Below, in pieces: positions 1-64,000 of a DNA stretch of 64,000 nucleotides (position 1 is the stretch's first letter; each line of letters begins with the position of its first letter). This DNA comes from Streptomyces liangshanensis. GTDB taxonomy: Bacteria > Actinomycetota > Actinomycetes > Streptomycetales > Streptomycetaceae. Where the stretch lies: contig NZ_CP050177.1 in NCBI RefSeq assembly GCF_011694815.1, positions 4,255,001-4,319,000 on the forward strand. Reading direction: 5' to 3'. The notes beneath the pieces were generated by a model. That model did no database searches, had not been told where the DNA came from, and was given only the letters and a program-made list of their open reading frames with translations. The position numbers and the translations under genes are program-made.

Positions 1-1416
<1,416 letters not shown>

Positions 1417-1497
1417 TCAGTTGCTCGCGTCCACTGTGTTAGTTCTGAAGTAACGAAGAGCCGTGTTGTCATCCAGCTTTTCTGTTGTCTTCATAGT

Positions 1498-1617
1498 GTT
1501 TCGGTGGTCATTGCGCGAGGGAAACGCCCGGTTACATTCCGAACCCGGAAGCTAAGCCTCGTAGCGCCGATGGTACTGCAGGGGGGACCCTGTGGGAGAG
1601 TAGGACGCCGCCGAACA
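1498..1617 (+). rRNA. rrf: 5S ribosomal RNA
   Basis: About 120 bases beginning GTTTCGGTGGTC and ending in the complementary CCGCCGAAC, with the internal CCGAACCCGGAAGCTAAGCC block diagnostic of bacterial 5S rRNA. It is the last gene of the rRNA operon and is followed 14 bases later by a strong hairpin. Ends are good to within a few bases. Confidence 0.95.
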
Positions 1618-1630
1618 ATCTTTGATCGTG

Positions 1631-1664
1631 AGAATGCCCTGTACCTTTTGGTACAGGGCATTCT
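1631..1664. terminator. rRNA operon terminator hairpin
   Basis: A perfect 14-bp inverted repeat (AGAATGCCCTGTAC and its complement) with a six-base CTTTTG loop directly downstream of 5S. It probably ends transcription of the rRNA operon before the acetyltransferase gene that starts at 1692. Confidence 0.85.
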
Positions 1665-1691
1665 TGCGTTCCGGGCCAATATGATCGGTGC

Positions 1692-2252
1692 ATGAACGAC
1701 GTGATACGAGCGGTACGGGCCGACGAATGGGCCGAGGTCAGGGAACTGCGGCTGGTCGCGCTCCAGGATCCTGCGGCGTCGATCGCCTTCCTGGACACGT
1801 ACGAGGAGGCCTCTCAGCGCCCCGACTCCTTCTGGCAGGAGCGCGCGGCGGGAGTGGTCGCGGGGAGCGGGGCCCAGATGTTCGTCGCCGAGGCGCCTGA
1901 CGGATCCTGGTCGGGGAATGTGGCGCTGCTGGTCGAGCCCGCCGGCACGGCCGATTTCCACGGCACCGCCATCGAGCGGGCCCAGGGGCACCTCGTCGGG
2001 GTCTTCGTGCGTCCCGGGCAGCGCGGCGGCGGGCTCATCGACGGGCTGGTCGAAGCGGCGCTCGACTGGGCCTGGGCACTGGAGGAACCGCGGCTGGAAC
2101 GCGTCAGGCTCCATGTCCACGAGAGCAACAGCCGGGCGCGTGCGGTGTACCGGCGGCTGGGCTTCGAACCGACCGGCGTGCTGGTGCCGTTCGCGCCCGA
2201 TCCGTCCGCGAAGGAGCTGGAGATGGCGGTGGGCCGTCCCGCCGCCGGCTGA
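1692..2252 (+). CDS. GNAT family N-acetyltransferase
   Basis: A 186-residue single-domain acetyltransferase. The acetyl-CoA binding motif A is visible around residues 102-123 (VGVFVRPGQRGGGLIDGL), and a motif B-like segment with HESNSRARAVYRRLGF lies near 142-159. These are typical of Gcn5-related enzymes that acetylate small amines or protein N-termini; the substrate cannot be told. ATG start at 1692. It stands alone between the rRNA terminator and the convergent cmd operon, whose last gene ends 17 bases after its stop. Confidence 0.88.
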   Translation: MNDVIRAVRADEWAEVRELRLVALQDPAASIAFLDTYEEASQRPDSFWQERAAGVVAGSGAQMFVAEAPDGSWSGNVALLVEPAGTADFHGTAIERAQGHLVGVFVRPGQRGGGLIDGLVEAALDWAWALEEPRLERVRLHVHESNSRARAVYRRLGFEPTGVLVPFAPDPSAKELEMAVGRPAAG

Positions 2253-2268
2253 CGCCGGCGCCGTACGG

Positions 2269-3873
2269 TCAGGCGGGAAGGTCCTGGTGCGGCCAGCGGT
2301 CCCGCGCCTGTTCCCTGGAGCGCAGGAGCGCGAGCGTCGGCAGGCCCCGGTCCTGGCCCGTGGAGAGCAGCTCGGGCAGCAGTGGCAGGGGCGCGACCGC
2401 CGCCACGTCGTCCAGGACCAGCGACATTGGTGGGTCGAGCCGACCGTCAGATGACCGTGCGGCCATGCGGCGGCCGTGCTCGACCACGTGTGTGGTGAGT
2501 GCGGTGAGCAGAGGCATCGCGCCCGGGCGGGAGCGGGGGTCCTCGATGGGCTCACCCACCACGTAGAGCGTGCCCCCCTCGTCGGCGAAGGAATCCAACG
2601 TGAGGGAATCGGTTCGGTTGGGTGTGCAGGCCTCGCGGATGTGGACCGAGGAGAGGGCCGCGAGCGTACGGGCCGTCAGCTGCTGGGCCATCTCGCGGCG
2701 TTCGGGGTGCGAGGTGAGGGCGGACTCCAGCAGTCCCGCGAGGCCGGAAGCCGCTTTGGGGTGCGTACGGAGGATGCGTACGGCCTCGTGGGCGCCGGTG
2801 CCCTGGGCCCAGCGGTGCACCTGCTTGAACGGCCGGTTGTCCACGGCCGCGGCGTGCAGCCAGCAGCGCAGGAGGGTCTCGGCGGTGTCCGCCATGGCGG
2901 TGTCGAGGAGGGCGCGGGGGCGGACGGGGGCGAGGAGGGCGGCCGCGCGGGCGGTGGCGGTGTCGGCGTTCTCGCAGCCGGCCGCCGGGGACCAGTGGAG
3001 GCGGGCCGGGGTGTCGCAGACGTGGCCGGGGTCGTAGACGAGGACGGGGCCGAGCTTGGCGCGCGCGTCCTTGGTCTCGGCCCAGACGTTGGGGTCGGAG
3101 GTGACCACGAGCGCGGGGCCCTCGGCGTCGAGGACGGCCTGGACGGCGGTGGGGCGGCGGGTGCGGGAGGTGCCGTACACGACCCGCGGTGATGTGCCGG
3201 GCACGGGGACAGGGACGGACAGGGACCCCGGCGCGGGCACCGGTACGGACCCTGAGGTGGGAGCAGGCACCGATTCCGTCGGCGTGAGCGGGCGCGTGTC
3301 CTCGACCGCCTGCGCGGGTGGTTGGGGGTGATGGGCCCCGGCGGGGCCGTACATCGCCGCTACAGGCGCTTCCGCGTTCCTGCCCGGCCCGTACGGCGCC
3401 CCGTTCCCGGGGAGCGGCTGGTGCGGCAGCGGGGGGTGTTCGCGCCCCTGTGCCGCCGCGGTCTGCGCCGCCTCCCGCTCGTACCGCAGCTGTTCGCGGC
3501 GCCGGGACCGTACCGCCCGCCAGCGGGTCACGACGCCCAGCACGAACACCGTCAGGACGGTCAGGACCATCAGCTGGCTGATCAACAGGCCCCAGAACAG
3601 CCCGTATCCGGAGAGCTGGCCCGGCGGGGTGTCGGGCCAGGCCGCCGGCAGGTCGTGCGGCGCGGTCGCCAACTGCCGTAGGGCCAGGGGCGTACGGGCG
3701 AAGGTGACGTGGTCCGGCCAGCCGCCGTGGGCGAACAGCCCGGCGAAGCCGGTCGCCGACCAGGTCAGCAGCGAGAAGCCGAGCAGGAAGGCCAGCAGGC
3801 CCACCAACAGCCCGTCGGGGACGCCTCCTTGGCGGCCGCCCCCCTGCCTGTCCTGGCCCTGGTGGCGCTCCAT
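2269..3873 (-). CDS. cmdA: CmdA-like membrane protein, TraG/TraD-type coupling protein homologue
   Basis: A 534-residue protein with two transmembrane segments near residues 20-45 and 90-115, a proline/glycine-rich linker, and a cytoplasmic domain resembling TraG/VirD4 coupling ATPases of conjugation systems. A Walker B-like stretch (SLVLDDVAAV) lies near the C-terminus, but I see no canonical Walker A loop, so ATP hydrolysis is doubtful. It is the last gene of a six-gene minus-strand operon whose order and types match SCO4126-4131 (cmdABCDEF) of S. coelicolor. As I recall, deletion of that operon perturbs sporulation and chromosome segregation and raises actinorhodin production. Only one base separates it from cmdB. 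The symbol rests on operon position and protein type. Confidence 0.8.
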   Translation of the reverse strand: MERHQGQDRQGGGRQGGVPDGLLVGLLAFLLGFSLLTWSATGFAGLFAHGGWPDHVTFARTPLALRQLATAPHDLPAAWPDTPPGQLSGYGLFWGLLISQLMVLTVLTVFVLGVVTRWRAVRSRRREQLRYEREAAQTAAAQGREHPPLPHQPLPGNGAPYGPGRNAEAPVAAMYGPAGAHHPQPPAQAVEDTRPLTPTESVPAPTSGSVPVPAPGSLSVPVPVPGTSPRVVYGTSRTRRPTAVQAVLDAEGPALVVTSDPNVWAETKDARAKLGPVLVYDPGHVCDTPARLHWSPAAGCENADTATARAAALLAPVRPRALLDTAMADTAETLLRCWLHAAAVDNRPFKQVHRWAQGTGAHEAVRILRTHPKAASGLAGLLESALTSHPERREMAQQLTARTLAALSSVHIREACTPNRTDSLTLDSFADEGGTLYVVGEPIEDPRSRPGAMPLLTALTTHVVEHGRRMAARSSDGRLDPPMSLVLDDVAAVAPLPLLPELLSTGQDRGLPTLALLRSREQARDRWPHQDLPA

Positions 3874-3874
3874 G

Positions 3875-5323
3875 TCACGCCACCGTCGACTCGGAGGACT
3901 CGTTCAACCGCCGTTGCCGCTCCAGGAGTGCCGCGCGCTGTTCCGCCTCCCAGTCCGCGGCCCGTACGTCCTCGGGCAGTCCGGCCGCCTCCAGGGCGTC
4001 GGCGGCGTCCGAGGCCTGGGAGTTCTCCGTCATCGCGCGGTCGGTGAAGACGAGGGGCCGTTCGGCCTCCGTCACCAGGTGCTTGACGACCTGGACGTTG
4101 CCGTTCACGTCCCAGACCGCGATGCCGGGGGTGAGGGTGGGGATGATCTCCACCGCCCACCGCGGCAGTCCGAGGACCCGGCCCGTCGCTCTCGCCTCGT
4201 CGGCCTTCTGTGCGTAGATCGTGCGGGTGGAGGCCATCTTGAGGATGGCGGCCGCCTCGCGGGCCGCCGCGCCGTCCACGACGTCCGAGAGGTGGTGGAC
4301 CACCGCCACGAACGACAGGCCGAGCCGGCGGCCGAACTTCAGGAGGCGCTGGAACAGCTGAGCCACGAAGGGCGAGTTGATGATGTGCCAGGCCTCCTCG
4401 ACCAGGAAGATGCGCTTCCTGCGGTCGGGGCGGATCCAGGTGTGCTCCAGCCAGACGCCGACGATCGCCATCAGGATGGGCATGGCGATCGAGTTGCGGT
4501 CGATGTGCGAGAGGTCGAAGACGATCAGGGGCGCGTCGAGGTCGATGCCGATGGACGTCGGGCCGTCGAACATGCCGCGCAGGTCACCGTCGACCAGCCG
4601 GTCGAGGACCAGGGCGACGTCCAGGCCCCAGGCCCGTACGTCGTCTATGTCGACGTTCATCGCCTCCGCCGACTCCGGTTCGGGGTGGCGCAGCTGCTCG
4701 ACGATGTCCATCAGGACGGGCTGGCGGTCGGTGATCGTCTCGTTGACGTAGGCGTGGGCGACCTTGAGGGCGAAGCCGGAGCGTTCGTCCAGGCCGTGGC
4801 CCATGGCGACTTCGATGATCGTGCGGAGCAGGGCGAGCTGCCCGGTCGTGGTGATGGCCGGGTCGAGCGGGTTGAGGCGGATGCCGTCGTCGAGGGCCGC
4901 CATCGCGTCAAGACGGATGGGGGTTATGCCCAGCTCCTGGGCGATGAGGTTCCATTCGCCGGCGCCGTCCTCGCCCTGGGCGTCGAGGACGACGACCTGG
5001 CGGTCGCGGAAGCGCAGCTGGCGCAGGACGTACGTCTTCTCCAGGGCGGACTTGCCGTTGCCGGACTCGCCGAGGACCAGCCAGTGGGGGGCGGGGAGCT
5101 GTTGCCCGTACAGCTGGAAGGGGTCGTAGATGTAGCCCTTGCCGCTGTAGACCTCGCGGCCGATGATCACGCCGGAGTCGCCGAGGCCGGGGGCGGCGGT
5201 GGGCAGGTAGACGGCCTGGGCCTGGCCCGTCGAGGTGCGGACCGGCAAGCGGGTCGTCTCCACCGCCCCGAAGAGGAAACTGGTGAAGGCTTCCGTGAGG
5301 ATGGACAGCGGATCTCGCACCAC
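3875..5323 (-). CDS. cmdB: CmdB-like ATP/GTP-binding protein, VirB4-type ATPase
   Basis: A 482-residue ATPase with a clear Walker A (GESGNGKS, residues 85-92) and a Walker B (FLVEEAWH) typical of VirB4/TraC motors of type IV secretion. GTG start at 5323. In S. coelicolor CmdB is described as a membrane-associated ATP/GTP-binding protein whose ATPase site is essential for its function. Here it would power a membrane complex made with the other five operon products. It lies between cmdC (70-base gap) and cmdA (1-base gap). There is no relaxase or origin of transfer nearby, which argues for a resident developmental complex and not an active conjugative element. Confidence 0.85.
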   Translation of the reverse strand: MVRDPLSILTEAFTSFLFGAVETTRLPVRTSTGQAQAVYLPTAAPGLGDSGVIIGREVYSGKGYIYDPFQLYGQQLPAPHWLVLGESGNGKSALEKTYVLRQLRFRDRQVVVLDAQGEDGAGEWNLIAQELGITPIRLDAMAALDDGIRLNPLDPAITTTGQLALLRTIIEVAMGHGLDERSGFALKVAHAYVNETITDRQPVLMDIVEQLRHPEPESAEAMNVDIDDVRAWGLDVALVLDRLVDGDLRGMFDGPTSIGIDLDAPLIVFDLSHIDRNSIAMPILMAIVGVWLEHTWIRPDRRKRIFLVEEAWHIINSPFVAQLFQRLLKFGRRLGLSFVAVVHHLSDVVDGAAAREAAAILKMASTRTIYAQKADEARATGRVLGLPRWAVEIIPTLTPGIAVWDVNGNVQVVKHLVTEAERPLVFTDRAMTENSQASDAADALEAAGLPEDVRAADWEAEQRAALLERQRRLNESSESTVA

Positions 5324-5393
5324 AGGCCCCTTTCTGTTCGGCGGCTACGGGCTTACGGGTGGTACGGCGGGAGGGCTTGCGGCCCGGCGCCGG

Positions 5394-6947
5394 TCAGCGG
5401 CGGATGCCGGTCGCGAACGGGAGGGTGTTCACGAAGGCACGGTGGTGCTCGCGGTCGCACCACTCCAGCTTGAGGTACGACTTGCCGGCCGAGGCCCTGA
5501 TGGTCCGCTTGTCCCTGGCCAGGGCCTCGGGCGACCTGGACGACACTGTGATGTACCCGACGAGGTTCACCCCGGCCGCACCGCTGGCGAGATCTTCACC
5601 CCGCTGGTCGAGCCGGCCGTGCGCGGCGATGTCGCGCGGGTCGACGGTGCGGTTCATCTTGGCGGCGCGGCTGGCCTCCGCGTCGTCGTTGGTCTTCTCC
5701 GTCAGCATCCGCTCGATGGCGATCTCGGTCGGTTCGAGGTCCATGGTCACCGAGACGGTGCGGATGACGTCCGGGGTGTGGACGAGGAGCGGGGCGAGGA
5801 AGTTCACGCCGACCGGGGTCATGGGCCATTCCTTCACCCAGGCGGTGGAGTGGCACCAAGGGGCGCGGGTGGAGGACTCGCGGGTCTTGGCCTGGAGGTA
5901 CGTCGGCTCCATCGCGTCGAGCTCGGCCGGCCAGGCGTTGCGCTTGGTCATGGCCTGGATGTGGTCGATGGGGTGGTCGGGGTCGTACATGGAGTGCACG
6001 AGGGAGGCGAGCCGGCCCTGGCCGAGGGGCTGGCGTACCCGGATGTCGGCCTCGGCGAGGCGGGCGCAGATGTCGGTGAGCTCGCGGGCCATGACCACGG
6101 CGAGGCCGGCGTCCTTGTCGAGCTTCCTCGTGCCGGAGGCGTGGCGGGCGGCGCGGGCCATGGCCTGGGCCTCGGCGGCCAGTTCGCGGGTGAAGTGCAT
6201 GCAGGCGACGAGGTAGGCGCGGTGCTGCTCGCTGGAGGTGGAGACCATGGACTGGAGCTGGTCGTACGACTCCTGGAGCCAGCCGGGGGACGCGTGGTCG
6301 CCGCGCTGGGCGACGTCCTTGGCGTGGGCGTCGGGGTCGGCGGGGAGCGTACGGGCGAGCATCTGGATGCGGGTGACGAAGCCGTCGCCGTTGGCGACGT
6401 GCTTGAGGAGGGTGCCGAAGCGGTCGACGAGGGCTTCCTGGTCCTCGCTGTCGCGCAGGCCGACGCCGGGGCCCTCGATCTCGATGGCGGCGGTGACCGT
6501 ACGGCGGTCGGCGTGGAGGAGGACGGCGATCTCGTCGGGGCCGAAGGGGGCGGCGAGCCAGTTGATGCGGCCGATGCCGGGGGGCGGGCCGATCTCGACC
6601 TCGCGGCCGTCGAGGCTCGTACCGGACTCCATGGCGCCCGAGCGGTAGGTGGTGCCGTTGCGCAGGGTGCGTTTGAAGCTGCGGTTGATCTCGAACCACT
6701 TGTAGAACGTACGGTGCTTGTACGGCACGTAGACGGCGGCCAGGGCGATGAGCGGGAAGCCCATGAGCGTCACGATCCGCAGGGACAGGACCGGGACGAG
6801 CAGGCCGCACATCATGCCGAGGAACGCGCCGCCGATGATGAGCGCGATCTCGCCTGTCTCGCGGTTCTTGCCGACGATCGCGTTGGGCCGGGCGCGGCCG
6901 ATGAGATACGTGCGGCGCGGTGCGATCGGGTGGGCCTGGGTCGTCAA
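5394..6947 (-). CDS. cmdC: CmdC-like SCO6880-family membrane protein
   Basis: A 517-residue protein with two adjacent N-terminal membrane segments (about residues 34-75) followed by a large soluble domain. This layout matches the SCO6880-like family found next to VirB4-type ATPases in actinobacterial conjugation-like operons. No catalytic motif is visible. Its start overlaps the cmdD stop by four bases, so the two are translationally coupled. It is likely the structural partner of CmdB at the membrane. The assignment to cmdC is from operon order. Confidence 0.78.
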   Translation of the reverse strand: MTTQAHPIAPRRTYLIGRARPNAIVGKNRETGEIALIIGGAFLGMMCGLLVPVLSLRIVTLMGFPLIALAAVYVPYKHRTFYKWFEINRSFKRTLRNGTTYRSGAMESGTSLDGREVEIGPPPGIGRINWLAAPFGPDEIAVLLHADRRTVTAAIEIEGPGVGLRDSEDQEALVDRFGTLLKHVANGDGFVTRIQMLARTLPADPDAHAKDVAQRGDHASPGWLQESYDQLQSMVSTSSEQHRAYLVACMHFTRELAAEAQAMARAARHASGTRKLDKDAGLAVVMARELTDICARLAEADIRVRQPLGQGRLASLVHSMYDPDHPIDHIQAMTKRNAWPAELDAMEPTYLQAKTRESSTRAPWCHSTAWVKEWPMTPVGVNFLAPLLVHTPDVIRTVSVTMDLEPTEIAIERMLTEKTNDDAEASRAAKMNRTVDPRDIAAHGRLDQRGEDLASGAAGVNLVGYITVSSRSPEALARDKRTIRASAGKSYLKLEWCDREHHRAFVNTLPFATGIRR

Positions 6948-8332
6948 CGCCCTCCCCCTCCAGTGCTGTTGTTACCGGTATTGCGTGAGCTGTGCGGGGT
7001 GCCGGTGGTGGGGCCGCCGGTACGGGGCGGGGGTGCGGCGGAGGGGACATGTCCGCCGCCGCCCCCGCCGCCGCCCCCGCCTCCGCCGCCGCCTCCGGAG
7101 GAGGGGCGGGTGCTGTGCGCGGCGACGCCGCCGGAGATGGAGCTCTGCGACCTGCCGCCGCCTCCGCCCCCTCCTCCGCCGCCTTCTCCGTTGTTGCGGC
7201 TGCTGTGGGTCTTGATGCCCTGGGAGACGAGGGCGGCGGGGGAGCTGATGGCGGCGGCGGCGCGGGAGCCGTCGGTGGCCTGCTTGCGGCTGTCGCGGGA
7301 GGCGGCGATCTCGTCGCCGAAGCCGGGGACGAAGCGGTAGATCATGGCGGACGCGAAGATCGCGAGCAGGATGATCGCCAGGCCGGTGACGACGGCGGAG
7401 AAGGAGTCGGGGCCGCTCTCGGAGGAGAGGGCGCCGGCGAGGCTGAGGACGATCACGATGACGGGTTTGACGAGGATGACGGCGATCATGATGCCGGCCC
7501 AGCGGCGGACGTGGCCCCACATGTTCTTGTCGACGAGTCCGGCGTAGACGATGACGCCGAGGAGGGCGCCGACGTAGAGCAGGACGGCGCGGATGAACAG
7601 CTCCATGAAGAGGACGCCGGCGGCGAGGATCGTCACGAGGGAGACGACGATGAGCATGATGGGGCCGCCGCCGATGTCGGTGCCCTTGGTGAGGGCCTCG
7701 GAGAACGAGCCGAAGAACACGTCGGTCTGCTTGCCGGTGCCGGCGGCGATGACCTCGGTGACGCCGTCGGTCGCGGAGACGACGGTGTAGAGGATCAGGG
7801 GTGTGAAGGCGGAGGCGAGGACGGCGAGCCAGAGGAAGCCGACGGCCTCGGAGATGGCGGTGGTGAAGGGCACGCCCCGGATGGCGCGTTTGGCGACGGC
7901 GAAGAGCCACAGGACGAGCGTGAGGACGCTGGCGGCGGCGAAGACGATGGCGTAGCGGGCGAGGAAGGCCGGGTTGGTGAAGTCGACGTTGGCGGTTTCC
8001 TCGACGGCTTGGGAGAGCTTCTCGACGACCCAGGCGGCGGATTCGGCGCAGCCGTGGGCCAGGGAGGAGAGGGGGTCTAGGGCGTCGGCGGGGTTGTTGG
8101 GCAGTCCTCCGGAACGGGCGGAGTCGCCGGACTCGCAGTAGCTCTTGGACAGGCCCTTGAGCAGACTGCAATCGACCTTGTCGCTGCTCGGGGAGGGCGT
8201 GGGCGTCGGGGTGGGCGCCGCGGTGGCACGCGCGGCGAAGAGGAACAGCGAGGCGGGGACGCCCGCCAGTACGGCGCCGATCCACCGGCCTCGGACGAGG
8301 GGGCGGGAGTGGGGTCGGGAGCTACCTGGCAT
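6944..8332 (-). CDS. cmdD: CmdD-like polytopic membrane protein, TrbL/VirB6-like
   Basis: About 462 residues: an N-terminal hydrophobic signal segment with APTPTPTPSPS after it, several transmembrane helices in the middle, and a soluble tail with long glycine runs. The topology resembles TrbL/VirB6 channel proteins. I chose the ATG at 8332 because GGAGG lies nine bases upstream; a longer frame to 8395 would lie inside cmdE. The start overlaps the cmdE stop. The poly-Gly tail is encoded by GGN repeats likely to vary in length between strains. Confidence 0.78.
   Translation of the reverse strand: MPGSSRPHSRPLVRGRWIGAVLAGVPASLFLFAARATAAPTPTPTPSPSSDKVDCSLLKGLSKSYCESGDSARSGGLPNNPADALDPLSSLAHGCAESAAWVVEKLSQAVEETANVDFTNPAFLARYAIVFAAASVLTLVLWLFAVAKRAIRGVPFTTAISEAVGFLWLAVLASAFTPLILYTVVSATDGVTEVIAAGTGKQTDVFFGSFSEALTKGTDIGGGPIMLIVVSLVTILAAGVLFMELFIRAVLLYVGALLGVIVYAGLVDKNMWGHVRRWAGIMIAVILVKPVIVIVLSLAGALSSESGPDSFSAVVTGLAIILLAIFASAMIYRFVPGFGDEIAASRDSRKQATDGSRAAAAISSPAALVSQGIKTHSSRNNGEGGGGGGGGGGRSQSSISGGVAAHSTRPSSGGGGGGGGGGGGGGGHVPSAAPPPRTGGPTTGTPHSSRNTGNNSTGGGGR
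7047..7184. repeat. GCC/GCG-rich simple repeat inside cmdD
   Basis: Two low-complexity tracts (about 7047-7100 and 7156-7184) of CCG/CCC/CCT triplets on the plus strand encode the poly-glycine runs of CmdD on the minus strand. These are prone to replication slippage and sequencing error, which could create apparent length variation or frameshifts. Confidence 0.6.
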
Positions 8333-9179
8333 ACGTGAAGCCTCCGTACTGCTCGACAGCCTTGCTGATCTCGTCCGCACCGGAGGTCGCGACATCGCCG
8401 GGGACAGGGGCCGGCCCGGTCTTCTGGGTGTCGGTCACGATCTTCCAGTCGTCGCCCTGCCACCGGAGATCGAAGGTTCCGGTCTGCCAGGTCGTCTTGA
8501 CGGGGTCGGTGGAGCCGGGTCCGGCCATTCCGATCAGGCCCGTGTACCAGACGGAGACCCGGGCGGTGTCGCCGCTGATGCTCTCGACCTTCGTACCCAC
8601 GGGGATCGCCCGGGAGACGAAGAGACTGTCGGGAGGGGGGTTCCCCTCGGCGTCGAGGCCGAGCCTCTGCAACTCGGCCGGAGCGTAGGCGGGGTCGAGC
8701 GCGGTCTTGAGCTTGGTCGCCGACGCGGGCACGTAGATGGCGTCCAGGATGGCGTACCGGCTCACGCGGTTGAACATCCCGTCCGAGCCCAGGGCCACCG
8801 CGTAGTTCGTTGCCGCGCTTGCCGCGCCCTGTTCGTCTTTTGCGAAGCCTGACGGGATGGTGCCGTTCTTGCCCGTCACCGGCTTCACGCCCGACGCCGC
8901 CGTCGGGTTTCCCGCGCCGTCGGGGGCGTTCGCGCCGGTGGCCGGGTCGTCGTTGCCGCCGCGGTTCGCGAAGGCGATGGCGGCGAGCAGGAGGACCACG
9001 ACGCCCACCACCATGATGAGGGAGCGGGAACCGCGCGCGGGGCGTCTGCCGCCGCCGTACCCGTCGCCGCCGCGTGCGTCGGGCAGCCGGGTGCGGGTCT
9101 GGCCCGTACCGCCGAAGCCGTCGTCGTTACGGGCGGGACGCGCGGGGTCGCCGTAACCGTGCTCGTCACCGAAGCTCAT
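8322..9179 (-). CDS. cmdE: CmdE-like single-pass membrane protein
   Basis: A 285-residue protein with a glycine/arginine-rich cytoplasmic N-terminus, one transmembrane helix near residues 53-72 (SLIMVVGVVVLLLAAIAFA) and an extracytoplasmic domain of about 200 residues. The layout fits the VirB8/TcpC-like assembly factors found in Gram-positive conjugation systems, although I cannot confirm the fold. ATG start at 9179. Its 3' end overlaps the start of cmdD, so expression is coupled to the operon. Confidence 0.75.
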   Translation of the reverse strand: MSFGDEHGYGDPARPARNDDGFGGTGQTRTRLPDARGGDGYGGGRRPARGSRSLIMVVGVVVLLLAAIAFANRGGNDDPATGANAPDGAGNPTAASGVKPVTGKNGTIPSGFAKDEQGAASAATNYAVALGSDGMFNRVSRYAILDAIYVPASATKLKTALDPAYAPAELQRLGLDAEGNPPPDSLFVSRAIPVGTKVESISGDTARVSVWYTGLIGMAGPGSTDPVKTTWQTGTFDLRWQGDDWKIVTDTQKTGPAPVPGDVATSGADEISKAVEQYGGFTYAR

Positions 9180-9471
9180 GCCGCGAAAGCCCCCTCAGCC
9201 GTGCGCGGGTCCGCGTGGTCCGCGTAGTACGACGGTAGCCGTGCTGGTTCCCGCGCGGGCGCGGTGTGGTGACTCGACATCAGGGAGACGCAACCTCAGC
9301 CGGTGGGTGCGACGGACGGGTGGTGTTGAGGGCGTACCGGGCGCGCGCCCGGGTACGGACCGGGAGGGAAGGGCGGGAACAGGTCCGTCGGAACGGCCGA
9401 ACGGGTGGGACCGAGCGCGCTCGGCCGTCCGGGTCGGCCGGCGGGAGCGCCGGCCGGGACAACGGCCGGGA

Positions 9472-9780
9472 TCAGACGGCCATCCCGTACACGATCGTGA
9501 AGAGCGTGCCCAGCGACCCGATGATGAAGACGCCGGTCAACCCCGCGACGATCAGGCCCTTGCCCTGTTCCGCGCTGAACGTGTCCCTGAGCGCCGTCGC
9601 CCCGATGCGCTGCTTGGCCGCGCCCCAGATCGCGATGCCGAGACAGAGCAGGATGGCCACCGCCATCACGACCTCGATCATCACCCGGGCCTCGTTCCCG
9701 AGTGTCCCGAAGGGTCCCCAGTCGGGGGCGATACCACCGATGATGGTGGTGATGTCGCCCTTTTCAGCCGCCAGGTACAT
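9472..9780 (-). CDS. cmdF: CmdF-like small membrane protein, pilin/TrbC-like
   Basis: About 102 residues with two strongly hydrophobic helices (roughly residues 35-57 and 73-98) and little else, as in VirB2/TrbC-type subunits or short membrane scaffolds. The ATG at 9780 gives a compact protein starting MYLAAEKGD; an in-frame upstream extension to 9906 is possible but lacks family character. It is the first gene of the cmd operon. The 292-base gap between it and cmdE contains no recognisable gene and may hold a second promoter or processing site. Confidence 0.72.
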   Translation of the reverse strand: MYLAAEKGDITTIIGGIAPDWGPFGTLGNEARVMIEVVMAVAILLCLGIAIWGAAKQRIGATALRDTFSAEQGKGLIVAGLTGVFIIGSLGTLFTIVYGMAV

Positions 9781-10130
9781 GTAAGTCACCGCCCCTGTTG
9801 GGTTGTTCGGCGCCCGGGCCCCATGGCACGGGTCACGCTCTATCTTCGCTGATGGAACCGCCCTCGTATGCCGGTTGGCGGCTCTCTTTACCCGATGCCC
9901 GCACATATGACCGGTCCGGGTCGCCTGACCTGGACCGGACCGGTTGTGCGCGTATGCATTTGGTTACTCTGTGTATCACGGGGCGTGACTCCGGGCAATG
10001 ACTGTCGTTGGTACACCTTTGCGGGACGCGGGGCCGTGAAAGGCCTGTGCGGGAGCTGTGGGGAGATGCGGGGAGCTGAGGCGGGCTCAGGGCTGTTGCG
10101 CGGGCACCCGGTTGGACTAGGAAGACCTGT
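9781..10130. other. intergenic region between divergent cmd operon and methyltransferase
   Basis: About 350 bases between two divergent genes, with no convincing gene. It must hold the cmd operon promoter on the minus strand and the promoter of the methyltransferase gene on the plus strand. I see no clear operator or hairpin. Short frames here are shadows. Confidence 0.5.
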
Positions 10131-11039
10131 GTGACCCAAGACGAATCGCGCACCGACGCCGGCTCCTCCCTGTCCGCCTCCGACGGCGACTCCTCCTCGG
10201 CGTCGCTCGCCGACACCCAGCGAATTCTGGCCAGGATCGACACGACCCGGCCCCATACCGCCCGTATCTGGAACTACTGGACCGGCGGCAAGGACAACTA
10301 CATCGTCGACCGTGAGGCCGGCGACCAGATCAGGAAGCTGCACCCGGGCATCGGGGACTACGCGCTGGCGGACCGCCAGTTCCTCGGGCGTTCCGTCGAA
10401 CATCTGACCAGGGACGTGGGCATCAGGCAGTTCCTGGACGTCGGCACCGGCCTGCCGAGCGCCGACAACACCCACGAGGTCGCCCAGCGCGTGGCCCCGG
10501 AGTCCCGGATCGTGTACGTCGACAACGACCCGCTCGTCCTCGCCCACGCGCGGGCGCTGCTGACCAGCTCGCCGGAAGGGCGGACGGACTACCTCGACGC
10601 CGATCTCCGGGACGTCGACGCCATCCTGGAGCGCGCCGCGCGGACCCTCGACTTCAGCGAGCCCGTCGCGCTGATGCTGCTGGGCGTCGTCATCTTCATC
10701 GAGGACGACGAGGAGTCGTACGGCCTGGTGCGCCGCCTCATGGACGCGCTGCCCGCCGGGAGCCACCTGGTGCTGTCCCACACCATCACGAGCCCGTCGA
10801 TGCCGGACGTGGACAAGGCGGTCGCCTTCTGGAACGAGAACGGCACGCCCCGGCTGACGCAGCGCACGCCCGAGCAGCTGCTGCGGTACTTCGACGGGCT
10901 GGAGATGCTGGAGCCGGGAGTGGTGTCGTGCTCGCGGTGGCGGCCGGTGGCGGGGGCTGCGGGCGGGGCCGGGGCCGGTGCGGGTGACGGGCTGCCGGAC
11001 GAGGTGGCGATGTTCGGGGGAGTGGGGCGGAAGGGGTAG
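10131..11039 (+). CDS. SAM-dependent methyltransferase, DUF574-type
   Basis: A 302-residue protein with the ARIWNYWTGGKDNY signature (residues 44-57) typical of the large actinobacterial DUF574 family and a Rossmann SAM-binding loop DVGTGLP (103-109). Substrates of this family are mostly unknown. GTG start at 10131. The N-terminal 30 residues are Ser/Asp-rich and probably disordered, and the C-terminus has a Gly/Ala-rich stretch. It stands alone, divergent from the cmd operon. Confidence 0.85.
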   Translation: MTQDESRTDAGSSLSASDGDSSSASLADTQRILARIDTTRPHTARIWNYWTGGKDNYIVDREAGDQIRKLHPGIGDYALADRQFLGRSVEHLTRDVGIRQFLDVGTGLPSADNTHEVAQRVAPESRIVYVDNDPLVLAHARALLTSSPEGRTDYLDADLRDVDAILERAARTLDFSEPVALMLLGVVIFIEDDEESYGLVRRLMDALPAGSHLVLSHTITSPSMPDVDKAVAFWNENGTPRLTQRTPEQLLRYFDGLEMLEPGVVSCSRWRPVAGAAGGAGAGAGDGLPDEVAMFGGVGRKG

Positions 11040-11296
11040 GCGCGCGCGTCGCCTTCTTGGCGCTGCTTGTTCCGTACGGGTGAACTTGGCCGGGCTGTCG
11101 GGGTGTCCGTCCGCCCGGCCGATGCCCGTGCCCGCAGGCGCCTCCGCCGTACGTACGGGTCCCCCGCCGCCGTCCTGACGGGCGGTTGCCCCGCGTCCCG
11201 CTTTGGGAAAGTGCCGTCGATATCCCTCGATATCCGCCTGCTTCCCGGACCTGGGGCGGGCGCGGGAAGCGGCACTGCGGGACAGGGGCGAGCGGG

Positions 11297-11812
11297 ATGG
11301 CGGGGACGGCGGGGGCTGGTGGGGGTGCGGGCGTCGGCGGGGGCGTCGGGGTCGGCGGGGGTGCTGGTGCTGGCGGGGGCGCCGGTAGCGGTGGTGCGGC
11401 GGATGTACGGCACAGCGCGGGGCCCTGGAGCAGGGCGGCGGGCGCGGCCGAGGCGCTGCGTACGCACCTGGGGCAGGTCCGCCCGGAACTCGCCTCGGCG
11501 CACGCGGGGTTGGCGGGCGGTACGGAGGGGCTGGCGGTCGCGGAGGTGCTGCGGACGGTCCGTACCTCGTGGGAGCGGCGGATCGACGCGGCAGCGGGGG
11601 AGTGCGGGAGCCTCGCGGGGAGCTTGCGGGCGGTCGCGAAGGACCTGGGCGAGAGCGATACGGCGGTGAGGTCGGCGCTCGCGCGGGTGGGGGCGGGGAC
11701 GGGCGCGGGCCCGGGAGCGGAGGCGGGTCCGGGCTTCGGCTCGGGACTCGGCTCGGGACTCGGTGGGGGGTCCGGCCCAGCTCTTGGTCCCGCTGTCGGT
11801 GGTGGTCGGTGA
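11297..11812 (+). CDS. ESX-like helical protein, glycine-rich ends
   Basis: About 171 residues: a glycine/alanine-rich N-terminus, a central helical segment (WSRAAGAAEALRTHLGQV onward, roughly 45-125) with the spacing of WXG100-like helical hairpins, and another glycine-rich tail. I chose ATG 11297 after a purine-rich stretch. Its stop overlaps the start of the DUF1023 hydrolase gene, so the two are coupled and probably act together. Such pairs are common in Streptomyces, but their substrates and secretion route are not known. No catalytic residues are visible. Confidence 0.6.
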   Translation: MAGTAGAGGGAGVGGGVGVGGGAGAGGGAGSGGAADVRHSAGPWSRAAGAAEALRTHLGQVRPELASAHAGLAGGTEGLAVAEVLRTVRTSWERRIDAAAGECGSLAGSLRAVAKDLGESDTAVRSALARVGAGTGAGPGAEAGPGFGSGLGSGLGGGSGPALGPAVGGGR

Positions 11813-13659
11813 GTGGGGGGCTGACCTGGGGGCAGTTACGGGCCGTGCGGTGTTCCGGGTGGGAGGACGCCGCCGACGGCTGGGGGCGGGCGAGCAATCG
11901 TGCCGACGCGGCGCGCGACAGGATCGACCGCCAACTGCTCCCCGGCATCGAGGACTCACAGCGGGGCGAGGCGGCGCGGGCGGCGGTCGTACGGCTGCGG
12001 GACCTGAGCCGGGACTTCCAGTACGTCTACGCCGAGTGCGGCCTTGTCCGGACGACGCTCAACAGCCTGGCCCACGAACTGCGCGCTTCGCAGGGGGCGT
12101 TGCGGGAGGCGTTGGAGGACGCGCGGGCGCTGGGGTTCACGGTGCACCCGGACGGCGGGGTGAGCTTTCCCCCGGCGGGCGAGAGCTGGACGACGGGCAG
12201 GCCGTTGCCGGGCGGGCGGATCGCGGGGAGCGGGGCGGAGCCGGTCCCGGTGGTGCCGGCGGCGTACGGGAACGTGAACCCGAACGAGGCGAAGGCCCAG
12301 GACGTCGTGGACCGCATCGCGCGGGCGCTGCGGGAGGCGCGGGGCATCGACGAGCGGTACGCGGCCACGCTGCGCAGGCTGACGGCGCCCGAGGGCGTCA
12401 AGGTCTCGGGGGCGATGTGGACGGACGCGTACGGCGACGCGACGGCGGTACGGGGCGCCGCGGACGGCTACCTCCGGGACGCGATCCCGCTGGACGCGTC
12501 GCCGGCGGAACGCAAGGCGTGGTGGGACGGCCTGACGCGGGAGCGGCAGGAGGAGTACCTGGCGGTCTACCCGGACGTGATCGGGAACCTGGACGGGATC
12601 CCGGCGGTGGTGCGGGACGCGGCGAACCGGGACAACCTGCGGTTGCTGATCGGGAAGTTGGAGGGGGTGGAGGGGGAGGGGGTGGGGGCTCGGTTGGCGG
12701 GGTTGCGGGAGATCGAGCGGCAGTTGCGGTTTCCCGATCCCGATCGGCCCCCGATGTATTTGCTCGGCATCGGCGACGAGGGGAACGGCCGGGCCGTCGT
12801 CGCGTACGGGAATCCGGACACGGCGCGGAACGTGTCGGCGTATGTGCCGGGACTCGGGGCCGCGTTGGACGAGGATTTCGCGACGAACGATCTGCGGCGT
12901 GCGGCGGACACGGCCTTGGCGGCCCGCGAGTACGACTCGTCGAGCGCGGCGATCGTATGGCTCGGCTATGACGCGCCGCAGTTGTCCGGGGACGACATCG
13001 CGGGGAACACGGACGTCATGTTCGCCGACCGGGCGGAGGCCGGGGCCGTCGCGTACAACTCGTTCATGGCCGGTGTCTCGGCGACGAACGAACACGAGAA
13101 TCCGCACGTGACCGCGATCGGCCATTCGTACGGTTCGCTGACCGTGGGACAGGCCGCGCAGCGGCCGGGAGGGGTGCCGGGCGCCGAGGACATCGTGCTG
13201 CTCGGCAGCCCCGGGACCGGTGCGCGGTCCGCCGACGAGCTGGGTGTGGGCAGGGACCACGTGTACGTCGGCGCGGCCGAGAACGACCCGGTGACGGCCA
13301 TGCCCGCCAAGATCGAGGCGCGCGGGATGGCGACGGGGGCGATGAGCGGGGCCGTCGTGGGCGGGGCGGTGGGTGGCCCGGTGGGGGCGGTGGTCGGGGG
13401 CGTCGGGGGTGGTGCGGCGGCGTACTTCGCGCAGGACGCCCAGGCGGACGACCGGGAGATCTGGTACGGCACGGACCCGGCCCACGAGGCGTTCGGCGCG
13501 CGGCGGTTCCGGGTGGCGGACGGGCCGCGGCCGATCGCGGACATGGGCGGAGTGGACGCGCATACGCGGTACTTCAACGACGGGGAGGAGTCGGCCCAGA
13601 ACATCGCGAAGGTGGTTGCGGGTCAAGGTCACAAGATCAGTGTTCAGGAGCCCCGGTGA
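11809..13659 (+). CDS. DUF1023 alpha/beta hydrolase with N-terminal ESX-like helices
   Basis: A 616-residue protein. Residues 1-120 form a long helical segment beginning WGQLRAV, like WXG100/EspA-type antiparallel helices. The C-terminal half is a DUF1023 alpha/beta hydrolase with the nucleophile elbow GHSYGS (Ser440) and a downstream DPV acid motif. A glycine/alanine-rich, membrane-like stretch follows. The GTG start at 11809 overlaps the preceding stop. The pairing with a helical partner and a lipoprotein resembles polymorphic surface/exported enzyme modules. The substrate, perhaps a lipid or ester, is unknown. Confidence 0.78.
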   Translation: MSGGLTWGQLRAVRCSGWEDAADGWGRASNRADAARDRIDRQLLPGIEDSQRGEAARAAVVRLRDLSRDFQYVYAECGLVRTTLNSLAHELRASQGALREALEDARALGFTVHPDGGVSFPPAGESWTTGRPLPGGRIAGSGAEPVPVVPAAYGNVNPNEAKAQDVVDRIARALREARGIDERYAATLRRLTAPEGVKVSGAMWTDAYGDATAVRGAADGYLRDAIPLDASPAERKAWWDGLTRERQEEYLAVYPDVIGNLDGIPAVVRDAANRDNLRLLIGKLEGVEGEGVGARLAGLREIERQLRFPDPDRPPMYLLGIGDEGNGRAVVAYGNPDTARNVSAYVPGLGAALDEDFATNDLRRAADTALAAREYDSSSAAIVWLGYDAPQLSGDDIAGNTDVMFADRAEAGAVAYNSFMAGVSATNEHENPHVTAIGHSYGSLTVGQAAQRPGGVPGAEDIVLLGSPGTGARSADELGVGRDHVYVGAAENDPVTAMPAKIEARGMATGAMSGAVVGGAVGGPVGAVVGGVGGGAAAYFAQDAQADDREIWYGTDPAHEAFGARRFRVADGPRPIADMGGVDAHTRYFNDGEESAQNIAKVVAGQGHKISVQEPR

Positions 13660-14270
13660 AATCTGTGCGTCTATGGACGACATTACTTCTGGCCGTCGTC
13701 ACGGCCGGATGCGGTTCTTCGGCGGAGGACCGCAAGCCCGAAAGGAAACCGTCCGACGTGAACATGCGGCAAGCGGCCGAGAAGGCCGATGCGGTGATGC
13801 AGCAGACGTTGTCCGATGTCACGCCGCGACTGCGGTGGAATCATGGGCCGTCGAACGACCACATCTGCGCGGACTTCAAGTACGACGCGACCGGTACGGG
13901 CAGGGTGCGGCGTCGGATCGCGATCATGACCGTGGTCTCCGCGGAGCGGCGGGGAAGTCTGCTCGGTGTGGTGGAGCGCAGCTGGAAAGCGCGCGGATAC
14001 CGGATCACGAGCGTCGACACCGACCCCGACCTCCCCGCGATCTTCGCCTCCACCCCCGACAACTTCCAGATGCGCGTCGCCGTCGGGAACGCCGGGCAGT
14101 TCTTCCTCTCCATCACCACCCCCTGCTTCCCCGAATCCCCCGTCCCCGCCCCGGCCCCCGTGCCGAACACGCCGCACCGCGCCGGGGGCTACCCCCAGCC
14201 CCCCGACATCCACGACCACTTCTGGTCATCCCGAGATCCTCTTCCGGCCCCTTCGCCGTCCACCCCCTGA
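13656..14270 (+). CDS. putative lipoprotein
   Basis: A 204-residue protein with an N-terminal signal peptide and a lipobox-like VTAGC around residue 19, so it is probably lipid-anchored outside the membrane. The C-terminus is very proline-rich. The GTG start at 13656 overlaps the stop of the DUF1023 hydrolase, making it the third gene of this operon. I recognise no enzyme domain. It may be an accessory or immunity-like partner of the hydrolase, but that is only inferred from coupling. Confidence 0.7.
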   Translation: MKSVRLWTTLLLAVVTAGCGSSAEDRKPERKPSDVNMRQAAEKADAVMQQTLSDVTPRLRWNHGPSNDHICADFKYDATGTGRVRRRIAIMTVVSAERRGSLLGVVERSWKARGYRITSVDTDPDLPAIFASTPDNFQMRVAVGNAGQFFLSITTPCFPESPVPAPAPVPNTPHRAGGYPQPPDIHDHFWSSRDPLPAPSPSTP

Positions 14271-14332
14271 TCCGGCCCCTCCCCGCCTACACTGGTCCGG
14301 ACAGCGGCCCTGACGCGAAGGGTGTTTTGACG

Positions 14333-15352
14333 GTGCGTAAGGCATGGCTCGTCGCGTCGGCCGTCGGGGGGTCCGGGATGGCCTTCGTCGCGTTGGTCGT
14401 CGTCGGGACCTACTCCGCCGCCGCCGGGCTCGCCGGGGGGAAGGGTGGGGCTGTCGGGCTCGCCAAGGGGGCCGTGCCCGCCGCGTACAAGCCGCTCGTC
14501 GAGCAGTGGGGCAACCTCTGCCCCGCCATCAATCCCGCCCTCCTCGCCGCGCAGCTCTACCAGGAGAGCGGCTGGAACCCGTCCGCCCAGAGTCCGGCCG
14601 ACGCCCGGGGCATCGGGCAGTTCATCCCCGGTACGTGGGCCGCGCACGGCATCGACGGGGACAAGGACGGGGATCGGGACATCTGGGACCCGAAGGACGC
14701 GATTCCGTCCGCCGCCTCGTACGACTGTGAATTGGCCGAATACGTCAAGGACGTGCCCGGCGACGCGACCAACAACATGCTTGCCTCGTACAACGCGGGC
14801 GCGTACGCCGTCATCCGGTACAAGGGCGTGCCGCCGTACCGGGAGACGCAGAACTACGTCAAGATCATCCGGACTCTGGAGAAGAGCTTCGCGGCGCCCG
14901 TGGGGCGGGTCGCGCCGTCCCGGCAGGCCGCCGCGGCGATCTACTTCGCCCAGCAGAAGCTGGGTACGCCCTACCTCTGGGGCGGGAACGGGACGGCCGC
15001 CCAGGGAGGGCGCTTCGACTGCTCCGGGTTGACGCAGGCCGCGTACCGGACGGTCGGGATCGAGCTGCCGCGGGTGGCCAACGACCAGTACAACGCGGGG
15101 GAGCACCCCGCCCGCAACGAGCTGCTCCCCGGGGATCTGGTCTTCTTCTCCGAGGATCTGACCAACTCGCGGGCCATTCACCACGTCGGGCTGTACGTCG
15201 GCGGCGGTTACATGATCAACGCGCCGTACACCGGGGCCGTGATCCGGTTCGACAAGATCGACAAGCCCGACTACTTCGGCGCGACCCGGGTCACCGAGGA
15301 CGGCGCCAAGTCCCTGCCCCTCGATCTGCCGCCCGACCGACCCTCCGTCTGA
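14333..15352 (+). CDS. bifunctional lytic transglycosylase / NlpC-P60 endopeptidase
   Basis: A 339-residue exported cell wall hydrolase. A signal/anchor helix lies at residues 10-32. An SLT-type lysozyme-like domain follows (about 50-190), with the catalytic Glu78 in YQESGWNP. An NlpC/P60 domain then spans about 205-330, with Cys230 (FDCSGL) and His284 (HVGLYVG). It would cut both glycan strands and stem peptides during growth or sporulation. GTG 14333 was chosen; a TTG two codons upstream is equally close to the GAAGGG ribosome site. It matches the SCO4132-type neighbour of the cmd operon. Confidence 0.9.
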   Translation: MRKAWLVASAVGGSGMAFVALVVVGTYSAAAGLAGGKGGAVGLAKGAVPAAYKPLVEQWGNLCPAINPALLAAQLYQESGWNPSAQSPADARGIGQFIPGTWAAHGIDGDKDGDRDIWDPKDAIPSAASYDCELAEYVKDVPGDATNNMLASYNAGAYAVIRYKGVPPYRETQNYVKIIRTLEKSFAAPVGRVAPSRQAAAAIYFAQQKLGTPYLWGGNGTAAQGGRFDCSGLTQAAYRTVGIELPRVANDQYNAGEHPARNELLPGDLVFFSEDLTNSRAIHHVGLYVGGGYMINAPYTGAVIRFDKIDKPDYFGATRVTEDGAKSLPLDLPPDRPSV

Positions 15353-15710
15353 GGGGCGGGTTCCGCGGCGGACGAGGGGGACGGTCCGGGGGAGCCGAGG
15401 ACGTTCCGGCGGTCCCGGCGGAATGCCCCGCAGGGCCATTCGGCGGTCGCCGAATGGCCGGAACTATCCGTCCCGTCACCCTCCTGAACTGCGACGACGT
15501 GTCACTCTTCGATAACGTCATGGTGATCGTTCGGTGGAGAGTGGAACGTACTGCCTGCACAGGCCGTTCCATGGGCGACAGCTGCGCAGTTGATCACGCA
15601 GCATGTTCCTTACCGACCACGGGGACCGACCACGGAGGTCGGTGGAGTCGGCGCGCGGTCTGGCGCGCCGCGGCAGGTATCACGGCGAACAAGGCAAGGG
15701 GCCGCAGCAG
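15353..15710. other. intergenic region upstream of PAP2 gene
   Basis: About 358 bases without a gene I can support. An in-frame upstream extension of the PAP2 gene reaches 15603, but it has no membrane or domain character and a good ribosome site precedes the downstream ATG. The promoter of the PAP2 gene is expected here. Confidence 0.4.
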
Positions 15711-16439
15711 ATGGCTGGACTCGTACTGGATGGGTCGAACCCAGACGTCAGCCTGCTCTACGACATCAACGGACTGGCCAAGGACGCCCCGTCGTGGTTC
15801 GACCGCGTCATGGAGTTCGTCGGCGAGTACGGGATCATGCTCGCCCTCGTCCTGGTGGTCGTCGCCTGCTGGTGGAGCGTCCGCAAGCGCGGCTCCGCCG
15901 AGGACTCGGTGACCGCGGTCGCCGGGCTGGTCTGGGCGCCGCTCGCGGCCGGCTTCGCGCTGCTCGTCAACATCCCGATCCGGGGGTTCGTCGAACGGCC
16001 GCGCCCGTTCCTCGACCACAAGGGCCTGGACGTCCTGGTCGCCGGCAAGACCGACTACTCGTTCGTCAGCGACCACGCCACCATGGCGATGGCCATCGGC
16101 GCGGCCGTCTTCGTCGCCCACCGGGGCTTCGGGTTCGCCGCGCTCGGCCTCGCGCTGCTCGAAGGCTTCTGCCGGGTCTACATGGGGGTCCACTACCCCA
16201 CGGACGTCATCGGCGGTTTCGCGCTCGGTACGGCTGTCGCGCTCCTGCTCACCCCCCTCGCCCTCGCGCTGCTGACCCCGCTCCTGTCGGCGGTCTCGCG
16301 CTCCCGGCACGTCGGTTGGGTGGTACGGGCGCGCTCCGCGCGGGAGGCCGACCTGATCTCCGGCGCGGGCACCGTCGGCGGGACCCGGCCGCTCGGGATG
16401 CCCGAGCCGCGGCCCGACGACAACAACCTGGCGGCCTGA
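15711..16439 (+). CDS. PAP2-family membrane phosphatase
   Basis: A 242-residue polytopic membrane protein with the three PAP2 catalytic motifs: RGFVERPRPF (91-100), SDHAT (120-124) in place of the usual PSGH, and CRVYMGVHYPTD (154-165) with the catalytic His161. It probably removes phosphate from a membrane lipid such as undecaprenyl pyrophosphate or phosphatidate outside the membrane. ATG 15711 follows AAGGGG; an upstream start at 15603 would add a non-conserved tail. The SDHAT variant keeps the catalytic His122. Confidence 0.88.
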   Translation: MAGLVLDGSNPDVSLLYDINGLAKDAPSWFDRVMEFVGEYGIMLALVLVVVACWWSVRKRGSAEDSVTAVAGLVWAPLAAGFALLVNIPIRGFVERPRPFLDHKGLDVLVAGKTDYSFVSDHATMAMAIGAAVFVAHRGFGFAALGLALLEGFCRVYMGVHYPTDVIGGFALGTAVALLLTPLALALLTPLLSAVSRSRHVGWVVRARSAREADLISGAGTVGGTRPLGMPEPRPDDNNLAA

Positions 16440-16464
16440 CGCCCAGGTCTTCGGCCCACGGGGG

Positions 16465-17097
16465 TCAGCGCGCCGCCACCGCGCTGACCACCACGTTCGA
16501 GTCCCAGTGGCCGTTCGCGTCGATGACGCCCCCGCAGGTGATCAGCCGCAGCTCGGGGCCCGGCACCGGGCCGTAGACGCGGGCGGTCGGGAACTTCGCC
16601 GTCCGGTACGTGTCCACCGCCGTCACCCGGAACCGCACCCGCCGCCCGTCGCCCAACTCCGCCTCCACCCGGTCTCCGGCGCGCAGCCGCCCCAGCTTGG
16701 CGAAGACGGCGTTACGGATGTTGTCGCGGCCGTTGCGTACCGGGACGGTCCCGGGGTTCGCCGGGGCGTCCCGGTGGCCCACCAGCACGGCCGGGCCGCG
16801 TTCGCCGGGGCGCGGGCCCAGCGCGTACCAGCCGACCTTCATCGCGTGGCGGAAGCTCGGCGCGTCCAGCGTCCTGCCCTCGTCGAGGGAGAGCGGCATG
16901 ACCGCCGCGCTGACCCGCAGCGCCGGGATGCGCAGCCGTACGGGAGCCGAGTGCGGGTCCGCGACCCGGACCGCGCGCGGTTCCGCGGCCGCCACCGGGG
17001 GCCGGCGGGCGGGCGCCTGGCGCGGGGGCAGGACCGTCAGCACGACGGCGGCCACCGCGCCCAGGGCCGCCACCCCGAACAGCACCTTGACCGTCAC
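16465..17097 (-). CDS. class E/F-like sortase
   Basis: A 210-residue sortase with an N-terminal membrane anchor (about residues 4-24), an LVGHRD segment carrying catalytic His108 and the TLxTC-like LITCGG with Cys188. It would link surface proteins to peptidoglycan. The start is uncertain: GTG 17097 has a weak ribosome site, but no better start exists before the upstream gene ends at 17145. It follows 47 bases after the gene for a Yx(FWY)xxD protein, which may be its substrate or partner. Confidence 0.8.
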   Translation of the reverse strand: MTVKVLFGVAALGAVAAVVLTVLPPRQAPARRPPVAAAEPRAVRVADPHSAPVRLRIPALRVSAAVMPLSLDEGRTLDAPSFRHAMKVGWYALGPRPGERGPAVLVGHRDAPANPGTVPVRNGRDNIRNAVFAKLGRLRAGDRVEAELGDGRRVRFRVTAVDTYRTAKFPTARVYGPVPGPELRLITCGGVIDANGHWDSNVVVSAVAAR

Positions 17098-17144
17098 GTC
17101 CGCCGCCCGCCCCGGCGCGGCGGTCCGGCCGGTCCCGTTTCCGG

Positions 17145-18191
17145 TCAGTGCCGGCCGTCCCTCGACCGGCGCCGGCCGCGCATCACCAGGACCGTGCTCG
17201 CGGCGGCGGCCACCAGGGTGGTGCCGACGGCGAGGGACAGCGAGGCCGCCCTCGACGGGCCCTGCGCGGCCGCGGAGTCCACGGGGTGCTGCGCGCCGCC
17301 GCGTGCCCCGCCCGACGGGGTGACCTGGAGGGCGCCGACGGACGACGAGGCGGTACGGGTGGTCACCGGGGCGGGCGGGACCACGGCCGGCGCGGTCGTG
17401 GCGGGCCGCGCCGGGGCCGCGGTGCGGGAGCGGGTGGCCGGGGGCGGCACGGCCGTCCGGCGCGGGGCCGGGGGCGTGGCGGCCGGCTTGCGGGCCGCCG
17501 TCCTCGCCGGCTTCGGCTTCGGCTTCGTCGTGGTGTCCTTCGGCTTGGCCGTCGTGTTCTTCGGCACCGTCAGCGGCGGTCTCGGGTGCGCGGGCGGGGC
17601 CGTCCTGGCCGGCGCGGGCACGCGGGACGTCGCGTCCGAGATGACGCCCGTGGACTTCGCCGGGGAGGAGGACCTGCGGGGCTTCGCGGACCCGCTGGGC
17701 TTCGCGGTGCGGGCGGGTTTCGCGGTGTGGGTCGGGGAGGTCTTCACCTGGGACAGCGGTCTGCCGTCGCCCGCGATCAGGCTGAAGCCCGGGACGTTCT
17801 GGCCCCGCGGCCGGTTGGGCATGTCGTTCTTGAAGTAGTACAGCGGGTGCGTGTTCAGGATGACCTGCGGTTTGTCGCTGCCCGGCGCGTCCTTCTTCGT
17901 CTGGGACGTCTGCGCGGTCACGCCCTTGGCCTTCTTCGGGAAGCCGACCGCCGCCGGCCAGGACTTGGTGCACGCGCCCGTGCAGCCCGACACGTCGCGC
18001 TTGTCCGCCTCGCGGACGTACAGCGGATTGCCCTTCTTGTCCGCCACCACGTCACCGACCGCCGTCTTGATGAGCGTGAGCTGCCCCGGCTCCGTCGGCT
18101 TGTCCACGGCGACGGCGGCGCTCGCGCCGAGCGCGAGGAGGAGAGCGGCGGCCGTGACGAGAGCGGCCGAGCGGGGTCCGTATCGATCCAT
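17145..18191 (-). CDS. exported COG4315-like protein with Yx(FWY)xxD motif and C-terminal anchor
   Basis: A 348-residue exported protein: signal peptide (1-29), a globular region with two cysteines (Cys70, Cys74) and the motif YYFKND (118-123) matching Yx(FWY)xxD, then a long Pro/Thr/Lys-rich spacer and a C-terminal hydrophobic helix with an Arg-rich tail. The layout is that of a wall-spanning surface protein, but I see no LPXTG or LAXTG motif. ATG 18191 follows GGAGG. It sits directly upstream of a sortase gene in the same direction. Confidence 0.75.
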   Translation of the reverse strand: MDRYGPRSAALVTAAALLLALGASAAVAVDKPTEPGQLTLIKTAVGDVVADKKGNPLYVREADKRDVSGCTGACTKSWPAAVGFPKKAKGVTAQTSQTKKDAPGSDKPQVILNTHPLYYFKNDMPNRPRGQNVPGFSLIAGDGRPLSQVKTSPTHTAKPARTAKPSGSAKPRRSSSPAKSTGVISDATSRVPAPARTAPPAHPRPPLTVPKNTTAKPKDTTTKPKPKPARTAARKPAATPPAPRRTAVPPPATRSRTAAPARPATTAPAVVPPAPVTTRTASSSVGALQVTPSGGARGGAQHPVDSAAAQGPSRAASLSLAVGTTLVAAAASTVLVMRGRRRSRDGRH

Positions 18192-18313
18192 GGGTACAGG
18201 CCACCTCCCTGACGCCCGGTCGGCCACCTCGGTGGTCCGTACGGGCTAGGAGGTGTCCGCCCGGGTGTCCCCGGGGGTACCTGGTGTCCCCGGGCGTCGG
18301 GGCGGCGGCGGCC

Positions 18314-19930
18314 CTACAGCGCCTGCGGGAAGTCGAACAGCCGGTCCGGGTCGTACGTCGCCTTCAGCCGCGTCAGCCTGTCCGCCGCCCCGCCGTAGTA
18401 GGCCGAGCGCCAGTCCGTCAGCGTCGGGTCGACGTAGTTCTGGTAGGCCGCGCCCGACGCGTACCGCCGCATCGACGCATGGGTGCTTTTCAGCCACGCC
18501 TGCTGGGCCGTGCCGGCGGTCCCCGGCCGCCAGGCCCCGATGTACTGCGCCAGCACCCGCGAACGCCGGTGCACGAACGCCGTCGCGAGCGGGCTCACCC
18601 GGTTGACCGCCCCGCCGAGCGCGGTCAGGGCTATGGAACCGCCGCCCCCGCCCTGGGAGGCCGGGATCCTGGTGAAGCGCTCCGTCGCGGAGACCAGGGC
18701 CCGCAGGCCGGCCGGGGACAGCGCGCGGTCGTAGAAGTCGGAGGCCGCCGCGTACGTCTCGCGCTGGAGCGCGCCCTGCGTGCTGCGCCCCGGGGTGGTG
18801 CCCGGCAGGTGGCACTGCTCCTCGGTGAAGCCCGAGCAGCCCGCGTACACGAGCATCGCCTCCTCGTACCCCCGGCGCCGCGTCGAGAACGAGGTCGCCG
18901 GGCCCGGGCCGCCGGGGCCGTCGGCGAGCCGGTCGAGGGCGTTCTTGAGGTCCGACTCGGTGCCGAGGGAGAACGCGGACAGCGAGAGGGTCGGCGTGCC
19001 GCCGCCGGGACCCGCGGCCAGGTGGAGGGACGACCAGATCTCGTCGGGCTGGTCGGGGCCCCACTTCTGCCAGGCGTTCAGCAGCGCCTCGGCCTTCGAC
19101 CACGGCCAGCTCACGAACGCGGCGACGGTCGCGGGCGCCGGGTGCGTACGGAAACGAAGCTCGGTGACCACCCCGAAGTTGCCGTTCCCGGCGCCGCGCA
19201 GCGCCCAGAAGAGGTCCTTGTTCTGCGTGGCGTCGGCGGTGAGCCGCCGGCCGGCCGCCGTGATGACCGTGGCGGAGACGAGGCTGTCGCAGGTCAGGCC
19301 GTACGCGCGGGCCGCGACGCCGTGCCCGCCGCCGAGCGTGAGGCCGGCGACGCCGACGGTCGGGCAGGAACCGGCGGGGATCGTACGGCCCCGGGCGGCG
19401 AGGGTCCGGTAGACGTCCGCGAGCCGGGCGCCGGCGCCGACCACGCCGTCCGAGGCGTGCCGGAGCGAGTCGAGCTTCGAGACGTCGATGACGAGCCGGC
19501 CGTTGCCGCTGGACCAGCCCGCGTAGGAGTGGCCGCCGCCGCGGATGGAGACGGGCGTGCGGTGGGTGCGGGCGAAGGCGAGGCATTCCTTGATGTCGTC
19601 CTCGCCGGAGACGTAGGCGACGGCCGCGGGCTTCAGGGTGTCGAAGCGGGTGTTGTAGAGCTGGCGCGCGGTCGCGTACGCCGCGTCGCCCGGCCGTACG
19701 AGATCCCCGTCGAGCCCCTTGGCCAGCGCGCCCCAGCTGGGCGCGCCGGGGGCGGCGCCCTTGGTGGGCGTGCCCGCCGCGGTGGTGGTCGCGGTGCCGG
19801 CGGGCGGCCCGCTCGGGTCCGTACCGGGGCCTTCGGCGCCGGCGGGTGAGGTGCCGCCGCCGGAGCAGGCGGCCGTGACGCCGGCCGTGGCGAGGGCGGC
19901 CGCGGCCGTGAGCAGTGTGCGCCGTTCCAT
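18314..19930 (-). CDS. FAD-linked oxidase (berberine-bridge-enzyme-like), lipoprotein
   Basis: A 538-residue FAD-dependent oxidoreductase of the BBE/PCMH type. The two residues that would hold FAD bicovalently are present: His134 in RGGGHSYAG and Cys189 in AGSCPTVG. A lipobox-like TAAC ends at Cys22 after a hydrophobic signal segment, so the enzyme is probably exported and anchored outside the membrane. The C-terminal BBE segment (YQNYVDP...) is intact. Such enzymes oxidise sugars or other alcohols; the substrate is unknown. It is a single transcription unit. Confidence 0.87.
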   Translation of the reverse strand: MERRTLLTAAAALATAGVTAACSGGGTSPAGAEGPGTDPSGPPAGTATTTAAGTPTKGAAPGAPSWGALAKGLDGDLVRPGDAAYATARQLYNTRFDTLKPAAVAYVSGEDDIKECLAFARTHRTPVSIRGGGHSYAGWSSGNGRLVIDVSKLDSLRHASDGVVGAGARLADVYRTLAARGRTIPAGSCPTVGVAGLTLGGGHGVAARAYGLTCDSLVSATVITAAGRRLTADATQNKDLFWALRGAGNGNFGVVTELRFRTHPAPATVAAFVSWPWSKAEALLNAWQKWGPDQPDEIWSSLHLAAGPGGGTPTLSLSAFSLGTESDLKNALDRLADGPGGPGPATSFSTRRRGYEEAMLVYAGCSGFTEEQCHLPGTTPGRSTQGALQRETYAAASDFYDRALSPAGLRALVSATERFTRIPASQGGGGGSIALTALGGAVNRVSPLATAFVHRRSRVLAQYIGAWRPGTAGTAQQAWLKSTHASMRRYASGAAYQNYVDPTLTDWRSAYYGGAADRLTRLKATYDPDRLFDFPQAL

Positions 19931-20121
19931 CTGACGTCCTCCTGAGGGTGACCCCGGGATCGCGTGGACGGCGTCCCGCTGAACGGGACGGTTGTAGGGG
20001 CCACCGGGTTCCGCGACTCCGGTCCGTTTTCCCCCAAGGGGTCAGGTCAATCCGGAGGACGGGGCGATTCGGAGGTCGGCTCGATCGCGGGGGAGGGGCC
20101 CGTCGGCGCGCCCGCCGCACG

Positions 20122-20292
20122 TCAGCCCGGTGTCGCGTGGGTCCGCGCGTCCGTCCTGGCCAGGTCGCGGGAGCGCCGGGCCGGGCCGGACCAGCCGCAC
20201 GTGCAGCGGGCCAGGCAGAACGAGCCGCGTTCGACGGTGGAGGTGGTGTGGACGGAGGCGGTGGGGGGACCGGAAGAGTCTTGCTCGCACAC
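20122..20292 (-). CDS. small cysteine-containing Streptomyces protein
   Basis: A 56-residue frame starting at GTG 20292 with CLARCTCGWSGPARRS (residues 26-41) in the middle. I recall small proteins with an RCTCGWxGPxRRSR core as common in Streptomyces genomes, without known function. Three closely spaced cysteines could bind metal. A purine-rich GGTGGAGGG precedes the GTG very closely, so the start is uncertain. Confidence 0.5.
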   Translation of the reverse strand: MCEQDSSGPPTASVHTTSTVERGSFCLARCTCGWSGPARRSRDLARTDARTHATPG

Positions 20293-20392
20293 CCCTCCAC
20301 CGTACTGGCGTGACGGGGGACGCGGGGCGTCGTTATGCGGGTGGGGGCGGACTTCGGACAAGCGGCGGTAAGGCGTTGGGGGTTGGCGGGCG

Positions 20393-21229
20393 ATGGTGGC
20401 GCAGCAGCACGGACGCAGAGGAGCGGCGTTCGCCGCCGTGACCATGGCGGGTGCCGTGGCCGGTGTGGTGGCCACGACCGGCTGTTCCGGCGAGGTGGGA
20501 GCCACGGCCGACGACCGGCCGGCCGGCGGGCCCCGGGTGGTGCGTGAGGCCGCCGACGTCCTGCTCGCGTCGGGGAGTTCCAAGGCCCGTACGTCCATGG
20601 AGATGGCGGCCGGCGGGACCCGGGTGACCATCAGGGGCGAGGGCGGCTACAACTTCGCCGAGCGGATCGGGCGGCTCAAGGTTGTCCTGCCGAGGGACCC
20701 GGCGGGCGCGAGCGAGCACCGCCCCATCACCGAACTGGTCGCGCCCGCCGCGCTCTACATGAAGAACCGCGGGGCGGGTGTGCCCGCGGACAAGTGGGTC
20801 AGGGTCGACGCGACGACGCTGGAGGACGGGAATCTGGTCACCGGCGGGGCGACCGATCCGCTGGCGGCCGCCGAACTGCTGCGCGCGGCCCGGAACGTGA
20901 CCTTTGTCGGCTCGCAGGATCTGGCCGGGACTCGTGTGTGGCACTACCGGGGGGTCACCGACATCGGCGAGGCGGCGAAGGTGGCGTCGCCGTTCGCGCG
21001 GGGCGCGCTGAACGCCGCGGCGAAAGGGTTCGCCAAGGATGTCGTCCCGTTCGACGCGTACCTGGACGACGAGGGGCGGTTGCGCAAGGTCAGGCATCGG
21101 TTCAGCTACCTCAACCAGGGCCGGACGGTCGACGTCGCCTCGACGACGCTGCTGTACGCCTTCGGCTCGGCGGTCTCCGTACAGCTGCCGCCGGCCGCCG
21201 ACATCTTCGCCGGGAAGATCGGGACCTAG
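20393..21229 (+). CDS. putative lipoprotein, LppX/LprG-like
   Basis: A 278-residue protein with a signal peptide and lipobox TTGC ending at Cys31. The rest (LLASGSSKARTSMEM..., DLAGTRVWHYRGVTD) resembles the LppX/LprAFG and DUF1396-like lipoproteins of actinobacteria, which form half-barrels that can hold lipids. No enzyme motif is seen. ATG at 20393. It is a stand-alone gene divergent from the small protein at 20122-20292. Confidence 0.72.
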   Translation: MVAQQHGRRGAAFAAVTMAGAVAGVVATTGCSGEVGATADDRPAGGPRVVREAADVLLASGSSKARTSMEMAAGGTRVTIRGEGGYNFAERIGRLKVVLPRDPAGASEHRPITELVAPAALYMKNRGAGVPADKWVRVDATTLEDGNLVTGGATDPLAAAELLRAARNVTFVGSQDLAGTRVWHYRGVTDIGEAAKVASPFARGALNAAAKGFAKDVVPFDAYLDDEGRLRKVRHRFSYLNQGRTVDVASTTLLYAFGSAVSVQLPPAADIFAGKIGT

Positions 21230-21415
21230 GCAGGGGGTGCGCGCGGCCGTCGGCGCGGGACTAGTTACCGGGACGTAGTTCCGGGGGATCACGCGGCCTC
21301 GGGGGAGACCAGGGCGGAAATGGTCCGGACGTGCCATGCGCGTGGAGGGTCCCGGTCCTTACGCTGGAGGGACACGACTCGGGAAGTCGGCGCCCGCGGG
21401 AAGAGGTGACAGCAC

Positions 21416-21625
21416 GTGGCTTCGTTGCGTACGACGACCGTCCAGGACCACGTGGCCCTCGCCGAGATCGAGTTGTGCGGAGAGCTGATGATCGCGGCGT
21501 CCGCCGCGGACGGGGAGCGGCTCAGCCCGGACCGTATCGACGAAGTGCTGAAGGTGGCCCGCGCCGCCCGCCCGGTCCTGCCGCGGCAGGCGGAGGCCAG
21601 GGCCGCCGGCCGCCGCCGGGACTGA
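21416..21625 (+). CDS. conserved small hypothetical protein
   Basis: A 69-residue protein starting at GTG 21416 after AGAGG. It is helical and charged (HVALAEIELCGELMIAAS, then ERLSPDRIDEVL), with an Arg-rich C-terminus and no membrane segment. This type is common in Streptomyces next to csoR, but I know no function. Confidence 0.65.
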   Translation: MASLRTTTVQDHVALAEIELCGELMIAASAADGERLSPDRIDEVLKVARAARPVLPRQAEARAAGRRRD

Positions 21626-21707
21626 GCGCGTGCCGGCGGCGCCGGGCCGTGAGGTACGGCGTCGGGTGGTCGGGTACGGAGCGGGCGGTCAGGTACAGGG
21701 CAGGCCG

Positions 21708-22100
21708 TCAGGTACGGAGCAGGCGGGCGATCGCCTTGGTCGCCTCCGCCACCTTCGCGTCGACCTCGTCGCCGCCCTTGACCGCCGCGTCCGCCACGCA
21801 GTGCCGCAGGTGCTCCTCCAGCAGTTGGAGGGCGAAGGACTGGAGGGCCTTGGTCGAGGCCGAGACCTGGGTCAGTATGTCGATGCAGTAGACGTCCTCG
21901 TCCACCAGCCGCTGGAGGCCGCGGATCTGGCCCTCGATCCTGCGCAGCCGCTTGAGGTGCTCGGCCTTCTGGTGGTGGTACCCGTGGATCCCCCGGTCGT
22001 GGTCGGTGACGGGTGCCCCGGCCGGGGTGGGGGTGGGGGGCGTGGCCGGCTCGGAGGGCGCTTCGCTCGTCGCGGCGCCGGCCGCCTCGGTGGTCGTCAT
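21708..22100 (-). CDS. csoR: copper-sensing repressor CsoR
   Basis: A 130-residue DUF156/CsoR-family repressor. The Cu(I)-binding triad is present with the exact family spacing: Cys72, His97 and Cys101. An unstructured Pro/Ala/Thr-rich N-terminus of about 40 residues precedes the helical core. ATG 22100 follows GGGAGGACGCG. A GC-flanked palindrome of CsoR type lies 115 bases upstream, so it probably represses its own promoter and copper export genes elsewhere. Position next to the phosphate genes matches SCO4136 of S. coelicolor. Confidence 0.92.
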   Translation of the reverse strand: MTTTEAAGAATSEAPSEPATPPTPTPAGAPVTDHDRGIHGYHHQKAEHLKRLRRIEGQIRGLQRLVDEDVYCIDILTQVSASTKALQSFALQLLEEHLRHCVADAAVKGGDEVDAKVAEATKAIARLLRT

Positions 22101-22214
22101 CGCGTCCTCCCGTAGGGATGTCCGGAGGTCGTCCGGTGGGTTGTCGGGTGGGTGGTCCGATGTGGGATCGGCGTGGGATCGATGTGAGATCGGTGTGATG
22201 TCCGATACGGGGTT

Positions 22215-22235
22215 ATATACCCCACGTGGGTATAT
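22215..22235. promoter_or_regulatory. CsoR operator-like palindrome
   Basis: ATATACCCC-ACGT-GGGTATAT, an almost perfect inverted repeat with one extra C in the left arm. TACCC/GGGTA arms in AT-rich flanks are the hallmark of CsoR operators. It lies between csoR (minus) and the DUF47-PiT operon (plus), so copper could influence either promoter. Confidence 0.75.
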
Positions 22236-22381
22236 GGTACCCCTCCGTGAGCCTTGGGGCAGGGCCCTGTGCCGACCGCGGTGCCGCATGGGCGACACTG
22301 GGACGGATTGCCGGTTAGCCGTGGCCGGATGTTGCGCCTAGCATCACCCTGACCGAATTCCATGTAACCCGAGGATCCCAG

Positions 22382-23002
22382 GTGCGCTTTCGTCTGACCC
22401 CCAGGGAGACGAGCTTCTACGACATGTTCGCCGCGTCCGCGGACAACATCGTCACGGGCTCCAAGCTCCTGATGGAACTCCTCGGGGCGGATTCCTCCGC
22501 CCGAGCCGAGATCGCGGAGCGCATGAGGGCGGCGGAGCACGCGGGGGACGACGCCACCCACGCGATCTTCCACCAGCTCAACTCCTCCTTCATCACGCCG
22601 TTCGACCGCGAGGACATCTACAGCCTCGCGTCCCAGCTCGACGACATCATGGACTTCATGGAAGAGGCGGTCGACCTCGTCGTCCTCTACAACATCGAGG
22701 AACTGCCCAAGGGGGTCGAGCAGCAGATCGAGGTCCTCAACCGGGCCGCCGAGCTGACCGCCGAGGCGATGCCGCACCTGCGGACGATGAACAACCTCAC
22801 CGAGTACTGGATCGAGGTCAACCGCCTGGAGAACCAGGCCGACCAGATCCACCGCAAACTGCTGGCCCACCTCTTCAACGGCAAGTACGACGCGATGGAG
22901 GTGCTCAAGCTCAAGCAGATCGTCGACGTGCTTGAAGAGGCCGCCGACGCGTTCGAGCACGTCGCGAACACCGTGGAGACCATCACGGTCAAGGAGTCCT
23001 GA
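22382..23002 (+). CDS. DUF47 family protein, PhoU-like regulator of PiT
   Basis: A 206-residue all-helical protein of the DUF47/PhoU-related family with the usual acidic metal-binding segments (RVENQADQIH-like ENQADQIH near residue 160 and EREDIYSLAS-like REDIYSLAS near 77). It would modulate the low-affinity phosphate transporter encoded five bases downstream. GTG start at 22382. The pair DUF47-PiT is a conserved two-gene operon in Streptomyces. Confidence 0.9.
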   Translation: MRFRLTPRETSFYDMFAASADNIVTGSKLLMELLGADSSARAEIAERMRAAEHAGDDATHAIFHQLNSSFITPFDREDIYSLASQLDDIMDFMEEAVDLVVLYNIEELPKGVEQQIEVLNRAAELTAEAMPHLRTMNNLTEYWIEVNRLENQADQIHRKLLAHLFNGKYDAMEVLKLKQIVDVLEEAADAFEHVANTVETITVKES

Positions 23003-23007
23003 CCCCC

Positions 23008-24006
23008 GTGGACACCTTCGCACTGATCATGACCATCGGTGTCGCGCTCGGATTCACGTACACGAACGGTTTCCACGACTCCGCGAACGCCATCGCGACC
23101 TCGGTGTCCACCCGGGCCCTGACGCCCCGCGCCGCCCTCGCCATGGCCGCCGTGATGAACCTCGCCGGCGCGTTCCTCGGGCAGGGCATCGCCAAGACCG
23201 TCAGCGAGGGCCTGATCGCCACGCCGCACGGCGACCGCGGGATGGGCATCCTCTTCGCCGCGCTCGTCGGCGCGATCGTCTGGAACCTGGTCACCTGGTA
23301 CTTCGGCCTGCCGTCCTCCTCGTCCCACGCGCTGTTCGGCGGCCTGGTGGGCGCCGCCCTCGCCGGGGGTACGGAGGTGATCTGGTCCGGGGTCGTGGAG
23401 AAGATCGTCATCCCGATGTTCGTGTCGCCGGTGGTCGGCCTGGTGGTCGGCTACCTGGTGATGGTCGCGATCATGTGGATGTTCCGCGGGTCGAACCCGC
23501 ACAAGGCCAAGCGCGGATTCCGGATAGCCCAGACCGTCTCTGCGGCCGCGATGGCGCTCGGGCACGGGCTCCAGGACGCGCAGAAGACGATGGGAATCGT
23601 GGTGATGGCCCTGGTCATCGCCGATGTGGAGGGCCCCGGGGACCCGATCCCGGTGTGGGTCAAGATTGTCTGCGCGCTGATGCTGTCCCTCGGTACGTAC
23701 GCGGGTGGCTGGCGCATCATGCGAACGCTGGGCCGCAAGATCATCGAGCTGGACCCGCCGCAGGGATTCGCGGCGGAGACGACCGGCGCGTCGATCATGT
23801 TCGGCTCGGCGTTCCTGTTTCACGCCCCGATCTCCACGACGCACGTGATCACGTCGGCCATCATGGGCGTGGGCGCCACGAAGCGGGTGAACGCGGTGCG
23901 CTGGGGGGTCGCGAAGAACATCATCCTGGGGTGGTTCATCACGATGCCGGCGGCGGGGCTGGTCGCCGCGGTCAGCTTCTGGATCGTGAACCTGGCCTTC
24001 GGCTGA
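23008..24006 (+). CDS. pitH1: low-affinity inorganic phosphate transporter PiT
   Basis: A 332-residue polytopic membrane protein of the PiT family. The family signature GFTYTNGFHDSANAIATS is at the N-terminus (residues 14-31), and its inverted partner, with APISTTHVITSAIMGVG, lies in the C-terminal half. It imports metal phosphate driven by protons. GTG start at 23008, five bases after the DUF47 stop. The symbol follows the S. coelicolor SCO4138 position. A strong terminator follows. Confidence 0.9.
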   Translation: MDTFALIMTIGVALGFTYTNGFHDSANAIATSVSTRALTPRAALAMAAVMNLAGAFLGQGIAKTVSEGLIATPHGDRGMGILFAALVGAIVWNLVTWYFGLPSSSSHALFGGLVGAALAGGTEVIWSGVVEKIVIPMFVSPVVGLVVGYLVMVAIMWMFRGSNPHKAKRGFRIAQTVSAAAMALGHGLQDAQKTMGIVVMALVIADVEGPGDPIPVWVKIVCALMLSLGTYAGGWRIMRTLGRKIIELDPPQGFAAETTGASIMFGSAFLFHAPISTTHVITSAIMGVGATKRVNAVRWGVAKNIILGWFITMPAAGLVAAVSFWIVNLAFG

Positions 24007-24047
24007 GCTTCCCGTACCGACGTGGACCTTCCCGTACAGACGTGAAT

Positions 24048-24074
24048 GGGCCCGCCCCCTGAGGGGGCGGGCCC
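24048..24074. terminator. bidirectional terminator between pit and pstB
   Basis: A perfect 12-bp hairpin (GGGCCCGCCCCC, loop TGA) followed by TTCGTCTT. It sits between two convergent operons, 41 bases after the pit stop and 43 bases after the pstB stop on the other strand, and can serve both. Confidence 0.88.
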
Positions 24075-24116
24075 TTCGTCTTGCGGTGGCACCGCCATGC
24101 AGCACCGCAGGACGGC

Positions 24117-24893
24117 TTATCCGAAGCGGCCCGAGATGTAGTCCTCGGTGGCCTGCACGGACGGGTTGGAGAAGATCCGCTCGGTCTCGTCTATCTCGAT
24201 GAGCTTGCCGGGCTGACCCACGGCCGCGAGGTTGAAGAAGGCCGTACGGTCCGAGACGCGGGCCGCCTGCTGCATGTTGTGCGTCACGATCACGATCGTG
24301 AAGCGCTCCTTCAGCTCGCCGATCAGGTCCTCGATCGCGAGCGTCGAGATCGGGTCGAGGGCCGAGCACGGCTCGTCCATCAGCAGGACCTCCGGCTCGA
24401 CCGCGATCGCGCGGGCGATGCACAGACGCTGCTGCTGGCCGCCGGAGAGGCCGGAACCGGGCTTGTTCAGGCGGTCCTTGACCTCGTTCCAGAGGTTCGC
24501 GCCCTTGAGGGACTTCTCGACGACGTCCGCCAGCTCCTTCTTCCCGTACCTGCTGTTCAGGCGCAGGCCGGCCGCGACGTTGTCGAAGATCGACATCGTC
24601 GGGAAGGGGTTGGGGCGCTGGAAGACCATGCCGACCGTACGGCGCACGGCGACCGGGTCGACGTTCGAGGCGTACAGGTTCTCGTCGTCCAGCAGCACCT
24701 TGCCCTCGACGCGGCCGCCGGGGGTGACCTCGTGCATGCGGTTCAGGGTGCGCAGGAAGGTGGACTTGCCGCAGCCGGACGGGCCGATGAAGGCCGTCAC
24801 GGAGCGGGGCTCGACGGTCATGGAGATGTCGTCGATCGCGCGGTGGGAGCCGTAGTAGGCGGAGAGCCCGCTGACGTCGATTCGCTTGGCCAT
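24117..24893 (-). CDS. pstB: phosphate ABC transporter ATP-binding protein PstB
   Basis: A 258-residue ABC ATPase. Walker [10 protein letters not shown] (37-45), signature LSGGQQQR (149-156), Walker B LLMDEP (170-175) and the H-loop (VTHNMQQA) are all intact. It energises high-affinity phosphate uptake through PstCA. ATG 24893 was chosen as the family start; upstream in-frame sequence is not conserved. It is the last gene of pstSCAB, 58 bases after pstA. Confidence 0.96.
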
Positions 24894-24951
24894 GTGGATC
24901 ACTGCTTCTTTCCGAGCCGAGGCCCCGTGCGGCGGAGCCGGATGGCGGGCC

Positions 24952-26031
24952 TCATCGGCCGGTCTTCGGTGCCTTCCAGCGGGCGATCCCGCGAGCCACC
25001 AGGTTGAGGAGCATGACAAAGATGATCAGCACCAGCGCCGCCGCCCAGGCCCGGTCGTACGACGCGTCGCTGCCGACCTTGTACTGCTCGTAGATGTAGA
25101 AGGGCAGCGAGGACTGAGCACCCTCGAACGGGTTCGAGTTGATCAGCTGGTTGCCGAAGACGAGCAGGATGATCGGGGCGGTCTCACCGGCGATACGGGC
25201 CACGGCCAGCATCACACCGGTGGTGATCCCGCCGATCGCGGTCGGCAGGACCACCTTGAGGATCACGCGCCACTTCGGTACGCCGAGCGCCAGCGCGGCC
25301 TCGCGCAGCTCGTTCGGGACGAGCTTGAGCATCTCCTCCGTGGAACGGACCACGACGGGGAGCATCAGGATCGTCAGGGCGAGCGAGCCGAGGTAGCCCG
25401 CGGGCTGGAGCTGCGCCATCAGCATGATCGAGAGGATGAACAGACCGGCGACGATGGACGGGATACCCGTCATGACGTCCACGAAGAACGTGACGGCCTT
25501 GGCCAGCGCGCCCTTGCCGTACTCCACCAGGTAGACGGCGGTCAGCAGGCCGAGCGGGACGGCGATGACCGTGGCGATCCCGACCTGCTCCAGCGTGCCG
25601 ATGATGGCGTGGTAGACACCGCCGCCCTTCTCGAAGCTGGGGACCCCGGCCATGGAGTGGGTCAGGAAGTAGACGTCGAGGACCTTCACGCCACGGCTGA
25701 TGGTGGTCCAGAGCAGCGAGACGAGCGGCACCATGGCGAGGACGAAGCACACCCACACCACGCTGGTGGCGAGGCGGTCCTTGGCCTGGCGCTTGTTCTC
25801 GACCGTCGTGGTGACGGTGTAGGAGATGACCACGAAGGCCACCGCGGCGATCAGGCCCCACTGGATCTTGCTGTCGAGGCCCGCGCCGGCGCCGACGGCG
25901 ACACCGATGACGATCGCGGCGGCGGCGAAGCCGGCCGGCGCCCAGCGGGGGAGGGAACGCCCGGCGAGGCTGCCCTTGTTCTCCGGAGGCGGCACGGGGG
26001 TCGGCTTCTCCTGTACGGCTGCGTGGCTCAT
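24952..26031 (-). CDS. pstA: phosphate ABC transporter permease PstA
   Basis: A 359-residue permease with several transmembrane helices and the inner-membrane EAA-like loop ([21 protein letters not shown]) that contacts PstB. The N-terminal half has an additional pair of membrane segments, as in actinobacterial PstA. ATG 26031 overlaps the pstC stop by four bases, so the two permeases are coupled. A longer open frame runs upstream through pstC and is a shadow. Confidence 0.95.
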
Positions 26032-27023
26032 GCGTTGGCCCCCGAGTACTCCTTGCGGCGCGCGATGATCAGGCGGGCCGCGCCGTTGACCAGCAGGGTG
26101 AGGATGAACAGGACGAGGCCGGAGGCGATCAGGGCGTCGCGCCCGAACTCGTTGGCCTCGCCGAACTTGGCGACGATGTTCTGGGCGAAGGTGCCGCCGC
26201 CCGGGTCGAGCAGGTGCAGCGAGACGAGGAAGTTCGGGGAGAGGACCGTGGCGACGGCGATGGTCTCGCCGAGCGCGCGCCCGAGGCCGAGCATCGACGC
26301 GGAGATCACACCGGAGCGTCCGAACGGCAGGACCGACAGCCGGATGACCTCCCAGCGGGTGGCGCCCAGGGCGAGGGCGGCCTCCTCGTTCATCCGCGGG
26401 ACCTGGAGGAAGACCTCGCGGCTGACGCTGGTCACGATCGGCAGGATCATGATCGCCAGCAGGATCCCGACGGTGAGCATGTTCCTCGCGACACCGGGCT
26501 GCGTCTGGTCGAAGAGGTACGTCCAGGCGAAGTAGTGGTCGAGCCAGAGGTTCAGCCCGTCGAGGTACGGCACGAGGAAGAGGGCGCCCCAGATGCCGTA
26601 GATGATCGAGGGGACCGCGGCGAGCAGGTCCACGAGGTACGCGAGGGGCGCGGCCAGCTTGCGCGGCGCGTAGTGCGAGATGAACAGCGCGATGCCGACG
26701 GCGATCGGGACGGCGATGACCATCGCGATGATCGAGCTGACGATCGTCCCGACGAGCAGGACGGCGATCCCGAAGACCGGCGGATTCGCCGAGGGGGTCC
26801 ACTCGAAGGTGGTGAAGAAGTTCCCCTCGTCCTTCGAGATGGCGAGGACGGCGCGGTACGTGAGGAATCCCGCGATCGCCGCCATGACGACGAGCAGCAG
26901 GATGCCCGAGCCCTTCGAGAGGCCCGAGAAGATCTTGTCGCCCGCGCGGCCGGTGGAGGTGCCCGAGGGGCTCTTGACCGGCGGGGCGGGCGGGGGAACG
27001 TCTATCGGTGTGGTGGAAGCCAT
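26028..27023 (-). CDS. pstC: phosphate ABC transporter permease PstC
   Basis: A 331-residue permease with six or so membrane helices and the EAA loop NEEAALALGATRWEVIRLSV. It pairs with PstA to form the membrane channel. A proline-rich cytoplasmic N-terminus precedes the first helix. It lies 147 bases after pstS, from which it is separated by a strong hairpin that should reduce readthrough. Confidence 0.95.
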   Translation of the reverse strand: MASTTPIDVPPPAPPVKSPSGTSTGRAGDKIFSGLSKGSGILLLVVMAAIAGFLTYRAVLAISKDEGNFFTTFEWTPSANPPVFGIAVLLVGTIVSSIIAMVIAVPIAVGIALFISHYAPRKLAAPLAYLVDLLAAVPSIIYGIWGALFLVPYLDGLNLWLDHYFAWTYLFDQTQPGVARNMLTVGILLAIMILPIVTSVSREVFLQVPRMNEEAALALGATRWEVIRLSVLPFGRSGVISASMLGLGRALGETIAVATVLSPNFLVSLHLLDPGGGTFAQNIVAKFGEANEFGRDALIASGLVLFILTLLVNGAARLIIARRKEYSGANA

Positions 27024-27093
27024 GTCTTTCCGGTCTGTGTGGGGGAGTCGCGGGTGCGGCTCCCCTGGCGGCGGTGCACCGGATGGGTGGGCA

Positions 27094-27130
27094 GGTGGCC
27101 GGCCCGGAGGGGTGCGCCGGGCCGGCCACC
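27094..27130 (-). terminator. pstS-pstC intergenic hairpin (partial terminator or RNA stabiliser)
   Basis: A perfect 14-bp inverted repeat (GGTGGCCGGCCCGG and its complement) with a nine-base loop and no T-run. It lies between pstS and pstC inside the operon. Such a hairpin can stop most transcripts after pstS or protect the pstS mRNA 3' end, giving more binding protein than permease. Confidence 0.7.
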
Positions 27131-27170
27131 GCCACCTGTGAAGCGTGGGACTGGGTGGGGCTGGGTGGTA

Positions 27171-28310
27171 CTAGGAGAGCGAGGCGATCGCGGCGCGGAC
27201 CTTGGTGTTGATCTCGGTCGGGATCGGCGCGTAGCCGGCGCCCGAGAGCACCTTCTGGCCCTCGTCGCTCGCGGTGTAGTTCAGGAAGGCCTTGACCGCG
27301 GGGAGAGTGGCGGCCTTGTTGCCCTTGTCGCAGGCGATCTCGTACGTGACCAGGACGATCGGGTAGGCGCCGTCGGCCTTGGTGGTGTAGTCGAGGCTGA
27401 GCGCGAGGTCGTTGCCGGTGCCGGCGATCTTGGCGGCGGCGATGGCCTTCGACGCGTTCTCCGAGGTGGCCTCGACGGGGGCGCTGGCGCCCGTGTCGAT
27501 CTTCACGGTGGAGATGGACTGGGCGGTGGCGTACGAGAGCTCGAAGTAACCGATGGAGCCGTCGACCTGCTTGACCTGGGCGGCGACACCCGCGGAGCCG
27601 GACGCGGCCTGGCCACCGGGGGCGGGCCAGGTCTTCTCGGCCTCGTACTTCCAGTCGGCCTTGGCCGTGGCGCCCAGGTACTTGCCGAGGTTCTGCGTGG
27701 TGCCGGAGTCCTCGGAGCGGTGGAAGGCCTGGATCGGCTTGTTCGGGAGCTTCACGCCCGGGTTGAGCGCCTTGATGGCCGCGTCGTCCCAGTTCTTGAT
27801 CTTCGAGTTGAAGATCTTGGCCAGCGTGGGGGCGTCGAGGACGAGGCTGTCCACACCCTCCAGGTGGTAGCCGATCGCGATCGGGCCACCGACCATGGGC
27901 AGGTTGATGCCCTGGCCGCCGGCGCAGATCTTCTTGGAGTCGGTGACCTCTTCGGGCTTCAGCGGCGAGTCCGAACCGGCGAAGCCGACGGTGCCCTGGT
28001 TGAAGGCGACGATGCCCTCACCGGAGGAGGAGGACTGGTAGTTGAGCTGGACGTCGGGGCAGGCGGCCATGAAGCCCTTGACCCACAGGTCCATGGCGTT
28101 CTTCTGCGCGCTCGAACCGGACGCGAGCAGCTGGCCCTTGGCGTCGCCGCAGGCGGCGTTCGAGGCGGCGGCGGTGGTCTTCGCCGACGGAGAGGAGGAG
28201 GCGCTGCCGCTGTTGTCGTCCGATCCGCACGCCGTGAGAACCAGGGCGCCGGAGACGGCGAGGGCACCGAGCGCGGTGGCGCGCAGCCCGTTCTTGCGCA
28301 AAAGCTTCAC
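27171..28310 (-). CDS. pstS: phosphate ABC transporter substrate-binding lipoprotein PstS
   Basis: A 379-residue phosphate-binding lipoprotein. The signal peptide ends in the lipobox LTAC (Cys28), followed by a Ser-rich linker and the periplasmic-binding fold with the LLASGSSAQKNAMDLW and FHRSEDSGTT phosphate-loop segments. It captures phosphate outside the membrane and delivers it to PstCA. It is the first gene of the operon, and a PHO box lies 110-155 bases upstream, so PhoRP activates it in phosphate starvation. Confidence 0.97.
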   Translation of the reverse strand: MKLLRKNGLRATALGALAVSGALVLTACGSDDNSGSASSSPSAKTTAAASNAACGDAKGQLLASGSSAQKNAMDLWVKGFMAACPDVQLNYQSSSSGEGIVAFNQGTVGFAGSDSPLKPEEVTDSKKICAGGQGINLPMVGGPIAIGYHLEGVDSLVLDAPTLAKIFNSKIKNWDDAAIKALNPGVKLPNKPIQAFHRSEDSGTTQNLGKYLGATAKADWKYEAEKTWPAPGGQAASGSAGVAAQVKQVDGSIGYFELSYATAQSISTVKIDTGASAPVEATSENASKAIAAAKIAGTGNDLALSLDYTTKADGAYPIVLVTYEIACDKGNKAATLPAVKAFLNYTASDEGQKVLSGAGYAPIPTEINTKVRAAIASLS

Positions 28311-28421
28311 TTCGGGTGATTCCTTCCAAGAGCCGCCGGCCCGATGGTCGTGTGACGGCGGCGTGCGTCGGGGTGGTGGTGCGGCCTGGGCCGGTCACCG
28401 TGTAAGGCCGAAAGTAGGCAG

Positions 28422-28465
28422 ATCAGGTGAAGCCGCCGACGGGGGAGGGTGAACGGAAGGTGAAC
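28422..28465 (-). promoter_or_regulatory. PHO box (PhoP binding site) upstream of pstS
   Basis: Read on the minus strand, two perfect 11-base direct repeat units GTTCACCTTCC and GTTCACCCTCC (28455-28465 and 28444-28454) are followed, after one degenerate unit, by CTTCACCTGAT (28422-28432). This 11-base periodicity with GTTCACC cores is the Streptomyces PhoP site, so pstSCAB should be induced under phosphate limitation. Confidence 0.9.
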
Positions 28466-28647
28466 CATGGCGGGCGGCCCGGTGCGGGGGGCTTCACGCG
28501 GCGCAAAGAAGGGCCTACCGCCCATTACGGGGGCAGCGGGGACGACAGGGACAGCCGGGCCGGCCGGTCCGGACGCGCCCGCGTGCGCCCCTCGGCAGAC
28601 CCTCAGTAGCCCCTCGCCAGATTCGTCGGCCGCTCTTCGGCCGTCCC

Positions 28648-29121
28648 TCAGACGACCGCGTCGAGCAGCGCGTCGACCAGGAGGCGGTCGCGTGGCTGGG
28701 TCAGCCGGCCCCGGGCCGCCGCCGGGGTGAGCCAGAGGACGCGGTCGACCTCGTCGTTCGGCGCGAACGTGCCGCCGGTGGCCTCGGCCGCCCAGTAGTC
28801 GACGCGCTTGGGGCGCCCGTTCACCAGGTAGCGGACCGTACCGAGCCGCTCCCCCGGGGCGCAGTGGTGGCCCGTCTCCTCCAGGACCTCGCGCAGGGCC
28901 GCAGCCAAGGGCTCCTCGGCGTGCTTGAGCTTGCCCTTCGGGTGGGACCAGTCGTCGTACTTGGGGCGGTGGACCAGGCAGATCTCCGTACCGCCGTCCC
29001 CGTACGACACCCGGCGCCAGAGCACGCAGCCCGCCGCGCGGATGAGGTCCCGCGGCTCGCCGTCGCCGCTCGTGATGCCGCTCATCCCACTGCCCCCGCT
29101 TCCGTGCCCGTGCCCGTTCAT
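28648..29121 (-). CDS. NUDIX hydrolase
   Basis: A 157-residue NUDIX enzyme. The box is visible as GKLKHAEEPLAAALREVLEETG, matching Gx5Ex7REUxEExGU. It hydrolyses a nucleoside diphosphate derivative; MutT-type 8-oxo-dGTP cleanup or diphosphoinositol/polyphosphate-like substrates are possible given the neighbours. ATG 29121 follows GGAG. It is part of the conserved ppk-CHAD-NUDIX run, 50 bases after the CHAD stop. Confidence 0.88.
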   Translation of the reverse strand: MNGHGHGSGGSGMSGITSGDGEPRDLIRAAGCVLWRRVSYGDGGTEICLVHRPKYDDWSHPKGKLKHAEEPLAAALREVLEETGHHCAPGERLGTVRYLVNGRPKRVDYWAAEATGGTFAPNDEVDRVLWLTPAAARGRLTQPRDRLLVDALLDAVV

Positions 29122-29171
29122 CGTCACTCCGTCCTCTCGTGCGTGCCGCTCAGGACGCGTGGTGCCCGCTC

Positions 29172-30242
29172 TCAGGACGCCGGCAGCGCCGCCGCCCCCT
29201 GCCACACCTGCTGGAAGGCGAAGCGCGAGGCCTCGACCTCGTGGCGCTGGTCGGCGTGCAGGACACCGAGGGCGTACGCCGTCGCGGGGGCGATACGGGG
29301 CGTGCGCGCCGCGTTCGCCGCCGCGGCCGCCGCCTCCGCCGCGTCGCGGTGCCGGTCCAGGGCCCGCCCGGCCGCCGACAGGGCCGGGTCGGGGGCGCCG
29401 GCCGCGCACCACACCTCCTGGGCGTACCGGTGCAGGCGCAGCAGTTGGCGCACCTGGTGCCAGGGGGCGTCCTGCGCCTCGCCCTCGGACGCCGTCGCCA
29501 GACCGTGCACCAGGGCCTCCGCGTTGTACGGGTGCGCCGCGCGCGCCAGCGGCAGCGCGGCCACCGCGTCCAGCAGGTGCCGTTCGGTGGCCTCGCCCGG
29601 TCCCGCGAGCACCTCCACGGCCGGCGCGGAGGCCAGCGGCGCGAGGGGCGCCTCGGACGCCAGTACGGCGACGGCGTCGGCGACCGCGTGGAAGCGCGAC
29701 GAGCCGAGCGCCTGGAGCGCCGCCGAGTGGGAGCGGGTCCGGGCGAGCGTCAGCTGGCGTTCCAGCAGGGCGCCCGCGCGGGACGCCCCGACGGTGAGCG
29801 GTCCCGTCGGGCGGGCCGCCGGGCCGGGGTCGTCCGCGCGCCCGGCGGTCACGGTGGCCGCGCCGGACAGCCGGCCCAGCGCCGTGAGGAGCCGGTGCAG
29901 GCGGGCCGTGCAGGCGTGTTCCTGGGCGAGGGTGCCGGACAGCCAGACCAGCTCCGTCCGCAGCTGGTCGGCCCAGGCCGGGTCCAGCAGCGGCCGGAAC
30001 GTGTGCAGGCTGCCGCCGATCCGCCGGGCGGAGCCGCGCAGCGCCGCCGCGGCCTGCTCGGCCGCGGCGGTGTCCGAGCCGCTCTCGCTGTAGAGCCGCA
30101 GGCTGCGCAGGAAGTCACCTGCCCGGGTGTGGAGGTACCCGGCCAGGATCTCGCCCGCCGTCAGCCGGTCCGCGGTCCGGTCAGGGCCCCGTCCGGGGCC
30201 CGGGGCCGTACCGGGAACCGTGTCGACTTCATGGTGCTGCAC
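29172..30242 (-). CDS. CHAD domain protein
   Basis: A 356-residue all-helical protein of the CHAD family, rich in Arg and conserved His. CHAD domains bind inorganic polyphosphate and are often encoded beside polyphosphate genes, as here: the GTG start at 30242 lies inside the 3' end of ppk, so the two are coupled. It may target proteins to polyphosphate granules. No catalytic motif is seen. Confidence 0.88.
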
Positions 30243-32454
30243 GCCGGCGCCTCCGGGCGTCTATGAGCGTTTCCTGTACGTGCCGCAGCGGCTGGCCGTC
30301 GGCGTCCGTGGCGTGCCGGGTCCAGTTGCCGTCCGCGCCCAGGTGCCAGGAGGAGGTGGTGTCGGACATCCCGGTCTCCAGCAGCCGGGTGATGGACGCG
30401 CGGTGGGCCGGGTCGGTGACCCGTACCAGCGCTTCGATACGGCGGTCGAGGTTGCGGTGCATCATGTCCGCGCTGCCGAGCCAGACCTCGGGCTCGCCCC
30501 CGTTGCCGAAGGTGAAGACGCGGGAGTGCTCCAGGAACCGGCCGAGGATCGAGCGGACCCGGATGTTCTCCGAGAGCCCGGGGACCCCGGGGCGGATGGC
30601 ACAGATGCCCCGCACCCAGACGTCGACCGGGACCCCGGCCTGGGACGCCCGGTAGCAGGCGTCGATGATCGCTTCGTCGACCAGCGAGTTGACCTTGATG
30701 CGGACGTGCGCGGGGCGGCCGGCGCGGTGGTGCGCGGCCTCCTTGTTGATGCGGGTGACCAGCCCGTCGCGCAGGGACTTCGGGGCGACCAGCAGCCGCC
30801 GGTAGGTCTCCCGGCGGGAGTAGCCGGACAGCCGGTTGAAGAGGTCGGAGAGGTCCGCCCCGACCTGGGGGTCGGCCGTGAGCAGGCCGAGGTCCTCGTA
30901 CAGCCGGGCCGTCTTCGGGTGGTAGTTGCCGGTGCCGACGTGGCTGTAGCGGCGCAGGGTCTCGCCCTCCTGCCGTACCACCAGGGAGAGCTTGCAGTGC
31001 GTCTTGAGCCCGACCAGGCCGTACACGACGTGGCAGCCGGCCTCTTCGAGCTTGCGCGCCCACTTGATGTTGGCCTGCTCGTCGAAGCGGGCCTTGATCT
31101 CGACGAGGACCAGGACCTGCTTGCCCGACTCGGCGGCGTCGATCAGGGCGTCGACTATCGGGGAGTCGCCGGACGTCCGGTAGAGCGTCTGCTTGATCGC
31201 GAGGACGTCCGGGTCGGCCGCGGCCTGCTCCAGGAAGGCCTGGACGGAGGTCGAGAACGAGTCGTACGGGTGGTGCAGCAGGACGTCGCGCTCGCGCAGG
31301 GCGGCGAAGATGTCCGGCGCGGAGGCGGACTCCACCTCGGCGAGGTCGCGGTGCGTGCCCGCGATGAACTTGGGGAACTTCAGTTCGGGCCGGTCCAGCG
31401 CCGAGATCCCGAAGAGCGCGGTCAGGTCCAGCGGCCCGGGCAGCGGGTAGACCTCGGAGTCCTGCACCTTCAGCTCGCGGACGAGCAGGTCCATGACGTA
31501 CGGGTCGATGGACTCCTCGACCTCCAGGCGCACCGGCGGGCCGAAGCGGCGCCGCATGAGCTCCTTCTCCAGCGCCTTGAGGAGGTTCTCGGCGTCGTCC
31601 TCCTCGACCTCCAGGTCCTCGTTGCGGGTGACCCGGAACATGTGGTGCGCCAGCACCTCCATCCCGGGGAACAGCTCCTCCAGGTGGGCGGCGATCACGT
31701 CCTCCAGCGGTACGTACCGCGAGGGTGAGGCCTCCAGGAAGCGGGCCAGCAGCGGGGGCACCTTGACCCGGGCGAAGTGGCGGTGGCCGCTGACCGGGTT
31801 CCGGACGACCACGGCGAGGTTCAGCGACAGGCCGGAGATGTACGGGAAGGGGTGGGCCGGGTCCACGGCGAGCGGGGTGAGGACCGGGAAGATCTGCTGG
31901 CGGAAGAGCGTGAAGAGGCGGGCCTGCTCCTTCTCGGTCAGCTCGGGCCAGCGGATGACGTGGATGCCCTCGTCGGCGAGGGCCGGGGCTATGTCCTGCT
32001 GGTAGCAGGCGGCGTGCCGGGCCATCAGCTCGCGCGAGCGGGTCCAGATCAGGTCGAGCACCTCGCGCGGCTGGAGGCCGGACGCGGAGCGGGTGGCGAC
32101 GCCGGTGGCGATGCGCCGCTTCAGGCCGGCGACCCTGACCATGAAGAACTCGTCCAGGTTCGACGCGAAAATGGCGAGGAAGTTAGCCCGTTCGAGGAGG
32201 GGCGTCGCCGGATCCTCGGCGAGCTCCAGGACACGTTCGTTGAAGGCCAGCCAGCTGCGCTCGCGGTCGAGGAACCGGCCCTGGGGCAGCTCGGCCCCGT
32301 CGGGGTCGCGGTCCTCCTCGTACGCGTCGAGATCCGCGTCGAGATCGGGCTCCAGATCGGACACGTTGGCGGCGACGGTGTGGGGCCGGTGGGCGGCTAG
32401 GAAGCCGACCGACGGCTGGGGGTGCTGGACCGGGACCTCGGGCTGCTCGCTCAT
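30229..32454 (-). CDS. ppk: polyphosphate kinase (RNA degradosome-independent, PPK1)
   Basis: A 741-residue PPK1 that polymerises the gamma-phosphate of ATP into polyphosphate and can run backwards. The N-terminal domain starts with [19 protein letters not shown]. The catalytic HKD-like segments include [18 protein letters not shown] and the later [24 protein letters not shown] 32454 follows a purine-rich GGGGA; upstream frame to 32553 is not conserved. It is the first gene of the ppk-CHAD-NUDIX operon and the last core gene before the accessory island. Confidence 0.96.
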
Positions 32455-32887
32455 GTCCCCATTCTTCCGCGCGGAAGGGGTGACGGGCGCGTCGGAGAGC
32501 GCGGGGGCGAGGTGGATCCTGCCGTTCGGCGTGGGGGGTACAGCGGGCTGCATTGCAAGAGCGTCGCAAGCACGTCTGAATGGGCGGTAACGGCGACATG
32601 ACGTGCAGGGAAGCGGGACGGGGCTCCCCGGGGGCGGTGGGGGCCGCTCCGGGGGCCTTCCCGGCTGCTCCGGTCACGCGTGGGGGCGGCGAGGCGCCCG
32701 GGAGGCGACGGCGGCGCCCGGCAGCGGGACGATTCCGCTTTCTACCAGCTGGAGGGGCCCGAAGGGGGAGGCGGGGTGGTGGTCGCCGCGGGCGAGGATG
32801 CCGTGGCGCGCGTCGGGCCCGGGGATTCCGCGGTGTGCGGGATCCCCGGGCCCTCGGAACGCCTGTCCTCTCAGATCACAGGACAGA
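32455..32887. other. intergenic region at left edge of the accessory island
   Basis: About 430 bases upstream of ppk and downstream of the FG-GAP protein gene. No gene is supported; plus-strand frames here are shadows. It must hold the ppk promoter. A diverged GTTACC-type PHO half-site near 32590 (minus strand) is too weak to call. Confidence 0.4.
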
Positions 32888-35473
32888 TCACAGGATGTCC
32901 TTCGTGGAGCCCCAGTCCGTGGCGGCGGCCATCTTCGACGGGGTGCCGAAGGCGCCGCTTCCGTTGCCGGGCCACCACCACAGCTGGCCGGCGGCATCGA
33001 CGCCGGCCATGTCCCCCCGGCGGTCGCCGTTGAAGTCGCCCGCGAACACCTTGGTCACCCTGCCGAAACCGTTGGGCGGCCAGCTGGTCAGCGTGCCCGT
33101 GCCGTAGTTGGCGTTGAGCGCGCCCGGGCCCGACTTCAGATGCAGACTCGTGGCCGAGAACATCTCCGAGATGTCCATGCGGCCGTCACCGGTGATGTCC
33201 AGCGGCGAGACCTTGGTCTGCGTGCGCGAGACGGCGGCGTACTCGAAGCCGAGACTGCCGTTGATCTTGCTGTTGATCCCGCCGTCGCCGTCCCCGGGCC
33301 ACCACCAGAGGCTGTCGTCGGCGTAGTTTCCCTGCTCCGAGCCCTGGCCGCAGCCGGCCATGATGTCGGTCTTGCCGTCACCGTTGAAGTCCGCCGAGAA
33401 GGCGAAGCGGCACACCTCGTGCAGGCCCGGATTGAGGTAAGCCTGGGTCTTGTACCGGTTGTCCATCAACGGCTGGCGTTCGCCGACTCCTCCGTTGCCG
33501 TCTCCGGGCCACCACCAGATGACGTGGTCGGGCCAGGTGCCGTCGGCGTCGAAGCCCGCCACGTCGGTCTTGCCGTCCGCGTTGAAGTCACCGGTGAAGA
33601 TGCTCTTGTAGCCGTTGGCCCTGCCGTCGGTCCAGAGCATCCGCCTGGTGCCGAGGGTGCCGTTGCCGTTGCCCGGGTGGAGGACGAGGTTTCCGTCCGA
33701 CTGAAGGGCCAGGACATCGAACAGGCCGTCCGAGTTGAAGTCCTGCGGAGGGACCACGCCGGGCGTGACCTCGTAGACGTTGCAGGCCGGCAGGCCGGGA
33801 TACGGCTCCGAACCCGCGCCGGGGATCTTGTCGGCCGGTACGTAGCCCCAGCCTCCCCATTTCGTCCACCCCGAGGCCGAGTCCCCCTTGACGTAGTACC
33901 AGATGCGGTTGCCCGCGGCGTTCATGTCACCGCTGCGCCAGCACACGAAGCCGTGCGGGCCCGCCACGATCTGCCCGGTCGTCTGGGAGGTTTTGTAAGG
34001 CTCGATCCTGGTCTCGGACGCCTGGCTCGTGCAGTTCATCTCCTTGGTGAACGCCGAACCGTCGGGGTCCTGGTAACTCACCCGGTCCACCAGGAAGCAC
34101 TGGCCGTTGTAGGCGTACTCCACACTGAGGGTCGCGGTGGGTGCCTCGACCCATCGCCAGTCGGTCCTTCTGCTCTCCTCGACCGCGGCCGTGGTCCTGA
34201 AGCCGAAGTCGACCAGGGACGATCCCGTCTGGGCGACCGCCTGCACCACGCTGCGGACGTCCACGGTGATGATTTCCGAGGTGCAGTTGTAGGTGGCGAT
34301 CTTCGTGTTCCAGGTGGGCTGGTTGTTCCACGAGGTCGCGGAGGAGATATGGCCGGTATGCCAGACCTCCAGGGGAATGGAGGAGCATGTGCCGAAGCTC
34401 TGGTCCTTGAAGCTCAGGCTGGCCTTCGTCACGACGCGGCCCGGCGCCAGATTCGGCACATCCATCTGGAGGAATCCGCGATTGCCGTTGGGCACATTGT
34501 TGTAGAACCGCGCGCCTATGCTGAGATCGATGTCGTCGCGGTTGTTCCACCCCGCTGTCGCGTTGGGGAAAAGCTTGTCGACGCTCGTGTAGTTGGACGT
34601 ACCCAACGTGAAAGTGGGGTCCACGTACACCGGATAGGTGACGCCGGGACCGGTGAGCAGTTTCGGATTCGGGAGAACCGCGAGGCTTTTCCCGGTCACC
34701 TCGGTCTTCATGACCGCCTGCTTCTTCTTCTCGCCCTTCGCGCTGTCCCACATTTGGGGCGGAGGGGCGGAGAAGACCGCCTTGCCCTTGGCATCGACCG
34801 CTTTCAGGCCGCGCTTCTCGTCACCGGTCACCTTGAGATCGTCCGACGACAGGTTGAAAGCGACCTTCCGCAGCTTCGGGTTCTTCGCCGCCTTCGCGTT
34901 CTTGACCACGAGCAGTTGTGAGAAGCCGTCCGCCTGGGCGGTGACTTGCAGGTCCACGCCCGGAAGCACTTCCGGGTACGTGGCCGTCGGCCCGTCGAGC
35001 GCCGGCTTCGGGAGCTTGCCGGGCCAGCTCAGCTGCATCACGTGCTGACCGTCGTTCAGCCGCACCAGCGGGCCGTTGCCACCGTCGGAGAGTTCCAGGC
35101 CCGCCGCCGTCGCCTTGGGCGCCACCCGGTCATCGAGGAACCGCAGATCGGTGTCGATGGCCACCCACTTGTCACCGAGGCGCGTGCGCACCGGTGTCAT
35201 GTGTGTCGTCACCGTCACCGTGCCCGACGGGTTCGCGTACATCTCGGACGACTCGGTCCGGTGCTCCGGCATCTCCACCGGTTTCCCCGACGCCTTCGCC
35301 TTCGCCATCGGCGACACCGCGGCGCCGGCTGCCGCGTCGGCCGCGGTGCTGCCGGGATCCGGATCGGTCGCGGCCACTCCCAGCCCCGTACCCACGGCCG
35401 AGAGCATCACGATCAGACTGAGGGCGATCATCGGTTTCCGCGCGCGCAGTCCGGGTCTGTTGCCCACGTTCAT
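32888..35473 (-). CDS. secreted DNRLRE-like / FG-GAP (VCBS) repeat protein
   Basis: An 861-residue exported protein. After a signal segment (residues 14-35) come a long beta-rich region, a DNRLRE-like domain (KLFPNATAGWNNRDDIDLSIGAR and following, about 280-430), a cysteine-containing domain shared with the two small proteins next door (about 440-560) and a C-terminal run of FG-GAP/VCBS repeats with DFNGDGKTD, DFNADGKTD and DITGDGRMD calcium-loop motifs, forming a beta-propeller. It may bind a surface or polysaccharide; no catalytic site is seen. ATG 35473 has GGAG six bases upstream. It follows 17 bases after the preceding small secreted gene. Confidence 0.8.
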   Translation of the reverse strand: MNVGNRPGLRARKPMIALSLIVMLSAVGTGLGVAATDPDPGSTAADAAAGAAVSPMAKAKASGKPVEMPEHRTESSEMYANPSGTVTVTTHMTPVRTRLGDKWVAIDTDLRFLDDRVAPKATAAGLELSDGGNGPLVRLNDGQHVMQLSWPGKLPKPALDGPTATYPEVLPGVDLQVTAQADGFSQLLVVKNAKAAKNPKLRKVAFNLSSDDLKVTGDEKRGLKAVDAKGKAVFSAPPPQMWDSAKGEKKKQAVMKTEVTGKSLAVLPNPKLLTGPGVTYPVYVDPTFTLGTSNYTSVDKLFPNATAGWNNRDDIDLSIGARFYNNVPNGNRGFLQMDVPNLAPGRVVTKASLSFKDQSFGTCSSIPLEVWHTGHISSATSWNNQPTWNTKIATYNCTSEIITVDVRSVVQAVAQTGSSLVDFGFRTTAAVEESRRTDWRWVEAPTATLSVEYAYNGQCFLVDRVSYQDPDGSAFTKEMNCTSQASETRIEPYKTSQTTGQIVAGPHGFVCWRSGDMNAAGNRIWYYVKGDSASGWTKWGGWGYVPADKIPGAGSEPYPGLPACNVYEVTPGVVPPQDFNSDGLFDVLALQSDGNLVLHPGNGNGTLGTRRMLWTDGRANGYKSIFTGDFNADGKTDVAGFDADGTWPDHVIWWWPGDGNGGVGERQPLMDNRYKTQAYLNPGLHEVCRFAFSADFNGDGKTDIMAGCGQGSEQGNYADDSLWWWPGDGDGGINSKINGSLGFEYAAVSRTQTKVSPLDITGDGRMDISEMFSATSLHLKSGPGALNANYGTGTLTSWPPNGFGRVTKVFAGDFNGDRRGDMAGVDAAGQLWWWPGNGSGAFGTPSKMAAATDWGSTKDIL

Positions 35474-35490
35474 GCTCTGCTCCATCTCCG

Positions 35491-35967
35491 TCAGTACCAC
35501 GGGCACCGGGGAAGTCCGGGATAGGGATGCGTGATTCCGCTCGGCACGAGCAGCGCGCTGGACGGCATCGCCCCCCAGCCCTCGAACGCGGCGAACGGAG
35601 GGAGGGCCTGGTCGCCCTTGGTGTAGTACCAGACCGTGTCGCCGCCCGCGTGGGGCTGGCCCCGGGTCCAGCAGACGAAGGTGCTCAGGGTCGAGGTCTT
35701 CACACCGGTCAGCGGGCTGTCGAACGACGCGCGGCCGTAGACGTCGCCCGTGGTGTTGTCGCACTTGACGTCGGTACGGAAGGTGTTGCCGAGCTTGTCC
35801 GCGTGGAGGACGTTCTCCTGCAGGTTGCAGGTGGCGGCGCTCGCGGTCCCCGTGGACATCCCCCCGGCCAGGAGCGGCACCAGCAGGGCCGCGCCGGCCA
35901 GGGCGCGGCCGAACCGCCGGAACCGGGCCACCGGGCGCTTCCCGGTCGTCTCGTTCGTCGTACTCAT
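35491..35967 (-). CDS. small secreted cysteine-containing protein A
   Basis: About 158 residues with a classic signal peptide ending AGGMSTGTASAAT and a mature domain holding four cysteines (CNLQEN, VKCDN, FVCWTRG, LPRCPWY). The core VCWTRGQPHAGGDTVWYY closely parallels the next protein and part of the neighbouring FG-GAP protein. The pairing suggests two disulphides and a compact SH3-like fold, though this is inferred. ATG 35967 was chosen for the signal peptide; the ribosome site is weak. Function unknown. Confidence 0.72.
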   Translation of the reverse strand: MSTTNETTGKRPVARFRRFGRALAGAALLVPLLAGGMSTGTASAATCNLQENVLHADKLGNTFRTDVKCDNTTGDVYGRASFDSPLTGVKTSTLSTFVCWTRGQPHAGGDTVWYYTKGDQALPPFAAFEGWGAMPSSALLVPSGITHPYPGLPRCPWY

Positions 35968-35981
35968 CGGCTCAACCACCC

Positions 35982-36410
35982 CTATCCCCATGAACACTTG
36001 CGCAACCCCGGGAAGGGCGCCTTGGTGGTGCCCAGAGCGACCGCCGGCATGTAACCCCATGCGTTCTGACCGGGGTTGTTCACGACCGCGTCACCCTGCG
36101 TGTAGTACCAGACGCTGTTCTTGCCGGCGTGCGGGGCGCCGATCTTCCAGCAGACGTACCAGCTCGTCGTCTTGGTCATGCGACCGGTGACCGGGCTGCC
36201 GTAGAAGGACTGCGACGTCACATCGCCCGGTGTGTTGGTGCAGTACAGGTCGACGGGGAAGGACATTCCTCCCCAGTCCGTGTGCGGTGAGTTCTCGCGG
36301 ATCGCACATCCGACGTCGGCGGACGCGGAGGAAGTGCTTCCCACCGCGCCCGTCGCGAGAATCAGGATGGTCACGGGCAACAGCGCCCGAAGTCTTGTCA
36401 ATTTCCTCAT
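35982..36410 (-). CDS. small secreted cysteine-containing protein B
   Basis: About 142 residues with a signal peptide (to about residue 31, SSASA) and the same mature domain as its neighbour: CAIREN, LYCTN, YVCWKIGAPHAGKNSVWYY and a final GLRKCSWG. ATG 36410 follows GAGAGGG. It is the first gene of the three-gene secreted operon and is divergent from the biosynthetic cluster. It looks like the product of a tandem duplication followed by divergence. Function unknown. Confidence 0.72.
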   Translation of the reverse strand: MRKLTRLRALLPVTILILATGAVGSTSSASADVGCAIRENSPHTDWGGMSFPVDLYCTNTPGDVTSQSFYGSPVTGRMTKTTSWYVCWKIGAPHAGKNSVWYYTQGDAVVNNPGQNAWGYMPAVALGTTKAPFPGLRKCSWG

Positions 36411-36680
36411 GGTCCGGCCCTCTCGGTGAGGCACTTCGCCCAGAGTGCCTCACCGCTCTGACGGCGGACTGACGTGCGCCTGCCGGGGCGGCGCTCCGGC
36501 CCCAGGATCAGTCCGGCGTCAGGAGGGAGTCAGGGCGGGCTGCCACTATCGGATTACCCCAGGCAGAGAAGCGGTCGGCCCCGCATTGGGCCGACGTGCG
36601 ACGGATTTCCGCGAATTCCCGTTCGGCGCCTTGTTCCCGTGTGTCGGAAAGCGCTGGGACCGAACCCCGAAAGGCCACTC

Positions 36681-38366
36681 ATGCTCTCGGACGGAACAAC
36701 AGAGGAGACGTCCTCGAAAGAGGAGACATCCTCGAAACGTTCTGCACCCTCTGACAGCGCGGCGGACGAACGCCGGGCGCCCCTGCGCAGCTACAAGCTC
36801 TACGTCGCCGGCAAGGACATCGAGGGCGAGGGCTGGGTCTACACCATGAGTGGCAGATCCCTCCTGGAGGACGTGTTCACCAGCGTGACGCTCAAGCGCA
36901 CCCTGGAGCGGGACGCCGACGCGGAAGCGGCCCGACACCCGTACGTCGTGGGCCGCTGCGCCATCGCCGGCGACGCCGCGCTGGACCTGGCGAGCGAGGC
37001 CGCGGCGAGCGCCGCGCCCGGCTGGGCCGCCGTCCCGCTGGAGCGCCGCATGCTCCTGGGACACCGCTTCCGCGAAGAACTCGACCGCCGCCGCGACGAG
37101 TTCATCGACATGCTGATCACCGAGTCGCACCCGGCCAAGCTCGCCCGGTGGGAACACAGCTCCCTGCTCCAGATCTTCAGCGAGGAGAGCCTCGGCTGGT
37201 ACCAGCGGCAGATGCACACCGAGTTCCGGCACGGCGACCGCCGGCTGATCGTGCGCAGGCAGCCCGACGGGGTCGTCGCCTTCAACCCCCCGCAGAACGC
37301 ACCGCTTCCCAGCGCCGCTCTCGGCGTGCTGTGCCTCATGTCCGGCAACAGCCTCATCATGCGGGCCCCGCGCAGCATCGCGCTCAGCACCATGTGGCTG
37401 ATGCGGGAAGTCGTCGCGCCGATCCTCGACGAGCTGGGAGCCCCGCCCGGCACACTCAACGCCCTGTGCGCCAACCCCAAGCAGACGCTGGACCGCTGGG
37501 TCGCCAGCCCGCTGATCGACGACATCTTCTACATCGGCGGCAGCCAGGAAGGGCTGCGCTTCGAGCAGCAGTGCGTGGCCAACGGGAAGAAGGCCATCCT
37601 CGAACTGGCCGGCAACGACAGCGTCGTCGTCTGGTCCGACGCCGACATCCCCAAGGCCGTCGAGGCCATCACGGAGGCCTTCTACGGCTCCGGTCAGATC
37701 TGCATGGTGCCCAACGGCGTCCTGGTGCACCCCGCCGTCGCCGACGAACTGCTGGCCGAGCTCAAGGAGCAGGTCAAGCGGATCCGGCCCGGCTACCCGG
37801 AGGAGGAGGACGTCCTGCTCTCCCCGGTCCGGCGCAGCGAGCGCTTCTTCCGCCTCCTCGACCAGGCCCTGGGCCAGGGCGGCGAACTTGTCATCGGGGG
37901 GCGCCGCACGGAGGTCGACGGCACCCCCTCGGACACCGGCGTCTTTCTCCAGCCCACCGTGGTCCGGGTCGACGGACTGGCCCGGGCCCGTGAGTACGAC
38001 ATCGTTCGCGAGGAGACGTTCTTCCCGCTGATACCGGTCGTCGTCGCCGAGCCCGCCTCCGACCAGGAGTTGCTGTCGCGCTTCGTGGACTTCACCAACT
38101 CCAACCTGTACGGACTGCGCAACTCGCTGTGGGCCCGCTCCGAGGACGTCATCGACACCTTCGTCCAGCAGGTCACCAACGGCGGACTGCTGAAGATCAA
38201 CGACTCGCACATGGGCTGTGTCCCCTACCTGCCCACACACGGCGGAACCGGCCTGACCGGCGGAGTCTTCGGTGAGGCCAACTATCCGATGCTCAAGACC
38301 TCCCATCTGCAGGGCGTGAGCATCGCCCGCGATGTCAGCCCCTACGAGGCGGTCTTCGGCGCCTGA
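36681..38366 (+). CDS. aldehyde dehydrogenase-fold fatty acyl (ACP/CoA) reductase
   Basis: A 561-residue ALDH-superfamily protein with the catalytic pair Glu308 (ELAGND) and Cys341 (SGQICMVPN) at normal spacing, and an NAD(P)-fold region (FNPPQNAPLPS). The N-terminal 150 residues are divergent from sugar or fatty aldehyde dehydrogenases. In this cluster, next to a KS/ACP set and an aminotransferase, I infer reductive release of an acyl thioester to an aldehyde, running the ALDH reaction in reverse as LuxC-like enzymes do. ATG 36681 was chosen; an upstream frame to 36474 has no support. It is the first gene of the biosynthetic operon. Confidence 0.75.
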   Translation: MLSDGTTEETSSKEETSSKRSAPSDSAADERRAPLRSYKLYVAGKDIEGEGWVYTMSGRSLLEDVFTSVTLKRTLERDADAEAARHPYVVGRCAIAGDAALDLASEAAASAAPGWAAVPLERRMLLGHRFREELDRRRDEFIDMLITESHPAKLARWEHSSLLQIFSEESLGWYQRQMHTEFRHGDRRLIVRRQPDGVVAFNPPQNAPLPSAALGVLCLMSGNSLIMRAPRSIALSTMWLMREVVAPILDELGAPPGTLNALCANPKQTLDRWVASPLIDDIFYIGGSQEGLRFEQQCVANGKKAILELAGNDSVVVWSDADIPKAVEAITEAFYGSGQICMVPNGVLVHPAVADELLAELKEQVKRIRPGYPEEEDVLLSPVRRSERFFRLLDQALGQGGELVIGGRRTEVDGTPSDTGVFLQPTVVRVDGLARAREYDIVREETFFPLIPVVVAEPASDQELLSRFVDFTNSNLYGLRNSLWARSEDVIDTFVQQVTNGGLLKINDSHMGCVPYLPTHGGTGLTGGVFGEANYPMLKTSHLQGVSIARDVSPYEAVFGA

Positions 38367-38405
38367 GCACCTGTAGCGAATCGCACTCATCCATCGGAGG
38401 AAGCC

Positions 38406-39551
38406 TTGTCCCTGCGGTCTCTCGACCAAGCCCGCGCCGTGTGCGACCGGTACCACCCGGGGCTGCTCAAAGCCCTGGAGGAGATCCCGTACGACGACCG
38501 CGAGAAGCCGGGCGGCACGGCCCTCGACCTGTTCCGCTCCCACGGCGGCCCCGGCCTGCTGATACCGGCCGAGTTCGGCGGCCACGGCGCGAGCCCCCTG
38601 GAAGCCGTACGGGTGCAGGAAGCCCTCGGCGCGGTCTCCCCGTCGCTCGCCGCCGCCACGACCATGCACCACTTCACCGCCGCCATGCTCTACGCACTGG
38701 CCGACCGGCGGAACCGGCTGACACCGGCGCAGGTGGAGCTGCTGCACCGGATCGTGCCCGAGCGGAAGCTGATGGCCTCCGGCTGGGCCGAGGGCCGCAC
38801 CCAGCAGAACATACTCGCGCCGACCGTGGCCGCGCGGCCCGTCGAAGGCGGCTACCGGCTGTCCGGTGCCAAGAAGCCGTGCAGCCTGTCGTCCTCGATG
38901 GATCTGCTGACGGCCAGCATCTCCGTACCGGGCGCCGACGGTACGCCCGAGCTCGCCCTCGCGATCGTGCCGGCCGACTCGGCCGGCCTGACCGTCCACC
39001 CCTTCTGGGGCAGCGACCTGCTCGCCGCCGCCGAGAGCGAAGAGGTGCGCCTGGAGGACGTGTTCGTACCGGAGGAGCTGGTGGTCCGTACCTCCGCCGA
39101 CGACCCGAACCGGCTGGACGACCTCCAGACGGCCGGCTTCATCTGGTTCGTCCTGCTCATCGCGGCCGGATACACCGGAGCGTCGGCCGCCCTCGTGGAA
39201 GAGGTCGTCACGCACGAGCGGGGCAACCCCACCGAGCGCGCGGCCCTCGCCCTCCACCACGAGGCGGCCGTGGCGCTGCTGGAGGGCGCCGCACGCGCCG
39301 TACAGACCGGCGTCGGGGGCGAGGAAGCGGTGGCCGGCGCCCTCGTCGCCCGCTACACCGTGCAGGAGGCGCTGGTCGCCAACGCCAACCGCGCCCTGGA
39401 ACTCCTCGGTGGCATGGACTTCATCAAGGGCTCCCCGCACTTCCGGCTGGCCGCGTCGGTGCGCCCGCTCGCCTTCCACCCGCCGGCCAGGCCCGCGGCC
39501 GCCGAGCCGCTGCTGCGCTACTTCGGCGGCGAGTCGCTTGAACTGGCCTGA
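38406..39551 (+). CDS. acyl-CoA dehydrogenase-fold flavoprotein, probable amine N-hydroxylase (VlmH-like)
   Basis: A 381-residue member of the acyl-CoA dehydrogenase superfamily (helical N-domain, GYRLSGAKKPCS beta-domain around 155-170, C-terminal helical bundle). TTG start at 38406 after GGAGGA. The superfamily includes two-component flavin monooxygenases such as isobutylamine N-hydroxylase VlmH of valanimycin biosynthesis. The flavin reductase encoded at 42058-42648 and the aminotransferase next door make N-hydroxylation of an alkyl amine the best reading. A desaturase of an acyl thioester is the main alternative. Confidence 0.72.
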   Translation: MSLRSLDQARAVCDRYHPGLLKALEEIPYDDREKPGGTALDLFRSHGGPGLLIPAEFGGHGASPLEAVRVQEALGAVSPSLAAATTMHHFTAAMLYALADRRNRLTPAQVELLHRIVPERKLMASGWAEGRTQQNILAPTVAARPVEGGYRLSGAKKPCSLSSSMDLLTASISVPGADGTPELALAIVPADSAGLTVHPFWGSDLLAAAESEEVRLEDVFVPEELVVRTSADDPNRLDDLQTAGFIWFVLLIAAGYTGASAALVEEVVTHERGNPTERAALALHHEAAVALLEGAARAVQTGVGGEEAVAGALVARYTVQEALVANANRALELLGGMDFIKGSPHFRLAASVRPLAFHPPARPAAAEPLLRYFGGESLELA

Positions 39552-39680
39552 CGCGTGTCGGGCACGGCAACCGACGCCGTGCGCCCGGCCCACCGGGGAC
39601 GACGGGGCCGCCCCCGGCCCGACCGTCCCCGTCCCCCACGATTCCCGCGCCCTCCGCACGTCCCCTTGGAGTGACATCTC

Positions 39681-40997
39681 GTGACCGTGATCCAGGACGC
39701 CCGGCCCGGTACCGGGCCGGCGCGCGGCGCCGGAGCACCGAGCCCGGAGGAGGAGATCCTCCGGCTCTACCGGGCCCACCTCAGCAAGGGCCGGGCGACG
39801 CTCGCCGAGCTGTTCGGCAGCCACATGGAGGTCGAGTCCTCCGGCGCGTGGCTGACCACGAGCGACGGGGAGCGCTTCCTCAACGCGGGCGGGTACGGGG
39901 TGTTCATCATGGGCGCCCGCCACCCCCGCGTGATCGGGGCCGTCGAGCGCCAGTTGCGTACCCACCCCACCGCGTCCCGCATCCTGCTCGAACCGACGGC
40001 CGCCCGCGCCGCCGAGGCACTGGTCTCGGTCATGCCCGAGGGCCTGGACCGGGTGCACTTCGGGTTGTCGGGCTCCGAGGCGGTGGAGACCGGGCTCAAG
40101 CTCGCCCGCGCCAACGGCTTCAAACGCACCGTCTCCATGAGCGGCGGCTACCACGGCAAGACGCTGGGAGCCCTCTCGGCCACCGCCAACAACGTCTACC
40201 AGCAGCCCTTCCGGCCGCTCGTACCCGACTTCCTGAACCTGCCGTTCGGGGACGCGGACGCCCTGGAGGCCGAACTGTCGGCCCACCCCGGCGAGGTCTG
40301 CGTCATCCTCGAACCCGTCCAGGGCGAGGGCGGGGTGATCATCCCGCCCAAGGGTTACCTGAAGCGGGTCGAGGAACTGGTCCGCGCGTACGAGGGGTTC
40401 CTCATCCTCGACGAGATCCAGTCGGGCCTGGGCAGGCTGGGCGAGTGGTGGGGAGCCGACGTCGACGGCGTCGTCCCCGACGTCATGCTGACCGGCAAGG
40501 CCCTGGGCGGCGGCGTACTTCCCGTCTCGGCGGCGGTCGCCACCCGCAAGGCGTTCCGGCCCTTCGACAAGGACCCCTTCCTCCACACCGCGACCTTCTC
40601 CGGACAGCCGCTGCTCATGGCCGCCGTCCAGGCGTCCATCGAGACGATCAAGGAGGAGCGGCTGGTCACCAAGGCCGTGGACCTCGGCGGCACCCTGCTG
40701 CCGAAGCTCACCGAGATCGCCCGCCGCAACATCCCCGACCTCGTGGTGGAGGTGCGCGGCCGCGGCCTGATGATCGGCGTCGAGCTGGTCGAGGCCGGCC
40801 TGGCCGGTGAGCTGCTGATCGAGCTCTTCAACCACGGTGTTGTCGCCAACCACTCCATGAACGGCAGCGCGGTGGTGCGGTTCACCCCGCCCGCCACCCT
40901 GACCGGCGCCGAAGTGCGCTTCCTCCTCGACTCGTTCGACAAGGCGACCCGCGAACTCGTGCGGGGCGCGGCCAAGATGCCGGAAGGCGGTAACTGA
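39681..40997 (+). CDS. class III PLP-dependent aminotransferase
   Basis: A 438-residue fold-type I aminotransferase with the PLP lysine Lys273 (LTGKALGGG) and the pyridine-nitrogen aspartate Asp244 (ILDEIQSGLG). Class III enzymes often act on terminal aldehydes (omega-transaminases). Following an acyl reductase gene, it probably turns a fatty aldehyde into a primary amine. GTG start at 39681 after GGAG. It ends two bases before the SRPBCC gene. Confidence 0.87.
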   Translation: MTVIQDARPGTGPARGAGAPSPEEEILRLYRAHLSKGRATLAELFGSHMEVESSGAWLTTSDGERFLNAGGYGVFIMGARHPRVIGAVERQLRTHPTASRILLEPTAARAAEALVSVMPEGLDRVHFGLSGSEAVETGLKLARANGFKRTVSMSGGYHGKTLGALSATANNVYQQPFRPLVPDFLNLPFGDADALEAELSAHPGEVCVILEPVQGEGGVIIPPKGYLKRVEELVRAYEGFLILDEIQSGLGRLGEWWGADVDGVVPDVMLTGKALGGGVLPVSAAVATRKAFRPFDKDPFLHTATFSGQPLLMAAVQASIETIKEERLVTKAVDLGGTLLPKLTEIARRNIPDLVVEVRGRGLMIGVELVEAGLAGELLIELFNHGVVANHSMNGSAVVRFTPPATLTGAEVRFLLDSFDKATRELVRGAAKMPEGGN

Positions 40998-40999
40998 TC

Positions 41000-41488
41000 G
41001 TGCGGCATGTCGAACTGAAGGCGCTCGTCCCCTCCGAGGACGCGCGGAGCGTCTTCGACGCGGTGATCAAGTGGGAGCGGTATCCCGAGCTGGCTCCGCA
41101 CGTGCACACCACCGTCGTGCACGCCACGCTGCCGGCCGCGGAATGCGGCTCCAGCTGGGAACTGAACTTCCGCAGCGGGCTGCTGCGCTGGACCGAGCGG
41201 GACGAATTCTCGGTCGAGGACCTGACGGCCCGTTTCGAACAGACCGACGGCGACTTCGACAGCTTCACCGGGCTGTGGACGCTACGGCAGGAAGGAGCCG
41301 ACGTCGCCGTCGACTTCGAGGCCGACTTCGACTTCGGCATCCCCAGCCTGCAGGGAATCCTCGATCCGATCGCCGAGCGCGTCATCAAGGAAAGCGTCGC
41401 CTGGGCCGTGACCGGCCTCTACCCGCAGAGTCGGCTGCTCGGCGACGCGAACCTCAGTGACGCCCGTCCGGGAATCGCCGCAGCGTGA
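41000..41488 (+). CDS. SRPBCC (START-like) family protein
   Basis: A 162-residue single-domain protein of the SRPBCC/polyketide cyclase-like superfamily (RHVELKALVPSEDARSVFDAVIKW at the start and a GLWTLRQEG beta strand later). These helix-grip proteins bind hydrophobic ligands; some cyclise polyketides. Here there is no aromatic polyketide system, so a lipid-binding or chaperone-like role in handling the alkyl intermediate is as likely. GTG 41000 lies two bases after the aminotransferase stop. Confidence 0.75.
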   Translation: MRHVELKALVPSEDARSVFDAVIKWERYPELAPHVHTTVVHATLPAAECGSSWELNFRSGLLRWTERDEFSVEDLTARFEQTDGDFDSFTGLWTLRQEGADVAVDFEADFDFGIPSLQGILDPIAERVIKESVAWAVTGLYPQSRLLGDANLSDARPGIAAA

Positions 41489-41515
41489 CCCGCTGCCCTC
41501 ACAGGAGCTGAGCCC

Positions 41516-42061
41516 GTGGATCAGGCCAATCCGTTCGAAACCCCCCGTACGTACTCCCTGCACCGAGCCGAGTACCTCGTCGGCCTGGCCGTCACGACCG
41601 GACTGATGATCGCCCACCTGGGCGACATCCGCTGGGTACCGGCCGTCGCGCTGTTCTTGTACATCGACCTCATCGGGTACATCCCCGGCGCCATCGCCTT
41701 CCGGCGCAGCGGCGGCCGCCCGATCTCCAAGGTCTACTACGTGCTCTACAACGTCATGCACAGCCTCATCACGCAGGGCGCGGTCGCGGCCCTGTGGTGC
41801 TGGCTGATCGGGCCGGAGTGGGCGCTGCTGGTGCTGCCCTTCCATCTCTTCGGGGACCGGGGCCTGTTCGGCAACTTCCTGAAGCCCTTCGCGCTGCCCT
41901 TCGAACCGGTACGCCAGCCCGGCTACCTGCGGCTCCTGGACGACCTGGGGGTCAAGCACCCCAAGCCGGTCGGGCACGCGACCGATCCCGTCCCGGTGGG
42001 CCATGTCCCCGCGGCGCGGCCCGGCCCCGCCGAGCGCGCTCAGCGGGAGGCCGTGCGATGA
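41516..42061 (+). CDS. small integral membrane protein of the cluster
   Basis: A 181-residue membrane protein with about four hydrophobic segments (near residues 21-36, 42-60, 82-98 and 101-112) and conserved-looking histidines (NVMHSLI and LPFHLFGDRG). GTG 41516 after AGGAG. The tail is soluble and proline-rich. It sits between the SRPBCC and flavin reductase genes with overlap to the latter. Valanimycin-type clusters contain an integral membrane protein implicated in late steps, but I cannot show homology, so the role is open. Confidence 0.65.
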   Translation: MDQANPFETPRTYSLHRAEYLVGLAVTTGLMIAHLGDIRWVPAVALFLYIDLIGYIPGAIAFRRSGGRPISKVYYVLYNVMHSLITQGAVAALWCWLIGPEWALLVLPFHLFGDRGLFGNFLKPFALPFEPVRQPGYLRLLDDLGVKHPKPVGHATDPVPVGHVPAARPGPAERAQREAVR

Positions 42062-42648
42062 ACACCGCGCTGCGGCCCCGCACCGGGACGACCCGCGGGC
42101 ACCGCACCCCCGACGACCGCCTCCGGCGGCGCCGGGCCCTGTACCACCTGACCTCCCCGGTGGCCGTGCTGACGGTCAGCCACGAAGGGCAGCTGCACGG
42201 CACCACGGTCAGCATGGTGACCACGGTGTCCCGGGAGCCGCTGCTGCTCGGGACCTGCCTCAGGCGCGGGTCGCACTTCGCCGGACTCGCGGCCGCCTCG
42301 GGCCGCTACGTCATCAACGTGCTGACGGCCGACCAGGTCGAGCTGGCCCGGTACTTCGCCGACAGCTCGCGGCCCGAGGGCGGAGCCCAGTTCGCCGGCC
42401 TGGGGTGGGAGACGGGACCGTACGCCCACGCACCCCTGCTGGACGGCGCGCTGGCCCACTACACCTGCCGGCTCGTCGGCTCCCCCGAGGTCGGGGACCA
42501 CGACGTACTGATCGGCTACGTGACGCATGCCGCCGTGGGCGCGGGCGACCCCCTGGTCAGCTACGCCGGCGGACTGTTCACCGGCCCGCTCACCCCTGCC
42601 CGGGACCCCGGGCAGGCCCCTCAGAGCAGCGAGGAGACCGGATCATGA
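42058..42648 (+). CDS. flavin reductase, VlmR/HpaC-like
   Basis: A 196-residue flavin reductase-domain protein (LYHLTSPVAVLTVSHEG, then VSREPLLLGTCLRRGSHFAGL, typical of the FMN-binding split barrel). It would supply reduced flavin to the acyl-CoA dehydrogenase-fold monooxygenase in a two-component system, as VlmR does for VlmH. ATG 42058 overlaps the previous stop by four bases, and its own stop overlaps the diiron gene start, so the three genes are tightly coupled. Confidence 0.85.
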   Translation: MNTALRPRTGTTRGHRTPDDRLRRRRALYHLTSPVAVLTVSHEGQLHGTTVSMVTTVSREPLLLGTCLRRGSHFAGLAAASGRYVINVLTADQVELARYFADSSRPEGGAQFAGLGWETGPYAHAPLLDGALAHYTCRLVGSPEVGDHDVLIGYVTHAAVGAGDPLVSYAGGLFTGPLTPARDPGQAPQSSEETGS

Positions 42649-43631
42649 CCGCGCCTGTGGCGCCCGAGGCCGACTGGGACAAGGCACCCGGTCTGCTCGA
42701 CGGCGCGAAGGAACTCACGCTCGGCCCCGAGGAGTGCGACCTCTCCTACTGGATCACCTCCGTCGCGCAGGGAACCCTGCGGGACCGCGGCGACACCGGC
42801 CACCACGCCGACGCCGTCGTACCGCAGTTCCTCAAGGACCCCGGCCCGCTGCGGGACGCCCTCACCCTGGAGTTCGGCTTCCGGGCCCTGTCCGAAGAGA
42901 TGGCCACCCGCATCCTGGGCCACTACGTGACCCTCGCGCCGGGCATCCCGGAGATGGAGTTCTACGCCACCCAGCTCCTCGACGAGGCCCGGCACGCCCG
43001 GGTCTTCCGCAACCACCTCGTCGAACTGGGACACCCGGCCGACAGCCTGCTGCGGGACATCGACGAGATGGCCGCCGACTACCGGCGCCGCGTGCTGGAG
43101 CCGGTGAAGGAGTTCACCGACGAGATCGTCACGAAGCAGGCCGACTTCATCGGCGGCGTCGCCGTCTTCGCCATCGTCATCGAGGGCGTACTCGCGCCCG
43201 CCGCCGAGCTGAGCGAGCGCAAGTGGACCCCGCTCTCGCCCGCCACCGGGGAGATCTCCCGCGGCACCGCCATCGACGAGATCCGGCACCTGACCGTGGC
43301 CAGCACCATCCTGCGCGACCACGTCGCCGAACACCCCGACTCCAAGCCGAGGCTGCTGGAGATCCTCCGGCGCGGCGTCCGGCTCTGGGACGAACTCCCC
43401 GACCGCGAGTACGTCCTGCCCCGCGAGGAGATGTTCCAGAAGGGCATGTACGAGCACGCCGACAAGATCGGCGACTACGAGTTGTGGCCCGGGGTGCGGA
43501 TGCTCGACACCACCCCCGAGCAGCGCTACGCCATGGCCGAGCAGTGGACCGACGAGATGGCCGAGGTGCGCATGGCCTACATGGGCCTCCCCGTCGAGGT
43601 GCTGGCCGGCGGCCAGGAGAGCACCGGATGA
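42645..43631 (+). CDS. ferritin-like diiron oxygenase
   Basis: A 328-residue helical protein with two diiron ligand motifs: Glu114-A-R-His117 (DEARHARVF) and Glu212-I-R-His215 (DEIRHLTVA). Further candidate ligands are Glu84/85 and Glu180 on adjacent helices, so a complete four-helix diiron site is plausible. Relatives oxidise amines or form N-O and N-N bonds. In this cluster it is the best candidate for azoxy bond formation or further N-oxidation. ATG 42645 overlaps the flavin reductase stop, and its stop overlaps the KSIII start. Confidence 0.8.
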   Translation: MTAPVAPEADWDKAPGLLDGAKELTLGPEECDLSYWITSVAQGTLRDRGDTGHHADAVVPQFLKDPGPLRDALTLEFGFRALSEEMATRILGHYVTLAPGIPEMEFYATQLLDEARHARVFRNHLVELGHPADSLLRDIDEMAADYRRRVLEPVKEFTDEIVTKQADFIGGVAVFAIVIEGVLAPAAELSERKWTPLSPATGEISRGTAIDEIRHLTVASTILRDHVAEHPDSKPRLLEILRRGVRLWDELPDREYVLPREEMFQKGMYEHADKIGDYELWPGVRMLDTTPEQRYAMAEQWTDEMAEVRMAYMGLPVEVLAGGQESTG

Positions 43632-44662
43632 GCACGGAGCCCGGCGGGAAGCGGGCTCCCGTGACGAGGGCCGCCGTGATAGCGGGCATCGGGTCGTACG
43701 TACCACCCGGTGTGGTGACCAACGACGACCTGACGGCCCGGCTGGACACCTCGGACGAGTGGATCCGCAGCCGCACCGGAATCGCCACGCGCCACGTGGT
43801 CTCCCCCGGCACGGCCACCTCCGACCTCGCCGTCGAGGCCGGGCAGCGGGCCATGAAATCGGCCGGCAGCGCGGACATCGACGCGGTGGTGCTCGTCACC
43901 ACCACGCCGGACCACCTGTGCCCGGCCACCGCCCCGGCCGTGGCCGCCCGGCTCGGTCTGACCGGCGTACCGGCCTTCGACGTGGCCGCCGTGTGCACCG
44001 GCTTCCTCTACGGCCTGGCGACCGCGTCCGGGCTGATCGCGGCGGGCATCGCGGAGCGCGTGCTGCTCGTCGCGGCCGACGCGTTCACCACCCTCATCGA
44101 CCCCGACGACCGCACCACCGCCGTGATCTTCGCGGACGGGGCGGGCGCGGTGGTGCTGCGCGCCGGGGAGCCGGGCGAACCGGGCGCGGTGGGACCCCTG
44201 GTCCTGGGCAGTGACGGCGCCCTCGCCCACCTCATCGAGGTGCCGGCCGGCGGCTCGCGGCAGCGCTCCTCGGGCCGCGTCGCACCCCCGGAGGACCACT
44301 TCTTCCGGATGCGGGGCCGCGACACGTACCGTCACGCCGTGGAGCGCATGACCGCCGCCTCGGCGGAGGCGGTCCGGCGCCGCGGCTGGCGGCTCCCCGA
44401 CATCGATCGGCTTGCCGCGCACCAGGCGAACGCCCGCATCCTCACCGCGGTCGCGGACCGGTTGGAGATCCCGGCCGGACGCCGGCTGTCCAACATCGAG
44501 AGCGTCGGCAACACCGGCGGCGCCTCGATCCCGCTGCTGCTGTCCCAGGCGGCGCGGGACGGCCGGCTGACCGGCGGACAGAAAGTGCTGCTCACCGCGT
44601 TCGGCGGCGGGCTGACCTGGGGCGCGACCGCCCTCACCTGGCCGGACCTCACCCCGTCCTGA
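43628..44662 (+). CDS. beta-ketoacyl-ACP synthase III (FabH-like)
   Basis: A 344-residue KSIII with an intact catalytic triad: Cys123 (VCTGFLYG), His265 (AAHQANARI) and Asn295 (VGNTGGASIP). It would start chain assembly by condensing an acyl-CoA starter with malonyl-ACP. ATG 43628 overlaps the diiron stop. It is one of three chain-building genes in the cluster. Malonyl loading and keto processing would have to be supplied by primary fatty acid synthesis, because no acyltransferase or ketoreductase is encoded here. Confidence 0.92.
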   Translation: MSTEPGGKRAPVTRAAVIAGIGSYVPPGVVTNDDLTARLDTSDEWIRSRTGIATRHVVSPGTATSDLAVEAGQRAMKSAGSADIDAVVLVTTTPDHLCPATAPAVAARLGLTGVPAFDVAAVCTGFLYGLATASGLIAAGIAERVLLVAADAFTTLIDPDDRTTAVIFADGAGAVVLRAGEPGEPGAVGPLVLGSDGALAHLIEVPAGGSRQRSSGRVAPPEDHFFRMRGRDTYRHAVERMTAASAEAVRRRGWRLPDIDRLAAHQANARILTAVADRLEIPAGRRLSNIESVGNTGGASIPLLLSQAARDGRLTGGQKVLLTAFGGGLTWGATALTWPDLTPS

Positions 44663-44762
44663 GCCCTCGCGCCACCGCTCCGTCGCGCTCCACCCGTACA
44701 TCCGCGTCCACGCACCGGCGAACGACGCCCAGCCATCAGGACAACTGTCGAAAGGTTTCGCC

Positions 44763-44993
44763 ATGTTCGAGCAATTCAAGAGCCTCCTCGTCGACAAGCT
44801 GAAGGTCGCGCCCGACCTGATCACGCCCGAGGCCACCCGGGAGGACATCGAACTCGACTCCCTCGACGTCGTGGAGCTGTCCCTGATGCTCAACTCCGAG
44901 CTGGGCCTCACCATCAGCGACGACGAACTGCTGGAGGCGGCCACCGTCGGCGACATGGTGGCGCTCATGGAGGAGCGAGGCGCGAAGATCTGA
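44763..44993 (+). CDS. acyl carrier protein
   Basis: A 76-residue acidic four-helix protein with the phosphopantetheine site DSLD (Ser33). It carries the growing acyl chain for the neighbouring KSIII and KSII and is the likely donor for the reductase encoded at 36681. ATG 44763 follows GAAAGG. Its stop and the KSII start share one base (TGATG), so the two are coupled. The 100-base gap before it has no gene. Confidence 0.95.
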   Translation: MFEQFKSLLVDKLKVAPDLITPEATREDIELDSLDVVELSLMLNSELGLTISDDELLEAATVGDMVALMEERGAKI

Positions 44994-46213
44994 TGGCCGG
45001 TATCGATGTCGCCGTCACCGGGGTCGGTATGGTCACGCCCGGTGGCGTGGGGGTGGTGCCCACCTGGGCAGCCGTCCGTTCGGGGCGTTCCCCGGCCGCC
45101 TTCGACCCCGTGCTGGAGTCGAATCCGGTACGGATCTCCTGCCGGGTCCCCGGGTTCGACCCGGATGCCCTGCTGGGCGCCCGGCGCGCACTGCGCCTCG
45201 ACCGTTTTGTGCAGTTCGCTCTGGTTGCCGCGCGCGAGGCGCTGGCCGACGCCGGGCTGGACACGAAGACCTGGGACGGGGCCCGCGTCGGCGTCGTGCT
45301 GGGCAACGGTGACGGGGGGCCCGAAACCGTGGAGGCCCAGCACCGGGTCATGCTCCGGGACGGCCCCGGCCGGGTGTCGTCGCTGCTGCTGCCCATGCAG
45401 CTCCCCAACATGCTCGCCGGCCAGGCGGCCATCGAGTTCGGGGCCACCGGCCCCAACCTCGTGGTGTCGACGGCGTGCGCCTCCGGTACGACCGCCATCG
45501 GCGTCGCCCGCGATCTCCTGGCCCTCGACCGCTGCGACGTGGTCCTGACCGGCGGGAGCGAGGCGCTGATCACGCCGCTGGCGATGGCCGGGTTCGCCCA
45601 GATGGGCGCCCTTTCCCGGCGCGAGGACGACCCCGCGGCCGCCTCGCGTCCCTTCGACGCGGACCGGGACGGATTTGTCGCCGGCGAGGGCGCCGGCATC
45701 CTGATCCTCGAACGGCTCCGGGACGCCCGCGCCCGCGGGGCCCGGGTCCGGGGGCGGATCGTGGGGTACGGGGCCTCGGCCGACGCCCACCACATGACCT
45801 CGCCCCATCCGACGGGCGCCGGGATCGAGTCGGCCGTGCGGGCCGCCCTCGCCGACGCGGGCGCCGGCCCGGGCGACGTGCAGCACGTCAACGCGCACGG
45901 TACGTCCACGCCCCTCAACGACCTGGCGGAGGCGAGGATGCTGAAGCGGACGCTCACCGGCGATCCGCTCGTCACCTCCACCAAGGGCGTGACGGGACAC
46001 CTGCTGGGCGCGGCGGGTGCGGTGGAGGCCATCCTCACGGTGCTGTCGGTGGACCAGGCACTGGTACCGCCCACGGCCAACCTGACCCACCCGGATCCCG
46101 GCATCGACATCAAGATCGCCGTTTCGGAGACGTCCATGCCGATCGATCTGGCCCTCAGCAACTCCTCGGGCTTCGGAGGACAGAACGCGGTACTGGCGAT
46201 CGCCGCCGCCTGA
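44993..46213 (+). CDS. beta-ketoacyl-ACP synthase II (FabF-like)
   Basis: A 406-residue KS of the FabB/F type. The catalytic residues are Cys162 (STACASGT), His302 (NAHGTST) and His336 (KGVTGHLLGAAG), so it is an active elongating KS and not a chain-length factor. It elongates the chain on the dedicated ACP. It is the last gene of the plus-strand biosynthetic operon and is followed by a terminator hairpin shared with the convergent SARP gene. Confidence 0.94.
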   Translation: MAGIDVAVTGVGMVTPGGVGVVPTWAAVRSGRSPAAFDPVLESNPVRISCRVPGFDPDALLGARRALRLDRFVQFALVAAREALADAGLDTKTWDGARVGVVLGNGDGGPETVEAQHRVMLRDGPGRVSSLLLPMQLPNMLAGQAAIEFGATGPNLVVSTACASGTTAIGVARDLLALDRCDVVLTGGSEALITPLAMAGFAQMGALSRREDDPAAASRPFDADRDGFVAGEGAGILILERLRDARARGARVRGRIVGYGASADAHHMTSPHPTGAGIESAVRAALADAGAGPGDVQHVNAHGTSTPLNDLAEARMLKRTLTGDPLVTSTKGVTGHLLGAAGAVEAILTVLSVDQALVPPTANLTHPDPGIDIKIAVSETSMPIDLALSNSSGFGGQNAVLAIAAA

Positions 46214-46257
46214 ACCGCCGCCTGCCGCCTGAGCCGCCGCCCCGCGGCCGGACCGGG

Positions 46258-46285
46258 GCAGCCGACCCTCCACCGGGTCGGCTGC
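46258..46285. terminator. bidirectional terminator between KSII and SARP genes
   Basis: A perfect 11-bp hairpin (GCAGCCGACCC, loop TCCACC) followed by TCCTTCC on the plus strand. It lies between the convergent KSII and SARP genes. Confidence 0.8.
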
Positions 46286-46307
46286 TCCTTCCGGTCTGTC
46301 CGCGGCG

Positions 46308-47123
46308 TCAGGGTCTTCGGGCGCCGGTCAGGTCGGACTCGAGCCGGCCGCGGCCGCTTCCCAGGGAGAGGGCCGGGTCGTGGGACAGGATCGCGCGCTC
46401 CACGCGGCGCAACGAGGGAGAGGGCTGTACACCGATCTCCTCGGAAAGGTGCTGCCACATGCGGCGGTACGTGTCCAAGGCGTCGGCCTGGCGCCCGGAC
46501 CGGTAGAGCGCGAGCATGAGTTGCTCACAGAACCGTTCCCGCAGCGGGTTGCTGATGTGCGTCTCGTGGAGTTCCGCGAGGATGCGCGAGTGGTGTCCCG
46601 CGTCGAGTTCGGCATCGAACAGGAGCTCCCGCGCGCGCAACCTGTGCTCCTCGAAACGAGCGCCGGCGAGCCGGCACACGGTGCCACCCGGGAGCTGACC
46701 GAAGACGGGCCCGCGCCACATGGCCAGCGCGGACCGCAGCAGGTCCGCCGCCTCGGCCGGGTGAGTGAGCATCGCCATCTCGGCCTGCTGGACCTTGCGG
46801 AAGAACTGGGCCGCGTCGAGCTCGTCGTCCTCCACCGCCAGCCGGTAGCCCGAGGGATGGATCGTCAGGCGGGATAAAGAGCGTTCGGGCTCCAGGGCTC
46901 TCAGCCGGCGGCGTAGTCGACTGACGTGTGCCTGAAGTGCGTTGGTCTGGTTGTCGGGGGCCGAATCCCCCCACATCTCATTGATCAGAACTTCCCCACC
47001 GACGGCCTGCCGTTCACTGATGAGCAGCACCTGGACAAGAGTCCGCTGCAGGTCGCCGGGTATTTCTACTTGGCCTGCCTCCGTATAGATCTCTAGCGCT
47101 CCGAGAATCGAAAAGCTAAGCAC
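46308..47123 (-). CDS. SARP-family transcriptional activator
   Basis: A 271-residue Streptomyces antibiotic regulatory protein: an OmpR-type winged helix (residues 1-95, with ALQAHVSRLRRRL recognition helix) followed by a bacterial transcriptional activation domain (about 100-245). It is the likely pathway-specific activator of the cluster, as SARPs bind direct heptamer repeats upstream of target genes. It contains a rare TTA leucine codon (46875-46877), making its translation dependent on bldA tRNA. ATG at 47123. Confidence 0.92.
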   Translation of the reverse strand: MLSFSILGALEIYTEAGQVEIPGDLQRTLVQVLLISERQAVGGEVLINEMWGDSAPDNQTNALQAHVSRLRRRLRALEPERSLSRLTIHPSGYRLAVEDDELDAAQFFRKVQQAEMAMLTHPAEAADLLRSALAMWRGPVFGQLPGGTVCRLAGARFEEHRLRARELLFDAELDAGHHSRILAELHETHISNPLRERFCEQLMLALYRSGRQADALDTYRRMWQHLSEEIGVQPSPSLRRVERAILSHDPALSLGSGRGRLESDLTGARRP

Positions 47124-47769
47124 ATCGTGCTCCCTTGCCGTTTGAGGTGTGGTAAGGAATACGGACGTGATCTTGCCTTCAGGATCGATGGCGTGGAGAT
47201 GCGGAGCGGACCGTCACAAATGTTTCGGCCTGCAGAATACCCAATCCCCGATTTTTTCATCGATATGGTCAGTATCGATGTGAACGCCGCATCAGTTGCG
47301 GCGCGGTCCGACGTGGCGTTGCACGTGGATCTTGCCATACTATCATTCGCGCGGGAAGGTCATATTTGTGCTGTGGGCATCGAAGTAACCCGTGCCGCGC
47401 ACGTGCCGGCGCAATGTCTCGTGGGTCGATATCTGGACTGGCCGAAAGCTTTCGCCCGGTCGCGGGCATGCGCTCACGCAATCAGTACCGCTGGGACCGG
47501 GTGTGCGCGCCGGCTGGGGACAGCGGCCGCGGCCAGGGTCGCATTGAGGTGAGTTATGGGGTCATTCTGATCGTTCGTGTGCAGATGGCGCAATCCGCAC
47601 CGAATCCGGAAGGCCCTCAATCATTCAAGATCGCGGCGGCGTGCGATCCGTCAGTGATTTGCGTGGACAGAACATCCAGATCACCCGAGGTGCACCGAAC
47701 CGTTCCGCCGGACCTGTCCCTCGGGCGGGCCGAACCTGAGCCCGGTCGGCGCGTGAAGCGCGAATTTGC
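47124..47769. other. regulatory intergenic region between SARP and tRNA-like gene A
   Basis: About 650 bases with lower G+C than the surroundings, especially 47220-47400. It holds the SARP promoter and an operator-like palindrome. A plus-strand frame (47127-47552) has no ribosome site or domain, so I do not call it a gene. Confidence 0.55.
47258..47280. promoter_or_regulatory. operator-like inverted repeat upstream of SARP gene
   Basis: CATCGATA and its exact complement TATCGATG separated by TGGTCAG, preceded by a run of six T. It is about 135-157 bases upstream of the SARP start. The 8-7-8 layout suits a dimeric repressor such as a TetR-type autoregulator, but no such regulator is encoded nearby. 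Confidence 0.55.
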
Positions 47770-47862
47770 GGAGAGGGCAGGATTCGAACCTGCGCGGATC
47801 CATAAGACCCGACCGTCGAGCCGAAGCTCAGGTCCCCGATAAGCCGCTCCGGGCACCTCTCC
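47770..47862 (-). tRNA. tRNA-Ser-like RNA A without anticodon loop
   Basis: Read on the minus strand this 93-base sequence has a full 7-bp acceptor stem (GGAGAGG/CCTCTCC), U8, a 4-bp D stem (CCCG/CGGG) with GG in the loop, a 5-bp variable arm (GGGTC/GATCC), a 5-bp T stem with loop TTCGAAT, and G73, the serine discriminator. No CCA is encoded. The anticodon arm is replaced by GACC-T-GAGC-TTCG-GCTC-GAC-GGTC, an extended hairpin with a UUCG tetraloop and no seven-base anticodon loop, so it cannot decode. SerRS recognises the variable arm and not the anticodon, so charging with serine is plausible. A decayed tRNA is the alternative. Confidence 0.75.
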
Positions 47863-47971
47863 AGAACCAGTACCAGAACCGGATCCGGTTTCGTTTTCGG
47901 TCCGGACCGTTCATGAGAACAACGATGACACGTACCTCTGATGCGATCCTGACGTAGGCCTGACGTGCCTC
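47863..47971 (-). promoter_or_regulatory. upstream module of tRNA-like gene A
   Basis: On the minus strand, GAGGCACGTCAGG (47971-47959) begins a 65-base block ending TGAACGG that aligns without gaps to the block upstream of tRNA-like gene B. Conserved sub-blocks are positions 1-13, CAGG at 21-24, TCAG at 31-34, GGT at 36-38 and TGAACGG at 59-65. The shared spacing suggests a promoter or activator site. It also lies within the upstream region of the divergent DUF2156 gene. Confidence 0.6.
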
Positions 47972-48055
47972 CGACATCCCCGCGTTCCCCCCTTCCGGTG
48001 TTCCGTCGTTCGGTGCTCTACTTTCCTCGTTCATTCTTCGGAGAAGGAGGACCAC

Positions 48056-49051
48056 GTGTCCGCGACCGAAACAGACAGTCTGGTTCTCCGGGCCGTCCAG
48101 AGATACACCCACGCCGAGAACCCCAGTTCTTTCCTCGCCCTGAACGAGGGAAACACCATATTCAGCGTCTCGGATATCGACGGGGTGATCTCCTATCGCC
48201 GGGCCGGCCGCTACGCCGTTCAGTTCGGCGGCCCCTTCGTCGACCCGGCCTCCTACGACGCACTGCTCGAACGCTTCGTCGCCCACGTACACGAAGAGGG
48301 CCTCGGCCTCGTCGGCGTACAGCTCCAGCGCGACGACGCCGAGGCGTACGCCCGTCGCGGCTTCACGGTCAACCAGATCGGCGCCTCCTGGGCCGTGCGC
48401 ATCCCCGAACTCACCCTGCGCGGCACCCGCTTCATGCAACTGCGCAACAAGATCTCCCGGGCGCACCGCAACGGCCTCGAGATCCAGGAGGTGCCGGCCT
48501 CGGAGTGGCAGGACGGCCTGACCGCGATCGATCGCGCCTGGCTCGGGTCCAAGGGCGAGGGCGCCCGGCCCCTGGAGTTCCTGGTGGGCCAGATCGGTGG
48601 TGAGATGCAGCCGCTCCGCCGCCTCTTCGTCGGCACCATCGGAGGCGCGCCGGTGGCGTACATCTCGTACTCTCCCGTGTTCGGTTCGCGCTCCGGCTGG
48701 ATGCACGACCTGAGCCGCCGGATCCCGGACGGTTCCCCCGGCCTCATGGAAGCCATCAACGCGCACGCCATCGAGGTCTTCCGCGCGGAGAAGGTGGAGT
48801 GGCTGCACTTCGGCTTCACGCCCTTCACGGGCCTGGACGCCGGCCATGAAGTCCCCGGCCACAGTCCCGCCTTCCAGTGGCTGATGGCGTTCCTGTGGGC
48901 CGAGGGCGCCGCGCTCTACCCCGCGCGGACCCAGCTGGCCTACAAGCAGAAGTGGGCCGCGGACGTCGTCATCCCCGAGTACGTCGCCTTCGAGGGCCAC
49001 GCCGATCTCGCCGGCTTCGCCCACATCTTCCGGGCCAGCAACGCCTTCTGA
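48056..49051 (+). CDS. DUF2156 (MprF C-terminal-like) aminoacyl-tRNA-dependent transferase, VlmA-like
   Basis: A 331-residue soluble protein matching the catalytic half of phosphatidylglycerol lysyltransferases: two GNAT-like folds with LRNKISRAHRNGL (129-141), WLGSKG (162-167), LHFGFTPF (250-257) and YKQKWAADVVIPEY (296-309). It has no membrane segments, unlike MprF. The family moves an aminoacyl group from tRNA to an acceptor. VlmA of valanimycin biosynthesis, which I recall as related, moves serine from seryl-tRNA to an alkyl hydroxylamine. GTG 48056 after GGAGG. The neighbouring serine-type tRNA-like genes fit this role. Confidence 0.8.
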   Translation: MSATETDSLVLRAVQRYTHAENPSSFLALNEGNTIFSVSDIDGVISYRRAGRYAVQFGGPFVDPASYDALLERFVAHVHEEGLGLVGVQLQRDDAEAYARRGFTVNQIGASWAVRIPELTLRGTRFMQLRNKISRAHRNGLEIQEVPASEWQDGLTAIDRAWLGSKGEGARPLEFLVGQIGGEMQPLRRLFVGTIGGAPVAYISYSPVFGSRSGWMHDLSRRIPDGSPGLMEAINAHAIEVFRAEKVEWLHFGFTPFTGLDAGHEVPGHSPAFQWLMAFLWAEGAALYPARTQLAYKQKWAADVVIPEYVAFEGHADLAGFAHIFRASNAF

Positions 49052-49107
49052 CCCGCGGCCGCGCGAACGGTGCCCCTCCCACGTCACCATCCCGAGGAAG
49101 GAAGACC

Positions 49108-49269
49108 ATGCCCGACGATTCCCGGACCACGGACGAGCTGCGCCACTTGATGGTCGAGCAGCTGATGCGCGTCATGGGGCTCCCCGACGACGAGTCGGTG
49201 GCCCACGAGGCCGACCGGGTCCTCCTGGCCCTGGACGACCGGCTGCGCGAGGACACGGCAGCGGCCTGA
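49108..49269 (+). CDS. 53-residue acidic protein of the cluster
   Basis: A small frame starting at ATG 49108 with GAGGAAGGAAG upstream, encoding an acidic, helical peptide (MPDDSRTTDELRHLMVEQLMRVMGL then DDESVAHEADRVLLALDDRLRE in two parts). It has no membrane segment or cysteine. The spacing, ribosome site and position between the DUF2156 and desaturase genes support it as real. It might be a partner subunit of either enzyme; function unknown. Confidence 0.6.
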   Translation: MPDDSRTTDELRHLMVEQLMRVMGLPDDESVAHEADRVLLALDDRLREDTAAA

Positions 49270-49506
49270 CCTCCGCTGTCCCCGACCGGGTCAGCCCAGC
49301 ATCAGGATCGCGTCAGCGCGGTAGGCAAGGCTGGGGCGCACATGAGCTCGCGGAGCGCGCGGCCCACCGCATTCCCGCGGTACGAGCGCGGGCAAGGTCG
49401 CGACGACCATGCGGTTTCCCTTGCCGTCGTCGCGCAGCCTCCTGATCCTGGGCGGCTGCCGAATCAACGCCTCACCACCAGGCGTACAAGCCCAAGGAGT
49501 CACCGT

Positions 49507-50622
49507 ATGTCGTCGTCGTACGTCCCCCACCAGAACGACCTACCCGAATCACAAGGCACGCGCCGGTCGTCCCCGGCCGAACGGAACGCGGGCGCCTCCG
49601 CGACGTTCTCCGACCTTCTGAAGCGCGTGAAGGCCGAAGGCCTGATGGACTTCGACCCGCGCTACTACGTGGGCCGGCTCACGGTCAACGCCCTGCTCCT
49701 CGCCGCGGGTTTCACGGCGTTCTTCCTCCTGGGCGACTCCTGGTGGCAGTTACTCGTCGCCGCGTGGATGGGGCTGTGCGGGACACAGTGCGCGTACATG
49801 TTCCACGACGCCGGCCACAAGGCGATGTTCCGCGACAAGCGGGTGGCCACGGTCATCGGATACGTCCACGCCAACCTGATCAACGGGGCGAGTTACGGCT
49901 GGTGGGTCAACCACCACAACCGCCATCACAGCAACCCGAACCATCTGGACATGGACCCGGACATCGGGCGTCGGACCGCGATCTTCGACATCAAGCAGTA
50001 CGCCGCCCGCCGCGGCGTCGCGCGGTTCATCGTGCGCTACCAGAGTGTGCTGTTCTTCGTGCTGCTGGTGCTGGAATCGCTCAAGATGAGCAAGACGGCC
50101 GTGAAGGCGATCGCGGGGGGCCAGACCAAGCGTCCGCTGCTGGAGGCCACGCTCATCCTGCTCCGCGCGGTGATCTACCTGACCCTGTTGTTCACCGTGC
50201 TCTCCCCGCTGCTCGCCGTCACCTTCCTCGTCGTCCAGCAGTTCGTCCAGGGCCTCTACTTCGGCATGATCTTCGCCCCCAACCACAAGGGCATGGAGGT
50301 CCGTGACGGCGAGGCCGAGAGCCTGGACTGGCTGGAGCGGCAGGTCCTGACCTCCCGCAACATCCGGCCGTCGTGGATCGTCGACTTCATGTACGGCGGT
50401 CTCAACTACCAGGTGGAGCACCACCTTTTCCCGTCCATGCCGCAGAAGAACCTGCCCCGTGCCCGGGAACTGACGCGTGAGTACTGCGCGGAGCACGGCG
50501 TGCCGTACCACGAGGTCGGTTTCTGGGCCTCGTACCGGGAGGTCGCCGGCTTCCTGCACAAGGTGAGCGCGCCGGTACGCCGGGGCGAGGCCGAGTTGGC
50601 CGTGCAGCGCCGCGCGGGCTGA
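49507..50622 (+). CDS. membrane fatty acid desaturase
   Basis: A 371-residue integral membrane diiron desaturase with the three histidine boxes HDAGH (100-104), HHNRHH (136-141) and QVEHH (302-306); the final QxxHH type is seen in front-end and acyl-lipid desaturases. Four or so membrane helices lie between them. It probably introduces the double bond of the alkyl chain. ATG 49507 follows AAGGAG. A rare TTA codon (49750-49752) makes translation bldA-dependent. The 237 bases before it hold no gene. Confidence 0.9.
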   Translation: MSSSYVPHQNDLPESQGTRRSSPAERNAGASATFSDLLKRVKAEGLMDFDPRYYVGRLTVNALLLAAGFTAFFLLGDSWWQLLVAAWMGLCGTQCAYMFHDAGHKAMFRDKRVATVIGYVHANLINGASYGWWVNHHNRHHSNPNHLDMDPDIGRRTAIFDIKQYAARRGVARFIVRYQSVLFFVLLVLESLKMSKTAVKAIAGGQTKRPLLEATLILLRAVIYLTLLFTVLSPLLAVTFLVVQQFVQGLYFGMIFAPNHKGMEVRDGEAESLDWLERQVLTSRNIRPSWIVDFMYGGLNYQVEHHLFPSMPQKNLPRARELTREYCAEHGVPYHEVGFWASYREVAGFLHKVSAPVRRGEAELAVQRRAG

Positions 50623-50695
50623 GACCGGCATCCGTGAGGCCTTCCGGCCGGCGGCATCGAAACGAAGATCAGCGAAATCGACCAACGAAAGGGAA

Positions 50696-51124
50696 ATGAC
50701 CATGCCCTCGGCCCAGTACGCCGGATCGGCCGCGTCAGTTCGGAACAGCGGCTCCGAGAGTGTCGTCCGCCTCGCGCTCAAGGCGGACGTGATCCTCACC
50801 GGTGCCAACGGCATCGGCTACCTCGCGCTCGCCACCGTGCTCGACAGCGTCCTCGGGGTCTCGACCTCGGCCCAGCTCCCCATCGGTGCGTTCCTGACCG
50901 TCTACGCGCTGGGCGTGCTGTTCGTCACGACCCGGAGGACGATCAGCAAGCCCGCGGTGGTGGCGATCATCGTGCTGAACCTGTTGTGGACGGTGGTCAG
51001 TGTGGTGGTCGCCGTGACCGGGGTGTTCTCGCCGACCGGCATCGGTACGTTCTGGACCGTCGCGCAGGGTCTGGTGGTCGGCGCGATCGCCGTCTTCCAG
51101 TACGTCGGGCTGAAACGAATGTGA
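50696..51124 (+). CDS. small four-helix membrane protein
   Basis: A 142-residue protein with four predicted membrane helices (roughly residues 33-53, 60-78, 87-107 and 118-137) and a short soluble N-terminus. ATG 50696 follows GAAAGGG. It resembles SPW/DUF-type small membrane proteins without known function. Position between the desaturase and methyltransferase genes suggests a role in product handling, export or desaturase electron supply, but nothing in the sequence decides this. Confidence 0.65.
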   Translation: MTMPSAQYAGSAASVRNSGSESVVRLALKADVILTGANGIGYLALATVLDSVLGVSTSAQLPIGAFLTVYALGVLFVTTRRTISKPAVVAIIVLNLLWTVVSVVVAVTGVFSPTGIGTFWTVAQGLVVGAIAVFQYVGLKRM

Positions 51125-51134
51125 CCGGGCGGGG

Positions 51135-51156
51135 GCGGGCGCGCCGACGCGCCCGC
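51135..51156. terminator. hairpin between membrane protein and methyltransferase genes
   Basis: A perfect 9-bp GC-rich hairpin (GCGGGCGCG, loop CCGA) ten bases after the membrane protein stop and without a T-run. It may reduce readthrough into the methyltransferase gene or stabilise the upstream mRNA. Confidence 0.5.
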
Positions 51157-51223
51157 GCCACCGACGGCCACGGCCACCGCCGGCGTAACCGCCGACTCTT
51201 GATTCTGGAGACGAGGAGCTGCC

Positions 51224-52336
51224 ATGTCAGATCTGGGCCAGTCCGCTTTACCGGGGCTATCCGCCGCCGAGGTTTCCGCGGTCTATGACCTGCTTCTGCG
51301 CTTTCCGGGAGTGGCTCGCGCCCAGTTGGTCCGGAGCGATTCAGGACACCTCGAGGCCCGGGTCCTGGGATGGGACCGAATGGAAGATCCCCCCACGGGC
51401 GGGCCGCTCTGCCAACTCGCCCAGATCAACCCGCACGAGACGCGTTTCCTGCACGACGAGATCTTCGGCGCCGAGTCCTATCTGCAAGGAGGCATCATCC
51501 TCCGCGAGGATTCCGTCGTCTTCGACGTGGGCGCCAATATCGGCATGTTCAGCCTGTTCGTCGGCGCGCGCTGCCCGTCGGCCGAGGTCTTCGCCTTCGA
51601 GCCGGTCGCCGACGTCTTCGACCCGCTGCGGCGCAACCTGGAACAGCACGGCGTCTCGGCCCGGGTGTTCCACCTGGGTCTGTCCGACGTCGACCAGGAC
51701 ATCACGTTCAACTTCTACCCCGGCATCTCGATCATGTCGTGCCAGAGCGACTACGCCGACCTGGAGAACGAGGTCGGCCTGATCAAGAGGTACGTCGAGA
51801 ATGCCCGGGAGAACGGCCCCTCCGGCCGGGACGCCCACCTGGCTGAGGTCGAGAGCCTGGTGTCCGAGCGCTTCGAGCTGACCGAGCGCCGATGCACCCT
51901 GCGTCGTTTCTCCACGGTGATCGACGAGTCCGCGGTGTCGCGTGTGGACCTGCTCAAGATCGACGTCCAGCGGGCCGAACTCGACGTTCTCCACGGCATC
52001 GACGACCGGCACTGGCCGCTGGTGCAGCAGATCAGCATGGAAGTGCACGACGAGGAGGGCACCCCGACCGAGGGGCGGGTGCGGCAGGTCCGGAGTCTGC
52101 TGTCCGGACAGGGCTTTCGCGTCGCGGTGGCCGAGGAGGACCTGCTGAAGGGCACCGGCCGGTACGCCGTGCAGGCGGTCCGGCCCGAGTACGCGAACGA
52201 CCCGCGCCCCGTGGCCGCCGCCGCGGGATCCGGCCGGCGGCTGGACGCGGGACCGGTGCGTGACTGGCTGGCCGAGTGGCTGCCGGAGCACCAGGTGCCG
52301 CACCGCGTCGTCGTGGTCGACTCGCTCGCTCCGTGA
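51224..52336 (+). CDS. FkbM-family methyltransferase flanked by adenylation-domain remnants
   Basis: A 370-residue protein with a SAM-binding core starting DVGANIG (101-107) and FkbM-type motifs (VDLLKIDVQRAELDVLHGI). Residues 11-47 (AAEVSAVYDLLLRFPGVARAQLVR) and 345-370 (RDWLAEWLPEHQVPHRVVVVDSL) look like the two halves of an NRPS adenylation C-terminal subdomain, as if the enzyme came from a methylation domain embedded between A8 and A10. It probably O-methylates a carboxylate or hydroxyl late in the pathway; azodyrecin biosynthesis uses a methyltransferase for its methyl ester. TTA codon at 51248-51250. ATG at 51224. Confidence 0.82.
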   Translation: MSDLGQSALPGLSAAEVSAVYDLLLRFPGVARAQLVRSDSGHLEARVLGWDRMEDPPTGGPLCQLAQINPHETRFLHDEIFGAESYLQGGIILREDSVVFDVGANIGMFSLFVGARCPSAEVFAFEPVADVFDPLRRNLEQHGVSARVFHLGLSDVDQDITFNFYPGISIMSCQSDYADLENEVGLIKRYVENARENGPSGRDAHLAEVESLVSERFELTERRCTLRRFSTVIDESAVSRVDLLKIDVQRAELDVLHGIDDRHWPLVQQISMEVHDEEGTPTEGRVRQVRSLLSGQGFRVAVAEEDLLKGTGRYAVQAVRPEYANDPRPVAAAAGSGRRLDAGPVRDWLAEWLPEHQVPHRVVVVDSLAP

Positions 52337-52380
52337 ACTGACCTCCGCGGCAAGCACATCAGCCGGAGACGGAGGAGCGG

Positions 52381-52409
52381 GCGGGGCACGGCCGACGGCC
52401 GTGCCCCGC
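52381..52409 (+). terminator. terminator after methyltransferase gene
   Basis: A perfect 13-bp hairpin (GCGGGGCACGGCC, loop GAC) 44 bases after the methyltransferase stop. It marks the end of the plus-strand part of the cluster. Confidence 0.8.
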
Positions 52410-52500
52410 CAGGCGCGAGAAAGGCGTACGGCACGGCACGGCGATCTCGGTGATCATCGGAATCTCCGGCATTACGCCATGAGAAGCAGCATCGAAAAGG

Positions 52501-52532
52501 GCTGACACCGCGCCCTCAGGCTCGGTGTCAGC
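52501..52532 (-). terminator. intrinsic terminator of tRNA-like gene B
   Basis: A perfect 10-bp hairpin (GCTGACACCG and its complement, 12-base loop). On the minus strand it is followed directly by CCCTTTTCG, a short T-run, and lies 51 bases past the 3' end of tRNA-like gene B. It fits an intrinsic terminator of that RNA. Confidence 0.65.
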
Positions 52533-52556
52533 TCAATACCCAGGCTCAATACCCAG
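52531..52556. repeat. tandem 13-base repeat
   Basis: GCTCAATACCCAG occurs twice in tandem between tRNA-like gene B and its terminator. It may be a slippage product or a protein or RNA-processing site. Confidence 0.6.
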
Positions 52557-52582
52557 GATATCCGTGGGATTCACGCGGAGGC

Positions 52583-52674
52583 GGAGAGGGCAGGATTCGA
52601 ACCTGCGTAGGCCGGTGAGGGCCTGATATGGGCGTGAGCCCCGATCCCCGATAAACCACTCCGGGCACCTCTCC
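52583..52674 (-). tRNA. tRNA-Ser-like RNA B without anticodon loop
   Basis: This 92-base minus-strand sequence is the sibling of tRNA-like gene A. The first 30 bases differ at two positions and the last 25 are identical, giving the same acceptor stem, D arm, T arm and G73. The variable arm has a different 5-bp stem (AGGCC/GGCCT). The anticodon region is GAT-CG-GGGC-TCAC-GCCC-AT-ATC, again an outer stem, an internal loop and a 4-bp helix with a tetraloop, with no seven-base loop. It has an upstream module shared with A and a terminator. It is likely a non-decoding serine-type RNA for the nearby DUF2156 transferase. Confidence 0.75.
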
Positions 52675-52763
52675 CTGTTCCCGTCCCGGTTTCCCGTTCC
52701 GTTCACAAGGAAGATACTGCCAGACACCGCTGACATTCCCCTGATGGCTTCCTGACGTGCCTC
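52675..52763 (-). promoter_or_regulatory. upstream module of tRNA-like gene B
   Basis: GAGGCACGTCAGG (52763-52751, minus strand) starts a 65-base block ending TGAACGG whose sub-blocks match those upstream of tRNA-like gene A at the same spacing. The gap from the block to the RNA is 24 bases here against 44 for A. It probably contains the promoter; I do not assign -35 and -10 elements with confidence. Confidence 0.6.
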
Positions 52764-52796
52764 GAAGCGCCAATCGTCCGGCGGGATGCCCCGCGG

Positions 52797-53717
52797 TCAG
52801 GACTCCGTGCGGTACATCAGGTCCACCTCGTGCGTGACGAAGCCCAGCCGCTCGTACACCGTCACCGCCGCCGTGTTGTCCGCGTCCACGTACAGCATCG
52901 CCGTCGGCAGCCCCGCCGCCGCGAGATGCCGCAGGCCGATCGCCGTCAGCGCCTTGCCGAGGCCGCCGCCCTGCGCGTCCGGCCTGATGCCGACCACGTA
53001 CACCTCACCGAGGCGCTCCTCGTCGTGCACCTTCGTCCAGTGGAAGCCGACCAACTCCCCGTCCCGCTCGGCCAGGAAGAAGCCCGCCGGGTCGAACCAC
53101 GGCTCCGCCTTCCGGTCGTCCAGGTCCCGTTGCGTCAGCCCGCCCTGCTCCGGGTGGTGGGCGAACGCGGCCGCGTTCACCGCCAGCCAGGCGGAGTCGT
53201 CCCGCCCCGGCACGAACGTACGGACCGTGACCCCGGCGGGCAGGACCGCCTCCGGGATGTCCAGGGGCTCCAACGGCCGCCGCAACTGGCGCAGTTCACG
53301 GAACAGCGACAGGCCGAGCACCTGGGCCAGGTGCCGGGCGGCCGACTTGCCGCCGTGCGCCCACACCCGCAGCCGCTTCCCCGACGCCGCCAGCAACGCC
53401 GTCCCCAGCGCCCTGCCGTGCCCCCGGCCCCGGCGCTCCGGGTGGACGACCAGCTCGGCGGCCGGCGCCTCGACCGGATCGGTGTCCTCCAACTGCGCGT
53501 ACCCGACCAGCTCGTCGCCGACGGTGAGCAGGAAGTGCCGGACCCCCTCGCGGTGCCCGCCGCGCAACTGGAGCCTGCCCTGCTCCGAAACGGCCTGCAC
53601 CGCGTCCGAGGCGGCCGCCGCCGCGAGCAGGGCGAGGACGTCCTCGGCCTGCCCGGGGGTGAGGGCGTCAAGGGTCTGGATCTGCCGGCCGGGCTCGCGA
53701 GCTGCTGCTTCAGTCAT
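52797..53717 (-). CDS. mshD: mycothiol synthase MshD
   Basis: A 306-residue protein of two GNAT domains. The C-terminal one carries the acetyl-CoA motif VVGIRPDAQGGGLGKALT and the N-terminal one a related ELVVHPERRGRGHGRAL. It acetylates Cys-GlcN-Ins, the last step of mycothiol synthesis. ATG 53717 fits the family start. It is the first core gene right of the accessory island, and its 3' end lies 34 bases from the upstream module of tRNA-like gene B. Confidence 0.94.
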   Translation of the reverse strand: MTEAAAREPGRQIQTLDALTPGQAEDVLALLAAAAASDAVQAVSEQGRLQLRGGHREGVRHFLLTVGDELVGYAQLEDTDPVEAPAAELVVHPERRGRGHGRALGTALLAASGKRLRVWAHGGKSAARHLAQVLGLSLFRELRQLRRPLEPLDIPEAVLPAGVTVRTFVPGRDDSAWLAVNAAAFAHHPEQGGLTQRDLDDRKAEPWFDPAGFFLAERDGELVGFHWTKVHDEERLGEVYVVGIRPDAQGGGLGKALTAIGLRHLAAAGLPTAMLYVDADNTAAVTVYERLGFVTHEVDLMYRTES

Positions 53718-53871
53718 GCGTCGAGGGTACGGCGAGGCCGCGCGCGTCACCGGTATCCGTACCCGCAACCTGCTCGTAACCCCCGGACCCCTGTCGCGCT
53801 ACGCGCGTAAATCGTAGGCTGCGCCTCGCAATCACCCACAGGTTTCTCATGCAGGACTCACAAGGGGAGCG

Positions 53872-55695
53872 ATGTCAACGACACCGCAGAAGAACCGTGC
53901 GGCCCGGCGGGCTCTCGCCGCCGCCGCAGGCCTGGCCACCGTCGCCGCGCTGATCGCCGCGACGCCGGCCGCCGCCACGTCCCACGGTCACGGGCACGGC
54001 GGGCACGGCGGCCACGGCCACCACAAGCCCAGCACGGTGGACCTCCAACTGCTGTCCTTCAACGACCTGCACGGGAACCTGGAACCGCCGAGCTCCTCGG
54101 CCACCGTCAACGAGAAGCAGGCCGACGGTACGGTCAAGCCGATCCTCGCCGGCGGTGTCGAGTACCTGGCGACGTCGCTGCGCACCGCGCGCAAGGGTCA
54201 CCCCTACTCCATCACCGCCGCGGGCGGCGACCTGGTCGGCGCGAGCCCGCTGCTGTCCGGGCTCTTCCACGACGAGCCGACCATCGAGGCGCTCAACAAG
54301 ATCGACCTCGACGTGACGACCGTCGGGAACCACGAGTTCGACGAGGGCGCGGTCGAGCTGGCCCGCCTCCAGAACGGCGGCTGCCACCCGACCGCGGGCT
54401 GTTACGAGAAGGGGCGGAAGTTCAAGGGCGCGGACTTCCCCTACCTCGCGGCGAACGTCACGTCGGAGAAGACCGGCAAGCCGATCCTCAAGCCGTACAC
54501 GGTCTGGAAGAAGAACGGCGTCAAGGTCGGCTTCATCGGCGTGACCCTGGAGGGCACCCCGAACGTCGTGACCGCCGAGGGCGTCAAGGGACTCAAGTTC
54601 CACGACGAGATCGAGACGGTCAACAAGTACGCCAAGGAACTGGACCGGCAGGGCGTCAAGTCCATCGTCGCGCTGATCCACGAGGGCGGGCTGCCCGCGT
54701 CCTCGTCGTACAACTACGACTGCGACAGCCCGGCCGCGGGCGGCGGGCTCTCCGGCCCGATCGTCGACATCGCCAAGGGCATCTCGCCCAAGGTCGACGC
54801 GCTGGTCACCGGTCACACCCACAACGCGTACGTCTGCACGATCCCCGACCCGGCGGGGCAGCCGCGCCTGGTGACGTCGGCGTCCTCGTTCGGCAAGCTC
54901 TACACGGACACCACGCTCACGTACGACCGCCGTACGAACGACATCGTCCGTACGGCCGTCGACTCGGCGAACCACATCGTCCGCCGGGACCAGCCCAAGG
55001 CGCAGGACCTGACGGACCTCATCACCTACTGGAACAGGCTGGCGGGCCCGGTCGCGGGCACCCCGCAGGGCTTCATCTCGGCGGACATCGACGGGCGCAG
55101 CGCCACGACGTCGGAGTCCCCGCTCGGTGACGTCATCGCGGACGCCCAGCTCGCCGGGACGGCGGCGCCCGAGAAGGGCGGCGCGCAGGTCGCGTTCATG
55201 AACCCGGGCGGCATCCGCGGCGACCTCGTGTACAAGGCGTCGGCCCTGGAGGGCGACGGGGTGGTGACGTACGGGGAGGCCTTCACGGTCCAGCCGTTCA
55301 CCAACCTGATGAACGTGGTGGACCTGACCGGCACGCAGCTCGTGACCGCGCTCCAGCAGCAGGTCAGCGGCCTGAACGAGGCCTCGCCGAAGATCCTCCA
55401 GGTGTCGCACAACCTCGCGTACACGCTGGACATGACGAAGACCGGCGCGGCGAGGGTCGTCACCGACTCGATCCGGCTGAACGGCGCGGCGATCGACCCG
55501 GCGAAGACCTACCGGGTCGCGATGAACGAGTTCCTGGGCGGCGGCGGAGACGGCTTCGCGGCCCTGGGCCAGGGCACGAACAAGCTGGTGGGCCCGTCGG
55601 ACCTGGAGCTGTTCAACGCGTACCTGGCGGCGAACTCGACGGCGACGGCACCGCTGGCCCCGCCGGCGGCGAACCGGATCACGATCATCAAGTAG
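53872..55695 (+). CDS. secreted 5'-nucleotidase / metallophosphoesterase
   Basis: A 607-residue exported enzyme. A signal peptide (1-35) and a Gly-His-rich stretch (38-51) precede the metallophosphatase domain, with Asp65 and His67 in FNDLHGN, GGDLVGAS, GNHEFDEG and GHTHNAY metal-binding motifs. The C-terminal 5'-nucleotidase substrate domain (NPGGIRGDL, GEAFTVQPF) is intact. It releases phosphate from extracellular nucleotides and matches SCO4152 (UshA-like). The His-rich stretch may bind metal. ATG 53872 after AGGGGAGCG. Confidence 0.93.
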   Translation: MSTTPQKNRAARRALAAAAGLATVAALIAATPAAATSHGHGHGGHGGHGHHKPSTVDLQLLSFNDLHGNLEPPSSSATVNEKQADGTVKPILAGGVEYLATSLRTARKGHPYSITAAGGDLVGASPLLSGLFHDEPTIEALNKIDLDVTTVGNHEFDEGAVELARLQNGGCHPTAGCYEKGRKFKGADFPYLAANVTSEKTGKPILKPYTVWKKNGVKVGFIGVTLEGTPNVVTAEGVKGLKFHDEIETVNKYAKELDRQGVKSIVALIHEGGLPASSSYNYDCDSPAAGGGLSGPIVDIAKGISPKVDALVTGHTHNAYVCTIPDPAGQPRLVTSASSFGKLYTDTTLTYDRRTNDIVRTAVDSANHIVRRDQPKAQDLTDLITYWNRLAGPVAGTPQGFISADIDGRSATTSESPLGDVIADAQLAGTAAPEKGGAQVAFMNPGGIRGDLVYKASALEGDGVVTYGEAFTVQPFTNLMNVVDLTGTQLVTALQQQVSGLNEASPKILQVSHNLAYTLDMTKTGAARVVTDSIRLNGAAIDPAKTYRVAMNEFLGGGGDGFAALGQGTNKLVGPSDLELFNAYLAANSTATAPLAPPAANRITIIK

Positions 55696-55715
55696 CGCGC
55701 GGAGCGGGCAGAGGA

Positions 55716-55749
55716 GGGGCGACAGGCCGAGAGGCCTGTCGCCCCCTTT
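55716..55749. terminator. terminator between 5'-nucleotidase and PI-PLC-like genes
   Basis: A perfect 13-bp hairpin (GGGGCGACAGGCC, loop GAGA) followed by CTTT, 20 bases after the nucleotidase stop. A strong intrinsic terminator. Confidence 0.9.
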
Positions 55750-55792
55750 CGGCCGGTCGCGCTCATTCCTCGGCTACGGAGGCACCCCCCAC

Positions 55793-56686
55793 ATGAGCAC
55801 TCACTTCGGTACGCGCCGGGCGTTTCTCGCCGGTGCCCTCGCCCTGTCCGGTACCGCCCTCGTCGGAGCCGGCGGTACCGCCGGGGCCGCAGTCGCCTCG
55901 CCCGCCCTTGCTCCGCAGGACTGGATGGGTGGCTTCCCCGACGCCACCCGGTTCCCGGCTCTCACCATTCCCGGCACCCACAACTCCGGCGCCCGCGTGG
56001 GTGGTTTGTACGTCGCCTGCCAAACCACCGGCATCGCCGAGCAGTTGGCCAGTGGTGTCCGGTTCCTCGACATCCGCTGCCGGGCGTTCCAGGGCTCCTT
56101 CACCATCCACCACGCCGCCTACTACCAGAACCTGAACTTCGACGACATCCTCGCGCCCTGCCGGGACTTCCTCCGCGCGCACCCCTCCGAGACCGTCCTC
56201 ATGCGGGTCAAGCAGGAGTACTCCGAGGAGAGCGACGAGACCTTCCGGCGCATCTTCGACACCTACCTCGACGACAAGGGCTGGCGTTCCCTCTTCCGCA
56301 TCGGCGACGGGCTGCCCACGCTCGGGGAGGCGCGCGGCCGCGTCGTCCTGCTCGCGGACAACGCGGGGCTGCCCGGACTCCGGTACGCCGACAGCGCGTT
56401 GTTCGACGTCCAGGACGACTACGGGGCCGAGCCCATCGCCAAGTACTCCCGGATCGAGGCGCAGTTCCGCAAGGCCGTCCAGCAGCCCGGCAAGCTGTTC
56501 GTCAACTACGTCAGCACCGCGGCCCTGCTGCCGCCCCGCTGGAACGCCGACCGCCTCAATCCGCAGGTCCACACGCTCCTGGACAGCGCGGGCGCGGCCG
56601 GCTGGCGCGGGCTCGGGATCGTACCGCTGGACTTCCCCGCCACCCGGCCGGGGCTGGTCGAGGCCCTCCTCCGGCACAACGGCTGA
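55793..56686 (+). CDS. secreted phosphatidylinositol-specific phospholipase C-like protein
   Basis: A 297-residue protein with a twin-arginine-like signal (TRRAFLAGALALSG, residues 7-20) and a PI-PLC X-type barrel. The catalytic histidines are His63 (GTHNSGA) and His106 or His107 (FTIHHAAYY), with Asp93 (FLDIRCR). It would cleave phosphoinositides or related lipids outside the cell. The protein stops after the barrel and lacks extra binding domains. ATG 55793. Confidence 0.88.
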   Translation: MSTHFGTRRAFLAGALALSGTALVGAGGTAGAAVASPALAPQDWMGGFPDATRFPALTIPGTHNSGARVGGLYVACQTTGIAEQLASGVRFLDIRCRAFQGSFTIHHAAYYQNLNFDDILAPCRDFLRAHPSETVLMRVKQEYSEESDETFRRIFDTYLDDKGWRSLFRIGDGLPTLGEARGRVVLLADNAGLPGLRYADSALFDVQDDYGAEPIAKYSRIEAQFRKAVQQPGKLFVNYVSTAALLPPRWNADRLNPQVHTLLDSAGAAGWRGLGIVPLDFPATRPGLVEALLRHNG

Positions 56687-56712
56687 TCGGCGAGGCTCGC
56701 TACCGCGTCTCG

Positions 56713-58161
56713 CTACCGCATCTCGGGTGGCGGAGTCCCCGCCCCCGGGATGCGGATCGTCGCCACCGTCCCGCCGCCCGTCGCCGGGCGCAGCGTGATC
56801 TCGCCGCCCGTCTGCTGCACCGTACGCGCCACGATCGACAGACCCAGCCCCGAACCCGGCATCGCCCGCGCCGACGGGGAGCGCCAGAAGCGTTCGAAGA
56901 CGTGCGGCAGGTCCTCGGCCGGGATGCCGGGGCCGTGGTCGCGTACGGTCAGCGCGCCCCGCTCGTCCAGCGAGACCTCGACGGCCCCGCCCGGCGGGCT
57001 GAACTTCACCGCGTTGTCGAGGACGTTGACCACCGCCCGCTCCAGCGCCGCCGGTTCGGCCCGTACGTACCAGGACGACAGCTCCGCGTCGATCGTCAGG
57101 TCGGGGCCGCGCAGCCGGGCGCGGTCGAGCGCGCTCTGCACGACGTCGTGCAGCGCGACGACCTGGAGCGGCCCCGGGTCCGTGGCGTCCGGCCGCGAGA
57201 GCTCCTGGAGGTCCCCGATGAGCGAGGCCAGTTCGGTCATCTGCGCCTTCACCGACACCATCAGCGCCCGGCGGTCGTCCGGCGGGATCGCCCGGCCCGT
57301 CTCGTCGCTGCGCGCGAGGAGTTCGATGTTCGTACGGAGCGAGGTGAGCGGCGTCCGCAGCTCGTGGCCCGCGTCGGCGATCAGCTGGGACTGCCGTTCG
57401 CGGGACGACGCGAGCGCCGCCGTCATGGAGTTGAACGCCCCCGACAGCCGGGCGATCTCGTCGTCGCCCTCCACCGGGATACGGACGGTGAGGTCCTCGG
57501 TCTGGGCGATGTGCTCGACCGTCCCGATCAGCCCGTCGACGGGCCGCAGCCCCGCGCGCGCCACCCACAGCCCGGCCGCGCCCGCGCCGACCACGCCGAT
57601 GCCGGCGACGGCGGCGAGGAGGAGGGCGAGGCGGTTGAGGGAGTTGTCGATCTCGCTGAGGGGGCGGGACACGGAGACCGCGACCTTGGCCAGGACGGGC
57701 TGGACGCCGGGGAGGGCGGGCAGGCGGATCACGCCCTGCTGGGTGAACACCCGTACCGTCGCGCCCTTGTCGGTGGTGCTGTCGTGGAGCGAGGTCTCCC
57801 GGACGGAGCTGTTCGCCACTGCCTGGTCGGAGGCGTGGACCTTGACCGGCTCCGAGCCTCGCGCCACACATCGCTGACCGTCCGCGAGGACCACCTGGAA
57901 GTTGGCGAACCCGGGTGTGGCAGCGGCCTGCGCGTCGGACCCGCTGACGCAGTTGTTGACGGCCTCCGTAGCGGTGTCCCTCAGTTGCGACTCGCTCGTG
58001 TTCCGCAGCGAGTTGTCCAGCTCGCTCTGCAACTGCGCCCGCGTCAGCAGCCAGCAGGCCGCCGCCACCGCCGCGACCGCGACCGCCACCGCCGTCGCGA
58101 CCAGGAGGGCCAGCCGCGAGCGCATCGGCAGCGCCCGGAACCGGCGTACCGGAGCGATCAC
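56713..58161 (-). CDS. cssS: sensor histidine kinase, CssS-like
   Basis: A 482-residue membrane kinase: two transmembrane segments (about 17-40 and 178-200) bracket an extracytoplasmic sensor, then a HAMP linker, the phosphoacceptor His266 ([14 protein letters not shown]) and a HATPase domain ([19 protein letters not shown]). The GTG at 58161 overlaps the response regulator stop; an internal ATG at 58125 is an alternative. Position beside an HtrA-like protease matches SCO4155, which I recall as CssS of the S. lividans secretion stress response. The symbol is by that position. Confidence 0.85.
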
Positions 58162-58895
58162 TCCTGACCGCCGGAGGCGACCTCGGCGCGCAGGGCGTAC
58201 CCCACCCCTCGCACGGTGTGGACCAGTCGCGGTTCGCCGCCGCTCTCCGTCTTGCGGCGCAGGTACATCACGTACACATCCAGGGAGTTGGAGCTCGGCT
58301 CGAAGTCGAAGCCCCACACGGCCTTCAGGATCTGCTCACGGGTCAGCACCTGTCTCGGGTGCGCGAGGAACATCTCCAGCAGGGTGAATTCGGTACGGGT
58401 CAGCTCCACCCGCCGCGTCCCGCGCGTGACTTCCCGGGTCGTCAGGTCCATCCGCAGGTCGGCGAAGGCGAGGACGTCCTCCTCGGGGACGCCCTCGGTG
58501 GCCGCCGCGTAGGAGCTGCGGCGCAGCAGGGCCCGGATCCGTGCGAAGAGCTCGTCCAGTTCGAAGGGCTTGACCAGGTAGTCGTCCGCGCCCGCGTCGA
58601 GGCCGGTGACCCGGTCGCCGACGGTGTCGCGCGCGGTCAGCATCAGGACCGGGACCTTGGAGCCGCCGGCCCGGAGGCGGCGGGCGGCGGTGAGGCCGTC
58701 CATGCGGGGCATCTGGATGTCGAGGACGATCAGGTCGGGGGCGTAGGCGGCGGCCTTGGTGAGGGCGTCGAAACCGTCGACGGCGACCTCGGTCCCGTAC
58801 CCGTCGAACGCGAGGCTCCGCTGGAGAGCCTCGCGCACGGCGGGCTCGTCGTCGACGATCAGGATCCGCTGGGGATCGCCTTCGGCGGGACTCAT
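58158..58895 (-). CDS. cssR: response regulator, OmpR family, CssR-like
   Basis: A 245-residue regulator with a receiver domain (phosphorylated Asp59 in IVLDIQMP, acidic pocket VDDE) and an OmpR-type winged helix ([17 protein letters not shown]). It is the partner of the overlapping kinase gene and probably controls the protease gene 197 bases upstream. ATG 58895. The symbol follows the SCO4156 position. Confidence 0.86.
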
Positions 58896-59092
58896 GTCGG
58901 TCGCTTCTTCCGGCAGGAGGGACAGGGAGGGCGGGGCGGGGGCGGGGTGCGGCCGGCGGTGGTACGTCGCCGCTGCCGACCCGCCTCGTGCCCGCTACCA
59001 GCCTCGCACGGCCCGTGGTGTGGGTGGCGTAGGTATGGGGGGTATGGGGGCTGTGACGGACGACCCTCGGTCACGGGCGGCCGCCGCGGCCC

Positions 59093-60124
59093 TCAGTTGG
59101 TTCCGCCGTCCCGCAGGCTTCCGAGGTCGGCCTTCACCGTGTCGACGGGGATGGCGAAGCCGAGGCCCACGTTGCCCGCCTGCGAGCTGCTGGTGTCGGA
59201 GCCGGAGGCGAAGATCGCCGAGTTGATGCCGATGATCTGGCCCTGCATGTTGATCAGCGCGCCACCGGAGTTGCCCGGGTTGAGCGACGCGTCGGTCTGG
59301 ATCGCCTTGTACGTGGTGGTCGAGTCCCCGGTGTCCCCGTTGAACTGCTGTCCGCCGAACTGGAACGGCCAGCCGCCGCCGCCCTGCTGTTCCTGCTGCT
59401 GTTGCTGGCTCTGGTCGGTCTCCTTGGGCACGGTCACGTCCCGGTCGAGCGCCGAGACGATACCGCTGGTGACCGTCCCGGACAGGCCCTCGGGCGAGCC
59501 GATCGCCACGACCTGGTCGCCCACCTTGACCTGGTCGGAGTCGCCGAGCGTGGCCGTCCTGAGGCCGCTCGCGCCCGCCAGCTTGATCAGGGCGAGGTCC
59601 TTGGCGGGGTCGGCGCCGACCACGTTCGCGGTGTACGTCCTGCCGTTCGTGAGCTGGACCTTGACCGCCGAGGCGCCGGCGATGACGTGGTTGTTGGTGA
59701 CGATCTCGCCGTCGGAGGTGAGGACCACTCCGGAGCCGGTCGCCTCGCCCGCGTCGGAGGTGGCGTTGATCTCGACGATCGCGGGGGAGACGGCCTTGGC
59801 GACACCGGCCACGGTGCCGAGGCTGCTCTGCGAGACGCTCGACGCGCTGATCGTCGTGGAGGCGGTGCCGGAGGTGTCGTTGGAGTGCTGTTCGACCAGC
59901 GCCGCCGTACCGCCGCCGACGACGGCCGCCGCCACGGCCACCGCGGCGAGCAGTCCGACCGGGCCGCGGAGCCGGCGGGCGGTGGTGGTGCCGCCGTGCC
60001 CGTGATGCGCGGGAACGCCGGGCTGGTACGGGGGAGGCGGGGGGAACGCGGGGTCCCCGAACCCTCCCTGGGGCTGGTGTTCTTCGCTGTCCTCGCCGCC
60101 GCTGCGGCCCCAGTAGTTCGTCAT
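59093..60124 (-). CDS. HtrA-like membrane-anchored serine protease without PDZ domain
   Basis: A 343-residue trypsin-like protease. A Pro/Gly-rich cytoplasmic N-terminus is followed by one membrane helix (56-78) and an exported protease domain with the triad His146 (TNNHVI), Asp176 (KDLALIKL) and Ser286 (NPGNSGGAL). The protein ends after the catalytic domain, so no PDZ domain is present, unlike DegP. A Gln-rich loop (240-247) lies inside the domain. It likely degrades misfolded exported proteins under control of the adjacent two-component system. ATG 60124. Confidence 0.9.
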   Translation of the reverse strand: MTNYWGRSGGEDSEEHQPQGGFGDPAFPPPPPYQPGVPAHHGHGGTTTARRLRGPVGLLAAVAVAAAVVGGGTAALVEQHSNDTSGTASTTISASSVSQSSLGTVAGVAKAVSPAIVEINATSDAGEATGSGVVLTSDGEIVTNNHVIAGASAVKVQLTNGRTYTANVVGADPAKDLALIKLAGASGLRTATLGDSDQVKVGDQVVAIGSPEGLSGTVTSGIVSALDRDVTVPKETDQSQQQQQEQQGGGGWPFQFGGQQFNGDTGDSTTTYKAIQTDASLNPGNSGGALINMQGQIIGINSAIFASGSDTSSSQAGNVGLGFAIPVDTVKADLGSLRDGGTN

Positions 60125-60370
60125 GCATATGACTGTCGTGGCCGCAGATGAGAACTGGCTGAGGAGCCTGTGAGAAGCCCGACAGAACCCTGTATGCCCG
60201 ATATAAAGGCCGAAGGCCGCCGAGATGGAGGACGAAGGGCCTGGGGCCGGTCGAGGCGGAAGGTCCCGGGGTGGGAGCGCGAAGGTCCCGGGGCGGGGAG
60301 GACCAAGGTCCCGCGGGCGGACCCGCTCCGTGAACCCCGCCGTACGACCTGCGCACGACCTACAACAGCC

Positions 60371-61393
60371 CTACGAGCACCCGCACGACCGGCGCACGAT
60401 CAGCGCCGACGGGAACTGCTTCACCCGCTCCCGCCGCGACCCCGCCACCCGCAGCCCCTCGTCCAGCACCAGGTCCACCGCCGCCCGCGCCATCGCCGGC
60501 CGGTCGGACGACACCGTCGTCAGCGGCGGGTCGGTGAGCCCCGCCTCCTTGACGTCGTCGAAGCCCGCCACCGCCAGCTCGCCCGGTACGTCCAGGCGCA
60601 GTTCGCGGGCCGCGCGCAGCACGCCGATCGCCTGGTCGTCGGTGGAGCAGAAGATCGCCGGGGGCCGGTCGGGCCCGGCCAGCAGGCCGAGCGCGACCTC
60701 GTACGCGTCGTAGCGGTTGTACGGGGCCTGGAAGAGCCGGCCCTCCACCGAGCGGCCGGCCTCCAGCATCGCCCGGCGCCAGCCCTCGACATGGTCGGCC
60801 ACCGGGTCGCCGACGGCCGGGGTCTCCTCGATGCCGCCGAGGCACGCCACGTACGGGTGCCCGTGCTCCAGCAGGTGGCGCGTGGCGAGCTGGGCGCCGC
60901 CGACGTCGTCCGTGACGACGGCGACGTCGTCCAGCGACTCGGGGCGCTCGTGGAGCAGGACGACCCGGGCGTCCCACGCCTCGACCTCGGCCGCCGCGCG
61001 CTCGCTCGGGCCCTGGCTGACCAGGATCAGCCCGGACACCCGCATCCCGAGGAAGGCCCGCAGGTAGTGGACCTCACGCTCGTCGCGGTAGTCCGAGTTG
61101 CCGACCAGGACCATCTTCCCGCGCTCGGCCGCGGCCTGTTCGACCGCGTGCGCCATCTCCGCGAAGAAGGGCTGCCGGGCGTCGGGCACGATCATCCCTA
61201 TGAGATCGGTCCGCCGTGAGGCCATCGCCTGCGCCACCCGGTCGGGCCGGTAGCCCAGTTCCGTGATCGCGGCTTGTACCCGCTCGCGCGTGGCCGGGGC
61301 TACCGGCCGGGGTCCGTTGTTGATGACATAGCTGACGACCGCGGTCGAGGTCCCCGCCAGTCGTGCCACATCGTCCCGCGTCACCTTGGCCAC
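60371..61393 (-). CDS. LacI-family transcriptional regulator
   Basis: A 340-residue repressor with an N-terminal helix-turn-helix ([20 protein letters not shown]), hinge helix ([13 protein letters not shown]) and a periplasmic-binding-like effector domain. The effector is probably a sugar. No sugar gene is adjacent; it lies just after glnR in the same direction (24 bases) and may be cotranscribed. The protease gene upstream on the left is separated by 246 bases without a gene. Confidence 0.9.
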
Positions 61394-61417
61394 GCGCGGC
61401 AGTCTACGCGTGGTGAC

Positions 61418-62281
61418 CTACCTCTTGGCAGGCCGTCCGGCAGCTTCCCTCTCGGCTTCCCTCCCGGCGGAGTTTCCCGCGCCGTTGTCCGTACGGGAGT
61501 CCGTACGCGCGTCCGCCCGGCTGTCGGTACGGGTGTCCGTCCGGGCCTCGGCACGGGCCAGCGCCGCGGCGGTGGCCTTCGCCTTGGCCTCCTCGGCGGC
61601 CCGTTCGACCTTCTCCGGGGTGACGAAGCGGTATCCCACGTTGCGTACGGTCCCGATCAGCGACTCGTGCTCGGGGCCGAGCTTGGCCCGCAGGCGCCGT
61701 ACGTGGACGTCGACCGTCCGCGTACCGCCGAAGTAGTCGTACCCCCACACCTCTTGGAGGAGCTGGGCGCGCGTGAAGACCCGGCCGGGGTGCTGCGCGA
61801 GGTACTTGAGCAGCTCGAACTCCTTGAAGGTCAGGTCCAGGACCCGGCCCTTGAGCTTCGCGCTGTAGGTGGCCTCGTCGACCGACAGGTCGCCGTTGCG
61901 GATCTCCATCGGGGAGTCGTCCGCGGAGATCTGCTGGCGGCCCATCGCGAGCCGGAGCCGGGCCTCGACCTCGGCGGGGCCCGCGGTGTCGAGCAGGACG
62001 TCGTCGATGCCCCAGTCCGCGGTGACGGCCGCGAGGCCGCCCTCCGTCACGACGAGGAGCAACGGGCAGCCGGGCCCGGTGGACCGGAGCAACTGGCACA
62101 GCGAGCGCACCTGCGGGAGGTCGCGGCGGCCGTCGATGAGGATGACGTCGGCACCGGGGGTGTCGACGAGAGCGGGGCCTTCGGCCGGGGCGACCCGCAC
62201 GTTGTGGAGCAGCAGTCCGAGGGCGGGGAGCACCTCCGTCGACGGCTGGAGGGCGTTGGTCAGGAGCAGCAGAGAACTCAT
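61418..62281 (-). CDS. glnR: nitrogen regulator GlnR
   Basis: A 287-residue OmpR-family regulator with an atypical receiver ([10 protein letters not shown] near residue 45-54) and a winged-helix C-terminal domain ([22 protein letters not shown]). GlnR is an orphan regulator controlling ammonium assimilation and nitrate genes in Streptomyces and works without a canonical phosphorylation pocket. The C-terminal tail is Ala/Arg/Thr-rich. ATG 62281. Position before a LacI gene and an alpha/beta hydrolase gene matches SCO4159. Confidence 0.93.
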
Positions 62282-62542
62282 CGCCGCTCACCTGCCCCGG
62301 TGGAGCTCGGGTCGTACGTGGAGCTGGTCTCGTACGTGGAGCTGGGGTCGTGCACGGTTCGCTTGCCCATTACGTCGGTTCCTCCTCGGTCCCTGCGAGG
62401 ACGTATGCGGCACTGCTGGTGTTGCGGTGTTCGTAATGCTGCGTTCGTCACGCTGTGACATCTGGCTGTAACAACGAGCGGAAAACGCAAAAGGACCCGG
62501 GGGCCACTTTGCCCGGATCCTCTTCGCAGCAGAATAGCCCAC

Positions 62543-63382
62543 ATGTGCGCAGTGGAAGAGGGTCGATACCGCGGTTCGTCGGACAGCCCGACCGCTCCGA
62601 GGGTCGTGCGCACCCTCCTCAGGACCGCGGACGGGGTGCGCCTCGACGCGATGTACGAGCCGTGTACGGCGGGTTTCCCGCAGGATTCGGCGGTGGATCA
62701 CGAGGGGTTCCGGGGTACGGCGATCGTCGTCGCGCACGGGTTCACGGGGTCGCTCGACCGGCCCGCGATCCGCCGCGCGGCGGAGGTTCTCGCACGCCGG
62801 GCGGCTGTCGTGACGTTCTCCTTCCGCGGGCACGGCGCGTCCGGCGGCCGCTCGACGGTCGGTGACCGCGAGGTGCTCGACGTCGCGGCCGCCGTGGAGT
62901 GGGCCCGCGCACTCGGGCACACGCGCGTGGTCACGGTCGGCTTCTCGATGGGCGGCTCGGTGGTGCTGCGCCACGCGGCGCTGCACGGGGGGCGCACGGA
63001 AGCGAGTTCGGACGCGGTGGTCTCCGTCAGTGCGCCCGCTCGCTGGTACTACCGGGGTACGGCTCCGATGCGCCGCCTGCACTGGGTGGTGACGCGGCCC
63101 ACCGGACGGTTCGTGGGGCGCGTGGGCTTCCGTACCCGTATCCATGACCGGGACTGGGACCCGGTGCCGCTCTCGCCGGCCGAGGCGGTCCCGCTGATCG
63201 CCCCGACCCCGCTGCTGGTCGTGCACGGCGACCGCGATCCGTACTTCCCGCTGGACCACCCGCGCATGCTGGCCGCGGCGGGGCCGGCCGAGCTGTGGGT
63301 GGAGCGGGGCATGGGGCACGCGGAGAACGCGGCGGACGAGGCGCTGCTGACGCGGATCGCGGAGTGGCTGGTGCCGGGGTAG
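62543..63382 (+). CDS. alpha/beta hydrolase
   Basis: A 279-residue alpha/beta hydrolase with the oxyanion region AHGFTGS (65-71), nucleophile Ser135 (VGFSMGGS), acid Asp in HGDRDPYF and base His in GMGHAEN. It is probably a carboxylesterase or lipase-like enzyme; the substrate is unknown. ATG 62543. It is divergent from glnR. An imperfect hairpin at 62492-62521 (AGGACCCGGG paired with CCCGGATCCT) lies in the intergenic region. Confidence 0.88.
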   Translation: MCAVEEGRYRGSSDSPTAPRVVRTLLRTADGVRLDAMYEPCTAGFPQDSAVDHEGFRGTAIVVAHGFTGSLDRPAIRRAAEVLARRAAVVTFSFRGHGASGGRSTVGDREVLDVAAAVEWARALGHTRVVTVGFSMGGSVVLRHAALHGGRTEASSDAVVSVSAPARWYYRGTAPMRRLHWVVTRPTGRFVGRVGFRTRIHDRDWDPVPLSPAEAVPLIAPTPLLVVHGDRDPYFPLDHPRMLAAAGPAELWVERGMGHAENAADEALLTRIAEWLVPG

Positions 63383-63500
63383 GCGGTGGGGTGGGGCCGC
63401 TCGGTGGCCGCTCGGTGATGGAGCGGTGTGTGACGTTGTCCACGTGTCGTTCATCATGAGAGGCCGACGACGCCGACGACTGACGTGAGGGAGAGGTGTC

Positions 63501-63755
63501 ATGGCAGCGGGCACGATCCGCTACTGGGCCGCCGCCAAGGCCGCGGCCGGGACGGCGGAGGAGCCGTACACCGCCGACAACCTGGCAGAAGCGCTCGCCG
63601 CGGTCCGGCTGAACCACCCGGGCGAACTGGTCCTGGTGCTCCAGCGGTGCTCGTTCCTGGTCGACGGCGCCCCCGTGGGGACCCGCGGGCATGAGACCGT
63701 ACGGCTTGCCGAGGGCGGCACGGTCGAGGTGCTCCCGCCGTTCGCAGGAGGGTGA
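63501..63755 (+). CDS. MoaD/ThiS-family sulfur carrier protein
   Basis: An 84-residue ubiquitin-like protein ending in the Gly-Gly tail (LPPFAGG) needed for adenylation and thiocarboxylation. It is probably the small subunit of molybdopterin synthase. ATG 63501 after GGGAGAGG. No other molybdenum cofactor gene is in the window. The next gene starts 10 bases later. Confidence 0.9.
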   Translation: MAAGTIRYWAAAKAAAGTAEEPYTADNLAEALAAVRLNHPGELVLVLQRCSFLVDGAPVGTRGHETVRLAEGGTVEVLPPFAGG

Positions 63756-63765
63756 ACCGCACAGC

Positions 63766-64000
63766 ATGAGCGACGATCAGCAGAACCCGTACGGTCCGGG
63801 ACACGACCAGTACGGCCGACCGCACGACCCCTACCGGGGCGGCCCCGAGGACCCGGCGCCGACGGCCGATCCGTACGCCGCGGGGGCCGGGGCTCCGGCG
63901 GACCCGTACCAGGGCGGGCCGCAGGTGCCCGGGCAGGCGTCGTACGGGGGCTGGGCCGAGCCGCGGCAGGCGGCGCCGTCGGCGCCCGCCTCGCAGACGT
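63766..64000 (+). CDS. Pro/Gly/Tyr-rich N-terminus of a gene cut by the window end
   Basis: A frame starting at ATG 63766, after GCAGGAGGG within the end of the MoaD gene, runs open to the window end. It encodes a low-complexity Pro, Gly, Tyr and Gln-rich stretch (MSDDQQNPYGPGHDQYG...), typical of the disordered cytoplasmic N-terminus of Streptomyces membrane proteins. The function cannot be told from this part. Confidence 0.7.
   Translation, partial: MSDDQQNPYGPGHDQYGRPHDPYRGGPEDPAPTADPYAAGAGAPADPYQGGPQVPGQASYGGWAEPRQAAPSAPASQT

Follow-up and report, generated by a model that had tools for sequence, protein, structure and literature searches.

Serine-type tRNA-like RNAs with a predicted hairpin in place of the anticodon arm accompany VlmA-like genes in Streptomyces and its relatives

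Could a tRNA gene without a decoding arm be kept in a genome as a supplier of serine to a biosynthetic enzyme? This question is raised by two small RNAs encoded in a 64,000-nucleotide stretch of the Streptomyces liangshanensis genome, the whole of which is referred to here as the window. From sequence comparison we consider it probable (roughly 0.78) that they belong to a conserved family of non-decoding tRNA-Ser-like RNAs, which would be charged by seryl-tRNA synthetase (SerRS) and would pass their serine to an azoxy cluster's VlmA-like transferase and not to the ribosome.

Two tRNA-like RNAs in a predicted azoxy cluster

RNA1 (47769..47862) and RNA2 (52582..52674) both lie on the minus strand, are 93-94 nt long and possess the acceptor, D, long variable and T arms of a serine tRNA together with G73; CCA is not encoded in the genes. 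The first-pass annotation had found both RNAs on this strand, but its coordinates (47770-47862 and 52583-52674) were one base short and omitted G73. Its description of serine-type arms and G73, with an outer 3-4 bp stem and a 4-bp tetraloop helix as the anticodon arm, agrees with the predicted folds: an outer stem GACC/GGUC and the hairpin GAGC-UUCG-GCUC in RNA1, and an outer stem GAU/AUC and the hairpin GGGC-UCAC-GCCC in RNA2, each followed by the long variable arm. In both predicted folds the D arm has a 4-bp stem and an 11-base loop and a 7-base anticodon loop is absent. Since the anticodon arm has been exchanged for a small variable hairpin, RNAs of this modelled shape are likely to be of no use in protein synthesis.

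A covariance model (R1), built from 48 sequences with RNA1 and RNA2 among them, scored RNA1 at 95.0 bits (E 1.6e-17) and RNA2 at 91.4 bits (E 9.2e-17), so the resemblance of these two members of the building set is not due to chance. Neither reached the gathering score of any Rfam model, that for tRNA included, and ARAGORN missed RNA2 and called RNA1 as tRNA-Ser(GCT) with an "anticodon" taken from the hairpin. The nearest Rfam model was tRNA-Sec (RF01852; 26.6 bits for RNA1 and 32.0 bits for RNA2 against a cut-off of 47), which is also charged with serine and has a long variable arm and G73, but a passage of PMC7609411 gives tRNA-Sec a D stem of 6 bp and a D loop of 4 bases, whereas the D arm of most family members is 4-bp/11-base, and there is no 7-base (UCA) anticodon loop, so this identity was rejected. 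An identity as tmRNA was also rejected, as ARAGORN found none and the RNAs end at 93-94 nt in all, whereas tmRNA has tRNA-Ala-like ends and a tag-encoding domain; tmRNA is similarly tRNA-like and charged without an anticodon (in a passage of PMC3985003), but it carries alanine, has an mRNA-like part and acts on the ribosome. A genome search gave no third copy of the RNA in the host.

Between RNA1 and RNA2, all on the plus strand, lie genes for a VlmA-like transferase with an LPG_synthase_C (DUF2156) domain (48056..49051; PF09924, 213.8 bits against a cut-off of 27.5), a fatty acid desaturase (49507..50622; PF00487), a 140-amino-acid protein (50702..51124; no Pfam hit, tblastn matches in 18 of 80 related loci) and an FkbM methyltransferase (51224..52336; PF05050, TIGR01444). 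The claim that the RNAs flank a gene for a transferase of the type that draws on aminoacyl-tRNA thus held, the enzyme being of the VlmA family, with three further genes also enclosed. Further left, again on the plus strand, are genes for an aldehyde dehydrogenase-family protein (36474..38366, start uncertain; PF00171), a candidate VlmH-like flavin N-hydroxylase with an acyl-CoA dehydrogenase fold (38439..39551; PF02771, 47% identity to the counterpart in locus L222), a class III aminotransferase (39681..40997; PF00202), a polyketide cyclase/START-like protein (41000..41488; PF03364), a candidate VlmO-like membrane protein (41516..42061; no Pfam hit, 64% identity to a S. atratus protein which itself has a sub-threshold DUF4260 match), a VlmR-like flavin reductase (42058..42648; PF01613), an AurF-like diiron protein as VlmB-like candidate (42612..43631; weak PF11583, 25.8 bits against a cut-off of 29.6), a ketoacyl-ACP synthase III-like protein (43643..44662; PF08541, PF08545) and a ketosynthase II-like protein (44993..46213; PF00109, PF02801). 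VlmA-, VlmH-, VlmR-, VlmB- and VlmO-like genes therefore occur together as in aliphatic azoxy clusters, an assignment based on family membership as listed in a passage of PMC9379638 and on homology to proteins of S. atratus and L222 only, and we predict an azoxy antibiotic cluster in which the VlmB- and VlmO-like calls are made on sub-threshold Pfam matches.

Structure and conservation of the RNA family

Relatives were compared in an alignment of 48 of 93 family instances (hand-picked, mostly one per locus) and in another, fitted to the model, that took in every model hit (94, from 83 sources hand-picked among the loci). Base-pair cells were formed in 98.6% of cases among the 48 distinct relatives of the first and in 98.0% among the 86 distinct relatives of the second, with double (compensatory) changes at 11 and 10 pairs respectively, which supports the earlier suggestion of selection on a non-decoding architecture rather than random decay. 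Across genera the acceptor, D and T arms are almost invariant, and the arm at the anticodon position is hypervariable yet paired. U8, A14, G15, G18, A21, C48, U54, U55, C56, A58 and G73 were present in 86/86 distinct rows, as was G at position 49, and G19 in 85/86. The family thus has the 7-bp acceptor, D, long variable and T arms, G73 and tertiary-contact bases of a canonical tRNA-Ser and lacks the 5-bp anticodon stem with a 7-base loop bearing a serine anticodon. Randomly decayed stems, which the first-pass annotation had named as an outcome that would refute its reading, were not seen at these pair frequencies, and the RNAs were rejected as tRNA relics. That they are dead relics, or integration-site scars travelling with the cluster, is scarcely credible in view of the compensatory changes, the near-invariant arms across genera and the promoter repeats conserved amid unrelated flanks (see below), two low-scoring and degenerate-looking copies (L261, 63.3 bits; L264, 71.2 bits) being what speaks for it.

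The middle region folded as two hairpins in all 124 parsable RNAs among 126 distinct ones found by pattern, with a first loop of 3-5 nt in 113, and only 5 of the 124 could form a 5-bp stem closing a 7-base loop that includes U33, which argues against the RNAs still translating as unusual suppressor or frameshifting tRNAs. ARAGORN gave some relatives anticodons of 2-4 bases, as might be expected of such tRNAs, but these vary from one locus to the next and many copies are uncalled, making a translational role very improbable; genes of this family escape ARAGORN or are mislabelled by it.

The T-stem pair A51-U63 was found in 48/48 and 85/86 relatives, and ten canonical tRNA-Ser genes (five from the host and five from elsewhere, with L243 and L245 left out) all had G51-C63; the pattern used in this comparison holds parts of the acceptor and T stem constant, and the invariance figures are therefore those of the 48- and 86-row alignments. 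A51-U63 is the weak EF-Tu pair of the non-proteinogenic tRNA-Gly isoacceptors of S. aureus, which according to a passage of PMC4052509 are thought to be reserved for non-ribosomal aminoacyl transfer. Those isoacceptors differ in bringing glycine to a cell wall pathway and in having changes at G18-G19 and A49-U65 that the RNA family does not have, and replacement of the anticodon arm is not described for them in that passage.

Occurrence of the RNA and of VlmA-like genes

A covariance search for tRNA-Ser with aberrant anticodon arms beside DUF2156 genes, as the first-pass annotation had proposed, placed the RNA no more than 10 kb from the VlmA-like (DUF2156) seryl-tRNA transferase gene at 62 of the 80 loci examined in named genomes. 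Among the 18 genomes without a local RNA, 15 have strong copies elsewhere and one has a copy truncated by the end of a contig (L146; its locus L043 is marked RNA-negative in the VlmA tree), so for most of them the genome-wide search rules out a loss. In a sample of the host genus the RNA was present in 51 of 392 genomes (ten first-look candidates were scored per genome, so that copy numbers are lower bounds), and a VlmA-like gene at E<=1e-40 was found in 49 of the 51 RNA-positive and 31 of the 341 RNA-negative genomes (Fisher p=1.8e-38, uncorrected for relatedness and counting as VlmA-negative the remaining two RNA-positive genomes, where a 35-36% relative lies within 2.5 kb of the RNA). In eight of the 51, the contig that carries the VlmA-like gene had no RNA copy at a distance of up to 35 kb from that gene, which counts against the donor role. 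In the phylum sample seven genomes gave weak hits of 61-66 bits, and the one examined per genome was an ordinary tRNA-Ser by ARAGORN, for which reason a score under about 70 bits was not accepted as sufficient by itself.

At L232 and L233 the RNA adjoins the gene for a DUF2156 protein that shares no more than 35-36% identity with the query; an aminotransferase and a SARP are also encoded there, and the 20-kb stretch had no VlmO- or VlmB-like match (Pfam being run on L232 only). This would fit an RNA working for the second SerRS or for SARP-regulated pathways at large, with the VlmA-like enzyme as one of several users, but a DUF2156-type relative was present in 51/51 RNA-positive genomes of the genus sample, and so general a use appears decidedly unlikely.

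Within the RNA-bearing branch of VlmA-like proteins no RNA was found in G104 and G017 (= G355), with G001 (gene at a contig end) and G091 (1140 contigs) left out, and therefore canonical tRNA-Ser may suffice in such genomes, a further point against the donor role. The VlmA-like enzyme may take either the RNA or canonical Ser-tRNA, because VlmA has been shown to work with seryl-tRNA (passages of PMC11705231 and PMC12945691, the latter recounting Garg et al.).

A second SerRS was encoded in 37 of the 80 loci, while the host has one SerRS only, no second being found in the cluster or elsewhere in its genome, and so it lacks a dedicated synthetase, which also weighs against the donor role. The second SerRS in relatives of the window cluster is comparable to VlmL of the valanimycin VlmA/VlmL pathway (passage of PMC9379638), which likewise has a DUF2156 transferase, a flavin hydroxylase and reductase and VlmO- and VlmB-like proteins, and whose regulator VlmI is termed a SARP in the title of a paper; it differs in that no dedicated tRNA is described in the literature passages, the cluster being compared by description only.

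Neither the RNA nor a second SerRS occurred in nine azodyrecin-like loci that encode an LCM methyltransferase, and other tRNA-like RNAs were found neither by ARAGORN (nine LCM loci) nor by Rfam (seven scanned). Azodyrecin clusters, which these loci resemble, use alanine.

Shared promoter repeats and a proposed donor role

SARP boxes are direct repeats at 11-bp spacing. In the window, RTCAG repeats with this spacing lie upstream of RNA1 (47938..47964, minus strand), where they are also within the divergent vlmA-like promoter region, upstream of RNA2 (52730..52756, minus strand), about 190 bp upstream of the desaturase gene (49290..49316, plus strand) and at the left end of the cluster (36458..36533, both strands), and the cluster encodes a SARP-family regulator (46308..47123, minus strand; BTAD and Trans_reg_C domains). 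The repeats were found in 74 of 110 RNA upstream regions (thinned from 149 by 70% ungapped identity, with some relatedness remaining) against a shuffled mean of 0.08, and in none of 30 canonical tRNA upstream regions (30 of 67 tRNA genes). These repeats are likely to be SARP boxes, a putative assignment made on the spacing and on the SARP gene in the cluster.

The donor role that we favour would run as follows. The cluster SARP would turn on the RNA and the enzyme genes jointly through the common repeats, and the RNA would be matured by RNase P and the CCA-adding enzyme. Serine identity is anticodon-independent and comes mainly from the variable arm (passage of PMC9976931), and the RNA, which retains the architecture and identity features of a serine tRNA in a predicted fold without an anticodon loop and tracks the VlmA-like gene across genomes, is likely to be charged by the housekeeping SerRS here and perhaps by the second, in-cluster SerRS in relatives. 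The VlmA-like enzyme would then transfer serine to an alkyl-hydroxylamine, giving a seryl ester which VlmO/VlmB-type enzymes would convert to the azoxy group, while the altered arm, and perhaps also A51-U63, would shield the seryl pool from the ribosome and EF-Tu. How Ser-tRNA is drawn away from translation is described as unknown in a passage of PMC4052509; for related azoxy clusters the family would be a direct and testable answer, namely a separate non-decoding tRNA. These would be tRNA genes purely for metabolism, maintained by selection, and a possible marker for seryl-tRNA-dependent clusters; natural SerRS-tRNA pairs for use in engineering might also be drawn from the family. A broader proposal, which we hold at even odds, is of an actinobacterial private circuit of non-translational aminoacylation, isolated from the ribosome, in which 1-15 SARP-controlled anticodon-free tRNA-Ser genes feed the DUF2156 transferase, with a second SerRS in many species. 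If true, the synthetase and its tRNA would form a natural orthogonal pair with no part in decoding and free of anticodon constraint, and the lost arm would drift freely provided that its pairing stays.

Copies of the RNA may be local or scattered. All 19 parsed scattered copies (19 of 20 fetched loci fitted the pattern) kept the RTCAG repeats amid unrelated flanks. Within 1.5 kb of scattered copies (18 of 30 loci) the matches listed included no window-cluster protein and, once matches between near-identical strains and translations of the RNA itself are set aside, no widely recurring protein. Copies scattered off-cluster could fit regulators, that is, charged or uncharged tRNA mimics sensing the state of serine or SerRS, or decoys that tune the cluster, instead of donors, and the pseudo-tRNA tRNA-Other of B. 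cereus acts in regulation (passage of PMC3399842). That gene is also tRNA-like and outside translation, but it differs in keeping a Trp anticodon, being poorly aminoacylated and lying within a longer regulatory RNA. A regulatory role is unlikely here, as the arm that would be needed for base-pairing is the hypervariable one, the invariant parts are those that SerRS, processing enzymes and a transferase would contact, and high copy number suits a supply RNA. Copies reach 15 per genome, in S. griseofuscus (16 matches, from which one at 49.1 bits, scoring like an ordinary tRNA, was left out), and two pairs among these 15 are identical duplicates at both chromosome ends.

Structure of RNA1, RNA2 and their relatives

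Predicted folds confirmed what the first-pass annotation had described for RNA1 (window 47769-47862, minus strand) and RNA2 (52582-52674, minus strand), namely serine-type arms with G73 and a hairpin with a four-base cap replacing the anticodon arm: both have a 7-bp acceptor stem (GGAGAGG/CCUCUCC) with discriminator G73, a D arm with a 4-bp stem and 11-base loop, a long variable arm, the T arm GCAGG-UUCGAAU-CCUGC and, at the anticodon-arm position, a stem capped by four bases. CCA is absent from both gene sequences, and an Rfam scan of the two found no model at threshold, the nearest being tRNA-Sec, below cut-off. The host genome (a single contig of 7.7 Mb) has five serine tRNAs among the 13 long tRNA genes fetched (GCU twice, UGA, CGA, GGA), and as the acceptor stems of RNA1 and RNA2 differ from all five, the possibility that they are recent copies of these was rejected. 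The left window edge (1-1616) holds the end of an rRNA operon (23S fragment and 5S).

Relatives were sought in the 80 best VlmA-like loci, one genome per species. Of the 97 lines that a first scan gave with a loose tRNA pattern, acceptor and T-stem letters being left free, 93 were this RNA; they came from the window and 60 of the loci, each with 1 to 5 copies. The RNA often sits on the strand opposite to the transferase gene, some hundreds of bases upstream of it. Of these 93 RNAs, 48 served to build a covariance model, and the structure-aware search beside DUF2156 genes that had been proposed as a check was positive in 62 of the 80 loci. Among the 18 genomes without a match at the locus, 15 carry strong copies at other places, in some cases outside the 10-kb flank but still on that contig, and one (G007) has a copy cut by a contig end; a genome-wide search found no RNA in G017 or in G001, where 183 bp separate a contig end from the start of the vlmA-like gene. 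Genera with carriers include Kitasatospora, Actinomadura, Actinokineospora, Sphaerisporangium, Rhizocola, Allorhizocola and Actinosynnema. In another actinobacterium (locus L246, 2079-2173) ARAGORN predicted, close to ordinary tRNA-Ser genes, a tRNA-like gene whose anticodon has two bases, and a VlmA-like gene was present in 22 of 72,556 plasmid records (e.g. NZ_CP108456.1), five at 60-80% identity.

Decay would leave broken stems in relatives, and the alignments came out against it, as standard pairs were formed in 98.6% of pair cells among 48 relatives (double changes in 11 pairs) and in 98.0% among 86 distinct model matches (double changes in 10 pairs). Shuffles, which are uncorrected for relatedness, lay below the observed values throughout, except that for the 86-sequence set, an alignment fitted to the covariance model, 2 of 500 reached them on one measure, and slid versions of both alignments lay below them throughout. 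The family hardly varies in its acceptor, D and T arms or at the tertiary-contact positions, with a compensatory acceptor pair A7-U66 replacing G7-C66 in five sequences (L254, L256, L258, L262, L266), and the arm at the anticodon position varies in length and sequence. Two hairpins occur in the middle of all 124 parsable RNAs. The first has a 3-5-base loop in 113 of them, a 6-base loop in six, a 7-base loop in one and an 8-base loop in four, and a standard anticodon arm with U33 is arithmetically possible in only five of the 124. This pattern is the opposite of decay and of decoding.

Proposed charging, and precedents

We infer that the RNAs are charged and avoid the ribosome. The T-stem pair A51-U63 was found in 48 of 48 and 85 of 86 family sequences, and G51-C63 in all 10 canonical tRNA-Ser genes examined. 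The family has A51-U63 in common with the non-proteinogenic tRNA-Gly of S. aureus, where PMC4052509 names it as a weak pair for EF-Tu; a weak EF-Tu interaction here is a lead only, because the family is ordinary at position 49 and at G18-G19.

Of the 80 loci, 37 have a second seryl-tRNA synthetase (SerRS) inside the stretch that was fetched; it shares 35-45% identity with the housekeeping enzyme. With the second SerRS of L003, the locus most closely related to the window cluster, as query there were 41 matches, four of them partial at a stretch edge; the full-length proteins are mostly 68-81% identical to it (53-57% in L076, L077, L079 and L080), and the L003 query itself scores above the NCBI serS cut-off. 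The second SerRS is absent from the window though present in L003, and the host genome has one SerRS, therefore the housekeeping enzyme must charge the RNAs here, if charging occurs. How Ser-tRNA is diverted, and which tRNA-Ser elements VlmA and VlmL read, are stated to be unknown in PMC4052509.

Among the papers listed by searches of an open-access library, no title or abstract opening describes RNAs of this kind, whether in azoxy clusters or in others; subscription journals and preprints were outside this scope and novelty is not proven. Seryl-tRNA-dependent transfer and non-proteinogenic tRNAs are precedented. The family was nevertheless rated new in kind, because for each known RNA family tested it lacks a defining feature, and no class of tRNA genes is known to us in which the decoding arm is replaced and the RNA is dedicated to a small molecule, but it could alternatively be viewed as an extreme variant of a non-proteinogenic tRNA. 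The words "Streptomyces", "biosynthetic" and "actinobacteria" do not occur in PMC7609411, which reviews non-canonical tRNAs found in nature.

Association with VlmA-like genes

The cluster around RNA1 and RNA2 (about 36.4 to 52.7 kb of the window) encodes an aldehyde dehydrogenase, VlmH-like oxidase, aminotransferase, cyclase-like protein, VlmO-like membrane protein, flavin reductase, AurF-like diiron protein, two ketosynthases, a SARP regulator, the VlmA-like transferase (48056..49051, plus strand), a desaturase and an FkbM methyltransferase, the Vlm-like labels denoting families named in part of PMC9379638 and homology between clusters rather than comparison with the Vlm proteins themselves. 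A 54-aa open frame (49107-49269) between the transferase and desaturase genes has no Pfam or NCBIfam match. According to sections of PMC11705231 and PMC12945691 (section 7), isobutylhydroxylamine receives serine from seryl-tRNA via VlmA. Since a single 21-kb stretch of S. atratus JCM 3386 (L069) matches all 12 window proteins tested, and elaiomycins, with ElaO, are attributed to S. atratus in a section of the review PMC11705231, the product is predicted to be an elaiomycin-like azoxy compound.

In a genus sample of 392 genomes, 51 had the RNA, 80 had a VlmA-like gene (E<=1e-40) and 49 had both, so that 49 of 51 RNA-positive against 31 of 341 RNA-negative genomes had the gene (Fisher p=1.8e-38, uncorrected for genome relatedness). 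The remaining two RNA-positive genomes have a relative of 35-36% identity at most 2.5 kb from the RNA, which in L232 is a DUF2156 protein by Pfam (12336-13280; RNA at 9956-10047) and in L233 lies near 12406 (RNA at 9989-10081). Their 20-kb stretches hold an aminotransferase and a SARP near the RNA, with no VlmO- or VlmB-like match, and possibly represent another seryl-tRNA-dependent pathway. Of 146 RNA copies, 66 lie within 35 kb of a VlmA-like gene, and 43 of the 51 genomes have such a copy. A phylum sample of 396 genomes gave true family members in two, both with a VlmA-like gene; weaker matches occurred in seven others, the one examined in each being an ordinary tRNA-Ser gene.

The 31 RNA-negative, gene-positive genomes comprise eighteen at 50-57% identity (alignment from residue 18), ten at 39-45%, and G091, G104 and G355. 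Loci were fetched for ten of the eighteen and for both G104 genes, and nine (eight of the ten and the second G104 gene) have an LCM methyltransferase gene, assigned by Pfam (PF04072) in L222 and by homology in the rest. These nine form one transferase-tree branch (support 92), and neither the RNA nor a second SerRS was found in any of them. LCM genes mark azodyrecin clusters, for which a part of PMC9379638 proposes alanyl-tRNA as donor. The contrast between RNA-bearing and alanine-type clusters is not complete and only suggestive, because other RNA-less loci exist (L229-L231, L234, L237, L238) and one of them, L238, has an LCM gene too, yet on a different branch. A branch with support 99 holds 84 of the 101 tree rows, all but five labelled RNA-positive, and the distant RNA-positive L232 and L233 fall outside it. 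VlmA-like genes of the RNA-bearing branch also occur in L227 (G104) and L065/L228 (G017, the same as G355), with no RNA copy in these genomes. A tRNA-Pro(cgg) with no covariance-model match is predicted in L234 (14684-14766); some 5 kb away lies a VlmA-like gene that belongs to an RNA-less branch.

Promoter repeats and scattered copies

RTCAG repeats lie upstream of the RNAs at a spacing of 11 or 22 bp exactly. GTCAG pairs so spaced were found in 74 of 110 thinned upstreams, compared to a shuffled mean of 0.08 (maximum 2), and in none of 30 canonical tRNA upstreams of the host genome. The window has nine matches to RTCAG-N6-RTCAG (0.34 expected), all inside the cluster, at its left end, at RNA1/vlmA, upstream of the desaturase gene and at RNA2. 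SARPs bind direct repeats spaced 11 bp. Six loci (L020, L023, L032, L036, L051, L064) have GTCAG repeats upstream of the vlmA-like gene where the local RNA is missing, copies being elsewhere in the genome. S. griseofuscus (G008, L274-L288) has 15 scattered RNA copies on two contigs, one of them on the second contig, with two pairs mirrored at both chromosome ends; all 15 keep the promoter repeats, while their flanks are about 30% identical, near chance. Five copies were fetched from Kitasatospora mediocidica, and the repeats are kept in all four that were parsed.
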